64,000 nucleotides of DNA from Gordius sp. MW1. Lineage: Eukaryota > Nematomorpha > Gordioida > Gordea > Gordiidae. Of this stretch, positions 1-64,000 are shown one piece after another. The position numbers were made by a program, and so were the translations under genes. The notes under the pieces are model-generated. The model was not told where the DNA came from. It saw only the letters and a list, made by a program, of their open reading frames with translations, and did not search any database. The stretch's first letter is position 1. Every line of letters begins with the position of its first letter. The DNA is taken from positions 1,860,001 through 1,924,000 of the forward strand of contig OZ038531.1 of NCBI GenBank assembly GCA_964036665.1, read 5' to 3'.

Positions 1-197
1 CATTTTCAAGAAAGAAAAACACATTATCTAAAACCTTAACGAAATTATAATGAGCAAATTATTAAAAAGTACTTCTCAAAGTCCATAACTATTAGAAAAA
101 ATTTGGTAAAATGGGGCATTAAAATTCCTATTCACTGTTGCAAAAAAGGAAATAGTAAAATTGATATAATAATAAATTACAATTCTATACGTATAAA

Positions 198-378
198 ATA
201 GTCAAAAATGCCTGGGTTTTGTTCAGTTGACCTTTGGTTTTAGTCAACTAAACATAAACAGACCACAAGTTTTTTGGTCTGGTCTGTTCTTATTAGTCGA
301 CCTCTAGGGCTGGTCGAAATTTGATAAGCAGACCAAAATCGACCGTTAATCTTAGTCCAGCCATTTTTACAACACTAA
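198..378. mobile_element. MITE family T (TA target), copy 1
   Basis: Short non-autonomous DNA element, diverged at its left end. Internal blocks of the type GGTCGAC / GTCGACTAAAC and a right terminus reading CAGCCATTTTTACAACACTA match three other copies in the next 7 kb. It lies downstream of the last visible EZH2 exon, presumably in the next intron. Confidence 0.6.
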
Positions 379-446
379 TACAAGAGATGACAAAAATTAC
401 TTAAAATTTTAGATAAATTTGCTTGAGAGAAATAAAAATGCCATAC

Positions 447-3400
447 TTGGCCGGTTTTTTCTTTGGGGGAGGTGAAGTAGAAGAAGTGGACATATCTAAG
501 GGTGTCGTATCATCATCGTCGTTACCTAATCGCTTACACAATTGACTAACCTAAAGGATTTAAACAAAAATTTATTTAAGGCATTAAAAAAGTGATGTTT
601 GCTTGAATTAAATAATCCATGAAATAATTACATCAGATAGAAAGTGGAATCACAAATAAATGATAAATGTCACTTTTTCAATGAAATGAAACAACTATTT
701 TCAGGTATATTTTAAGTTTATGATAAAAACGTTATTTGACTTAAACTAAGTTATGGTCGATAAGTTGAATCACTAATACAGTCGAATTGTTTTATTAAGC
801 TGGTTAAGTAAAGGAAACAGGCATTATTCCAAGAAAATGTCGTAAAATCCAAATGAACATTTTTTTGATAAATTTCGAGGCCCTTTAATTGAGAATTATT
901 GCGCACAAAACCAATCACATATATTTGTGGATAAAGTTTATAATACGTAGTCTCGCAATTTAATATGGTGGTGCTTAAGAAGACGAAATATTCCTGATGC
1001 ATATGTGTTTTATAAGGATATTTATAGAGCCTACTAAATAGGGAAAGTCTTATTCCTTTTGCGTATAATACGACCTACATCAAGGGTCGGCCTCATCAAA
1101 TTTTTATTCAACATAATTTTGGACATAATAATGAGAAATATTTAAAATCCATTTCTTTGGGGTATGCTAAACGCCTAAGATATAGTACTAAGCGAGGGTA
1201 TAAAAGACAAAGTATTCGAAAAGGCCGAAAGGTAGTCAAAACGCTAAGCTGGACATGAGAATAGCCGGAGGGGGGGAAGGGAGGGACGGTTGCCCCTTCT
1301 AAATCCAAAATTGTGTTAAATATTAAGATTATGGCTAAAATTCCAAAAAATGTTTATTTTGCCCCTCCCTAAATCATTATTACCTCCCTCTTATTCCACT
1401 CCTGGCTACGCCCATGTGGCTGAATATGGTTTAAACGATAGCAAATTAGTGTACATGAAATTAGATGTGACAGACACTTCGTGACAAGATAATGACAGTA
1501 CCCAAAACAATATATGTTTACTAACCTCGACTCGAAGGTACATTAAGAAGGAGCTTGCACAAAGGAAATCAACGCAAGGTTCCAAAAAAGGCGATATAGC
1601 TATAGTGTAATGTGCGACAAGAAACTGCCAACATGGTTAAAGAGCAAAGCTTCAAAATCAACAGTATGACCTATTCTATGTTGCTTTACGGGAATGAAAC
1701 ATTAACATTAAGAAAAGCTAAGTAAGAAAAGTAAATACATCACACCAAGCTCGATCGTATGAAGAATAGCTGTTTCCCGAGAAAAATGGGTATTAACTCA
1801 CGATAAATAAAAATTGGTTATGGTTGCCCTGACTTAATAAAGATGAAAGAAAATGGTGTTTAAAACAAATACATGATATAGCAGATATCTAGTTGGTTAA
1901 ACTAATATTCCGGAAAAAATTAGGCGTTGTTTCATTAATAAAACATAAATTTATTAATTAATAGCAGAGTCATCAGAGACCAAAAAGGTCAGGCCCGATG
2001 CCCTAACCTACTATAACAAGACACGGGCAATTCGGACTCAAAGATATTTTTAAATGATGTAATATTTTGTTTTTGTGTATTATTTTGCCACTTTTTTATA
2101 TGATAGTATAATATTTGTTATTCCTAGTTAAAAATCAAAAAACAAAATAAAATAATTTTTACAAAATATAACGATATTATTTCTAGCAAATTTGAAAAAC
2201 ATTAATTCGGGTCGGGTAGTTCAACAAGAAAAAACAACCACCAAACTGTTTGCAGATCCTGATCGAGTTTTTCACGGTGAACACAAATACATTATTAGTT
2301 TTTCCCCCATACGTCAAGTTTTTTAAATATTAGTTGCCAAAGTTGCCAAAAACGACGATTTCAGCGTTTTCAAACGTCATTAACTCGCAAATTAATCGGT
2401 AGGAAGGACGACCTCAACTCTGGGGTAATTTGTCGATGTAAATATATATGGATAAGTAATTTTTTATATAATTTGAAAATGAATTGTGCTAGGTTACAAA
2501 TTTTTTTTAATTGATTTAAATAAATCTATTTAATCAAATTTTTAGCGATTAATTAGCAACGTTATCGACATTTGAAAAACGCTAAAATCGCAGTTTTTAG
2601 CACCTTTGACAGCCAATATTTCAAAAACTTGACGTACAGGGAAAAAACTAAAATTACATTTGTGTTCATCCTGAAAAACTCTACCAGAATCTGCAAACAG
2701 TTTACCGGTTGATTTCACGACTCCATTATTTGTTGACAAGTTTAATTAATAACAGAGTCATTAAGGAAAAACGCAAATTTAAAAAGGGGCAATTTTTACT
2801 TCGAAACAAGTTAAATTTGGTAGGAAAGCAGCCATGCTGCAATAATCCTCGGCTCCATACACAGATCTAATCAATCTAAGGGTCGTAAGTTCTTCCGTAT
2901 TTTCCAAATCTTTAATGGGACTGGAATTTGGACAATCATTTACGCATTGTGATTCGGTTATAGCTGTAGAGGGATCTTTGCAAACAATGATCATATTGTC
3001 ATACAGCGCTTCCTGATGTAAGGGTGTTGATTCTGAGTTTTGTAGTAATCCTATCTCTGATTTTAAAGTTAATACATATAAAAAAGCAGCTACAAAGATG
3101 GGAAAAATATTACTTTCATTTGCTTAGACAGAATTTTCAAGTTATACGCAAGTGACTTAAAAATCCAACATCATGGGCGTAGCCAGTATTGGATTTAGAG
3201 GGGGGCAATAATGATTTAGGGAGGGGCAAAATGATAAATTTTTTGAAATTTTAGCCATAATTATAGTAAATTTTAAAAGGTTTTTGGATTTAGAGGGGGG
3301 AGGGCAGCCGCCCCTCCCTGCCAACCCCTGGCTAAGCCCATGCCCAACATAATTTATTGTGCTTAGTTATTTTAAATATATCATTTTATCAATAGTGCCT

Positions 3401-6400
3401 AGAGCGCTAAGCGACTAAGTAACATTAGGCGTATAAATTGGCACGTTTATTCTCCAACTATTTGATTTTGTGAATGAAGCCTTAGATAGGATTGTTCAAA
3501 TTTATATGGCAGATATAAATAGTTTGGATAAAATTAGGATAGAGATAAAATGTAAAATACTTTAATGCTTAAGTTATTCACTTAAATTACAATAATTAAA
3601 AAAATAGGAGCTTACAAAAATTGAAATTTTTTTTTTATTACTTTTACCATATTATATAAATTATCTTATTTTTATATATAAAAAAGATCAAAGCAAAATA
3701 ACCTGGCTTGCTTTTGGTGCTTGAACTTCTGAGAGTCATGCTCTCTATTGATCTCATCTAATAATAATAATATGTATTTATATAACAAACATAAATTGTC
3801 AATAAAACATTTTTTAAATAAATATTAATTAAAGGGCATATGTATTTTGATTTGCAAAGATAAATAACATGTCATTGAAACTTTTCACAAGCAATAAAGT
3901 ATCGTATATCTTAATAAATAATAATAAAAGGGAAATTAACTGACATAATTTAGGCAGAAGTGTTTAATAGTCCTTTAGAAGGGTTTTCCTAGCCTAAAAA
4001 ACTCTTAAAATGCCCCAAAAATTGTTGATTTTTAAACTATAAATTTTCATTGCCAGTACGTGTTTAAAACAGTGAGAAGAACAAGGTGGGTCGATGGGCG
4101 TATTCAGTGGGCACGGGGGTCTCCTTATCTCACGAGCTAACATAGATGGTGGCTGATACACTAATTAATTGTATTTACATGAGATAGGAAAAGTTATGTG
4201 TATAAGAGCTTGAACAAGCAAATTGTATGATCATATATAGTAAATAACAAGATTCAATTTCAAAGCATTTAGTACCTACATGCGTTACATTATTATATAT
4301 AGTTATTTTTAAAACCATAGGCGTAGCCGGGGGGGGGGCAGGGAAGGGCGGCTGCCCCCTCAAAATCCAAAAATTTGTTTAAATTAAGGCTACAATTTAA
4401 TAAAAATATCATTTTGCCCTTCCCTAAATCATTATTGCCCCCTCCAATTCCAATGCCAGCTACACCCGTGTTCAAGACTATCAATGGGGTTTAAAATGAA
4501 ATATTTACGAACAATATAATCTTAAAGGCATTAAATTAGGGTAAGATAAAATAATTTTGATCAAATTAATGATAACAAATGGAATTTTTTAATTTAGGCA
4601 ACTTATATACTATACTTACAAGAAATATAAAAAAGAATTATCACAAAATTCGAAGAAAAAAATAGCATGTATACAATGTAATTGGCAATCATATTTAAAG
4701 CATCGCCGACAAAACAGAGTTTGATAAGTGTGCACTAATTTCTTAAAGGACATTTCTTTCGAAATTGAAGTAGGGGGGCTGTTGGTAGATTCACTTGAAG
4801 TATTGAGATTTTCCTGATTTCGATTCTTTTTGAGACATTCTTCGTACCTAGGAAAACGATAGAAATAAAATTTTCAATAAAATATACTTAAAAATAATCA
4901 ATCCAATGAGACCATTAATAAAACTTCGTAGTTTAATGAAATGTTTCTAAAATAAATACTAACGATAATATTATGTGGTAAATTTCGATATAAATTAATA
5001 CGTCTTCTGTAGTCATGATTAGTGTTGTAAACGGGTCTGTTTGGTCACCCATTGGTTTTAGTCGAAAGGTTTTTTGGTTTGTTTTTAGTCGACCCAGCCG
5101 TTTATACAACACTACTATATATTATCGTTAATGGCAGAAATGGATAAAATCGCTAAATAATAATACTAACGGACATTTATCTTGATTTTTAAATAAAAAT
5201 GTTATTAATATATAAACGTATGACCAACAGAATAAATTATCAATTTCTATAAGATAAAGCTAACTTTTGCTTAATCTCGTTGTAGGTTCCCCAATGCGGT
5301 AATTGCTTAGAAATTTCTTTCAATATTTCATCCGTATCATCTTGGCTCGCATCTAGGCGAAGGCCCAAAACAAATAAACGATATTTTTAAACATAAAATA
5401 TGCTATAAAACATAATATAAATTATGGACAAAAGGTGTTTACGGTGTTTGTCTGTTCAAACGTGCAATAAATAATTTGTCAGTAGAAACTTCGTTTTTCG
5501 CGAGAAATGCATTAAAAATCGCATAGAATGTCAAAACCAAAATCACAAGCCTATGTGACCTAACTAAATGTTATTCTAAGATTTGTCGTTATTGTAAAAA
5601 ATTTCCCTTGCATTTGTTAGGAATAAAAAAGAAATATTTATGGATAGAGAACCCCGTTTAGTATGAGTGGCAAGTAGCGTGGTAAAAACGGCGGGTTTTG
5701 TTAGGTCGATCTTTGGTTTAACGAAGACTAACGATCGACTGTGGTCCGCTTTTCAAATTTCGACTAAGCCTAGAGGTCGATTAATAAAAACAGACCAACA
5801 AACCTTTCGTCTGTTTGTGTTTAGTCGACTAAACCCAGGTCGATTAAACATAACCCAGCCGTTTTTACAAAACTATTTTTAGCACGGGATTCGAAAATAA
5901 TAACAGACATATAACATTTTCGCTCTCACCACTAGTAGTAAATGGGACCCTCTCTTCCTAATGCTTAAACCGGAACCTTTTTAAACCTTTATTTCAATAT
6001 TACGCTAAAAAAATTATTTAACTATCAATTTGTTCCAAACTACACATAAAATAGTCGATGTCGAGTGTGTGCTTGTAACTAACCCGAATCGCGGCGTAAA
6101 CCGCTTGAGGTCACTTTCATTATGGCCGCCATCAAATCGAGTAGTATGTGGTCTGCCCAATGGCAGGGCGCTTCACCCTTGGTCCGACCACAAATATCGG
6201 ACCAAATTTTGGTGGAAGAGGGAGGAGAGCTGGGGTTGATTTTAGAAGCTAAAAGGGGTAGGTTGCCCGCAACGGTGTTGTTAGTGTTTGTAGTAGTACT
6301 ACATTGCTCAAAGTCACTTTCGTGTACACGGCCATCGTAACTTTTTAGTAAATCGTCAATAAAGGTAGCGTCCTTGTCCAGAACTTCAGGCCCGAGGTAG

Positions 6401-8444
6401 GGGATATTATGCAGGCAATTCTCATCTTCAACCTTAACATTATCGATAAATCAAACATCTTAATTACATCCATGGGCGTAGCCAGCATTGGAATTAGAGG
6501 GGGGGGGCAATAATTTTTAGGGAGGGGCAAAATGATCATTTTTTAAAATTTAAGTCATACTTTTAAAGTATGACCACATTTTTGGATTAATAGAGAGGAG
6601 ATTAAGTGAAGTGATAGAGTAATGTTAGTAAACATCGCATAAGAATAATGCACTCTAATGTATTCTGTTTTTCCCATACATAGCGGGGGGGAGGGAATTT
6701 TAACGCGGGAAGGGGGTTCAGATAAAAAAAAAATAAAAGTAGAAGTGAAAAAAAAAATTAAAATTATGGACCCGTAAATCAATATTTAGTTAAATGAATT
6801 ACACAAATATTATCAGAATAAATTTAAAATGGAGTAGAAATATAGTCTAAAAATCGTTAAAATAGCCATTTTTTGCACATTTAACCTCATTTATCACAAA
6901 ATTCGGACGACTTGGAAAAATCTTAAAAAAACACATTACTGTTCAGTCAAACATTCTCCATATTATTTGTTTGTCAGATATAGTATTGTAAAAACGGCTG
7001 GGTTTTGTTTGGTCGACTTTTGGTTCAACTAAGACTAGCGGTCAACTCTGGCCTGTTTTTCAAAAAAACCTTTGGCCTGTTTATGTTTAGTCTACTAATA
7101 CCAGAAGTCAACCAAACGAAACTTTTCCGTTTTTACTACACAAGTCAGACAACGGGATACAATTACAAAGTCAATATTTGTTGACCTGTGAAATTAATAT
7201 GTAAGTAATATGGAAGCCTAGAGGCAACCCTAAGGCAGCTTTTGTTATAGATACTATTAGACCCTATATAATTGTTAATTCTAGAATGCTAAATAGACTT
7301 TTTATGGGTAAAAACACTTGAAAGTTAATAAATCTATGTAATTGATATAATTATTCATCTAAAGATATTCAAAATGATTGACTCTTGCCATATAGTTGTG
7401 TTGAATGGGGCACCATGCATAAGAGTTTGGCAATTTTGTAACTGCATAGAGTTTGATAATTTTATTGCATTTTGTGTCTTTTAATGATTTCATGGTGTTA
7501 GCGCATATTTTATCATGCAACTCCTGAATAAATAACATTTAAAGTGTTTTTTATTAATTTAAAATGCATTACCTCTCTTTCTTGAGATGAGTTGTACTCT
7601 TCAATACTTTTTTGTACATTTGCATCGTTTATTTTACATACAAACTATAAAGCACCAAATACATGTTTTGATAAAGTGTAAAAATTAATAATAATATTTA
7701 GTTCATATTTAATCTTTAAACTTTTCTGAAACTTAGAAGATATAAAAAATATTTTGGTTAAAAATATAAGGTACAATTTTTTATCCAAAATTACATATAT
7801 AACTAAAGATAGTAAAATATGCAGAAAAAAAGAATTACATTTAGGCTCTCGTGAACACATATTAAAAGATGTCTAATGCAAAAGCATATAATGTAAAAAT
7901 ATACATTCATAACAAAATATTAAATAAGCCTAAAAATAAATAAAAATTAAAATATCAAAGGAAATATTAAAGTGAAAGGTAATGGTGGCATTAAGCTATA
8001 AGTCCTTATAATTATAATAAATGCTTTCAAAAACATTACTTATTTTTTATTTATTTCAATTATAGTAATACTATAACATCTCATAAGGGGGGAAATCTTA
8101 ATTTGGTGTGTATCTCACTACTATTGTTTAAAAAACATGCATTAAAACTTTAAGCTACAATACCTTTAATATATTTTGATACTTTGCTACATAAGTAGCA
8201 ACCACCTCTTTGTAAATATTTTTAATTGAGTAACAATCCTCTTGGTTCAAATCAGATTTTTTTCTATTAAATCTTCAAAACACATATTATAAAGTATTTA
8301 CCTTTTTACAGATTTCATTTAAAAACTGCGGCAGGTGTTTTGAAATCAGTTTGACAACTTACTACATTTTAAAGATATTTGGCAGACACCTAACTCGTTA
8401 TTTTCTTTAAGATCTAACCATTCCACGGAGTCATGGCTAGACAT
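447..8444 (-). CDS. EZH2: Enhancer of zeste (EZH2-type) histone H3K27 methyltransferase, 5' and middle exons; 3' end off the left edge
   Basis: Catalytic subunit of Polycomb repressive complex 2 in the nucleus. Exons in transcript order: 8444-8395 (ATG), 8263-8164, 7644-7573, 6432-6084, 5352-5265, 4847-4675, 3089-2800 and 550-447. All junctions are GT/AG and agree in phase (2,0,0,1,2,1,0). Exon 6432-6084 encodes the family block [18 protein letters not shown] and SYDGRVH. Exon 5352-5265 matches the EISxxxPxxG segment, exon 4847-4675 carries [15 protein letters not shown], and exon 3089-2800 a SANT domain ending [11 protein letters not shown]. Exon 550-447 gives the acidic, Lys-rich linker with PPPKKKPAK. 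The CXC and SET domains would lie beyond base 1. The first 75 residues are divergent and weaker. An extra exon at 3757-3703 fits in phase at its 5' side only and may be alternative. Introns carry at least eight transposon fragments. The family call is firm; the exact N-terminus is not. Confidence 0.85.
960..1960 (+). mobile_element. RTE-like LINE reverse-transcriptase fragment
   Basis: Decayed non-LTR retrotransposon in an EZH2 intron. It aligns by eye with the longer copy at 21.6-24.4 kb. Shared stretches include the segment around 1000-1060 (copy at about 23470-23540), the degenerate YADDIVL-type segment near 1150-1190 and the region around 1540-1700. It has many stops and frameshifts and is interrupted by the hAT-type MITE at 1254-1416. 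It runs opposite to the host gene. Confidence 0.65.
1254..1416. mobile_element. hAT-type MITE family H, copy 1 (nested in LINE)
   Basis: The right terminus reads GGCTACGCCCATG. The left terminus is mutated (CATGAGAATAGCC instead of CATGGGCGTAGCC). A G-rich left arm and C-rich right arm are as in the other copies. The flanks AAGCTGGA / TGGCTGAA are a decayed 8-bp duplication. Reading across it rejoins the LINE sequence, so it inserted after the LINE. Confidence 0.7.
2190..2760. repeat. Imperfect long inverted repeat (foldback-like)
   Basis: The arm at about 2225-2398 is repeated in inverted orientation at about 2541-2735, for example AAACTGTTTGCAGAT on one arm and its reverse complement on the other. 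Roughly 140 bp of AT-rich DNA separates the arms, and identity looks near 75%. No TSD or coding sequence was recognised. It lies in the large EZH2 intron between the SANT exon and the last visible exon. Confidence 0.6.
3172..3342. mobile_element. hAT-type MITE family H, copy 2
   Basis: Starts CATGGGCGTAGCCAG and ends CTGGCTAAGCCCATG, with a G-rich left arm and C-rich right arm. The flanks share CCAACAT (7 of 8 bp), compatible with a hAT 8-bp target duplication. It sits just upstream of the EZH2 SANT exon. Confidence 0.8.
4316..4470. mobile_element. hAT-type MITE family H, copy 3
   Basis: Termini CATAGGCGTAGCCG and GCCAGCTACACCCGTG are mutated versions of the family ends. The flanks TTTAAAAC / TTCAAGAC match at 6 of 8 positions. 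Intronic in the EZH2 gene. Confidence 0.75.
5020..5114. mobile_element. MITE family T, copy 2 (short)
   Basis: A 95-bp copy with near-perfect ends TAGTGTTGTAAACGGG and CCGTTTATACAACACTA, so the terminal inverted repeats are clear. The outermost TA on each side could be a TA target duplication, as in Tc1/mariner-type elements. Internal GTCGA-type blocks are shared with the other copies. Confidence 0.75.
5675..5875. mobile_element. MITE family T, copy 3
   Basis: Termini TAGCGTGGTAAAAACGGC and CAGCCGTTTTTACAAAACTA, with several internal GGTCGA / GTCGACTAAAC blocks in both orientations. An open frame across it is a by-product of the repeat, not a gene. Confidence 0.75.
6471..6598. mobile_element. 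hAT-type MITE family H, copy 4 (right end lost)
   Basis: Begins CATGGGCGTAGCCAGC and keeps the G-rich arm and the AAAATGATCATTTTTT segment, then loses family similarity. It starts only 39 bp upstream of the EZH2 exon at 6432-6084, so it sits where the branch point and polypyrimidine tract would be. Confidence 0.7.
6981..7141. mobile_element. MITE family T, copy 4
   Basis: Left end TAGTATTGTAAAAACGGCTG. The right end is diverged (CCGTTTTTACTACA). The internal layout matches copies 1 and 3. Intronic in EZH2. Confidence 0.7.
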
Positions 8445-9362
8445 TGGTAGCAATTATAATCAAAACTTTAGTCGCTTGTAAACACCTACGAGAGAATGCT
8501 TTTTTTTGTTATAATAAATCTACAGATTTTATGGAAAATAATAAGTCAGCTATAATATAACAGCAGCATTTTGAGCATATAAAGAAACTTCTAGGGCTTA
8601 AAATGTCTTTTAATTTTTTAAAACAATAAAAATTCTAAAAATGCAAGTTTTTTTAATTAAAAAAATTTATTTATACAATATGCTGTTTTAAATAATTATT
8701 AATAAAAACAACATTTATATTGACAAATCTGTGAAGGCCATCTGTTCAAAGAAGATGACATGTAATTTTCAGATTTTTAATTAAAGATAAGTGTGTGTTT
8801 TGACTTCAAATAATTTATACACTGGGATAGAGAAGTCTACTTTAAGGAAAAGAAGTTTGGATTCATCAAAAGTTGCGCCAGGAATTAACTTTCTTTATCG
8901 TCATTATTATCAATCAATATGCTGGTAACACCGAGTAAGTTCCCTATTCCATTATGTTATAAAATTCTTGCTTCCAAACTCCTCTTCGCTCTTCTCCCAT
9001 AGGTCCAGGTTCATATTAGGTATCTCTAAAAAATTTGAAATAATTTCTAAATTCACTAATTTATTAAGACAAGAAATAGTCTTATTATAGTTCGAAAATC
9101 GGGGAATTATTTATACTAGCGAATTAACAGTAATTAGGTTTAAGCTTATAAATAAATTCTTATTTATAATACTAATACCAAAAATTATGAAAATGATTAG
9201 TAAGCAACAAAGCTGGAGTAAATATTTTTAGGAACTACTGCTTATCCATAGTTAGATTTTTAAACGTCTATATTTAACAAAAAAAATTATTTTTTTCTAC
9301 AAGTTTTTTTATGGATAAAATATTTATTTTAAGGTAAACAAAGTTACATATATAAGCGTCAT
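8445..9362. other. AT-rich intergenic DNA upstream of EZH2
   Basis: No coding segment, RNA gene or defined repeat recognised. The EZH2 promoter should lie here, but no clear core element stands out in this composition. Confidence 0.4.
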
Positions 9363-9830
9363 AAAAAAATTGGTTACAAAAATCTATATCATTATCGTCT
9401 AAAATAGGTCAAGAGTCTATAAAGGTTTAAAATTGTATTGTACAACAAGAATCCCTAGTTCTTTCCTATGTAAAAAGGACCCGGAAATTTTAGATTTCGG
9501 TGAGTTTTTTCGATCTTTTTAAAAAAAGCAATTGCCTGTTAACCGAAGGAACCAGAGCACAAAGCAACAGCAGGGATAAAAATATTGGATGCCAAACAAG
9601 CAGAGAATTTTGTAGTTATATGCCCATCTGCGGTGGTGATTATGTCTTAATTAAAGAAGGAGCAAATAAATAACGCAAGAAAAATCTTATTTGAGGGATA
9701 GGCCATTTTGCCAAGGGACTAGAGAAGAGCCGTCAGGGTTCATTCTTTTTTTCTAGAGAGGGATCTGACTAGCCTTTTTAATGGCAGCAAGAATTAATAA
9801 ATTGCCTTTATTGTTCTAACATATTTAAAT
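9363..9830 (+). repeat. Dispersed repeat D, copy 1
   Basis: Matches, in inverted orientation, the segment at about 18415-18870. Examples are TTGAGGGATAGGCCATTTTG near 9695 against the reverse complement near 18530, and the TTGTACAACAAGAATCCCTAG region near 9440 against 18770. It is degenerate and has no open frame. The element class is unknown. Confidence 0.6.
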
Positions 9831-11322
9831 TTGTTTGCAAGACAGTGTAGAGGGTAGAGGTCTGCATGGGCCGAAATTTTAGGTCCAGGTTGCTTTAATG
9901 ACAATTGTTGGGTCTGGGTGTCATAAAACTGTTACATCTATAACTAAATTTGTCAACCTATCTAGGTGATAATAATTAGTTTCTTTTAGTAAGGGGGGAG
10001 GGGGTGTTATAAAATGTAACACAACTCAATTTATTTCCAAATTTGGGAGCAGTTTGTGAAAATTTAATCTATTATAGGAATTGTTACAATAAGATTAAAA
10101 TGAAAATTTTTATTTATATCTAAATGTATTAAACGAAAACAAATTCCTTCATGATTACCTTGATCAATTAATTATAAGTTTGTAAAACTTGTAAATATCT
10201 CGTAATTTTAATTTACTACTGTTCACGACCTAATGCTCATAAATTTATAAAAAAATATTAACTATAAACAGATGAAATGGTGCATTTTAATTTATTTAGC
10301 TCTAAGAACAATAATTATGATAATCGTCACCGAGATTATTTGATCAATAAAATTTTTTTTTGTAGCTTTATGCACTTTAAACCAGGAATTTTATAAAAAT
10401 TTATTTAACTCATAGACTAATAATACCATAGACTGAACAGCTGATAATTCAGAAGTAACTATATAAACCGCCATGCTTGTGGAAATTTTAACTGCGTAAA
10501 GAATTAAACGTAATGTATTTCGTTCTATTTTACTACATTTTTTTTTAAATTTATAAATTAAGTTACTAAATCATAAAAAAACATTTAGTAAAGAAAAAAT
10601 ATAATTAAGGAAAGAGAAAACACCATTGTTTTTGAATTTGAATAATCTTTTAAGAAAAAATGAATATTTTACGATTTAGAATGATAAAGAGAAATATAAA
10701 TATAGCGCCATCTATAATATATTTTATTTAAAGTATTAATTGAATATCAAAGATACAACTTTACATAAAACGATACCGGGCATCATGCAAGATTTAAAAA
10801 ATAAAAACATTTTAATAAATTAACTAATTGTCAATAAATATCCTTAAAAAATAATGGTTTTATAAAATTTTTGCCTAATGTTAGTTTTAAATTCTTGGTT
10901 AAAAATATTGCAAAAATTATGAAGTAAAATTTTGCTATACATATTAATTATTAATTTAACCAATAATTGTAAATAATTCCATGAGCCTAATTCCTGATCA
11001 ACAATGTGATTAATTAAAGATAAAAAAATGTTAGATCTAAGTGTGTTTTTAGTATGGAAGTGAGAGGAGTATCACCAAAATAATTTGTAATTTTAATTAT
11101 TTTATTTCTTAGAGTTTTCACAGTTTTTTTAATGCTTTATAATCATGTCCCTTCTCTTTTCTTTCTCAAACTCATTGCATATGAATGATCTTTCATTACT
11201 AAAAAATTGTAAAAATTATAAGTACTAGTATTTAATGTATTGCACATTATCTTGGGGAAGATACTGAACATCTAAATATATAAATTTATTATATGTTGAT
11301 ATATTATAACGATATTATACAG
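9831..11322. other. AT-rich DNA without recognisable features
   Basis: Very A/T-rich, with stops in all frames. I saw nothing that I can name. Confidence 0.4.
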
Positions 11323-11845
11323 TTTCATATCCAAGCATTTTTATGTGATATGATTAAAAACTTGTTGGACCCAGAATAACTTGGGAAGAATATTCGTGGC
11401 AGGATTAAATTGATGAAAAGGGGGATAGGTCATTTAGAATATATTGGGGAGTTTTTACTGGATGATAGGGGGCCGGGGAAAACCAACCTTCTCCCCGGTA
11501 AAATGTCGTATTATTAAACTAAAATCTCTCTTGTGTATAAACTTTATTTCTATTACACAAATACAACCAAGAATAAATTAATTAATATCTAAAAGATATC
11601 CCCGTACTATCATAATGACTCAGGCATATTATCAGTGATACACAATCATATATGGGGATAAAATAAATAATATCAGCGCGTCGGGGGGGGGGATTCAATA
11701 TGCGTACTAAACTTAATTAGAAAAGGAGAGACGTGTGGCGGCGGCGTCTATACCTTTTACAAACAAAGTAAACATCTGGCTTAGTCTTTGTATACTTGTA
11801 TCTCCGGATACGCTAACTTCATTCTTCGTGTATGGGTACACGATA
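11323..11845. mobile_element. Hairpin-ended element family P, copy 1 (5-bp TSD)
   Basis: Related to the insertion at 42794-43371. Both contain a CCGGGGAAAA...CCCCGG palindrome (here at 11472-11500), a TATAAA box 40-70 bp later, and GCGCGTCGGGGGGG. The right end is a hairpin (TCGTGTA-tggg-TACACGA) followed by TA. The flanks are TACAG at 11318-11322 and 11846-11850. It could be a solo LTR with unusual termini or a non-autonomous DNA element. Confidence 0.55.
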
Positions 11846-11934
11846 TACAGTATATAAATAACAGGAAAAAAAATATAATAATGTAAATTTTTTTAAATAT
11901 GATAATTTAAATTTTTTTCCTATAGCTGTTTGTC

Positions 11935-12095
11935 ACATTTAGTTGTCAGCTCCTTCAAGTAGGTTGTCCATGTATTCCTGCACTTACACCAGCTTAGCAT
12001 TAGCTCGTACCTTCTAAAGTCCATATCTATTTTATGCTTCCATGTCAGTTTAGGCCTCCCTCTCTTCTTGATATGATTTCCCAAGTGACTTCCCT
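11935..12095 (-). mobile_element. LINE reverse-transcriptase C-terminal fragment
   Basis: The minus frame reads KKRGRPKLTWKHKIDMDFRR, then a Cys/Trp-rich tail and a stop. RGRP-x-x-x-W is the usual end of many non-LTR reverse transcriptases. Only about 50 residues remain. It could instead be captured as a 3' exon by the THAP gene just upstream, for which there is no splice evidence. Confidence 0.5.
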
Positions 12096-12217
12096 CCCAA
12101 CAGAAAAAATTATGATAATGTATATAATTATTTACTTGCTGTGAGGGAAATTTGTTAAATCTGTTAATCCTTATGACTGATCTTGTTCAATTTAATTCAA
12201 ATTTAAAAATTACTTAC

Positions 12218-12539
12218 AATAAATTTTGGGATGGCTCAGTATTTCCTTGATCAAGAGACTGATCTAGTTTAATCAAGCACAGTATTTTCCTTGAGGTACA
12301 ATTTAAACTTCTATTTTTATTAAAATCCTGGGGTCGAAAGTGGTTACTGCAGATACTTGAATGTTTTTTAAATTTAAATTTAGGGCACATCAATTTAATC
12401 CATTTAGACAATAACTCTGGATCTTTTGGAAATCTAAAAATATACATAAATTTATTTATAATTACTTGTGAAATGAAAGCCTTTTGCTATTTTCTTTGTT
12501 AAGGTAAGATATGGAGTTCTTTACTGAGCAAGACCTCAT
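12218..12539 (-). CDS. THAP-type zinc-finger protein, N-terminal exons
   Basis: Two exons, 12539-12466 (ATG) and 12433-12218, joined through a 32-nt intron with matching phase 2; the second ends at a canonical GTAAGT donor. Together they spell a THAP DNA-binding domain: Cys near the start, FPKDPELLSKW, then CSNHFRPQDF with the C-x2-H pair of the C2CH finger. The position where the second zinc Cys is expected (CSVKN-S) is Ser, so zinc binding may be impaired. THAP domains occur both in host regulators and in P-element-type transposases. The following exons were not identified. The first exon is supported by phase and family resemblance only. Confidence 0.6.
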
Positions 12540-12779
12540 ATTCCTACAAATTTTTTTTTAAAAATTTTTTATGTTATTAATTTATTTAAAAAAAAAGATT
12601 AAAAATTTCATTTTTGATGAAATTTAGCATATATTTTAGGATATATCAATTTTACCTTAATTTCAAGAATTTCCACTTGGGCGACTTCTTAAGTTACTTT
12701 CTGATGTTAATGTAAAAAAACAGCTGTTCGGCAGTCTATGGTATTATTAGTCTATGATTTAACTCTCTAAGTGAGCGTA

Positions 12780-13020
12780 TCGGTGCATTCGACCAAAGTT
12801 TAACTGACCAAATATCTATGAATGTCTATAAATATTTAACGAAAATGCACTTTGAGAGGGGTTTACAGAGACAAAAACGTTAGGGTTAGTGTTTTAGTTC
12901 GGGGTTTTAGGTTAGGGTTTGGGTTAGGATTAGATGCACACATTTTAATCGACAAATGCATTTTCGTAGACATTTATTTGTTATTTGCTCTTTGGTCAAT
13001 TGCAACTGAATCCTAAGTGA
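12780..13020. repeat. Inverted repeat around telomere-like GGTTAG repeats
   Basis: GACCAAAGTTTAACTG... near 12800 and ...CTTTGGTCAATTGCAACTG near 12990 form imperfect inverted arms. Between them lie TTAGGG-like units (GTTAGGGTTAG, GGTTAGGGTTTGGG). No coding potential. It looks like an insertion element or a patched break rather than a telomere. Confidence 0.45.
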
Positions 13021-13024
13021 GAAT

Positions 13025-13215
13025 CATGACAATTGTCATCAAGATAGGTTGACAAGTTTAGCAATATTTGTAAAAACTTTATGACATACTTACCTTACCC
13101 AGCGAATTTCCTGAAAAGAATTTATTTGCTCTATAAACGAAATTATCCCCAAGTTAGGTTGAAATCAAGTTTTGTGTTTAAACTCATTTTATGACATCTT
13201 AACACTCGATTTTCG
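13025..13215. repeat. 191-bp direct repeat X, left copy
   Basis: Identical by eye to 17572-17762, so the same unique-looking sequence flanks the Ty3 element on both sides. It is far too long for an integrase target duplication (4-6 bp). Confidence 0.85.
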
Positions 13216-13284
13216 ATCCCGCACAACGGCGGCCCCGCTACGTCAGCTAGCAATAACGACAGCTGTTTCCTCGTGTTACCCATT
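13213..13284. repeat. Displaced 72-bp fragment of Ty3 protease region
   Basis: Identical to 16392-16463 inside the element's protease/RT linker and fused directly to the truncated 3' LTR. TCGAT is shared at the junction with repeat X, so microhomology could have joined them. Confidence 0.8.
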
Positions 13285-13568
13285 TGAGATATAGGGATTG
13301 GAATTTATAATTGGAATCTAAGCAAATGCATAGTCTTATCGTAGCGTTTGAACTATTAATTTTCGAAGCGATAAAACATGGCGACATTCGAAATCGAACA
13401 TGAGAAACGATTGGTCGTCTCGTTTGGGAATACAAATTAAAATACAATATTAAATTATATAACGTAAAATCCCATATATAACATAAACGGTCAATTAACT
13501 CTCTACAGTATTAAATTATATAACGTAAAATCCCATATATAACATAAACGGTCAATTAACTCTCTACA
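13284..13568 (-). repeat. 3' LTR of Ty3 element 1
   Basis: 285 bp, missing the terminal TG. Contains two copies of a 61-bp unit (13448-13508, 13509-13569). The gag-pol stop codon lies inside it. Confidence 0.85.
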
Positions 13569-16500
13569 GTTCCCCCCTTTTCACAGATAAAATCCTTAAG
13601 GAACGCTGGAGGTTTCCGACTCCGCTGTGGGTATCTAGTTTCTTCCCTAGGCGTCCCTGCCTGGATTTGCGATTGATCTCTTGTGGTACTTGTACCCCTG
13701 TTTTGTATTTGTTCTCTTGGAGCACTTGTTCCCTCTTCCCTTTCTGATGGTATTCTTTGTGGCCACCCGTTCTCTTGTCCCAGAGTGGTCCAATTCAGGA
13801 TTTTCCGTTTCCTTACTTGATCCACGTGTCGGTGGTGATTCCTTCCCTGTGCCCATACATCGTAGGACCGACTACCATGCTTGGCTTTTATCGTGCCTTC
13901 TACCCATTTGCTTGGACCCAGAAACATGCGCACCCAAACCAAGTCTCCTACGTTGAACGTCCGCGGGTTCCCGGTCTCTACCCATTGTTGTGGTACGGTT
14001 TCCCTCAACACCTCCCATTCGGTTCGCATCCTTCTTTTCAGCATCATCTCTGCCGGGCTTTTATTGGTTGCGGGGTGTTTTGTAGATCTGTAGTTTTCCA
14101 AAAATCTACTCAGCCCTACTTCCGACTCGTTCCTAATGATGGCTTCTTTAATTAATCGTACGTATCTTTCCGCCAACCCGTTCGACGCCGGATGGTAAGG
14201 AGCTGTCCATCGTTGATTAATTCCCCTCGACTTGCAAAATTTCTGTAACTCCTGCCCTTTGAATTGGGGACCGTTATCTGATATTAACCAAGGTGGATTT
14301 CCAAATCTAGCGAACGTTTCGGCCAGTTTTTTTATAACGGTTGTCGCCGTGGTGTCTTCTAATTTAAACACCTCTACCCATTTCGAGCTATTGTCCACCA
14401 TCACGAGGTATGACTTACCCTTGAGAGGACCCATGATATCGATATGTACTTGGACCCATGGTTTATGGCTAGGTTGACACTCTATCAATGGTGCCCTCTT
14501 GGTCGCCGCAGCCGTGTAATTGCAACTCCGGCACCCTTTCGCTACGCTCAATAAATCATCGTCCAGAGTCGGCCACCATATATACTGCCGCGCCACTTCT
14601 TGCATTCGCTTGATACCTACGTGGCCCCTATGTAGACTTTGGAGTACCACTCCTCGTAACTTCGCCGGAATTAAAATTCGTCCCCCTTTGTAAAATATTA
14701 TGCTTTTGGTTTCGTGTAACTTTGGCAGGTGTTTTTCGTAGGTGCGTTTTAGACCACACGTGACCATTGTATTTTGTTTACCCCTAATCCATTCTTTTAA
14801 TTGCCGCAGCCCCGGATCCTCCAAGGTGTGTTGTTTTACCACGTCCAAAGATATAAACGGATTCATCGAGTCCTCTGGTATTTCCTCGCTAACCTGATAC
14901 GCGTGTTCGTTCGGATTTCTAGACAAAAAATCCGCCGCGTTTTCGGCTCCCTTGTTGTATTCGAACTTGGTCGTATAGCCCGATACCGTGAGCGCCCACC
15001 TGGTTAGGCGCGGTGACCACTGTTCCTTGCCCCTTTTGCTCTGATCGAATATATATATAAGCGGTCTATGATCCGTCATGATAGTAACGCTTCGACCTTG
15101 TACATATTCGTTGAACTTTTTTAGACCATACACCACCGCCAGGGCCTCTCGTTCGATCGTCGAATACCGGCTTTCGCTATCGTTTAATGCTCTTGAAGCA
15201 TAGGCCACCACTCTCCAATTCTCTCCTGGTGCTCGTTGCTGTAAGATGGCCCCTAACCCCGTACCCGAGGCGTCTACGACCAGGCCGGTCTCCCACTCTC
15301 CATTGAAGTACGCCAGAACGGGGGCTTTCGTAAGCGCGGACTTGATAGCTTCAAATGCTCCTTGCTGTTCTTCACCCCAGTGGTACATCACGTTCTTTTT
15401 CATGAGTTTCTGAATCGGGTGAATGATTTTGGCGTAGTCCTTAATGAACTTTGAAAAGTATGTTGTTAACCCAAGGAAGGACCTTATTTCGTTTTTGTTA
15501 GTTAAGTTTTTCCACTGCTTGACTAATTCGGCTTTGCTGTCGTTGATTTGAATCCCCTTGCTACTTATTACGTATCCCAAAAAGGTTACTTCCTTCGCCC
15601 ACAAGGTACTCTTGGCAATGTTCGGCACGAACCCCCACTTTTGTAACGTTTCTAGTACCTTGAGTAACCTCTCGTTGTGAATTTCCTCCGTCTCCCCTGC
15701 GATTAGGATATCGTCGATGTAAACCGCTACCCCTTCCATGCCTCCTAATATTTGGTCCATTGTCTTTTGAAAAATGGCCGCGGCACAATTTAAACCGAAC
15801 GGCATCCGGTTAACTTTAAATAGGCCCTTGTGCGTAGAGATAGTCAATCGTTGACTCGTCTCTGGCCCTAATTCGAGCTGTAAGTATGCTTTCGTAAGGT
15901 CCAGCTTCGTAAAATAGCGTGCATTATCAAGTTTATTCAGTAAGTCTTCGATTTTGGGTAAGGGGTACAACAACCCTTGCGCGTATTTATTTATAGTAAA
16001 CCGGTAGTCTATACATAATCGCAGAGTTCCATCGCTTTTTTTCACGGGTACCACCGGGCTGGCCCATCTTGAGAAATCGATTGGTTCAATCACCCCATCC
16101 TTGACCCATTTATTCAGCTCCTCTTCTACTTCTTTCTTCCACGCCATCGGCACCCTTCGAGCGGGGATAAATACGGGCTCTATGCCCTCTTTTAACGGCA
16201 CCTCCACCGTCATTCCCTTGACCGCTAGTGGGAGTACGTCTTGCTGGCCACCCCACTGCTTCATCACGTGCTGGATCGCGGCCTTGGTGTCCTTCGGTCT
16301 TTCTACGAAATTGACCGCGAACCGTTCCGCCGCAGCCCTCGAGTTCCAACGTATTTGACGCCAGATTTCGGGCTCGAACTCCTGTATCCAATCGATCCCG
16401 CACAACGGCGGCCCCGCTACGTCAGCTAGCAATAACGACAGCTGTTTCCTCGTGTTACCCATTCGGACATCGACTTGCACCTTGGCTACGATCCTTATTT

Positions 16501-17248
16501 CCTCGTGGCCGTACGCGTATACCGTCGGGACGGGCTCTTTGTTGCGTGGGATCTCCTTCGCCCATATTCGCGCCGGTATGATCGACACCGTCGCGCCCGT
16601 ATCAAAGATAAATTGGAACAAATCGTTATTAATGTATACGTCAACTGTTAACACATCTAAAGCATGGTTTAACCTGGGAATCCGGGCCGGTCCAGTCCAC
16701 GCTTCTCGTCCCGCCACCACGCTCCATGCCTCCTCGGACCCGTCCTGCAAGGTGCTTAGCCCCCCTTCTACTGTCTCGGCCGTTAACGCCAGTTCTCGTA
16801 GGCGGTCCCATTTGATATCATCTTCTGATAATAGCCTCGCCTGTAAGCTTCTATCGCGCAATCCTATAATAAATTGGTCGACGATTCTGTTTTGCAATTC
16901 TTCGTTTCCGAAGTTGCAGCTGTTAGCTCCGGCCTTGAGTCTATTAGCGTACGCGTCTATTGACTCTCCCTGGCCTTGTCGCATCTTTGAGAATTCGTGT
17001 CTCTTTGCTCTCCTACAAGGGTTCTTTCGGAATAACTTCTTTAACCGCTCTTTCGCTTCTTCATATGTCATCCCTGTCAACTCTTGCGGCCTATAATCCT
17101 CTAGAATTAATTGGAATGCATCCCCCTCGAGGCTGGTTAATAATAGAGCCGCTTTTTGCTCATCTGTCTCCGTCTTATTACTTCTAAGGAATAACTCGAA
17201 TTGAGTTAAAAACACGTCGATATCAGCCGTTGTTTTATATTTCTGCAT
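13556..17248 (-). CDS. Ty3 gag-pol polyprotein, single intact frame (1230 aa)
   Basis: Retrotransposon polyprotein in one open frame. Residues 1-190 are Gag-like (capsid fold, no CCHC zinc knuckle visible). The protease has DTGATVSIIP at 216-225. Reverse transcriptase runs from about 380 to 620 with the YIDD catalytic box at 510-513. RNase H starts near 658 (VVDASGTGLGA). Integrase has an HHCC finger (H873, H876, C906, C909) and the catalytic triad D937, D991, E1027, the last two 35 residues apart. An integrase C-terminal domain and a basic tail follow. All key residues are present, so the copy could be active. Gag is short and fused in frame to Pol, with no frameshift. The start is the Met about 36 nt inside the 5' LTR, just after the primer-binding region. 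Confidence 0.92.
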   Translation of the reverse strand: MQKYKTTADIDVFLTQFELFLRSNKTETDEQKAALLLTSLEGDAFQLILEDYRPQELTGMTYEEAKERLKKLFRKNPCRRAKRHEFSKMRQGQGESIDAYANRLKAGANSCNFGNEELQNRIVDQFIIGLRDRSLQARLLSEDDIKWDRLRELALTAETVEGGLSTLQDGSEEAWSVVAGREAWTGPARIPRLNHALDVLTVDVYINNDLFQFIFDTGATVSIIPARIWAKEIPRNKEPVPTVYAYGHEEIRIVAKVQVDVRMGNTRKQLSLLLADVAGPPLCGIDWIQEFEPEIWRQIRWNSRAAAERFAVNFVERPKDTKAAIQHVMKQWGGQQDVLPLAVKGMTVEVPLKEGIEPVFIPARRVPMAWKKEVEEELNKWVKDGVIEPIDFSRWASPVVPVKKSDGTLRLCIDYRFTINKYAQGLLYPLPKIEDLLNKLDNARYFTKLDLTKAYLQLELGPETSQRLTISTHKGLFKVNRMPFGLNCAAAIFQKTMDQILGGMEGVAVYIDDILIAGETEEIHNERLLKVLETLQKWGFVPNIAKSTLWAKEVTFLGYVISSKGIQINDSKAELVKQWKNLTNKNEIRSFLGLTTYFSKFIKDYAKIIHPIQKLMKKNVMYHWGEEQQGAFEAIKSALTKAPVLAYFNGEWETGLVVDASGTGLGAILQQRAPGENWRVVAYASRALNDSESRYSTIEREALAVVYGLKKFNEYVQGRSVTIMTDHRPLIYIFDQSKRGKEQWSPRLTRWALTVSGYTTKFEYNKGAENAADFLSRNPNEHAYQVSEEIPEDSMNPFISLDVVKQHTLEDPGLRQLKEWIRGKQNTMVTCGLKRTYEKHLPKLHETKSIIFYKGGRILIPAKLRGVVLQSLHRGHVGIKRMQEVARQYIWWPTLDDDLLSVAKGCRSCNYTAAATKRAPLIECQPSHKPWVQVHIDIMGPLKGKSYLVMVDNSSKWVEVFKLEDTTATTVIKKLAETFARFGNPPWLISDNGPQFKGQELQKFCKSRGINQRWTAPYHPASNGLAERYVRLIKEAIIRNESEVGLSRFLENYRSTKHPATNKSPAEMMLKRRMRTEWEVLRETVPQQWVETGNPRTFNVGDLVWVRMFLGPSKWVEGTIKAKHGSRSYDVWAQGRNHHRHVDQVRKRKILNWTTLGQENGWPQRIPSEREEGTSAPREQIQNRGTSTTRDQSQIQAGTPREETRYPQRSRKPPAFLKDFICEKGGTVES

Positions 17249-17284
17249 CCCCGTGTAGATTATCCTACTCGCACGTCGCCAAAC

Positions 17285-17571
17285 TGTTGAGATATAGGGA
17301 TTGGAATTTATAATTGGAATCTAAGCAAATGCATAGTCTTATCGTAGCGTTTGAACTATTAATTTTCGAAGCGATAAAACATGGCGACATTCGAAATCGA
17401 ACATGAGAAACGATTGGTCGTCTCGTTTGGGAATACAAATTAAAATACAATATTAAATTATATAACGTAAAATCCCATATATAACATAAACGGTCAATTA
17501 ACTCTCTACAGTATTAAATTATATAACGTAAAATCCCATATATAACATAAACGGTCAATTAACTCTCTACA
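17285..17571 (-). repeat. 5' LTR of Ty3 element 1
   Basis: 287 bp, TG...CA, with the same duplicated 61-bp terminal unit as its partner. It borders repeat X directly. Confidence 0.9.
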
Positions 17572-17762
17572 CATGACAATTGTCATCAAGATAGGTTGAC
17601 AAGTTTAGCAATATTTGTAAAAACTTTATGACATACTTACCTTACCCAGCGAATTTCCTGAAAAGAATTTATTTGCTCTATAAACGAAATTATCCCCAAG
17701 TTAGGTTGAAATCAAGTTTTGTGTTTAAACTCATTTTATGACATCTTAACACTCGATTTTCG
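17572..17762. repeat. 191-bp direct repeat X, right copy
   Basis: Same sequence as 13025-13215, without visible differences. It starts CATGACAATTGTCATC, a small palindrome. Confidence 0.85.
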
Positions 17763-18259
17763 TTAAAAGTTATTTAGCTCTTTCTACGACATGACATTTG
17801 TCACCAAAACCGACTAAAAGAACTTAGGACTTTTCTTAGTCGGACACTTAAGGTCAACTAAACAAAACCATTGTCTTTTACCACATAGGTAACACTTAGG
17901 ACATGTAAGATTGACATAGATGGTTCAAATCTCGCTTGAAATACATGATTTATTATGAAATTTAATTCAATTATTGAGCAAAAATTACTGAGTAACATTA
18001 AATAAAAACTGAATAATTAAATAAATTATTACTAAGCATTTAATTAATCTACTGAGCAAAAATTGAATTCTGGGTATAATAATTTGTTCTTAAAAAATAG
18101 TAATTGACCCTCACTTAATAAATATAATTTTAAAATTTGAGGACTAGTGTCATAACAAAAATAATTTGATTTTTCTGACTCATGCCATTACGCCTCCTAT
18201 CAGACATGTCATTCAAGTAGACGAATCTTGCAAAAAAAATTTAATATGTTAGGCACAAC
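17763..18259. other. AT-rich DNA, possible decayed family T MITE
   Basis: No gene recognised. The stretch near 17800-17880 (CCGACTAAAAG ... AGTCGGACAC ... GGTCAACTAAAC) resembles the interior of the family T MITEs but lacks clear ends. Confidence 0.35.
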
Positions 18260-18404
18260 CATGGGCGTAGCCAGCATCGGAATTGGAGGGGGGCAAAAAT
18301 GATTTAGGGAGGAGCAAAATAATCATTTTTTGAAATTTTAGCCATAAATCTTTGAATTTAGAGGGGGCAGCCGCCCCTCCCTGTTTCCCTTGGCTACGCC
18401 CATG
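18260..18404. mobile_element. hAT-type MITE family H, copy 5
   Basis: CATGGGCGTAGCCAGC at the left and TGGCTACGCCCATG at the right, with G-rich and C-rich arms. The flanks GGCACAAC / TGCACAAA match at 6 of 8 positions. Confidence 0.8.
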
Positions 18405-18414
18405 TGCACAAAAA

Positions 18415-18870
18415 AGACAATTTATTAATTCAAGTTGTCCTTAAAAAGGCAAAGTCTCCTTAATCCTTGAGACCTCAGATCCTTCTCTGCAAGGTAGGAT
18501 GCCCCTTAAAGGCTCTTCTCTAGTACCCTGACAAAATGGCCTATCCCTCAAATGGGATTTCATTTAAATTGACTTATTTGCCCCTTCCCATTTTAATTAC
18601 AACCCTATCGTTACAGCAGAATGGCACAAAATTACAAAATATTCTGCCCTTTTGGCCTCCAATATTTTTCTGGTTCCTTTGATAAACAGGCCATGGATTT
18701 TTTTAGCGAAATTGGATACGTTTACTGATGTCTAAATTATCCACATCTTTTTTACTCAACAAGCAACAACTTGGGATTCTTCTTGTACGATACAACTTTA
18801 AATCCTTGCCGATTATTAGCCTATTCTAGACAATAATCATATAGATCTTTTTAACTAAAAAAAATTATAC
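18415..18870 (-). repeat. Dispersed repeat D, copy 2
   Basis: Inverted relative of 9363-9830. No frames, class unknown. Confidence 0.55.
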
Positions 18871-19177
18871 TTTAAATAAAAAAATACATAATATTTATTT
18901 CTCAAGTATTATTATGATTATCCAACATGCAAATAATTTAATTAAATTTTACGATACAATTAATCTCTTTATTAAATATAATTTCTTAAAATAAGAACAA
19001 TATATCAACAATAAAAAATTAATATTATTTTTTCATCATTATAAAAAAATAAAAAAGATTATTTAAGGAATTTAAACAAAAACATTAAAAAAGTGATTTA
19101 TTGCATAAATTAAGCATTTATATACGATGAAGAAATGTGACAAAATTAGCATTTAAGATTGGATTTTAATTATCGTT

Positions 19178-20335
19178 TTATATTTGTCTTCTGGTAGGTC
19201 CATTGCTATATGTGACAGATCTAATAGGTGATTTTAAATTAGTAGCTGCCTGGTGCTGCAATTCATAGCATGAAGGATGTATTTTGAAGCCATACAATCT
19301 AAATTATTAAATTTATTCATATTACATTTAAACCTACAATATTACAAATTCAATTGATTCATAAATATAAAATCTTTATTTGAATAGAAACTTATTAGTT
19401 TACTATTAACTAAAAATTATAAAAACAATAATAATACAAATTAAAATTTATAATCTACACAAGTATTGTATGCAAAACACCTATTTATAAAAAATAACAG
19501 AAGTATAATAAATATGTGATAAAAATTATAGAGCATCTAAAAATGATGTCTACATAATGTAAACTAATGCTATTACTAGATAACATTAAAATTATTTTTG
19601 AATTTGCTTACTTAGCTACAAATTCACTACTAGGTTTTTTTGGTCTATACTCTGGGTGAACCATAAAAAGCATATGTGGAAATCCTGTACCAAAATAAGC
19701 ACCATCAGTGTGTTGATGCTTTGATGATCGTGGATTATACATATCCATGCATTTTGGGCAATAAAGTTTAACCATGGCTTCACCTGGAACATCTGATAAT
19801 CCTATATAAAAAAATGTGTAAGTACGGCAGTGTATTTATATGATGATTTGTAATAAAAACCTATAGGTAACAAAGGTTGTGATTCACAATAAACTCTTGG
19901 GCAGTAGCCAAAATCTCCTTGTTGATATTTTTCAAGCTAACAATTATATAAATAACTAATTTTATTTTACCATTTGAGCTATTCCTCTATTTGTTAAAAT
20001 ATATCTTGCATGAATTAAACCATAAAGCATTTCAGCAGCTTGTTCAATTATATCGCTTTGGTGAGGATTGTCTTCCAAATCATCTTCTATTAAAAGGTTA
20101 AATTTAATAATTTGGTAAAATACCAGGCTCTAAGTCCAAAATCATATCCAATGCAAGTCTGTAGTGAGGAACTTGCTCGCTTAGTCCAGTTAAATTAAAT
20201 CTATCTTGGATATACTCCTCGTCTACCTAACTTTTGTACATAATTGTCTAAAATTAAACATACTTCACAAAAAAACTCATTCCCACGTAATCCGCAAAAC
20301 CATGTAATCCAAGAAACTTCTTCAGAACTGCTCAT
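19178..20335 (-). CDS. CSNK2B: Casein kinase II regulatory subunit beta, complete, six exons
   Basis: Regulatory subunit of the CK2 tetramer; dimerises through a zinc finger and recruits substrates. Coding exons in order: 20335-20264, 20226-20124, 20086-19971, 19936-19861, 19801-19612 and 19298-19178. All are GT/AG with consistent phases, giving 225 residues (vertebrate CK2 beta is 215). The protein begins [20 protein letters not shown]. It has the acidic loop (DLEPEDDLEDN), NRGIAQM, and the four zinc Cys in YCPRVYC and LYCPKCM. It continues with [20 protein letters not shown] and a [10 protein letters not shown]-terminal helix region. Three introns are only 37, 37 and 34 nt long; the last is 313 nt. 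The conserved autophosphorylation SSSEE start fixes the initiator Met. No defect seen. Confidence 0.95.
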
Positions 20336-21114
20336 TTTAGCTAGCGAAGGTGCGATGATTGGTCTTTTAGTCAAAAGTATTAGATTAAAGTCGCCATAAA
20401 AGGTAGCTAACGTTATTCTCGATAGCCCCTATAATTGTTATTAGGTTTATTTAATAAAATTTAATGTTAATTTAAATACAGTTTTGTAATTTTGTATATT
20501 GAAAATAATTTAATTTCAGTAAAAAGCTTATATAAATCAAATCTACGTATATTACGCATTGTAATTTTTATGTATAAATAATATTTATTATAAAAATTAA
20601 GAGGTACATTCAATCCCAACCAAAATACTTGTATTAGAGATATAAAATTTGCTTAATTTTGTCTTAACAATTGCATAAGTGAGCTTGCCTTCAGAATTAA
20701 AATTAAATATGCTAATGGTTTTATTCAATTTATTATAGTAAGCTCATGTTTTCAATTTTTTCTCTATACATTAAATATTATTTCATTTAATATAAACAAG
20801 CATTTATTCTTCCTGTGCGGAGCTTATGTCTATACATAAAATATTTATTATTGAGCTGGATATGTTAAAAATAATATAACAAAACAATGACAATAGCACA
20901 ATAATGTATCTATAAACCATAAATGCAATACAGTTAAAAAGTGAGAATCACTGCGCCTAAAATTTAAAAAAATAATATTAAAGCGATTTTTGACATTTAT
21001 CCGAAAAAAATAAATTTTAACATATTTACATAATTTTTTAAAATAAAGTTATTTTTATTATAAATATACTTCAGAAAATTACTCAAAATACTTTTAAAGA
21101 CAAATATTGAGGTT

Positions 21115-21299
21115 TTAAAACCAAATGGAGTTGCACCTTTTGGAGTAAGAGAATAGCTGCGACAACAGCCCACATTTAACATATAATAAATGATGAATAC
21201 TTCAAAATTTAATTGTTTAAAATAGAAAATTTATTCATACTTGCATGGCTTTGAGACCATACTGAATTCAGGATAAATCTTTCTCAACCAACATTTAAG
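21115..21299 (-). CDS. Candidate two-exon 3' end of an unknown gene
   Basis: Exon 21299-21241 (phase 0 start after a TAG acceptor) and exon 21199-21115 (to TAA) join across a 41-nt intron with a GTATGA donor and matching phase 2. The product has LKCWLRKIYPEF and four Cys in about 48 residues. No family was recognised and no start exon was found. The only support is phase consistency and an intron length typical of this genome, so it may be chance. Confidence 0.25.
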
Positions 21300-21599
21300 C
21301 TAAGCCTCCTAAATCCATTTATTTTAATGATGACTAAATTTTTATTATCCTTGTAGTTTATTTTCTATAAATAACATGCACTAGCTATGGCGGTCACAAG
21401 TCCGTGCAAAAAGTGGTTGACGTCCGGTCGGATAACGGCTATAAAAACCAAGTTCAAAATCTTAATAGTTCCAAACGAAACTAACAACAGAAATTTAGGG
21501 CGTCCTCTGCACACGACGCGCACTGCATAACCTGCCCGTGCAATGTGAAAATATACTAGGGTTAATACCCTCACAACGAAGGCGGTAAAGGAAATTAGT

Positions 21600-24425
21600 T
21601 ATGGAAAGAATGAGAATAACGTGCTGGGATGTGGGAAAACGTTAACGGGAAAATCGAGGTCGCACAAATGCTAAAAAAGGTCGGTACAAATCGCCTGCCT
21701 GCAAGAGACGAGGTGGAACGGAACTAAAATTTGGGAGTTATGAGAAAGATATAAACTATTTTTCAATGGGTCACCAAATCGTATTAAAGGGGTCGGTATC
21801 GTTCTAAGCAAATCGTTTAAAGACAAGATGGTGGAAGTCTGTTCAGACAGGTTAATGTGGGTAAAGATTGCAGATCAAGGGGACCTCCTGATCGTTATGT
21901 GAGCCCATACTCCCCAAATTGTGTATATTGAATCAGAGAAAGACATATTCTTCGATTCATTGGAAAAAAAAATACAAGGAATAGGACAGGAAGAAAAACT
22001 AAGTAGGAAAGATCGCCTCGGTTATGAACGAAATCATGGAGGCTATGTGCATGGTCTGAAGAAAAAAGAAGAGTATAAGCTTCTCCAAGTATCCCAAGCA
22101 TACGACATCGCGATCGCTAACACCTATTAAAAATGTGAAGATCATATTGTGACTTATAGAAGAGGCATTTTAGTCAAATTGACTATATGCTCATACGGGG
22201 AAAGGACTTATGGAGTTCCACTTGTGATTAATCTTGAAAGAAATGTATTTCCCGATAGAAGAGGGGTTTATTAACCTTGAATTCGATACTAAACGATAAA
22301 ACATACGTTGACGAGAGGTAAATATCATCCAAAAGCCTCCCCACTCTTGGGTGCAAGGAAGATCCAAAGAGATCTACAAAGGCGCCGATGGGAGATGCTA
22401 ACTATGGACATAAAGGAAATAGAGATTCGGCTGTAAGACAGACCAAAGGAGGCAAAACTATGAATAGGGAACTATGGTGATGGAATCTAGGGATTTCATT
22501 GAGAAAAAGAAAAATTTATATAGACGGTGACATTAATCAAAAATCTCGGAGGATTATCAAGAGTAAAGAGAGGCAAGCGAATGCCCCATACAACCAGATG
22601 GCAAACAAATTGAACCATAAAGGGAGCGACAGGCTTATGCACAGCCAAAATAAGGGAGAAGGGGAGTCGCGCTGTCGGAGTCCTTAAAATGGTCAACTTG
22701 AAGGGTCAACCCTTATTCAAGCCAATGAAAGTGATGGAAAGAATTTTCATTAAACTTATGAGTATTGCAAATGACAAAGATTCCCTTCCCAAAATTGAGC
22801 CAAACATAAGTATGGTTGAACTCTTTCACAAGGATGAAGCTAGGGCACAAATGTACAAGCAAAAAGGAATACCTATGGTAGCTCTTATAGCACCAGGCCA
22901 CTTAGGTTAGTATCACACAGTAAGCATATTATGCTAAGTTTTATTCAAAGACTCAATACCCCTTTTGCATATCACCCCACCTACCCAATCAAGCCGTTTA
23001 TCATCCCACTATCACGGGTATCACCCCATTATCAGGCCACCTTACCATATAACTAAATTTATAGTAGTCATTGTTTTTTATTTGTGTATGCTCAATACAA
23101 CAGAAGCATTGCTCAGATGGCGTGAAGAAAGAGTCACGACCATGACGAAACTCTATAACAAGATATTATAATAAAAGCGAATTCCCTAATCATGGAAAGC
23201 AAGCGCTATTGTACCCTTATTCAAATGCAAATGAGACCCTCATAAGTGTGGCACTTACAAAGATATCAAGCTAATTATGGAAAGGAAAGGATCTTGGTAA
23301 CAAAGCTGGAAAACCATGTGACAATATCGGCTTTTTAAGATTTGTGGACGGCAAATCCACAATCGTCCCAATCTTTGCACTAAGACAAATGGTGGATATA
23401 TATGGTGAAAAGAGAAGAGACCTTATGGGTATCGACTTATAGAAAGCTTATGACACGATCCCTGCGATTTAATATGATGGTGCCTGAGAAAATAAAATAT
23501 CCCTGACGCATATATACGGCTTATGAGAAATATTTATAAAGCCTCCAATTCTTGCCTTAGAACGACATTTGGAGACTCTAAACCTTTCCAGTTGAAATTG
23601 GATTACATCAACTCTGTTTTAAGTCTCTTTTTATTTATAAAATTATGGACACCATTACGAGAGACATTCAAAAGAAGCCATCGCCATGGTGTATGCTATA
23701 TGCCGATGATATAGTACTATGCGAAGAAACAAAAAAGAAAATATTGGAAGAAGGCAAAAAGTGATCAAAGAGCTTAGCTGGATATGGTTTAAAGGTCAAC
23801 GATCAAAAAAAGGTATACATGGAAATGAACGTTACAGGCAGCCCATCGATGGATGACTATCTAATGTACCCAAAAGTAGATAGGTTTACATACCTCGGCT
23901 CAAATCCTACATCAAGAGGGAAGTTGCACAACAGAAGTCAATGTCCGGATTTAAAAAGGATGGCTTAAATGGCGAAGTATATCCGGTGACATCGTAAGAC
24001 AGGTGTTACTCCATGGAAGTGAAACATGGGCATTAAACACCACGGAAGTAAAGCTATTACAAGCCACGGACGCGAGAATGATACGCTGGAGCCTTGGGTA
24101 TATTATGCTGGACCAAATGACGAATGACTTACTCATGACAAAAATGGATATGCAACCTATGGCGGACATAATTATCTATAATCAGCTAGGGTGGTATGGG
24201 CATATACTAAGAAAAGAGACGAATGATGTGAATCGATAAGTACTGGACATCGAGGTGCGGGGAAGAGATGAAGACGACGATTTCGTGTCACGTGGAAAGG
24301 GCAAATTGACAAAGTAAATATATGAAGAATACAGGACATGGCACTTTTTTGATCAAGATGGAAGAAACTCTTCATAACAAACCTCACGACTGTGGGATCA
24401 AATACTTGGTAAGAAGAAAAAGAAT
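21600..24425 (+). mobile_element. Decayed RTE-like LINE, near full length
   Basis: Apurinic-type endonuclease remnants come first: ACLQETRWNGTK near 21700, GVGIVLS near 21795, a GYERNHGG segment near 22020, and YDIAIANTY ending at 22129. Reverse-transcriptase remnants follow: DLMGIDL-stop-KAYDTIP near 23425, YADDIVLCEE near 23705, and the LHGSETWALN segment near 24010. The tail ends near CACGACTGTGGGATCAAATACTTGG. Frames are broken many times. Related fragments are at 960-1960 (+) and 56128-56290 (-), so this was a sizeable family. The 5' boundary is uncertain; GC-richer sequence from about 21380 may be its 5' UTR. Confidence 0.75.
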
Positions 24426-25009
24426 AAGATTATATATCTTTATCATCCTTCCATGATCCCCAAAAATGTTTACAAGAAAACTAATGAATGGATCTAATAA
24501 TTGCAATCATTCAAGATTAAATAAAAGTGTTAATAATACAAATGAAGAGAAAACACAAATTAAAAAAAGCGGCTCTACTTACCTCTACAACCTATTATAG
24601 CTACTTTAGAGCTAAGGCATGTTAGTCAGACAATAACAATGGATATTTTAATCTATAACTTATTAATAATGTGATCATTAAAATCAGCAATTTCTGGAAA
24701 ATAATCCCAATATATACTAATTGCTATTATTCAAATCCACCTACTAGGTATCTAGAAAAAACATTTTTAGGAAAAAGAGATATATAATTTCTATGCGACT
24801 CCAACCCCCCTCCTCCAGATAAATGCCCTGTTCGTCCAACGTTAAGCTATGTTTAGCAACTGTTTTGTTTAACGTGTACTCGGTATACTATCATTCTTAT
24901 TTATAATCAAATATAACTATGTAAAGTTAAATTAGGAGGGATAACTCGAAGTATAAGCAAAGGTAAGTATAAAAATCCCCATGCCGACGATAAGATAGAT
25001 AGGTCAAAA
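24426..25009. other. AT-rich DNA without recognised features
   Basis: Nothing that I can name between the LINE tail and the composite repeat. Confidence 0.4.
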
Positions 25010-26592
25010 GGATATCTATATATATAAAGTAAAGTGTATGTATGTATGTAAGGGCTAATCTCTGAAACTACCGGCCCGATTCGCGCGAAAATTTACCCCT
25101 AGGTTCCCAGGGCGGCCAGGGGTAAAATAGCTTTTTCAGAATCTTAAAATTCCTTTTAATTTTCGAGATATTGGGTTTTATGCGTTTTGACGTTCAATAA
25201 AATGTCAATCAAACGCACCTCCTCGCGTTCGTCGAAAATTTGAATATACAGACAGTTCTGTAGTAAAAGTGTATCACTTATAGTAGTTTGTAGTAAAACG
25301 TAATCTTTTCTTGACAACATAAAATTTATGAATTAAATTTCTTAAACGTCATCTTTCCTTAACGGTTACAATATAAAATTTATGAATTAAATTTCTTAAA
25401 CGTCATCTTTTCTTAACGGTGACAAGACAACATAAAATTTATGAATTAAATTTCTTAAACGTCATCTTTTCTTAACGGTGTCAACATAAAATTTATGAAT
25501 TAATCTGAAATAAATAAAATTATAGATTATTTGAGAAAATATATAGGTGAAGAAGATGAATTTTTCTCATTATCATTAAATGAGATATTTTAAATGAGAA
25601 AGATGAAAGTATATATAATTTAAATGTAATATAAAATAGTCCAACGTTGATTATTCTGAGTAAATGCTATTTATATATAAATGTCATTATTTATCTATCA
25701 TTAATTTTTATTCAATGAGATATTTAAATGAGAATAAATTCTGAAACTACCGGCCCGATTCGCGCGAAACTTTACCCGTAGGTTCTCAGGGCGGCCAGGT
25801 GTAAAATACCTTTTTCAGATTGCTAAAATTCCTTTTAGTTTTAAAAATATCGGACATTTCTCGGCCTTTTGGTTTTAAAAAAGGGCTAAATTCTGAAACT
25901 TCAGATCCGCTTCGAGCGAAAATTTAGCCGTAGATGCCCAGATAGGCCAGGGGTTAAATAGCTTTTTCAGATTCCTAAAATACCTTTTTGTTTTAAAAAT
26001 ATCTGACATTTCCCGTCCAGTTTCATTTATAGCAGCATATACAATAATGACGTCATACGTACAAAGCTGAAGTTTTCTCGAATTAGATATTTAAAAGTAT
26101 AATAAAAATGTTACAGTATACGGTTAAAATTATTGGGGTTTAACAGACTATTTAAATTAAATAAATAAAATTTAAATTATGCAGTTTTTGTCATTATTAT
26201 CACGTGGTCGATCATAGAAGCATATTTTTAATAATTATCCATCATTCAATTAATTATTTTATTATATTAAAGAAAATTGTATTTCAAATAAATCAGCTAA
26301 CTAGAAAAATAAAATAATGGTATTATTGTATAATAAGTAACAGCATTAATAAGACATTTTTTCAAAAACATTTAATTTTAGTCGGATTTGCTGACTAAAA
26401 CATAATTTGCATTTGGTTTGTCTAATTATATAAATATATACTAAAAATAGTGGGTTCATAAAATCATTCGGACCTTTCACATTATAAATTATTTCATATA
26501 TGACCCCATTTTAGATAAGTCTTATTAATAGCTTATACTTAATTAACCACTTAAGGACTGAGCCAAAGCAACGCTTGGCCGGGCACAGCTAG
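25010..26592 (+). repeat. Composite dispersed repeat R, copy A (longest)
   Basis: Begins with a (TATA)n/AAAGTAAAGTGTATGTATG microsatellite and a GC-richer motif (CTGAAACTACCGGCCCGATT). That motif recurs within the copy near 25740 and 25890. The copy ends GCCGGGCACAGCTAGT. Copies B and C on the other strand (59343-60257, 55208-56123) have the same order. No coding region. Non-autonomous element of unknown class. Confidence 0.65.
25305..25505 (+). repeat. Tandem repeat, 3.5 units of about 55-60 bp
   Basis: The unit contains ACATAAAATTTATGAATTAA, then TTTCTTAAACGTCATC and TTTTCTTAACGGT, with few differences between copies. It lies inside composite repeat R and is absent from copies B and C, so it expanded locally. 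Confidence 0.8.
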
Positions 26593-27460
26593 TTTTATAT
26601 AAAACAATCTAAAGGGCTAAGTTATAATATTGTTAAAAATATCATGCAAGATCGATTGATCACTGTTTTTGCCTTTTAAAGAAGGAAGTACCAATACATT
26701 CTAAACAGGAAAAATTGCATAGCAATTATATTTTTTCATCTTCGCCCCCCGCCCCACATAATTACCTGGCATAGTAAATAATGCTTTTCTACCTATAAAA
26801 CAGCCTAAAGGCTTACAAAAACTTTCTTAGGTCTAGATCCGATAAACTCATTATATATATCCTATTTTAATATGATGTATTCAAGAAAGAAGTATAGCTA
26901 AAGAGCACGTTCCTAAAGGGGGTAAGCAGATTTGTTCAAATTTTTCTGCCAGCCGGCCTGGACCGATTTTATAACTAAATTTCTCGTCCGGGCCCGCCCT
27001 AACTATTCTAAGTGTCCCGACAGTGCATGAATCGCGAGAGCTATAAGTGATGGTTTTAATTTTTAGTAATCATTTTTTAGTATTTTTCAACTATTTTAAT
27101 TGCTATGCAATTTATGGGCTCGTTTTTTGGTTGTCCGTCCGTTGTCCGTTGTCTACCCTTCCTATCTATTTGCATTGGGTATATTAGGTTATCGATTTTT
27201 TAAATTAATGCATGAGAAAGAGGTGCCCCACCCCTCATCTCTATCTCCCTCGCTGTGTTATTTTTTAAATTAATGCATAGGAGGTGCCCCACCCCTCATC
27301 TCTATCTCCCTCGCTTTCGGGCGGGGTCGGGTTTTAATTGCTACGTTAAATTAATGCATAAGTATATCTATTCGTTTTTGAATTGGGTAACATTGATATT
27401 AATTGCTATAATTACCCTATGCCCTCCACTACAAGGGTTTGGGTTAGAATCTCGGAGTTT
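26593..27460. repeat. Low-complexity and dispersed repeat DNA
   Basis: Contains two direct copies of AGGTGCCCCACCCCTCATCT (near 27220 and 27281) and the motif GCTATGCAATTTATGGGCTCG near 27113. That motif recurs inverted near 59225 beside copy B. No gene seen. Confidence 0.45.
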
Positions 27461-28900
27461 TTTTAGACTCTTATGATTGTTCCTGTTACTACCATTGCTA
27501 TTATGACTTTTTGGCCGTCTGCTGGCTACTGACCAATGAAAAAAATGACCATTGGCCAAAATGTGAATCCAAGTTTATTTTTTCGTTTTTTTTTGATTAT
27601 TATGATTGTTCCTGTTACTACCATTGCTAATACGACTTTTTGGCCGTCCGCTGGCTGACCGATGGAAAAAATGACCATTGGCCAAAATGTGAATCCAAGT
27701 TTATTTTTTCGTTTTAGTTTTGACTATTACGATTGTTCTTGTTACTACCATTGCTATTATGACTTTTTGGCCGTCTGCTGGCTGCTGACCAATGAAAAAA
27801 ATGACCATTGGCCAAAATGTGAATCCATGTTTATTTTTTCGTTTTTTTGACTATTATGATTATTCCTGTTACTACCATTGCTATTATGACTTTTTGGCCG
27901 TCCGCTGGCTGCTGACCGATGGAAAAAATGACCAATGGCCAAAATGTGAATCGAAATTATTTTTTTCGTCTTTTTTTGACTATTATGATTGTTCCTGTTC
28001 CTATCATTGATAATAAGACTTTTTGGCCGTCCGCTGGCTGCTGACCAATGAAAAAAATGACCATTGGCCAAAATGTGAATCCGAGTTTATTTTTTCGTTT
28101 TTTTTTGACTATTATGATTATTCCTTTTACTACCATTGCTATTATGACTTTTTGGCCGTCCGCTGGCTCCTGACCGATGGAAAAAATGACCATTGGCCAA
28201 AATGTGAATCGAAATTATTATTTTCGTTTTTTTTTGACTATTATGATTGTTCCTGTTCGTATCATTGATAATAAGACTTTTTGGCCGTCCGCTGGCTGCT
28301 GACCAATGAAAAAAATGACCATTAGCCAAAATGTGAATCCGAGTTTATTTTTTCGTTTTTTTTGACTATTATGATTATTCCTGTTACTACCATTGCTATT
28401 ATGACTTTTTGGCCGTCCGCTGGCTCCTGACCGATGGAAAAAATGACCATTGGCCAAAATGTGAATCGAAATTATTATTTTCGTTTTTTTTTTGATTATT
28501 ATGATTGTTCCTGTTCCTACCATTGCTATTATGACTTTTTGGCCGTCCGCTGGCTGCTGACCAATGGAATAAAATCACCATTGGCCAAAATGTGATTCGA
28601 AAATTTTTTTTTCGTTTTTTTTTACTATTATGAATTTATATCCACTTTTACCGTGTCCTGGCTGCTGACCAATGGAATAAAAGACCATTGGCCAAAATGT
28701 GATTCGAAAATTTTTTTCGTTTTTTTTACTCTTATGAATTTATATCCATTTTTACCGTGTGCTGGCTGCTAACCGATGGAAAAAAATGACCATTGGCCAA
28801 AGTGAGCATCAAATTTTTTTTCCCGTTTTTTTGGTTATCATTGACTTATAGAGTATCTGTTGGTACTGACCAATGGAGAAAAAATGACCATTCGCCAAAT
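27461..28900. repeat. Satellite, about 129-bp period, nine good and three degenerate units
   Basis: Each unit has TATGACTTTTTGGCCGTCCG, GCTGGCTGCTGACC, AATGAAAAAAATGACCATTGGCCA, then an A/T-rich part with GTTCCTGTTACTACC. Unit starts (GACTTTTTGGCC) are near 27503, 27632, 27760, 27889, 28017, 28147, 28276, 28406 and 28535. Every unit contains an inverted pair, CCAATG...CATTGG, able to form a hairpin. Apparent frames on both strands are repeat artefacts. Confidence 0.9.
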
Positions 28901-29340
28901 TTTTGATTTTTTTAATTAAAAATTGTTCAAATTCAACAAAAATTTCTTCCAACAATTCTGCAAATTCTTAACATTGTGATGTTTTATAATATAATGTTTG
29001 TTAGACCCATAATCACTAAAGGCCGTAAAAACTAATGTAATACGCAACTAGATGCAAACACTAAATCTAACCCTAACCCTTGCCTATATTACATTTTGCC
29101 TATATTACATTTTGCCTTACATGGAAAATTTGTATAAATAATTAATTAATCATTAGGCATTTAATACCCCCCTATAGGCATTCTCGCCCTTTCCCACCTT
29201 TCTCGCCCATAAATTGCATAGCAAATAGGATACATTTATACGAAGTAAAGATGAGTCGTCCCCCCTTCCCTTCCCCCCTTCCCTTCCCCCCTTCCCTTCT
29301 CCCCTCCCCTTCTCCTCTCCCCCTTCCCACGAGGGCCGAA
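28901..29340. repeat. Telomere-like motif and polypyrimidine tract
   Basis: CTAAATCTAACCCTAACCC near 29063 is followed by a duplicated TGCCTATATTACATTT. At 29255-29332 there is an almost pure C/T tract of CCCCTTCCC units on the plus strand. A similar arrangement, inverted, is near 36720-36810. Confidence 0.6.
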
Positions 29341-31134
29341 GGCCCGAGTTTAATTAATTCACGATTTTTTGATAGAAGAACTGCTATAATAAATATTATG
29401 CAATAAGTTAAAAGGTGACTTTGGCAGGATTTATACTTTTTATGGAAAAATTTTATTAAGCCCTAATTGCCCAATTCTTGTTAGGGTGCCTTATAGGACC
29501 GCCCGGAAATCTAGATTTACCAGCAGTTGTCTGGCCGACGTGTGAGCAAGGTCGGGCAGCTGGTCGAGCATTTCTGGTCTCTAGTAAGCATATTGAGTCA
29601 ATGGTCACATACTGTAGGAGTGTTGTTATAAATTTGATTTTTACAAATTTAAACGTGCAAACATTTTTGAATATTTAATCGATTAAGCATCTCATCCTAT
29701 ACCTTAATATAATGTTCTAATTCTTACAACAGCTGTTCTAAACTCGTGTTCAATTTCGAGGATTTAAATAGCTAATTATTTTCAGATGCCTCAACCGGTA
29801 TATTGTACATTAGTAAATAGAACTACAGTAATTATTCGTCATTGTTGTTGGATATCATTAAAAAGGAGTTTATAAAATTTATAACTCTATTCTTAAAGCC
29901 CATAATAACCATTAACTATAAGGAAAATACATAGGCGAGGCCGGGGCTAGTTATAGCCCGAGGCTATTTGTATCTTTATAATTGTTTTTAAGATAATTAT
30001 AAAACATTAAAATTTTAATCATATAAGTATTTTGTCATAAGGTATGATTAATAAATTTATTTTTGTATACGAGAAACGTTTTTTGAGCTGGGTCATAAAA
30101 GTTTTAGTTGCATATTAAACTAATAGTTTTATCGTATAAAGGGATACCTTTTCTATATAAAAGACTACTAATTAAATTTCTATTCGCAATTTAACAAGTC
30201 AAATTACTCATAAATTTAATCGTATTTTATCTCATAATGACACATTTATTAAACAGAAACTTCGTTTAACACTTTAATTAATTGTAGTTTGAAAGAGGAA
30301 TAGACTTTGATTATACATTAATATACTATTAAAAGACTTTTTCCATTTTAAAATCCGTCTTTTGTGGGTACAAAAGCAGGTTGTCATCTTGGCCCATATT
30401 ATTTGTGATGGGTTTAATATAACCTTAGTTTGCTCTAGGTTTTTTATAATATAATAGTTAAAAAAAATAGTGATACGTTAGGCTATACTACCCCTTGAAC
30501 AAGACTATGACTTGCTTTAGTCACTTTTAAAATGTTTAGTTAATTTTTTTAAACTCAATTTGTGGATAATTATATTTTAAAAAATCTTAAATTGCTATAG
30601 TAAAATATACATTGAAAGAATTATTCCAATAGGAAATTCGAAAAAATAATTTTCAGCTTTTTTTAAAGCGATTAAATTTTTTCTGTCTATTCTATCCCCG
30701 GTTTTCCCCATTTTTTTATGTTTGCTTGGTTTAATAAACTCTTACATTAGATAAATACACAAATAACCTTGACCTATATGTATTATTTATTAAGAAATGA
30801 AGAACAAGAGCCAGCCATACAATACAATTGACATTACAAACTATTTTAAATAAATGGGAAGAATAAATAATATAGATTTTAATAATAAAAAGTTTTATTC
30901 TGAATATTACTAATTGAAGTTTCAAAAAGTAAACAAATAATTACTAGGCCACATATTAAACAATCTCTTCTTTGGTGGTTGACAATTGCTAAATAAATAG
31001 AGTTTTTTTAAAGAAAATAGCACTTAAATAGGTCGAATGAACGCGCATTTTTTAGCTGATAAATTTATTACTTTTTCCTAACTATATAGCTGAAGGAATT
31101 AAATAATTGTTCTATTTAAATTTTTAAACTTATC
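29341..31134. other. AT-rich DNA upstream of the micro-exon locus
   Basis: No supported gene. A GC-richer island at about 29480-29600 is open for some 60 codons on the plus strand, but I could not assign it. The promoter of the locus starting at 31135 should be at the right end; no clear TATA box is distinguishable in this composition. Confidence 0.35.
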
Positions 31135-33098
31135 ATGCCGCTAATTTGGAAAATTATTTTCACCTTATGTTTGCTTATAATTATTCCTCAAATTCAAGGT
31201 TTATAATAACAAAACATGATTATTACATTACAATCTTTAAAATTGATTCGCTAATATATTTATAAAATATTGCTATAAATGTTTTAGGAAAAAATGGTCC
31301 ACATTCAAGTTTATCTTATAAGTTTTTTTCGTTTATAAAACTTTCACTTAATTTTATTCATTATATTTTATATGATCATTATCTGTATTTGAATTGTAGA
31401 AACCGTCAGTTTTAGCTCAAGCTGTAAGTGTGATAAAATATTGAAAATAAAAATTTTTTCTTTTATTACATGATAACAAATTATAAACGTTAATATATTG
31501 TTAATTACAGTTTTATTTTAAATATTTATTAATATTTAACAGGTTCAAGTTCAACAGATAAAACCGGTGTGACTGGTAATAATAATAATTTTAATTAACT
31601 TTACTTTATTTTTATTAAAAGTGAGATCATTCACTTCTCAACTAAATGGACAAGTCTGGGGTTATACTGAGCACCTCTTTCCTAATGGCACTAAAAATCA
31701 AGGTACGATTGATATAATACTAATTTTAATTTTTTCAATAAAAAACAATTCTTATTTTTTATCCTATAGAAAAATTTGGAAAGCCACCCTCTGGATGGGG
31801 TATATTACAATTCATTATTTTTAGCTTGAGATGGTAGAATAATTATGTTCATGTTTTTGAAAAGATGCTGCTAAAGACGCTTTGATTAAATCAGGATGTA
31901 AGTTTATTGATATGGAATTTTTATTCACAAATAGTGTTATTAGTAATGAATACATTGTTTCGCACCAAACGTAACATATTTATAATATATACATTTGATC
32001 GGTATTAAAATTATGTATACTATAAATACTTAAACATTAATCAGGTGAAAACATTGGTGGAATAAGAGGTAATAAATTCTTTTTAAATATAATTATGAAA
32101 ACAACATAATAATGAACTAGAAAATAGAGTTTTAAAATTTTAATGTCTTGCAAAGTTTTTAGACAAATTTTTAAAATAAACCCTTATTAAACGTATAAAC
32201 AGTCACTGGGGATCTGGATGTAACCCTCGAGAATCGAATTACATTATTAAATTTCGGTTTGAATGGACTGGTTTTAGGAATTTATGGAATTTATTACGGA
32301 CTAGGCTTAAAATATAGATAATAATTTTAATCTATCCATCTTTCTAAAACTTAAAGATAAACTTATTGACATTATAATAAATAAAAATAGTAATTACACT
32401 AATGTTTTTAAAATTAAATAATCTATTAAGCATATGCTAATATCTCAAAAAGTCCGAAATCTAGATATAAATTTTGGCGAGTCTTCGGGACAAAAAAAAA
32501 TTAATTTGAAATTCTATATTTTATAAAATATTTTGTTTCACTTCGGTACCCAACAGAGGAACAACCAAAACTATCGAGTCGTCCTAATAAATCAATAAAA
32601 AGTAAACGAGAAATTACTTAAATGAGATTTACACATTCCTATATACTAGCTCTAAGTTAAATTAATCTTCATTTCTCTTATTTTTAACGAGCAGAGGGCT
32701 CGGTGAAGTCGAAATCTATTGAAAAGGGTAATGAGAAATTTTTATGATAGTAATAAAGAGTTATGTAATAATTCTAGGCAGTGGCGAAGGATCTGGCCAG
32801 GCAGTAAAGCCAGGTAAATTCATATTGTAATTTAATATTATGGACTCAATATAATTTTTTCCACATAATAGATAATGTGAAGCATCCATTACACAAATTC
32901 TGGTCACTGGGTCAACGTAATGGACCTAAGTTTGCCATAGTGCGCCGTAAGTTCAATTATTGCAATAATTGTTTGATAACTTTAATTTTCAAATTTAAGT
33001 TAAAAAATTAAGTGTTTTGAATAAATAAAGTCCATAGGCAAATTAATAATTAAGCTGAATATATTATTTTAGGTAGCAATAGAAATACTGGATATTGA
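31135..33098 (+). CDS. Micro-exon gene encoding a small secreted protein, two possible 3' ends
   Basis: Rebuilt from splice sites. Exon 1 (31135-31198) encodes an ATG and about 21 residues of hydrophobic signal peptide. Internal exons: 31400-31423 (24 nt), 31543-31566 (24), 31622-31702 (81), 31770-31799 (30), 31865-31897 (33) and 32045-32068 (24). A stop-containing exon 32203-32321 follows, then 32557-32601 (45), 32695-32727 (33), 32778-32813 (36), 32872-32946 (75) and the last exon 33073-33098. Every junction is GT/AG and in phase 1, and every internal exon is divisible by three, so any can be skipped. Ending at 32321 gives 132 aa with a hydrophobic C-terminus (LNGLVLGIYGIYYGLGL). Skipping that exon gives 164 aa, Gly/Lys-rich and hydrophilic. 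AATAAA follows both ends (near 32368, 33233). This is the layout of flatworm micro-exon genes, which encode secreted, alternatively spliced proteins. No sequence homologue recognised. Confidence 0.72.
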
Positions 33099-33599
33099 AA
33101 TATAGCCTACTAAGGACTAGCGAAACTTAATTGTATACTACTAGATGACTACTACCCCATTAATCAGACACAATTGATTCCCCTATAACTTATTAGTTTA
33201 TTCAACACACGTGATGCGGTGCAAATGTAAAGAATAAAATTACATAAAACAAAATAAATGTGTCTTGTCTATATATTATTAATATTGTGTTGGAGCACGT
33301 CATTTAAGACAAGCGCTGTTCAAGGAGTAAACATAATAGAGCGCAACAATTATTTTTTAGGTGACCTCTCTACCACATAAATAACAACTTACATTTGTAA
33401 TTTAAAAAAATCTTGTCTATTCTTCATAAAAAAAATAAAATTATGATACTCAAAACTCTTATACTTATAAGAACTTTTTCGCGCATAAGTAATTAAAGAA
33501 ATTAATGCCTACTGAGGGTGGCGTATAAAAACCAAGAAACATTAAATATACTCCAACTAATTAAAAAAGACATTTAGATTAATTAAACCAAGTAACACT
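33099..33599. other. 3' flank of the micro-exon gene
   Basis: AT-rich, with AATAAA at about 33233 and 33252. No gene seen. Confidence 0.4.
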
Positions 33600-34830
33600 A
33601 TTTTTTTTTTAATGATATAAAATACTTTATTTTAACTTTAATTGTATACAAATTTACATTAACGACTAAAAAGTATAATAAGAAAGGTATAAACGCGCGA
33701 AGACTAAACGGATGGCATCGAGCCGTGAATGGAAATCGTGTTAGATCTAACGATTTCCATTGTAATCTTCTGTCTGATGTAATACGACTCTTTCGAATCC
33801 GATGAGACCATGGAAATTGCTCTCCCAATTTGCTTCAAAAAAGAGAGGCATTGGATGCCTAGGTTTCCGATTGTGGAAGCCACTAAGGGAATAAATATTG
33901 TTTCTGAAAGGGAAGACTATTTATTTGACTTCCTACTTTCAGTGCTGACTAAAAGGTCAGGAGAGGAGTTGGAGGGGGCGAATATGTCGACCGTGGTGAA
34001 GTCCCAAGTGAGATTCAGTCCGCGGGACCAGGGGATGAGCGTAACGCCGTCGGGTCTTTTTCCATCTAGTGTGCTGAGGCCGACGGGTTCCAAGGTATTT
34101 GGAAAGCCTGCCTTCCTTAGGTACTGGCCGATTAGTTTGTTAATCGCCGTGTGCCTGGGGTTGCTCCCTTTGCTGTATTTGCAGTGGAGGGGGTGATGGC
34201 CATTGGGTTGGACCGGCTGTTTACATTGGTCGCATACGAATGGGGATACGATGTCACAGCCGAGACGCAGGCCTATGGCAATGCGTAGCTCCTCATCAGA
34301 CATGTGAAGTCCCAGGTTCCTGCTAGGGATTGCCTGGAGCCATTCGTAACCGCTGTTGGAAGAAGCCCAGTTGAAAAACTGTTTTCCTTGAAATAGGTCG
34401 TTCGGAGAGAGGTAAGCTACGGAACGTGCTATCAAGGGAAGGTCCCATTCCTTCTGGGTCACTCCAAGTGGTCGGTTGGCTGATTCGAGCTTTTCCGTAT
34501 CCCAGAGGCGTAGAGCCTCCTGAAGGTGCGGGTCTGAGAGAGATGTCAAAGCGGTGATTAGCGGGTCGGTACTCATACGTGACGATATAAAACCCGCTAA
34601 TGCAATCTGTCTCGGGGATCTTATGCCAATCCCCCCTCTCTTAGAAGGGAGGGATGCTTGGAGCCATTGGCGGGACTAAACTTTATATTGAGACAGGACT
34701 CAAAAAGTGATTGAATGCCCCGTTCGATCATATTGAGTTGTTCGGGACAGCTGTAGATAGGTGATGCACGCAAGGCGTGATTTATTTTTGGGATTAGCAG
34801 GAAATTTTTTGCCAAAAAGATTGTTTCCAA
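33600..34830 (-). mobile_element. 5'-truncated LINE with restriction-like endonuclease and poly(A) tail
   Basis: Reverse-transcribed fragment ending in a run of about 11 A on the minus strand (33601-33611). It keeps the end of the reverse transcriptase and the C-terminal endonuclease. The 5' side stops near the family H MITE at 34850. The coding part is described separately. Confidence 0.75.
33917..34830 (-). pseudogene. LINE reverse transcriptase C-terminus plus CCHC and restriction-like endonuclease
   Basis: Two overlapping pieces in different frames (34830-34621 and 34576-33917), with a disruption near 34600. The upstream piece is a typical RT thumb region (LLREGGLA). The downstream piece has DEELRIAIGLRLGC, a CCHC motif (C-x2-C...H-x3-C in CDQCKQPVQPNGHHPLHC), and then the endonuclease core KRPDGVTLIPW followed by WDFTTVD. 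A CCHC followed by RPD and a later Asp is the signature of restriction-like endonuclease LINEs such as the R2 group. The missing 5' part and the frameshift make it inactive. Confidence 0.75.
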
Positions 34831-34849
34831 ATTAAATAAAAAGTATACA

Positions 34850-35021
34850 CATGGGCGTAGCCAGGTTTTGGATTAGGGGGGGGGGGCAAAACGTTTAAAA
34901 GTTTAATTAGAGGGGAACAAAACATAATTTTTTTTTAATTTTTAAGGGTTTTTGCATTGAAAAATTTTTTCCCCGTAATTTAGAGGGGGGCGGCCCCTCT
35001 GCCCCTCTGGCTACGCCCGTG
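34850..35021. mobile_element. hAT-type MITE family H, copy 6, perfect TSD
   Basis: CATGGGCGTAGCCAGG at the left and GGCTACGCCCGTG at the right. It is flanked by the perfect 8-bp duplication AGTATACA (34842-34849 and 35022-35029), which fixes the family ends and supports a hAT transposase. Confidence 0.92.
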
Positions 35022-35029
35022 AGTATACA

Positions 35030-38000
35030 ATAACCATTTTATTAAAAGTATTTGGATCTAATATATTTAATATAATAATAGTTAACAGTAACACAATAAG
35101 TAATAATGACCCTTTATTCATATAAAATTGAATTTTATTAAGTAAATTGTGTTGAGTACTGAAAAATATAAGTTTAAATACTAATTATATACTTCTTTAT
35201 AAATTATAAAATTTGTGGTATCCTTCCTTCCTACCCCGCGCTTTGCTATATTATTTTTCCTCTAGATGGTATGTTATTTATTCCCCGTATATTTACATTT
35301 CCCCATCACGCATCAATGATTTTTGTATATGCATACACAACGCGTACTGAATCGATAATTGATAGATACCGATCATTATTTCTTTTTCCTTTTTAAAATA
35401 TAATATAATACCCCAAACCAGAATGATGTGAATTTAAATAGAACATTTAATAATATTCGTGAAAATATTCACGGTTGTTTAAATTTATTAACACCAATAA
35501 AATCTTTATCATCCTGACCGAACAGAATTCTCCTTAACCCAATTCTAACACGCAACCCTAAATACGATGGAGGGAGGATTGCAATAACGTCACAATTTAA
35601 ATCACTTGATTTCTATGCTAATTATAATTGAAACACATCGGATGAGGAAAAATGTAAGGATTTATTTAATTTCAATTTACAAATAATGCATTTGAATAAA
35701 GGAGGTTTTTCTACAAAGGGAGGTTTTGCGATGGGGTGAGATTACAATTATAAATTTTGTTAAGTTTTTTATTTTTATTCTGTATTTAACAGTTTTTATT
35801 TTACAAAATTAAAAATCAAGAAATGTGTGTAGTTCGGAGATCTTCAGGCAGGGTTGAGCAATTGATAGCAGATGGCTTACTTAAAGAAAAACGTTATTAC
35901 AAAAATGGCATCAAAAAAATCTTGCCACTTCCGCGTAAAATTAACCCGCGGTAAAAGTGTTGACCTATCCCTTTTTTCTTATAAGGGTTGGAGAACCATT
36001 CTCTAACTTTTTTACGTTAAATATCATTAATAAGATTTTTGTATCCGCACTATAACTAAAAACATTTTTGTATACTACATGGATACCACAGTACTGATAA
36101 AGATCTTGCTGCGAAGAAATTCATAAAAATTTTAATCTTATCTTGTATTTTTGGTTGCTGTAATTCAGATATTTCTTTCTTTAGCAATAACAGATATGAA
36201 AACAAAAGTGTGCTTACCATTTTAAAAACAAAAGATGGCCTTCGGAGGTTATGAAACAAAGCAAAAATGGCAATTTTCTTAAACTACGATATCATAATAC
36301 CAAACATTGGTTGATAGGAAAATGGTAACTATAAGCAACGCATTTTTGTAAATGGTTGCGCTTACTTACATACATGGTAAGTTTAGCAATCGCTAGTTTC
36401 ATTAGTCTCACTTCAGCTGAATTTCATATTTTAATTTTGGTATCGTTTCAATTGACAAAAGTTCATTTGTAAAAATCTCTAAACTCCCGTTCTTTAAAAA
36501 AATCGCTTCTGTGCAAAATCTAACATAGTCAAAATCTAATATAGACAATAATTGCTTATGCGCATGCTAGTTTAATAACTTTTTTATGTTTTTAACTCCA
36601 CAAATCTAATACAGGCAATAATTGCTTATGCGCATGCGCAGTTATAAGTGTGACTTAAAACCCTCTGCGTTTGGTAAGTTTTCCAATATTATTATCATTT
36701 ATTTTGTAAATTTCACTTCTGTGCAAAATGTATATAGGCAAAATGTAATATAGGCAAGGGTTAGATTTAGATATAGGGTTAGGGTTAGATTTAGATATTT
36801 AGAGATTTTTACAAATGAACTTTTGTCAATTGAACCAGATTCTTTAATTTTCGCTTCTGCACAGCCGTTCGAATGTTAATCGGTTCAAAGACTAATCAAA
36901 TTCACCCAAATATTTGCTCAAAGTAATGTCATAACACTATCATCATGGTCATTACACTACCGGTAAGTGTCATAACATAAAAGTTAGATAACTTTAGATA
37001 ACTTACCATTTTGTTTGATGAATACAAGTGAAAGAAGGCAAAAAGAACATTTTATCAACGATGTTATAGATTATGGTATTGGTATAAATGAGCAGAATTT
37101 CTATCACTTATATGAATCATCATAATGGCAAGCTATTAAAGTGCTTGTAAGCAAATTTTATAGAATGCTTACTTAGGATAATGTCATATATGGTGTTTTC
37201 ACTAAACCCATAAGGACAAGACAAAAGGCAGAGGATTGATGTAAGCCCTGATATAATATTTTTATTCATCATTGATACTTTGAATATGATTGTTATAGAT
37301 GATTAAAATAAACATTTTACACTTGTCTATCATGTTTAAATATCATGCAACATATTAAAAATTTGAATACAAATGTCATATAATTTTTTAAAGAATTCTA
37401 ACTTTTAAGCTATCCTCGTACAGATAGGCACAATTGCAAATATATCTATTAGCTATGCATGACAAAATCCAAATATGATAATTTAGACTGTCTGAATGAA
37501 TCTATTTCTAGAATAAACTGCAATTAAATTTTAATTTTGTGGGTCTTAATTTGTTATACAACTCTGACAATTTTTTAACACAGTCTTTGGGAGCATTGTT
37601 AGATATTCTTTCTACTGTAGAAACGAGTGGGGGTCAAAGGAGCTCATCAGGAAAAAAAGGAGCACACTTTGTTTATTGAAAATAAATCAAGGCAAAACTA
37701 TCAAACCTATTTCTAAGAAGAATTTGCACAAAGAAGGGTGTATTAATTTTAAAATAACCCTAACCCAAATCAAGAAATCAGTCCCTCATTTTTTTTAAAA
37801 AACATATCATCTCATAAAATGTCAATATACATCATGCAATTATATCACATATAAACGAAATGATACAATAAAATCTTTTCATACATGATTGACTATTATT
37901 ATAAGTAGGAAAAAACATCAGGATAAATAAAATATGTAATTTTATAAATATCCATAGTTGGTATTTAAAAAATATAAGTGCTAAATTATACAATAAAATC

Positions 38001-38278
38001 TTTCCATACATAAATGACTTTTATTATACGTATAACATCAGGATAAGGTATTTGCTAAAACAATATGTTAAATTCTGATATACATGATGAGAAATGTTCC
38101 AATACAATCTTTATATATTCATATATTTACTTGTTATGATTTCACTAGGACTTGTTAATATAAAATATTTTGTGCTAAGACAATATGTTAAATTCTGATG
38201 AATAATATGAGATAAGTTCCAATAAATTCTCTAAAAATTTATGTATATATTACTTGTTACAAATTCAAATTCACCATA
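35030..38278. other. AT-rich DNA, mostly unassigned
   Basis: Includes a 43-codon plus-strand frame at 35823-35954 (Lys/Arg-rich, unknown). A duplicated ATTGCTTATGCGCATGC sequence lies near 36551 and 36619. Telomere-like TTAGGGTTAGG repeats are at 36765-36810. Diverged tandem segments with CAATAAAATCTTT lie at about 37860-38240. The motif GTCAAAGGAGC near 37634 is an inverted relative of the last exon of the gene at 38279-38777. No gene can be supported. Confidence 0.4.
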
Positions 38279-38777
38279 TCAAAAAAACCCTGAGCAATCA
38301 TGACGAGTTTCGCTCCTATTTCTGTGCTCCTTTGACCGGTTCCCGTAGAAACACAACTTAAAATCTGAAATTTTAAAATGTATTTATTTCTTTAATTAAA
38401 ATTTTCTAAAAATTACTTACTTTCATCAATGAACTTAGATTCCTCAATGTCTATTAAAAACTTAGATTTCTCAATATCTAAATCTAGTCAAATGATAAGA
38501 AATTATAAATATTTTTTTAAAAGGTTTTTTTTAATCACCTAAGGTGCTTATTGTAGACGTTTCCTCAAAAACCTTTTCTATAAAGATTATATTATTATAA
38601 AATTGCTATTTTGTTTTTCACCTCCTCTAGATCCTCTGCTATAACACATGTAAAATTATAAATGTTTATAAGATTAACTACACATATAATTACAAGCATA
38701 TTTAAGGTTGAGATAGTAATAGGTTCATGAGAATTTTGATAAGCCACTGCCTCTACAGATAATATAAAGTTGTCCAT
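38279..38777 (-). CDS. Second micro-exon-like gene, small membrane or secreted protein
   Basis: Exons in order: 38777-38622, 38572-38539 (or 38577-38539), 38483-38421 and 38364-38279 (TGA). Splice sites are GT/AG. With the 34-nt form of exon 2 the phases run 0,1,1 and give 112 residues. With the 39-nt form, exons 2 and 3 (39 and 63 nt) are both symmetric phase-1 exons divisible by three. The product has a hydrophobic segment around residues 28-47 starting MLVIICVVNLI, then an acidic part (EDLEE), a repeat of the type DIEKSKF / DIEESKF, and a basic Cys-containing tail. No family recognised. The hAT element starts about 100 bp upstream, so the promoter or first exon may have been displaced. The start is uncertain. 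Confidence 0.45.
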
Positions 38778-38890
38778 GATTAAGCATTTTGTTTACATGT
38801 TTTAGGTATAAAATTACAAATTACAATTGTTTTAATAATCAGTTTCAGTTGTTAATATAAAACTCAGTCTTGTTAAGGAGCGGTGCTACA

Positions 38891-38916
38891 GTAGCGGCGC
38901 TCCTGAGCGCCGCTAC
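38891..38916. repeat. 26-bp perfect palindrome in hAT left end
   Basis: GTAGCGGCGCTC-CT-GAGCGCCGCTAC, directly after CA. It is very GC-rich in an AT-rich setting and could be a transposase site or a hairpin. Confidence 0.85.
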
Positions 38917-40874
38917 ATTTTTTAAAAAAAAGCTGGAGCGCCACTCCTATTTAAAAATGAGGAGCGGGAGCGGGAATCGCTCCTTTTAGGGCTGGAGCGG
39001 AGGAGCGCCGCTTCTCCGCTCCTTTAAATTTAATAAATAAATTATATTATTTTTTAAATATTAATAATGTTTGTTAATTAAAATTTAATGAAAATATAAT
39101 TTTATTTAAATTTAATTTATTCATTATAAAATGTTGAGCCGAATTTTATTTTGATTTTTCATCTAATCATTTGAAACATTAAACATCTGTTTTTCCTGTT
39201 TTATATTAAAAATTTTTTAAAAAACTGTAAGTCATATTAATTTTTTATATAATAAAAAATAGTTTTTCCATGGATCTAGAGATTATAGAAGATGAAGAAG
39301 AAACCGAAGTGAAATTTCCATTTCCACCATTTAAAAAATATTTCAAGCTGATTGATACTACAGATGATAAAGTCAGATTAAAGGCGAAATGCCTATTGTG
39401 CATTAATAACAAAATTATTTCTTTCTCTAAAATTAGCAGCTTTAATTTAAAAAAACACTTGAAGGTAAAATCAATATTTCTTTATTTAATAATAATTTTT
39501 TTAAAATGGTTTTAATTATATTTGGGCAATTCATTACATACATTAGTTGAGCTTATAAATTTAATTTACATTTAGAAAGTACATGATAATCAATATTCAA
39601 AAATTGAAAATCATATCAATACCTATAAATATAATAAATCTCCCTCTTCTGAGAAAAAACAGTCAATATTAAATTTTGGTCAAAAAACATATGAACCTAC
39701 AAAAACTGAGGGAGATAATGCAATCATTGATTATGTCATTGAGACACTAGTTCCTTTATTAACTGTAGATAATCCTAGCTTTGTCAAAATGATACAAACG
39801 TTTTCCCCTTCAGCAAAGGTAATGTGCCGCCAAACACTAATAGCAAAGATAGGTTTGCGTTATGATAAAATGATGGATGATATTATAGAAATGCTTTCTG
39901 GAGTATCTTATGTGTGTACCACAGCTGATTGCTGGAGTGGATTTAGAAGGTAGTGTCTAAATTTTTTTAAATGTGCTTGATTAATTTAACTTATAAAGGT
40001 CTTTTTTGGGTGTAACTGCTCATTGGATTGACACAAAATCATTGCAAAGAAAATCAGCAGCTTTAGCCCTAAGACGTGTTCAAGGCAAGCATACTTTTGT
40101 TTGATGTTTTGGCCAAGATGATAATTGATATACACAAAAGTTTTAAAATTCAGAATAAAGTAATAAAAACCATTACTGATAATGGTAGGAACTTTGTGAA
40201 GGCATTCAGGTAATCTCAAATATATATTTTAAAATTATAACTTTCCTTTTATTTTTTAGAATGTTTGAAGATAAAAGTTATGAGATTGATGATGATTTGC
40301 AATTTGTGGATATTGATGATATCCTAAATAATAGGGCAGAAAGCTGTGATTATCTCCCTCAACATTCAAGATGTGCTTGTCACAGTCTTAATTTGGTGGC
40401 AACAGTTGATGCAGAGAAAGCTTTAGGGGATAGAAGCTTTAAAATAGTATCTCAAAGTTTATTTCAAAAGTGTCAATCTTTGTGGAATAAACAAAATATG
40501 TCTACAAATATGGCAGACTAAATTATCAGAAAGTTGGGTAGGTATCTAATATGCCCAAATTCCACTAGGTGGAATTCGTATTATGAGTCCATGGTTTTGC
40601 TAGATAAAATGTTAGATGAAAAACAAAAGGACCTTGATGAGTTGTGTGATAACCTTGGGCTTATGCGTTTTAATTCCCAAGAACGTAAATTTATTAAAGA
40701 GTATAGTCAAGTAAATATTCAAATATAATCGTTATCTTAGTGATATAAATAAATTTTAGGTTATGGAACCTATTAAAAAATCTCTGAAAATTCTTGAAGG
40801 GGAGCTTCATATGGACATGGGTTTCCTAAGTCCTACCATTTTTAAACTCATTTCAAAATTAAATGAATTATCAG

Positions 40875-41009
40875 TGTAATATACTCAATATGCAAATAGT
40901 TTATTATTTTTAAAATAACATCTGGTAATGATAATTTATATACTCCAGGTATATAGAACTAAACGATATTATAAATAACGTGTATAAACACAAATTGTAT
41001 AACATTACA
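40875..41009 (-). repeat. 3' LTR of Ty3 element 2
   Basis: 135 bp, TG...CA, no difference from its partner seen. Confidence 0.92.
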
Positions 41010-41029
41010 TTTCTTCCCACTTTCAAAAG

Positions 41030-42788
41030 CTAAAACTCTTCATGATAACGTAACGGAGGATTTCGCTTTCTGGTCGATCGCCTTAACGGAATCGGACTTG
41101 CAACTTTTTCAACATTCGTTTCCAGACTAGTATTCGAACTTGCAACTTTTTCAACATTCGGTTCCAGACTAGTATGGTTAGTTTCGACGAACTGGGATTG
41201 CATCCTGAATTTTAACTGATCCGCGTGTTTCCGTTTAATTCCTTTATCAGTGCGAACATTATATGAATATGGACCTTTACGTTCTATGATAAATCCTTGG
41301 TACCAACCCGCTTTAATTTCATTCCGGATCCATACTGGATCTCCAAGATTAAATTCCCTATAACATGCTTTTCGGTCATGATAGTTCTTTTGTTTAGCTA
41401 ATCTCTCCTTCCACTTTTCTTTCGGATCTGGTCGAATAAGGTCCAACGCTGTCCTTACTCTTCTTCCCAACAACAATTCCGCCGGAGCTTTACCCGTGGT
41501 TGCCTGAGATGTATTCCTGTATGTCATAATTATTTGTTGAAGGCATAATTCTTTCTCTCCCCCTGATTTTCTTGCTGCCCAGTATCTTGATTTTAGCGTT
41601 CGGATCATTCTCTCAGCTAATCCATTTGTTTTGGGGTGATATGGAGTGGATGTTACGTGCTTAATGTTGTTGTTGTTACAAAATTTTGTGAATTCTTCAC
41701 CGACAAATTGTGGTCCATTGTCCGATACTATTTGCAAGGGAATACCGAACCTGCAAAACCAATTTCGTAACTGCCTCACAATTTGTGGTCCTTTAATCGA
41801 CGATAGTGTGGCTACCTCCACCCATTTCGATAATGCATCAATTAAAACCAACCAATAATTTCCTTCGACAGGTCCGGCAATATCTATATGAACTCGATCC
41901 CAAGGACGGTCAGGTACGGACCAAGAATATAAGGGAACTTCTTGTTCGGCTTGTCGGCCTTCTTGACAACCGTCACATTCCTTTACAAACAAATCAATAC
42001 TCTTGTCCATTCCGGGCCACCAAACATAATATCGGGCTAAATTAAGCATTCCTGTAATACCGGGGTGTCCTTGGTGTAATATTTTTAAAACTAAATTTTG
42101 TAGGTTCCTCGGTATTATTAACCGATTTCCACACAATAATAATCCATCTTCAAATGACAGTTCCTCCATTCGATTGTAGTACGTTTTCATGTCAAAACGG
42201 CATTTTTTTAAATCAAACCGCCATTTACGGTTAATCGCTGAAATTAATTCACGACAAAAAGGATCTTGTTTAATAGATGTTTTTAGCATTTCATAATCTA
42301 ACTTTAATTCATCTAACATAAGTAATCCTACGTGATTGATCTGATCCGTTTCAAGGTATTTTGGATCTGGCAGTCTTGACAATGCATCAGCGCATTGATT
42401 GTTTTTTCCTGATCGGTATTTTATGTCGTATTGATATCCATTTAAAAATAAAGCCCATCGAATTAATCGATTATTGATCACTTTCGGTAAATCCCGATGA
42501 TTCCCGAATAATCTCTCTAGAGGTTTGTGATCCGTCATCAATACAAATTTTCGACCCCGTACGTATTGATCGAATTTCTGAACACCGAACACAATAGCTC
42601 GCGCTTCCCGATCAATTGTAGAGTATCGTTTTTCGGACTCGCTTAACGTCCTGGACGCGTATGCAATAGCTCTTTCGGACCCGTCTGCATATAAGTGTGA
42701 TAGTACAGCACCTACACCAGTTTCAGAAGCATCTACCGTTAGGTATAACGGCAATGAGGTTGAATACGGTACCAAAGTATTTGACGTT
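41030..42788 (-). pseudogene. Ty3 element 2 Pol, C-terminal part (RNase H, integrase)
   Basis: RNase H begins LTVDASETGVGAVLS and has TDHKPL. The integrase finger has HQGHPGI and CDGCQ. The core has VHIDIAGP (Asp), VSDNGPQF (Asp) and GLAERMI (Glu), so the DDE triad is complete. The C-terminus is basic and holds an imperfect repeat of about 20 residues (LEPNVEKVASSNTS / LETNVEKVASPIPL). Removing the insertion and one GAAAG copy would put this part in frame with the reverse-transcriptase half. Confidence 0.88.
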
Positions 42789-42793
42789 GAAAG

Positions 42794-43371
42794 TATCGTA
42801 TTCCTGGAAAATACGATTTAAGTACTAAAAAAGGTCTAAGAGAAGGGGAATCATCAACATAAATAAATTGGAAGATCTGAGGAAAGTTATTGGAAAATAT
42901 TGGGTAAGGGGGATAGGAAATTTCGAGGGCCGGGGAAAACCTTTTCCCCGGGAATGGTATTGTATTATTTCTACACCTCACATGTCTATAAATTTTATTG
43001 ATAACATCACAGAATCAACTAATTATCGAAATATAAAAATGTATTAATTATTGATATCAAAATTATCAACAATCCGATAAGACGCGTATATCGAAAATCA
43101 CTCACGCGTAAGAAATAACAAATACGTATAAGCATAAGCGCGTCGGGGGGGGAGGAATATACGCGTACTAGAAATTAAATGTACAGGAATAGAGTTCTAT
43201 GTACTACACATTAACTAGCATGTCCATGAAAGGCAGATGGTGTCGTAGACTACTACATTCTGAAGAACAAAAGAGAATAAGAGTACCTCGCGTATTATCA
43301 TATACGTGTTAGAAAGTTAGCGGCGTTGTATGGGGGGGGGGGTAGGTATCCTCGTATCGAGAGATACGATA
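42794..43371. mobile_element. Hairpin-ended element family P, copy 2, nested in Ty3 element 2
   Basis: 578 bp between 5-bp duplications GAAAG (42789-42793 and 43372-43376). The ends read TATCGTATTCC... and ...GATACGATA, an 8-bp inverted repeat, and each end folds into its own hairpin (ATCGTATT...AATACGAT; TCGTATC...GATACGA). Interior landmarks: a CCGGGGAAAAccTTTTCCCCGG palindrome, TATAAA, and GCGCGTCGGGGGGG. No coding capacity. Related to 11323-11845. Confidence 0.75.
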
Positions 43372-44729
43372 GAAAGCATCAGTTTAACATCGTTAAAAAT
43401 CTTCTGCTCTTTAGCCGTCCATTTCCAACCTATTGATGAGCCCGTCAATGCATGCAAGGGTGCGCATTTTTCGTGTAACATTGGAATGAACCTTTCCTGA
43501 TAATTAACTAGTCCTAAAAAGGAACGTAGTTCTTTTTTGTTTTGTGGTTGTTGAAAATTAACAATGGCTTCCACTCGCTCTTGAGTTGGGTGGATCCCTG
43601 TTGCATCGATCACATGTCCCAAATATTTAACGGAATTTTGGAAAAATTTAACCTTTTCCTTCTTTGCTTTTAGACCAGCGTCCTGTACCCTTTTTAGTAC
43701 CTCGTTGAGATTTTTCAGGTGATCCTTTTCATTTACTCCTGTAACTATGATATCGTCTAGAAGTACCCCAGTATGGGGAATCCCCTCTAATAATTCTTCC
43801 ATATAACGTTGGAATAAATTTGGCGCTATTGAAAGTCCAAATGGAAGACGTTTATATCGATAATAACCTAAATGTGTTGCAATAGTGAGATAATGTCGCG
43901 ACTTTTCTTCGACCTTCATCTGAAGATAGGCATCCCGTAAATCAATTACTGTAAATTTTTGCCCTCCTGCGATCTTCAGAATCAAATCGTCAAATGTCGG
44001 AAGTAGATGGTTGTTTAAAGTTAGGAAGGGGTTAATAGTCACTCTAAAATCTCCGCAGATTCTAATGGACTTATTTGATTTTAATACATTTACAATAGGA
44101 GTTGCCCATGTTATTGGTGTTGTTGCAGGATCAACATGTTCAATTATCTCTTCGTCCAATAATCTTCTGATTTCCTCTTCAACTTTATTCCTTAAAGGGA
44201 AAGGAACCCTTCGTGCAGGCACTGCTATGGCTCTGGCTTCTTCCTTTACAAAAAGATTCACCTCATAATCTTTAATACACCCAGTGCCATCACTGAACAC
44301 ATTCGTATACTTTTCAACCAACTCCTCTTCTATGTTTTGAGGTTTTTCTTCTATAGCATTAATTTTAACTAGATGAGGAAGTTGTAGGTGAAAGGCTTCC
44401 ATCCAGTTTAACCCAAATATGGCATCATCTTCTACCGTAGTTACAATAGCTGTTAACTTTTTGTTTAAATTAACATAGACCTGTGTTTCTCCACATATAG
44501 GAACTGGACTATTCCCAAAAGCTTTTATCTTGGAGCATGGTGTTAATTTAGGTGAATTTAACATGTTGTAGATACTCTTGTTGATTAATGATACTGATGA
44601 GCCAGTATCATATAACATCTTGAAATTTTTTTGATTTATCCTTACATGGATGTATGGTTTAAGGTGATTAAAGTCATAAAGTTTGCCAATTGTATTAATA
44701 ATCTGGTTACTTTGTTTGAGGTCCTGCAC
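43317..44729 (-). pseudogene. Ty3 element 2 Pol, N-terminal part (protease, reverse transcriptase)
   Basis: Protease DTGSSVSLIN, then reverse transcriptase with PARRVPFPLR, a palm segment YKRLPFGLSIAPNLF and the catalytic box LLDD (both Asp kept, Leu in place of the usual Tyr/Phe). It continues to the connection region ending DVKLML. After this the genuine frame stops at 43377, where the 578-bp element begins; the residues beyond are insertion sequence. The C-terminal part continues at 42788. Otherwise open, so inactivated only by the insertion. Confidence 0.85.
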
Positions 44730-45481
44730 ATTTTTGCAAAATGTCCTTTATGATGACAAATGGAACATTCTTTTAAAAATGCTGGACATTGCTTTATTGC
44801 ATGTGACTTACCACATCTATAGCAATTCCTTATGAATGATTGTTGATGATCATCCTTCTTTGTAGCAAATTGTTTTATTGATTGTCTATTCTTTTGATTA
44901 GAGTACATTGGATTTGGTTTTTTATAATTTTGAATTTTGTTTAATTCATTTGAGGAAGAATTGACTTCATCATTTGCAAGATGCATGGATTCTGCTAAGT
45001 TAAAAATGTCATTGAAGGTCACATCTAGTCCTGTAGGCTTTACTGCATCCGGCCATCTAGCTCTAACGTCTATCTCCAATTGTGTATTATGCAGTCCGTG
45101 CAAAAATTGATCTCGCAATCTTTCATCCAACAATTTAAAATGACAACATTCTGCAGAAGCTTTCAATCTAGTGACATATTCAATCAATGATACATCTACT
45201 TGTTTTACACAACGAATAAAATTTAGTCTTGATTGGAATATGGTTGATTTCGTTAGGAATACCTTCTTAATTAATTTGATTAAATCTTCATATTCCAATG
45301 AGGATATATTATCTGGATAAACAAAGTTGATAAGTAATTCCACATGTTTCTGGCCCATATATCCCAATATAGTTTTTGTTCTAGTTTCTTTTGGGACATG
45401 TTTAGACTCAAAAATATTATCTAGGGTGAACAAATATGTATTAATGTTATCACCTGCCTTATATTGAGGTATTCCTTCCAT
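44642..45481 (-). CDS. Ty3 element 2 Gag, two zinc knuckles
   Basis: 279-residue structural protein that packages the element's RNA. A helical capsid-like region covers residues 1-185. A basic segment is followed by two zinc knuckles: CYRCGKSHAIKQC (C-x2-C-x3-H-x4-C, one residue shorter than the usual CCHC) and CSICHHKGHFAKMC (canonical C-x2-C-x4-H-x4-C). The start is the first Met, about 22 nt inside the LTR. The gene overlaps pol by about 88 nt, and pol is in the -1 frame, so Pol was probably made by frameshifting. I see no canonical slippery heptamer; the A-run GCAAAAATG in the overlap is a candidate. Confidence 0.88.
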   Translation of the reverse strand: MEGIPQYKAGDNINTYLFTLDNIFESKHVPKETRTKTILGYMGQKHVELLINFVYPDNISSLEYEDLIKLIKKVFLTKSTIFQSRLNFIRCVKQVDVSLIEYVTRLKASAECCHFKLLDERLRDQFLHGLHNTQLEIDVRARWPDAVKPTGLDVTFNDIFNLAESMHLANDEVNSSSNELNKIQNYKKPNPMYSNQKNRQSIKQFATKKDDHQQSFIRNCYRCGKSHAIKQCPAFLKECSICHHKGHFAKMCRTSNKVTRLLIQLANFMTLITLNHTSM

Positions 45482-45503
45482 TTTTGTTTATCGACCGCGC
45501 CAC

Positions 45504-45638
45504 TGTAATATACTCAATATGCAAATAGTTTATTATTTTTAAAATAACATCTGGTAATGATAATTTATATACTCCAGGTATATAGAACTAAACGATATTA
45601 TAAATAACGTGTATAAACACAAATTGTATAACATTACA
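45504..45638 (-). repeat. 5' LTR of Ty3 element 2
   Basis: 135 bp. Followed on the minus strand by GTGGCGCGGTCG, the probable tRNA primer site; I could not name the tRNA. Confidence 0.92.
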
Positions 45639-46440
45639 ATCAGATTTAGAGTTTTGCCAATTTCTTGTAAAGTCTCTCATCAGCGGTATTAATAAAAGGT
45701 TTATATTATAATAACGTAAATTATATCTATTTAAATAACTTTATTACAGATTTCCAAATATTTATAATGATGCTAATATAATTGCAGCGATTGTCCATCC
45801 TGCATTTAAATTGAATTGGGAATGGATAAAAGATCCAAAAAATATGGAACAAAAAGCCAGATTAATTAATTTCATAAGGAAACAAATACCCGGCGGAAAA
45901 ATAGCTACAACTAGTTCACGGGAGCCTTGTAATGATTTGGAAGATTTCTTTGGATTCCATGAAATCGATTACCATGAAAATAATATATTGGATAGATATT
46001 TTTTAGATAATGATAGCAAAATTACTATTTTTGAACAATTCCATGAATTAAAAAATATTTATATTAAATACAATACCGCGCTTCCCTCTAGTGCTCCTGT
46101 GGAGCGCCTATTTAGTATCGCAAAACAGGTCTTAGGAGAGAGGCGTGGGTGTTTGTTAGATTCTCATTTAGAACATTTATTACTTTTAAAAGCTAATAAA
46201 ATATTATAAATATTTTGATATATCATATAATATAAATAAAACGTTTTGATAAAAAAAAAATTTTTGTTTCGTGTACCTACTAAAAAAAATAAAAATCAAA
46301 GGAACGGTGATGGAGCGCCGCTCCATTAGTTGGAGCGGGAGCGCTCCTTTTGAGAAGGTAGGAGCGGGAGCGGGAATCGCTACTTTTGAGAAGGTAGGAG
46401 CGGGAGCGGGAATCGCTACTTTTAAAAAGGAGCGTTAACA

Positions 46441-47565
46441 ATTAAAACTATATATATATAATTTATAATATTTAATTCATAAAAAAGGGAATACATATTT
46501 ATTTATAATTTTAGGTACAATTGAATTTAAAATGACTCTTCATATGTTAAAAGTTTGAGATGCAATTGATTAATTTAAATTATTCACAGACCTTGTGATT
46601 TGAGGAAATTCCTAGGGGTGAAAAATGATTATTGGTGCATATATAAAATTGTTTTATGCTGATCAAGTGCTCCTAAAGAAATATTAACCCTTGTCAAAAA
46701 ATATTTAGAATGCCGCAGAATATAGAAGAATTTTTGGAAGGGGTGTTGGATGAACCCGCACTTTGGAAGCAGCAAGGAGGGTTAATTTCATTTTAACATA
46801 TTAGATATTGAATTTATATCATTTAAATTAATTTTATTCAATCCGTTTTTTTGGCTGACAATTACGCCCCCCCCCCTTATGCTGAACATTTGACAAAGTA
46901 GTGTTCATTATGTGAGTTGTATTTTAAAATCCGCTGTTCAAGGAGCTCCAGATAAAGTATGAAAAGAGTGGCTCCTTGGAAATCCGAGGGTACTGTTGCA
47001 AAATTAATGTTTTATATAAACTCATATTTGTTTATCTATATTTAGTTTTCTAAAATCAATTAAACTGTTCATATGCTATCGGCTTGAGAGACAACTATTT
47101 AACATCAATTTATTGTTATTATGAAACCATTATTATATAGCTGATTATAATCATTATATTACATATGATGAAATTTATAGTGAGGATTCATATGTTTTAA
47201 GTTTGAGATGCAATTTAAGATAAATTTATGAAATTTAATACATAATTATAAGTTATTCTAGTCCTATCCAAAATTAAGTTAACTACTAATGTTTTATAGA
47301 TTTGAGAGCCAACTATTTAATATGAAATCTTTGTTATTAAAAACTTTTTCTATATAGCTAATTATTATATATTTATTATAATATTAATGTTTTATGTTGT
47401 TGTATTAAATTAAATTTTTACATACAATTATTTTTTAATATTAATTTTATTCTTTAGATTTATTGTCTAATTTGTTAAACGATTCGAAAGGATAAAATTC
47501 GGATCGTTGGACATGATTCTTAATTTTTAATAAAACTAATCCAATGCACATTTCTCAACATTAAT
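46441..47565. other. AT-rich DNA with a diverged repeated motif
   Basis: The motif GTTTGAGATGCAATT or a variant (TTTGAGAGCCAACTATTTAA) occurs about four times between 46550 and 47320. This suggests an old tandem or dispersed repeat. No gene seen. Confidence 0.4.
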
Positions 47566-48785
47566 ATGGTAATGGACTACGCTACACTACATGTCAAAAA
47601 AAGGTAAGACATAATAATAAATTTGGTTTTAAATTTTATCTTAAGACGAAGAGGTTATCAATATCATGAAGATATGGCCATTATAGATTATATATCACAA
47701 AATAATTTATATATGTTTGTTAATGGCATTGATTGTTGGAATGCAATGGCTATTAAAAAAGTTAAATTCATTAAGATAATTTATTATTTAATTTTAGGTT
47801 ACACCACATTCAGCACATTCTATGAGGACCCATTTTTTGAGATTGATGGTGAGAAAACTTGATACTTATGATGTATCAGATGATGTTAAAGCAGAAATCA
47901 GATCTAACACAAATTCATCTTATTCAATAGAACCTGCATTAGGTAATCATAAATGAATTCATTAATAAATTTAAAAAGATGAATCAGATTCATCTGGATC
48001 TATTTTGCTTAATAGAAGCACAAGTTCACAAAGGTATAAGTGTCCCTCCTATGGCTTGAGAAATTTAAACACAAGCATAACATCTATCTCATCAATTCAA
48101 CCTAACATGGTTAATGAGTCTTCTATATTAAATAAGACCTCTACATATGTTTTGCCTAATTCATCTAAAAATACTCATAACCAAATGTTAAAAAAATTAA
48201 AGAATAAACCTGGTAGACACAAATTGATTTACATTGATGATGATTCACCTAGTCCAAATAAATCAGATGTAATGCAACATAATGGATTATCCACAAGTCA
48301 TAACGGTGATTCTCAATCTGAACAAACTATACAAAACTCTTTATGTAAAACATTGAACTCCAAAACAAATCAAATGATTTTAAACGAGTTAAAGAATCTT
48401 CACAGAAATATTACAAAAGTCCCATTATCAAGTACTCCAAAGAGGTATATTATAATTGTATATACCTAAATTTTAAGAATGTTTTCTAAAGTATCAAACT
48501 CACAAAGCATTGGTAATCAAAATTATTCATTAAATGACAAAGTTAAAATAAAATATAATGAATTAACTCCACATTTGTTATGTTTTAGGTGTTGATTACC
48601 ATTTTGTACATAATCTTCACACTCTTTTAGAGCCTCTAAATGAAGTCCCTAGTTTTTCAAGTAACACTATAACTACATTTTTGCCACCAAGTTCACTAAT
48701 ACTTGAAACACTATTTGTGTTGAATTTGTTTTATAAATTTGTTAATCATTATTACAATATCAAAAGGACATATTCAAAGATTTAA
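47566..48785 (+). CDS. Myb/SANT-like DNA-binding protein (Rap1-type Myb?), six exons
   Basis: Exons 47566-47603, 47646-47760, 47798-47942, 47979-48444, 48478-48512 and 48589-48785 (TAA). All introns are GT/AG; five are 33-76 nt, and phases agree throughout (2,0,1,2,1), giving 331 residues. Residues about 13-75 resemble a Myb fold of the Rap1/TERF2IP type: RRGYQYHEDMAIIDYISQNN, a central Trp (DCWNAM), then VTPHSAHSMRTHFLRLM. A long Ser/Asn-rich linker follows, with a KNKPGRHKLI basic patch and an acidic DDDSPSP. The tail is hydrophobic. A telomere role is only one possibility; generic Myb/SANT domains are also found in transposon accessory proteins. The upstream edge borders the hAT transposon. 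An alternative donor (GTACAT) in the last exon would link it to the exons from 49093. Confidence 0.6.
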
Positions 48786-49092
48786 TATAAATTGAATTTT
48801 TGGACTTGTTGCTTAGCCAAAAAAGCATTTAATTGCTATTATAGTATTGTAGGCCTAGTTCATATAAACATACCCTTTTGTAGTCTATCAAAATTAAGCA
48901 CTATTGAATTTTTTTGATTTTCTCCAACTTGACAAGATTTTTAAAAAAGTAAATGGTTGACATTAAACATTTATATGCAACTATTTTTAACGGAATTTAA
49001 GCTTGTCTTCTAGAACAATATAGTTAGCATTAAAATTTTTATCAAAGTCTTAAAGCAGTAAAATTTCATAAGAAATTTAAATATTGCTTTAG

Positions 49093-50156
49093 GTGCGCAA
49101 ACTTCATAAATTTTGGCCTTTAAGTGGTGTATTTTTTAATAATCAAGTGAATCCACAAGCTCCCATTCAGGACTTAAGCCCTACCTCTTCCACCCAATTT
49201 TACACACCTCCCCTAGAATTTCAAAATGGAGCTCTAGTAGATCCAGATCTCGTGACTAACGTAGACACTTCTGAAGTTGAGAATTCAAGTTGTAACACCC
49301 TTTGTGGCCCCGATATTTTTCCCGCCTTGCATAGTCCAGTGATAATGAAGTCATCTCCTCCCACCTCTATCGCTAATAGCAACTGTCCAGTGATAATGAA
49401 GTCATCTCCTCCCACCTCTATCGCTAATAGCAACTTTATAGGGACTAGGCTAGATGGTAAATATAATGTTGATCATTGGTTTCATGTGTTTTTACCTCTT
49501 CATTTAGTCTAAAATAGTGACTGTGAGCTTAATCTACCTTTTTAGGTTTGTGCAGATGTGTATTTTTTATCATTCACTCCTTTATTTTGTGTAAATTTCG
49601 TCTGAAAGTTATCCATTAAAACCCGGTATTTTTTAATGTTTCTTTAAAGTAGGCCCATTAAAGCCTACCGTCAAATTTATCATATACGCGAAAATACCAT
49701 ATTCAGGCTAGAAATTTGCATACTTAAATACCTTTTGATATTATCAAATTTAGTTTTTATTAAAGCTTAAGATGTGATTTACTTTATGGACTAATTTTAT
49801 TGAGCTAACACGGATTATTTATTTTCCAAGTATTTAATGTCAAACGATTTAAATATAGCAGGCCGTAATTATGTCACCTATACACCAACATTAGGTAACA
49901 CAAGCCTTGGAAGCGGTCAACTTGGCAATTCTAAGAAAGTTAATAAATTTTTAACTTTGCAGGTAAAATCTCTTAGTTTTCAATCGTTACTTTTATATAA
50001 AAAAAATTAAATTAGTACTTTTTTATAAATTTGTTTTTTATTGCTATTATTTATTAGCGAGTATGCGAAAGATTGAACATTACACCCAACGAAATGATTA
50101 TATGTGCGCAAACGTGGATGGCTCAAAGAGATATTGAAATGCGCCCTGTCCTCTAA
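49093..50156 (+). CDS. Three 3' exons of an unknown protein, possibly continuing the Myb-like gene
   Basis: Exons 49093-49456, 49862-49962 and 50058-50156 (TAA) have good acceptors (GCTTTAG, ATAGCAG, TTATTAG) and matching phases (1, 0). The first exon starts in phase 0 (VRKLHKFWPLSG) and needs an upstream donor; the last exon of the preceding gene has one in the right phase (..HF then GTACAT). The first exon is Pro/Ser-rich and holds a perfect tandem duplication of a 57-nt, 19-residue unit (PVIMKSSPPTSIANSNC) at about 49336-49431. The final exon has a compact helical look (RVCERLNITPNEMIICAQTW). No family recognised. Confidence 0.5.
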
Positions 50157-50520
50157 TGATTTTGGCTAAAATTTTAATCCTTGTTTTACTACCATGCCTC
50201 TGTTTTATTATTAAATTTGTAATATCTAATATAAGAAAGCATATTATGCTATTTGTTTGGATTAGTTATATAATATTTTCATGATTGATATCTTGGATTA
50301 AGGTCTGTCTGATAACTAGCTTTAAAGATGATTTGATACGAATATTTTTTTACTTCTGTTTCTGTGGTGTCCCACGTTTGCCACGCATCTTAAATAAAAA
50401 GTTTATTAAACCACGCATCAATAATTTTATATAAGCGCGGGCTTCTCCATCAACCTTTACACATAATTAATTATGTTAATTACTTTCCGAAATGTGTATG
50501 ATATACTTAGAAAGAAAGTG
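50157..50520. other. Intergenic AT-rich DNA
   Basis: Between the stop at 50156 and the TSD of the CsRn1-like element. Nothing recognised beyond possible 3' UTR. Confidence 0.4.
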
Positions 50521-50524
50521 TATC

Positions 50525-50864
50525 TGTAGAGGCTCTTTCGCACTCTACTTTCCCTTGACCCCGTCTAGGCGAATTCTATCAAGTGATTTTTATTTTAATA
50601 GCCCCTCGCTTGTACTTAACCATCACGTGATTTTTATTTTAATAGCCCCTCGCTTGTACTTAACCATCAGGTGATTTTAATTTTAATAGCCCCTCGCTTG
50701 TACTTAACCATCACGTTATTTTTTATTTTAATAGCCCCTCGCTTGTATTCAATCATCGCCTGATTATTCAAATTATAATGGGCTCGCGCAGCTAGATAAG
50801 CACAACTTTTAAAACTAACATTTATTATTCGTTTTTTCGCTAAATAATGAAAAAAACTACTTCA
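50525..50864 (+). repeat. 5' LTR of element 3
   Basis: 340 bp, with about four tandem copies of a 44-bp unit (GTGATTTTTATTTTAATAGC, then CCCTCGCTTGTACTTAACC). Confidence 0.93.
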
Positions 50865-50879
50865 TTTGGTGACCCAAAA

Positions 50880-51665
50880 ATGTCCACGCAACCATCTGAT
50901 ATGGAGGTTAAAAGCGAAAATGCCACATATTTTAAACTGCCACAGTTTAACAATATAAACCCCCGCTCATGGTTCATCCAAATAGAGGCTCTTTTCTTGG
51001 TAAGAAAGATAAAAAAGCGAAGCTACCAAAGTTGGGTACTTAATAGAAGCCTTGCCACTATCGAAATTCAAGACATCCTACAAAATATGCCCGACATTTT
51101 ACCCTATACAACCATGAAAGCAGCCATCATAGACCGCACTAGCCAATCCGATTCTGCTAGACTTCGTGCTCTTCTCACAACTGTCGAATTAGGAGATCGC
51201 ACCCCATCCCAGCTTCTGCGTTTCATGAAAAATCTTCTGGGAACGAATTCCATGGATGAACGAGTTCTTAAAGAACTTTGGTTAGAAAAACTTCCAAAAA
51301 ACATGACCGGCATTTTGGCAATTGTTTCTGACGAGCAGTCCCTCTCCAAATTGGCCGAAACTGCGGACAAAATTGTAGAGACCTACCACAACTCCACATG
51401 TCCAATTGTAAATGTAGTCACGGAAGATGAATCGACTCGGCTTAGGGAGATGATTGCAAAACTCACACAGGAGGTACAAAATTTAAAAATCTCAATCAAT
51501 AGGCCACGTGATCGTTCCAACTCGAGACGCCGCAATCCCTCTACCGTTCGCCACCCTAGCGCGCATATTCAACCAAATATACTTTGTTGGTACCATTACC
51601 GCTTTAAAGACAAGGCGCTCAAATGCGTGCAACCTTGCGCATTTAACCCCTCCTCGACAAACTAG
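50880..51665 (+). CDS. Element 3 Gag
   Basis: About 261 residues from the Met at 50880, chosen because the upstream ATG at 50847 lies inside the LTR and ahead of the primer site. A capsid-like region opens with YFKLPQFN and contains [21 protein letters not shown] basic Arg/Ser-rich stretch follows, then the atypical finger [18 protein letters not shown] (C-x2-H-x9-C-x3-C) in place of a CCHC knuckle. Pol starts in the -1 frame immediately downstream (protease near 51740), so a ribosomal frameshift is expected; the site is not obvious. Confidence 0.85.
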
Positions 51666-51679
51666 TAGACCACCCAGGG

Positions 51680-54600
51680 ATGGCGACGCCTGGACTTGGT
51701 CTAAAACTTAGTCGCCTATTTTACATATTCGACAAATCCACGGGTCAGCGATTTCTCATTGACACAGGCGCAGAAATTTCCGTTATTCCGCCTTCTCGAG
51801 ACCATTCCTTGACCCCTTCATATGTGCAACTTCAGGCCGCCAATTCTACCCCTATCAAAACATATGGCCAAAAGCTTTTCACTTTGGACCTCGGCCTACG
51901 CAAAGAATTTAGATGGATTTTTACAATAGCAGACGTTAAACAGCCAATCATCGGAGCCGATTTTCTTAATCACTACCATCTAGTAGTTGATATAAAAAAG
52001 AAGCAGCTTTTCGACACTCAAACGACATTAACATCTGCAGGCAAGGCTACATTCGCTACGTCAATCAACATACAAGTTGGGATAATTGGCACCTCCCCCA
52101 TCAAATCACTACTTCAGAAGTATGCCTCCATAGTGTCCCCTTCTGATTATAAGGCTCAAGTAACTCATAGCACTCAACACCATATCCACACCAACGGCCC
52201 CCCGGTTCGCTCAAAACCAAGGAGACTCTTCCCGGACAAGCTTAAGATTGCCCGAGACGAATTTACTCACATGCTCGAACTTGGTATAATCCGTCCCTCT
52301 AACAGTGACTGGTCCTCACCCCTGCACATGGTACCCAAGAAGGCCGCGGGAGATTGGAGACCTTGTGGCGACTATCGCATGCTCAACAGTCGTACAATTC
52401 CCGACTGTTATCCCCTTCCCCACCTCCATGATTTTGCGCTGACCCTTTGCAATAAAACGGTATTCTCAAAGATCGACTTAGTCAGGGCATACCACCAAAT
52501 TCCAATGGCCCCCGAGGATATTTCTAAAACCGCCATCACAACCCCGTTCGGTCTTTTTGAATTTCTTCGCATGCCATTTGGCCTTCGCAACGCTGCCCAG
52601 ACGTTTCAACGCTTTATGGACCAAGTTTTTAGAGAACTTGATTTTGTTTTTGTTTACCTTTACGACGTACTCATCGCGAGTTCTTCCATTGATGAACACC
52701 ACAATCATATTAGACTGGTTTTTGAAAGACTCAAGTCTTTCGGTATTAAAATCAGTCAGGATTAATGCGTATGGTGTCAAAACGAAATTAATTTTCTGGG
52801 ACACAAAATCACCCCTCAAGGTTTGTCACCCCTTCAGGACAAGGTGGAAGCAATCCTCAATTTCCCACAGCCTACTTCAATGACTCAGTTGAGACGCTTC
52901 TTAGGGATGATTAATTTTTATAGACGGTTTATTCCGATGTGTGCCGATTTACTCAAACCTCTCACCGATTTGCTCGACGGTTCAAAGAAGACAATTTCCT
53001 GCACCCCGGAAGCTTCGACTGCTTTTAACAACGCCAAACTCGCTTTAAGCAATGTCGTGCCTCTCTCCCATCTTCAAAAAGACGCTCAACTCTCAATCAC
53101 CACCGACGCCTCCAACTCAGCTGTAGGAGCCGTATTACATCAAACATCTAACGGTAATACGCTGCCTTTGGCCTTTTTTTCCCAAAAGCTAACAAAAACT
53201 CAACAACGATACAGTGCATTCGGTCGCGAATTATTAGCAATATATTTAACAATCCGCCATTACCGCCATTTTTTAGAAGGTCATGAATTCACTATTTATA
53301 CAGACCACAAGCCACTAACTTATGCTTTCAGTACACCTATCGACAAATACTCCCCGCGGGAGATTAGACAGTTCGACTATATTTCGCAATATACTACCGA
53401 TCTCCAATATATAGCTGGCAAATCAAATGTAGTCGCTGACACCCTCTCAAGGTCTGAAATTGATTCCGTTGATTTTAAAGACAGGCCCCTAGTAGAAAGG
53501 TTAGCTTTGGCTCAGATGGAAGAAAAGTCGGCATTTCAGGACCTAAAGTCCCTAAAATTAACGCAACTTCCTATACCTGGCTCTGATTTGACCGTGCAAT
53601 GCGACATGTCCACAACCTCACCTCGACCACTTGTTCCAACTTCACTCAGACGCGTAATTTTTGATAACTTCCACAACTTATCACACCCTGGCACGCGTGC
53701 AACACTTAAGCTGATTTCACGTCGATATGTTTGGCCCTCCATCAATAAGGATGTAAGGAAATGGGCCAAATCATGCGTTGCTTGCCAAAAATCGAAGATT
53801 CATCGTCACATAAAAGCCCCTTTAGGCACATTTGCTGAACCTGACGCTCGATTTAGCCACGTCGATCTCGGTCCACTACCACCGTCGAATGGATATACCC
53901 ACTTAATTACCATTATTGACTGTTTCACACGATGGCCTGTGGCCATGCCGATCCGTGACACCTCAGCCCAAACGGTTGCAAAAGCTCTGATTAAGTATTG
54001 GATAGCTGACCTCGGAGTACCATCAAGCCTCACAACAGATAGAGGTTCCCAGTTTGAGTCCCAATTATTTCGGAATCTCACGCAACTCCTTGGTGTAAAT
54101 CACATCACAACCACTGCCTATCATCCACAAGCCAACGGCATGATTGAGAGATTTCATCGACAGTTGAAAAGTTCCTTGATGGCACAAGGTGACACAAACA
54201 AATGGGATGAGCTCTTACCATTAATTTTGCTTGGCATTCGAACCACAATCAAGGAAGACTTAGGTTGCACTCCAGCCGAATTAGTTTATGGCACTACACT
54301 TAGACTTCCCGGCGAATTTTTTACGAACTCAAGAACACCTCATAACGCCTCCGAATTCATTAAATGCCTAAAACAACATTTTTACCATTTACCTTTTAAA
54401 AAAGTCAGGACACAATTGACAAATGCGAGTACAACTTCACTTCTTAAGGACTGTAAATACGTTTTTATCCGTAATGATTTCGTTCGAAAAAGTTTGGTGC
54501 CACCATATGACGGCCCGTTCAGAGTAAAGTCCAAACATGCTAAATATTTTATTATTGAAAAAAACGGAAAAGCTGACTCAGTTTCGATCGAGCGATTGAA

Positions 54601-54790
54601 ACCTGCATATTTAGATACTTCAACTCAGCCGCTTACGGCTACTGAAAATGTAAATCCACCCAAAGTTTGTCCCTCCGACGACATCGCCGGACCAGCTAAC
54701 TCCGACCCAGACCTAACAAAATCAAAAGAAAACCCATACATCACATCGAGAGGAAGGCACGTGCATTGGCGCTATAAACTACTACACTAG
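51680..54790 (+). pseudogene. Element 3 Pol, broken by one nonsense codon and a mutated catalytic box
   Basis: Protease [14 protein letters not shown] near 51750-51790. Reverse transcriptase follows with the [15 protein letters not shown] segment. The catalytic box reads YLYD (about 52658-52669) where the family has YLDD, so one metal-binding Asp is lost. A TAA at 52763-52765 stops the frame; the same frame reopens at once and runs to 54790. Downstream are RNase H (TTDASNSAVGAVLHQ, TDHKPLTY), the integrase finger (SHPGTR... CVACQ), and a core with HVDLGP, TTDRGSQFES and GMIERFH, so the integrase triad is intact. Either lesion alone should prevent autonomous movement. Confidence 0.92.
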
Positions 54791-54823
54791 CCACAACTCT
54801 CCGAGTGGAGCCCCGAGGATAGT

Positions 54824-55163
54824 TGTAGAGGCTCTTTCGCACTCTACTTTCCCTTGACCCCGTCTAGGCGAATTCTATCACGTGATTTTTATTTTAATAG
54901 CCCCTCGCTTGTACTTAACCATCACGTGATTTTTATTTTAATAGCCCCTCGCTTGTACTTAACCATCAGGTGATTTTTATTTTAATAGCCCCTCGCTTGT
55001 ACTTAACCATCACGTTATTTTTTATTTTAATAGCCCCTCGCTTGTATTCAATCATCGCCTGATTATTCAAATTATGATGGGCTCGCGCAGCTAGATAAGC
55101 ACAACTTTTAAAACTAACATTTATTATTCGTTTTTTCGCTGAATAATGAAATAAACTACTTCA
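54824..55163 (+). repeat. 3' LTR of element 3
   Basis: 340 bp, same internal tandem array, about 1.5% different from the 5' LTR. Confidence 0.93.
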
Positions 55164-55207
55164 TATCTGTATAAGATCAATGCGCGGAATTAGTCTTCTT
55201 TATCAGT

Positions 55208-56123
55208 TACTAGCTGACCCGGCAAACGTTGTTTTGCTATATACAATACATTAAGATTTCTAGAAGATACTATAAGTGATGTGCATGCTCATCGTTGTGC
55301 CTCGATCATATAATGAGCGATTAAAATAGAATTGTCCTATAGGAAATAATTCACGAACTTAATGTAGGAAGAATCAACACGCTAAACACAAAATATAAAC
55401 ACATAAAGCGAGGTACTTAACATTAAATTTTTTATTGCTTTGCTTTGCACATTTTGCCTTTATAAATATACTGTCAAATAATTAATACATGCCTAAAGAA
55501 TTATTTAATTTGTAAATTGCCACAGGTTTGTTTTTTTATTAAAGGTGCTAAAAACTTTTTTTGGCCCTACCGCAAAATCACGATTCTGGCAAATGGCCGT
55601 TTTCGGACTTCAACTAAAATCCCAACCCGCCCTGAAAATCTGTTTTATTTTTGCGCCTGAACATAATTTAGCGCGTCCAGCTTTTCACTTATTTGGGCAA
55701 ACTACAATTCTTTTATCTTTAATATAATAAAATAATTAATTGAAGAATGGATAATTATTAAAAATATGCTTCTATGATCGACCACGTGATAATAATGGCA
55801 AAAATTGCATAATTTAAATTTTATTTATTTAATTTAAATAATTTGTTAAACCTCAATAATTTTGATCGTATACTGTAACATTTTTATTATACTTTTAAAT
55901 ATCTAATTCGAGAAAACTTGAACCTTGTATGTATGACGTCATTATTGTATATGATGCTATTAATGAAACTGGCCGGGAAATGTCCGATGAAAAGCTATTT
56001 TACCTCTGGCCGCTCTGGGAATCTACGGGTAAAGTTTCGCGCAAATTGGGCCGGTAGTTTCAGAATTTAGCCCTTACATACATACATACACACATACATA
56101 CACTTTACTTTATATATATATAG
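55208..56123 (-). repeat. Composite dispersed repeat R, copy C
   Basis: Starts CTAGCTGACCCGGCAAACGT and ends with GGGCCGGTAGTTTCAGAATT, then (CATA)n and CACTTTACTTTATATATATA. It inserted or ended about 40 bp after element 3. Inverted with respect to copy A. Confidence 0.65.
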
Positions 56124-56127
56124 ATAT

Positions 56128-56290
56128 ATAAATTTGGTCCCACAGAAGTGGGGTTTGTTTTAATGAGTTTCTTCTATCTTGACGATGTAAGGGCCCTATC
56201 TTGACTAATCTCTTTTGTTTTCATAACTTTATCGCCTTGCCCTTTCCACGTGACACGAGGTCGTCCTCTTCATTAATAAACCCATATATT
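56128..56290 (-). mobile_element. RTE-like LINE 3' tail fragment
   Basis: The reverse complement contains CGTGTCACGTGGAAAGGGCA and ends GTGGGACCAAA, matching 24285-24410 of the larger LINE. Confidence 0.6.
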
Positions 56291-57232
56291 CATTCAACAG
56301 CTTATAAAATAAATTTTCAATCCATAGAACCCTCCATCATTTCTTTTTGCATTTGAAACATTAATTCTTTGACAAATGCAGCAACCTCAATACCAGACAT
56401 CGTATCCACTCGACCACCTTTCCAGACCTAACAAGTTCGAAGTAAACTGGTGGATTTGAAGGTTTCTTTAAAATTCTTTCTAGTGGTTTTCAAATCTGTC
56501 ACCGGCTTGTGTTGATGGGATAAAAACATTGAAATAAGTAGAATATTTAAAGGCTTTATGCTCTTGTCCACTAGCAAGAGGGTCGTTGTTGAATTAAAAT
56601 TAGATGAAATTAAGTCTAATCAAAATTAAGCAGGGATAAAATATTTTGGCAAATAATTCGTCATGAGCCATTTGGGCTCATTCTTTCCTCTTTGTTATCT
56701 TTGTTGGTTATTGTTAATTTTTTTAGGACAGTTTATCCTTACAATTATTGTATTCTATTCAAAATTTTATTAAATAATTTTACCTTTTTATGGTTAAATT
56801 TCACAATTTTAACTTTTATATAATTAAACCCTTAACAAAGATTGTTATAATGCGAAAACTCTGAAGGAATGCAGATTTGATAATGCCAAATTTTGGTCAG
56901 TAAAAAATTGAGGAGTCAACATTATGATTATAACCAAAAACAACAACCTGCACAAGGGGGTCCATTACTAAGTTTTAACCAATTTTTCAATTTGTGTTTA
57001 AAACTTAAGAGAGATAACAATAAATGATAAAATTTTCAGGAAACTAAAATTTATTTTCCAATCGGCAGGGGAAATGCCCACAATTTTTAAAATAGCAATT
57101 AATAAAATGTACAAAAAGTGAAGCAAAAAATATTATATACATAATTTGAATTCAACTAATATGTTAAAAACAATAAGCGTAAAGCTAATACAAGTAAATA
57201 AAAATATTTGACCTTTAATAATCATTATGTAT
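56291..57232. other. AT-rich DNA with a short gag-like start
   Basis: A 27-codon minus-strand frame at 56400-56317 (MSGIEVAAFVKELMFQMQKE) looks like the first residues of a retroelement Gag, but it stops at once and has no LTR that I can see. The rest is unassigned. Confidence 0.35.
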
Positions 57233-57240
57233 ATATTTAC

Positions 57241-57827
57241 TAGAGATGCACCGATACCAAGTATCGGCATGGTATCGGCGCCGATACCTTGCCAAAAGAA
57301 TCGGCCCGATACTTTGCTAGTATCGGCAATTACCAAACCGATACCTTTTTTAATATGAAACTCAAAAAATAATACTTATAGTATCTCCTACGATTAAAAA
57401 ATAGAGGACTTTTCAAATTTTTTAAAAATTGTTTCATTTGATTGGCTATAAATATTTCTATGTGGAGTATAATAAACTCATTGACCATCTGTTCCGACTG
57501 CGCTTTTAAGTAAATATTATTTTATTTTAAAAATTATTATATATTAAGCCTTAGATGGATTCTTTAGATACACTATGGAGTTATTTTGTTGTGTCAGCAG
57601 ATGAAAAAATTGTAATCTGTGAATTATGCAAAGCTAAAATAAGTCGTGGGGGCAAAGACAAACATTCCTTTAACACTTCAAATTTAAAGAAACATTTAAA
57701 AACTAGACATTTAGTATAAAATTTTTTTTTATTATAAGTATCGGCATGGTATCGGTATCGGCAAAAAAATCTTAAGTATCGGCTGGTATCGGTATCGGCA
57801 CAAAATAGTGGTATCGGTGCATCTCTA
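57241..57827 (+). mobile_element. Miniature hAT element keeping a BED finger
   Basis: 587 bp with 17-bp ends TAGAGATGCACCGATAC / GTATCGGTGCATCTCTA and a perfect 8-bp TSD ATATTTAC (57233-57240, 57828-57835). Both subterminal regions hold repeated GGTATCGG / CCGATACC motifs, likely transposase sites. The transposase body is missing; only the short BED-finger frame remains. Confidence 0.92.
57555..57719 (+). CDS. Stand-alone BED zinc finger (54 aa)
   Basis: Met to stop, 54 residues. It has the BED pattern: aromatic pair LWSYF near the start, ICELCK (C-x2-C), and NLKKHLKTRH giving the two His. It corresponds to exon 1 of a hAT transposase and ends at a stop (LV then TAA) where that exon would normally be spliced onward. 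No splice donor is evident. It could be an inert relic or a free DNA-binding domain recognising the element's own repeats. The frame is intact. Confidence 0.7.
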   Translation: MDSLDTLWSYFVVSADEKIVICELCKAKISRGGKDKHSFNTSNLKKHLKTRHLV

Positions 57828-57835
57828 ATATTTAC

Positions 57836-58163
57836 ACACAAATTTAGAGAAACCCCCCACAATTCAAATATACAAAAAAGTGAATCTAAATGATAAAATA
57901 GTAAATTATTTTATTATTACCTCACACAGTGAATTTTGGGAAAGGAGAGAACTTATTGGCACTTTTCGGGGGGAAGGCGAGGGTAAAGATGTTGAGTAAT
58001 GAATACATTTGTTATATGATTAACGAAAATAAGCAACAAAAATAAAAAACTATAACTTTAAATTAGCAAAGAAGGGCGGTAACGATGATGGTGCAGTTCA
58101 GTGCTGCTGCGTCGACAGTGTTAGTGTGAGGGACAATGACGTCAGGGCGCATTCTGAGAAGGG
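57836..58163. other. Intergenic DNA
   Basis: Nothing recognised. The right part (58075-58155) is GC-richer than its surroundings. Confidence 0.35.
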
Positions 58164-58246
58164 CATGGGCGTAGCCATGTTTTGGATTAGAAAGGCGGGG
58201 GGGGGGCAATTTATTTTTTCATCATTTTTTCCTGGCTACGCCCATG
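58164..58246. mobile_element. hAT-type MITE family H, copy 7 (83 bp, internally deleted)
   Basis: CATGGGCGTAGCCATG at the left and CTGGCTACGCCCATG at the right. The flanks GAGAAGGG / GAGAAGGT are an 8-bp duplication with one change. It is the smallest copy, showing that the ends alone can be mobilised. Confidence 0.85.
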
Positions 58247-58256
58247 GAGAAGGTTT

Positions 58257-58500
58257 TTAAAGCGGAAAGTCATAAGGGGACGGGGGGGGGCAAAGAGGGG
58301 AACAAGGCGGGCAATAGCGCCAAGGAGGTGAACAGGGGGGGGGAAGCAAAGGGGTCAAAGAGAGAACAAGGGCGGGGGCTAGCGGCAAGGGGGGTGGACA
58401 AAAGGGAAGGAAGGGGAATATAGGAGGGAAAAGAGGGCGAAGGGGGCAAAATGGAATGAGGCAGAGGGAGGGGACAATGGTCAACTCCAAGCAGGGGGTT
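58257..58500 (+). repeat. Purine-rich G/A tract
   Basis: About 240 bp of nearly pure G+A on the plus strand, with GGGGG runs. It may form triplex or G-quadruplex structures. An open frame on the other strand is compositional. Confidence 0.8.
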
Positions 58501-59342
58501 AGAGAAATATATACATTTTGGGCCTAAATGTTAGATGCCCACGACAACAAAAATGCACAATAAATATCACGAAAAATCAAGAATCAAGTGAGGCCCGGAA
58601 AAAGGACAAAATGGTTCTTTAGCCGAGGAACGGTCATCATTTATTTTCAGTCAGGTAGGTTTATTTTTTATGAGAAAAATATATAGTTGAAGATACAATA
58701 AATGCCAAAATTTGGCCTTTGGCCGGGAGATAAAGGAGATATAAGCAACGGTCTTCGTAAATTTGTAAGAAATTATTTTGTAAGTTTAGCAATTTGTTTT
58801 TATTCAACAACCACAAGTGGCCAAAAGAAATTCATAAAACAGCAAAAATAAATAGCAATTAACAAGGAATTTAGCCTCTGGCCGAGTTTGACAAATTAGA
58901 TGTAAGCAACGGTCATCATTAATTTGCAGGGAGTTATATAGCTAGTTTAGCAATTATCCGATATAAAGCAACAACCTAGACAAGTTACAAAAGGAATTTA
59001 TTAATAAAGGTATTGAGTCGGGCACAAAAACATAATGGCTCGAGCGAGGTCGAAAAAATTTAAGCCAACCAGCGTTCAGTAGTTAGTCTGTTCGCGAAGG
59101 CAAAATAAAAGTCTTTTACGGGAGCATAAGTTCACAGCCATTTAAGGCCGTTAAAAATTTCCACAGCAATTACTGAAAAATTACAAGTTGAACAGGACTG
59201 ACGAACGGATGGACAAATAAAAACGAGCCCATAAATTGCATAGCAATTAAAATGTATATATTATATTCCTAGATGTTATTAAGTGTCTTAAAATTTTTAT
59301 TCAACTGAACTATAATAATTAACCCCTTTAATTTATTAATTT
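58501..59342 (-). repeat. Dispersed repeat with TTTGGCC and TAAGCAACGGTC motifs
   Basis: ATAAGCAACGGTC / GTAAGCAACGGTC occurs at about 58742 and 58913, and CTTTGGCCGGGAG / CTCTGGCCGAG nearby. The right end (AACGAGCCCATAAATTGCAT) is the inverse of 27113-27135. This is the flank of composite repeat R in mirror orientation. No gene. Confidence 0.45.
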
Positions 59343-60257
59343 ACTAGCTGTGTCCGGCCAAGCGTTGCTTTGGCTTAGTCCTATTAACTAAATAATTAGT
59401 ATGAATTAATAGAACATATATGAAAAATTTAATATGATTATAAATAAATAGACTTATACATTTTATATATTGAAATGAGGCACAAATTTTATCACGTCAT
59501 GGATTTTATGAACCCACTATTTTTAGTATATATATAATAAGTAAACCAAATGCAAATTCTGTTTTAGTCATCAAATCCGACGTTGTCGTTTTCAGACGGG
59601 GTTTCCATGATAAAAAGTAAAAATTTATCAGAATCAGATTAATGCTGTTACTTATTATACAATAATTAATACCATTATTACATTTTTCTAGTTAGCTGAT
59701 TTATTTGAAATACAATTTTCTTTAATATAATAAGATAATTAATTGAAGGATGGATAATTATTAAAAATATGCTTCTATGATCGACCACGTGATAATAATG
59801 GCAAAAATTGCATAATTTAAATTTTATTTATTTAATTTAAATAGTTTGTTAGACACCAATAATTTTGACCGTATACTGTAACATTTTTATTATACATTTA
59901 AATAAATTCGAGAAAACTTCAGCCTTGTATGTATGACGTCATTATTCTATATGATGCTATAAATGAAACTGGCCGGGAAATGTCCGATATTTTTCAAACG
60001 AAAGGTATTTTAGGAATCTGAAAAGCTATTTTTCCTTTGTTGCCCTGGGCATCTACGGCTGAATTTTCGCGCGAATCGGGCCGGTAGTTTCAGAATTTAG
60101 CCCTTTTTTAAAATTAAAAGGAATTTTAGAATTCTGCAAAAGGTATTTTACCCCTGGCCGCCCTGGGAACCTACGGGTAAAGTTTCGCGCGAATCGGGCC
60201 GGTAGTTTCAGAATTAAGCCCTTACATACATACATACACTTTACTTTATATATATAG
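59343..60257 (-). repeat. Composite dispersed repeat R, copy B
   Basis: Starts ACTAGCTGTGTCCGGCCAAG and ends with two copies of the GGGCCGGTAGTTTCAGAATT motif, then CATA repeats and (TA)n. Collinear with the reverse of copy A, without its tandem array. Confidence 0.65.
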
Positions 60258-61500
60258 ATTTAACAAATTTTTTATTCAAGCTTTGGCTTAGTGCGGGGGG
60301 GGTACTTTGGCTGCGTGCCTGAAAATATTTCACATCATCAACACGGCTTTAGGCTGGATACCCAAGCGTTACCCCTCATCCATATATCTAAAAAAGCTAA
60401 CCCTCTTTGTGTGACAAATAGCTATTGGAAAATTTTTTATATAAGAATTCTACTGTAAGAAACTCTATAATTGAATATTTTTAAATTGAACAGCCTTTAC
60501 TATATAAACCTCGTAGAGAGATGACAAATTTGCGCTCTCATCATGGCAATAATATTTAAGTATAATCTTATATATTATTTGAATAATTTAATACCTTATT
60601 CATAAACACTTTTTTATATCTAAGAAATATGTGTACGAATATTATTTGTTTTTACTTTATAATTAGACATACTAACTCGATGCTATTTTAATAACTTTTT
60701 ATTGTTAAATTTACAATGATATGTATGTGTAAGAGTTTATGTAGGGATGATATGGTGAGTAATCCAAATTATCAAGAAATTAATAATAATTCTATAAAAT
60801 CGATGATTTTCTCGGAAGATCTACTAATAGAGATAAGTTTATAGGAAGGAATATCGATTGACGTCATTGGATTCGATTCTACGAAATAAATCGATATAAG
60901 TCATAACGTACGATTGATTGACGTCAACACTACACTATTTATTTTGTTCAATTTTATATGATTTTCCAAAATATATAATCACCCTATTAAACGCGACCGT
61001 CGTATATATCATACGCACAGTATACCATTTTTAATTTATAAATTTGCATACTTAAATGTTTCTATTTGTGGTAATCGCCGTACGTATATCTATTCAGTTA
61101 CTGGTGCGCGCTACACGTCAGTCATATCAATTCGCTTATTGACACGTCAATCACGCCAAGCCATTTAATGATGCGCATTAGACATCGATGGGGAAGCACT
61201 ATTGGTATTGATGTTGTTGTGTTGTTGACGCCATCGTGGTATAAAAGATGGAAGACAACAAACATACATACACTCTTCTTTTTGTTTCACCCGCATCATA
61301 TATATCTGTTTGCCCATTGTAATCTCGCCACTCATCCTTTTTACCTTATAGTCTTTTAACGTTCGTATTAATTGTTATATTCGGAATTTATGTAAGTAAT
61401 AAAGATTGAACGTACGGTTCTTAATACCCTTTTCTAACATTAATAATTAATTTAAAGTGATATACCTTTCTTATTCTTTTTATCACTATTTTACAATTAA
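60258..61500. other. Non-coding DNA downstream of the condensin exon
   Basis: A TATAAAAG box lies at about 61240 on the plus strand, followed by GATGGAAGACAACAAACATAC and AATAAAG at 61401. This could be a solo LTR or a promoter. Two TTGACGTCA-like sites lie near 60858 and 60920. No condensin D3 exon could be recognised on the minus strand. Confidence 0.3.
61236..61410 (+). promoter_or_regulatory. Possible core promoter or solo-LTR segment
   Basis: GGTATAAAAGATGG (TATA box) with an AATAAAG signal 160 bp later, a spacing that fits an LTR U3-R-U5 layout. No matching copy or TSD was found in the window. Confidence 0.3.
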
Positions 61501-61509
61501 CTATTTTAC

Positions 61510-63763
61510 AGTGGTGATAGCGGTGGGATATCTCTTAATAAAATCCATCAATATGATCATGATACTATTTTGAACCATTTCGTTCCTCGAGGTATCCAGT
61601 TCCCAAATCAGGGCTGGTAGCGATTTTTTGGCTAGGGATTCGTTGACCAAACAAAACTTACCCAACGCTAGAAACGCGTGAGACCTAACGTTTGAAGGTT
61701 GTGTCTGACTTTCGATATTCTTTTCTTTAGACTTGGGCGATTCAGAACTTTTTTCGGGTGAGGTAGCCTCGCCCGTTTCTAAATTCAAACTGCTTTCCTG
61801 ACTACTGAAACTGCTATCATCGTTGTGTAAATCCTTTTCGCTCCGACGTGAAATATGCTGGAAGGAATAATTGGTTCGTGTTCGTTGACGCCCCGTCAAA
61901 AAAGATTTTCTAAAGTTCTGATCCTCATTTTCTCCCTCCGACGGTTGGGCATTCGGGTCAATGATGAGGCATAGGATGGTGTTGTATAGGGATTTGGTGA
62001 GGAAATTGGGAAATGCCAATACGCATTCCCCCATAAAAAATATGTACTTCGATAGTTTAGTTACATCCAATGGTATTGGGTTGGTTCCTAGGTCAGATTG
62101 CTGATTTTCTAGCGAACCCGTTAAAACGTAAGTTCTAACGTTATTAAGAGCTGTACGGAGGACGTCTCTCAATTGATTAGATAACCGTTGCCAAACGTAT
62201 ATAGGCGGTGGCGGAGAATTTCTTTGGGGGCTCGAACCCACCAACGAGTCGGCCTCGTCGGATGAATCGTTATCGGTCTCGGAGCAAGCAGCGACGTGTA
62301 CCAAGGCCTTAAACGTTTCTACCAAAGCCGAGCACAGGGCGAAAGTGGGCCAGGAGAAGGGCGACAGACACGTGAGGAGGTTGTGAGGAAGGTCACCACC
62401 GTTCGACTTCGCGGGTTCGAGCCCAGCTTCCAACGCGCTTAAAATTCGATTTTTTGCTATAGCGTCGCACCTACAAGTTACGAAGCATCTAAGTACCGAT
62501 AGTACATCTATCATGGTGCATGGCTGAGGCTGAAAAGGGAAATTAAGTTGAACATGTGGTGTTGAATTTGAAATCATGGCTTGTGAAATCCAATTCCAAT
62601 GCCCGATCACGTCAATCGTTTTAAAGTTTGCGTCGGGGTAGGGCTGATTCGTCACGAGTTTATCGAAAGTCGAAACGGGCGAGGTCGAAAGTGGGGCACT
62701 TTTGGTTTTGGGACCAAACAAGGCTTCGGGACAGTACAGGTCGGGTTTGAGTTGACACACGAGTGTTAACATGAACCAGGCTACCTTATCGTATGGCGAC
62801 ATAACGAATGATTCCAGCGTAGAAACCAACGTCCTCCAAAACGTGCTATGGCCATCCCTTTTACTAGAAGTTATCCTATGTTGGGCTTTGGTCTTGTTCG
62901 ACTGACTAGACCCACTAGGGCCAGCCGAATTGGAGCAGGGCGGCGTGGTCTGGGCCGCTATCAAGCGACTTTTAATAGAGGCGGCGAGGAGGGAAGAAAA
63001 CAAATTCCTTAACACAGAGTATGGTTGCGTTTCTTGAGAATGTTCAGATGGATTAGTATCTCCATCGATGTTGATTGGGTATACGAGGTCCACAAAATTT
63101 TTTAATATACCCAGGGCTAGGCAAAAGTCGTTTTCGGTGGCGTAGCTATGTTGATCGCTAGCTTTAGATGGTGGTACGGGTTTGAGGTTGCGTAGGATGA
63201 TTCGGTCGAAAATCTCGCAGCATTTATCCTGCAAAACGGCGAGAGATGAGCAAAGTAGAAGGGCTTGAATCCAAGCTTTTTCCAAAGAGGCCCGCATACG
63301 TTTTAACGCTGGTAAAGTTTGGGAATTAATTTCTAGGCCATTACTACCGAAGCCAATTTTAGCCAACTCCGACAATACAGTTGTCAAAGAGGAGAGAGCT
63401 TGTTTTTGTACCATAACGCTTTTATCGCTAGTTGCAGCTGTCGACAGTATATTCACCACATTTGATTTAGTTGCTAAGTACAAAGTTCCTAGCAACGCAC
63501 TGTTGTTGATTCCAGCCACATTCGAAGGTGATTGAACGACTTGCAACAGGCGAATCATTAACTTTTCCAGCGCTTCTACGGCTACCCTTCTCACGTGTGC
63601 TTTGGGATCTTGTTTAATTCTACAACGCGAAAGCGCGAATAAATGCTGAAACGTTATCACGCCCTCCCCGGGTCCATTATAGGCAGTGAGGCAATTCGCT
63701 TTATTAAGATCGCTGAAAGAGATCATGTTGCTTCGTCTGCTTTTGTGTGTTTGGTCAAAATTT
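61510..63763 (-). CDS. NCAPD3: Condensin-2 complex subunit D3, large internal exon
   Basis: HEAT-repeat subunit of condensin II, which compacts chromosomes in the nucleus. One open frame of about 750 residues has alternating helical HEAT segments, e.g. DPKAHVRRVAVEALEKL, and a long low-complexity Ser/Glu linker (about 61690-61860). It ends in a well-conserved block: HAFLALGKFCLVNESLAKKS, PALIWELD, NSIMIILMDFIKRYPTAI. The frame meets a plausible splice donor (ACT then GTAAAATAG) at 61509-61508, so the true exon probably ends at 61510; the open frame otherwise stops at 61501. The downstream exons of the family (further HEAT repeats) were not found to the left. The 5' end continues in the same frame to at least 63954 through GC-rich sequence described separately. 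Confidence 0.8.
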
Positions 63764-64000
63764 TCAGTTAACTCATCTGGTACCTCGACTGCTGGGGTTC
63801 GGAGGGATCCTAGAGAAGTCCTTCCGCCGGTTCGCCCGGTCCGAGGGGGCACGGTGATTGCCCCGACGGCGGCGCGCGGAGGGCGACGCAGGGCTGCCCG
63901 AAGGTGGTGTAGTTTGTGCCTACGCCGGCATCGAAGGGCCGCGTGTGGAGGCACAACGGTAACACCGCCGGGGGCGCCTAATGTCTCGTCGATAGGGTCT
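63764..64000 (-). other. GC-rich in-frame extension upstream of the condensin block
   Basis: Roughly two-thirds G+C against about a third in the window. It encodes Arg/Pro/Ala-rich sequence (ALRCRRRHKLHHLRAALRRP) in frame with the condensin exon and reaches the window edge. It is unlike any condensin region I know. It could be a divergent N-terminal part, an inserted element fragment, or a mis-assembled junction. Confidence 0.4.

Follow-up and report, generated by a model that had tools for sequence, protein, structure and literature searches.

A chain of short exons sharing one intron phase lies on the forward strand of a genome that, judged by its mitochondrial COX1, belongs to a horsehair worm, and the core of this chain in a single phase exceeds chance, as computed against randomised loci. 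The window, i.e., the whole stretch of DNA analysed, comprises 64,000 nt (C5:1860001-1924000 of a genome of 211.8 Mb in 12 contigs). We consider it fairly probable that the locus is a real gene of a Gordius-like worm, in which a signal-peptide exon is followed by about eight phase-1 exons of 24-81 nt and a short last exon, and from which secreted variants are made. The gene structure is convincing, and the splicing mechanism is proposed by analogy.

The phase-1 exon chain measured against chance

All 13 exons of the original prediction are present letter for letter at the lengths given, the internal ones with AG/GT borders, and the spliced frames of both the 132-aa and the 164-aa products are open. 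The prediction had also argued from the chain being all in phase 1, with ten of ten internal exons divisible by three. This argument is circular, since the sites had been chosen to hold a frame open and a shared phase alone therefore proves nothing; what stands is the phase-1 core, which was recovered by a phase-agnostic chain finder that allows any intron phase. The splice model of this finder was trained on 20 loci of the same genome encoding CCT chaperonins (PF00118) and proteasome subunits (PF00227), in a first round on 24 introns obtained by frame-consistent joining of family matches (3817 codons) and in a retraining on 108 introns from the finder's own predictions at the training loci. 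That the model was refined on its own predictions counts against the gene-structure reading; the 24-intron family-match run and generic matrices agree with the result of the retrained model. The splice sites of this genome are weak for an animal, with G at +5 in 25% of donors and T before AG in 68% of acceptors, and the training introns are 21.8% GC. Training-gene exons have a median length of 114 nt, and 4.5% of them are no longer than 36 nt in a list that omits exons below 2 bits, which trims short ones; the intron phases 0/1/2 number 58/27/23; by these exon sizes and intron phases the locus differs from conserved genes. As a control outside the training set, the top minus-strand chain in the window (score 62.7) is the casein kinase 2 beta (CK2-beta) gene (19612-20406, minus strand, ordinary exons, about 11 kb from the locus), whose 120 best matches listed all belong to PF01214. 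The window also holds a THAP-domain frame at 12214-12486 on the minus strand (Pfam PF05485, E 2.6e-9) and long frames that by eye resemble gag-pol of LTR retroelements, at 13556-17320 (-), 41030-45487 (-) and 50844-54790 (+).

At the locus, the first-round finder returned ten exons, eight of them consecutive and in phase 1-1, one of these eight being the filler 32357-32389. After retraining, with introns scored as neutral and limited to 700 nt, all seven exons returned were in phase 1-1, namely E3 (33 nt), E4-E7, E10 (36 nt) and E11. Overall, the finder recovers E3 (33 nt), E4-E7, E10/E10L and E11, all in phase 1-1, and E12 depending on the setting; the recovered core (31543-32813) is a run of seven to nine symmetric phase-1 exons according to setting. 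A filler exon at 32357-32389 or 32431-32451 was forced by the 400-nt intron limit and was not accepted.

Neither the score nor the run was reached in Markov-2 shuffles of the locus (0 of 400 and, with either of two intron scorings, 0 of 500), nor, in eight of eight combinations, in block-30 and local-Markov shuffles, which preserve the GC patchwork (0 of 400 for the score and 0 of 400 for the run). Generic matrices with a codon term likewise gave 0 of 300 in each of four settings. The exon count alone was reached in 1 of 400 and 4 of 500 (neutral introns) Markov-2 shuffles and, in one block/local combination, in 1 of 400. The forward strand of the locus reaches 29.3 and its reverse strand 9.8; with AT-rich scoring the values are 65.1 and 25.5. 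Outside the locus, the longest symmetric runs in both strands of 266 kb (the window, the 20 training loci and 13 other 10-kb stretches, about 0.13% of the genome) have six and four exons. The run of six, in phase 0 in a minus-strand chain at 26.8-29.6 kb, was set aside as it overlies a tandem array of 129 bp (27458-28633, 9.1 copies), which is partly open on the minus strand. Scored by hand-set generic splice matrices that lack a coding term, the chain does not differ from the rest of the window, and under a harsh setting (neutral introns, penalty 7, introns of at most 400 nt) the locus ranks only eighth on the plus strand of the window. The codon score of the 132- and 164-aa spliced forms is 0.10-0.11 bits per codon versus 0.35 in the training genes.

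Gene model, exon borders and gene ends

Exon posteriors were computed by forward-backward in six settings with an acceptor cut-off of -5 bits (Table 1).

Table 1. Exons of the locus, with positions in the window and the support for each
Exon	Position	Strand	Evidence
E1, start exon	31135..31198	+	MPLIWKIIFTLCLLIIIPQIQ + 1 base, phase-1 donor of 2.6 bits; signal-peptide-like
E2, as proposed, 24 nt	31400..31423	+	Doubtful; posterior <=0.032 in six of six settings
E3, better as 33 nt	31543..31575	+	Posterior 0.70-0.97 versus <=0.012 for 24 nt
E4, 81 nt, phase 1-1	31622..31702	+	Posterior 0.43-0.99; N-glycosylation sequon NGT
E5, 30 nt, phase 1-1	31770..31799	+	Posterior 0.26-0.97
E6, 33 nt, phase 1-1	31865..31897	+	Posterior 0.56-0.95; acceptor weak, -0.6 bits
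E7, 24 nt, phase 1-1	32045..32068	+	Posterior 0.86-0.99
E8, proposed alternative stop exon, hydrophobic tail	32203..32321	+	Unproven; terminal-exon posterior <=0.002
E9, as proposed, 45 nt	32557..32601	+	Unsupported; acceptor -6.2 bits, posterior 0
E10, phase 1-1	32692..32727	+	36 nt from 32692 / 33 nt from 32695
E11, 36 nt, phase 1-1	32778..32813	+	Posterior 0.69-0.95; 61% GC
E12, 75 nt, phase 1-1	32872..32946	+	Posterior 0.59-0.88 if introns are scored as AT-rich, otherwise 0.02-0.13
E13, last exon, stop	33073..33098	+	Posterior 0.15-0.43

The posterior exceeds 0.5 in all six settings for E3 (33 nt), E6, E7 and E11 and in five of the six for E4 and E5, and E10 and E12 are favoured under AT-rich intron scoring. 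Among the exons first proposed, E2 and E9 are unsupported, E3 is better at 33 nt and E10 has two acceptors. The posterior of E9 is zero because its acceptor falls under the cut-off. The 24-nt form of E3 ends at 31566, both forms being in phase, and is the one chosen by generic matrices with neutral introns. The two acceptors of E10 form a GAGCAG tandem, with posteriors of 0.07-0.55 for 32692 and 0.04-0.23 for 32695, and the E10 acceptor is weak (-1.7 bits).

The revised model has 10 exons and a coding sequence of 438 nt (145 aa), with introns of 344, 46, 67, 65, 147, 623, 50, 58 and 126 nt and a GC content of 40.9% in exons and 21.1% in introns. The mature form of its product has a pI of 9.9 and carries a single cysteine beyond the signal as well as one N-glycosylation sequon. 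In the reading that we favour the main product, of about 145 aa, is basic and probably secreted and mostly unfolded.

Both ends of the gene are model-dependent. E1 has a hydrophobic core of 3.07 over 12 residues, and 388 kb of strand contain three phase-1 first exons of such signal-like character, E1 among them, by thresholds set after E1 had been seen. Its posterior is 0.09-0.57 when modelling begins at 30.7 kb; when AT-rich scoring is applied and modelling reaches back to 28.9 kb, 29251-29347 gains 0.39-0.93 as a start and E1 lies outside the 20 exons listed. This upstream phase-1 continuation (29.25-30.98 kb) was set aside by judgement because 29251-29347 and 29923-29949, both part of it, overlap sequence that recurs throughout the genome. 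Dispersed repeats, copied genome-wide, lie at 29300-29377 and 29920-30076 (of 843 candidates, 40 were scored). At the 3' end, E13 competes with 33077-33105 (0.21-0.43) and, with neutral introns, 33361-33380 (0.32-0.36); under neutral introns other starts and stops score equal or better and the chain extends to 34411.

Host lineage and relatives of the locus

A flatworm origin, as the comparison with flatworm micro-exon genes would suggest, is contradicted by the mitochondrion (C12, 14,798 bp). Its COX1, translated with the invertebrate code, has its best match in Gordius sp. VVA-2019 (95% identity), followed by Gordionus alpestris (87%), Parachordodes (81%) and Gordionus wolterstorffii (80%), and the remaining ones among the best 120 of 7999 matches come from arthropods, none above 67%. 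The AAA codon in PTGIKIFSW, a stretch of COX1, is read as Lys, at what we take to be a conserved position, under code 5 and as Asn under the flatworm code 9. Because of the 95% identity with Gordius, the host is, on COX1, a horsehair worm (phylum Nematomorpha) and not a flatworm. A bryozoan origin was rejected too, on COX1 and because the gene order of Bugula and the layout of Flustra, with all genes on one strand, differ from those of this mitochondrion (PMC2678162, PMC3285623); kinorhynch gene orders (PMC5068742) do not match it either. Horsehair worms parasitise insects and related animals. Copies or fragments of COX1 with internal TGA are found in the nuclear genome on C1, C3, C4, C5 and C8 (24 matches including the mitochondrion); the copy on C8 scores nearly equal, and C4 has four pieces of equal score. 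In coding regions of C12 (L010, L011), peptide stretches recur on the opposite strand, e.g., EETGVGAAMAASS, and look like inverted repeats inside genes such as nad5.

In a search by exact-word sharing only, with the 164-aa form as a query, no homolog was found at E <=10 among 5.8 billion proteins, 28 candidates having shared words with it. The database includes at least one Gordionus nuclear protein, a CK2-beta (P0141) that is 87% identical to the query from the CK2-beta gene. Compared by DNA with the whole genome, very common words being skipped, the locus matches itself alone, and peptide queries of 134 and 71 aa match only their own exons at E up to 1. No sister gene was found in the 266 kb scanned (about 0.13% of the genome). 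Pfam holds no family for the two forms of the product and Rfam none for 29-36 kb, and the single PDB match, 1ouv (E 0.05 over 40 residues), was taken as chance. The original prediction is supported as far as it proposes a chain of small symmetric phase-1 exons that follows a signal-peptide-like exon and encodes an orphan protein. Genes of micro-exon design are easily missed by annotation. Among the titles and abstract openings listed from the open-access literature, no report was found of such genes outside flatworms and aphids, nematomorphs included.

The micro-exon genes (MEGs) of schistosomes and other parasitic flatworms are described as encoding small secreted products that carry a signal peptide, from many short exons whose lengths are mostly multiples of three (PMC10526429, PMC5825161). 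The locus resembles them in its short frame-keeping exons and small product and, if E1 is the start in use, may share the signal peptide: it has 10 exons, and eight of its eight internal exons are 24-81 nt long, divisible by three and in phase 1, beside the 10-20 short exons of 6-81 bp, mostly a multiple of three, given for a schistosome MEG (PMC10526429). However, by the strict schistosome criterion symmetric exons of 6-36 bp make up about 80% of the coding region (PMC5825161), whereas exons of 36 nt or less hold 192 of 438 nt (44%) here; exons of 81 nt or less hold 348 of 438 nt (79%). The 145-aa product has no match to the motif FL..F X6 W p(K/H/R) reported after the signal peptide of schistosome MEGs (PMC10526429), the locus introns are 46-623 nt versus 100 to almost 5000 bp reported for S. 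mansoni, no second copy was found in the genome of this locus, and the nematomorph COX1 places the host in another phylum. The assignment of the locus to the MEGs thus holds for its architecture, with small phase-1 exons and an orphan product, and fails on the exon-length fraction, the motif and the flatworm origin.

Aphid bicycle genes, putative plant-gall effectors, offer a second comparison. They have many small internal exons, almost all of which begin at codon position 2 (termed phase 2 by their authors, phase 1 here), as do the internal exons of the locus. In contrast, the locus lacks the CYC motif, which is absent from some bicycle homologs as well, and its mature form has one cysteine; bicycle genes are found in aphids, phylloxerans and scale insects, whereas the COX1 here is nematomorph, and 476 are reported for Hormaphis cornu versus the one gene found here. 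By the tests made, the gene lies outside both the schistosome MEG family and the bicycle genes. If spliced as modelled, it would nevertheless work like a micro-exon gene by analogy, i.e., as a secreted orphan from which exons can be lost without breaking the frame.

Competing readings and their meaning

In the gene that we favour, E1 would be the start in use and the product would be secreted. Single exons could be skipped without a frame break, and swaps through the 33/36-nt tandem acceptor of E10 or the 24/33-nt donors of E3 would also keep the frame, so one locus could, in the manner of schistosome MEGs, yield a set of related secreted variants. Such a product may act at the interface between worm and host.

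It is possible, though less likely, that the locus is instead an ordinary small secreted protein gene with constant splicing, in which the shared phase is a leftover of its origin and no variants are made, examples being a cuticle, gland, mucus or egg-string protein. The lack of a second copy in the searches above is consistent with this, the basic hydrophilic tail (pI 10.4) suits a structural or adhesive protein, and adult horsehair worms are free-living. However, the uniform phase and size are unlike those of the conserved genes of this genome, and no repeat of at least 18 nt matching one exon to another along its length was listed, so that recent exon duplication is not visible.

The original prediction also included a choice of C-terminus, in which E7 joins either E8, giving a membrane form, or the downstream exons, giving a soluble form, with two poly(A) sites. 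We regard this switch as doubtful. E8 is open, has 34% GC versus 20% in introns and encodes a tail that ends in KYR and contains 19 consecutive residues with a hydropathy of 1.45. Yet its acceptor is weak (-1.8 bits), the proposed E9 was rejected, and hydrophobic stop exons comparable to E8 have a frequency of 0.32 per kb, which places E8 within chance; since about 0.2 such exons are expected in its 623-nt gap, the switch is not accepted. E8 may also serve as an internal exon of 54 nt (posterior up to 0.13), or may be no exon at all. The AATAAA signals said to follow both stop exons are uninformative, as the 2.3 kb scanned contain 11 of them.

That the chain is a product of chance, with splice sites chosen in AT-rich non-coding DNA for the sake of an open frame, agrees with the low information in the splice sites of this genome and with the unremarkable standing of the chain under generic matrices alone, but is very unlikely given the randomised loci under Markov, block and local-composition nulls, those under generic matrices with a codon term, and the low-scoring reverse strand.

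A real phase-1 gene giving rise to secreted variants is thus the reading that we retain. A broader proposal, which we advance tentatively and hold to be rather unlikely, is that horsehair worms independently evolved micro-exon genes of their own (orphan, secreted, in phase 1 and diversified by splicing) as candidate host-control factors; if true, theirs would be the third lineage with this design, after flatworms and aphids. If splicing is confirmed, the same gene design would have arisen in flatworms, sap-feeding insects and horsehair worms, which would suggest that selection has convergently favoured frame-safe exon shuffling in host-directed proteins, and the locus would provide a sequence handle on secreted proteins of hairworms that homology searches and standard annotation would miss.
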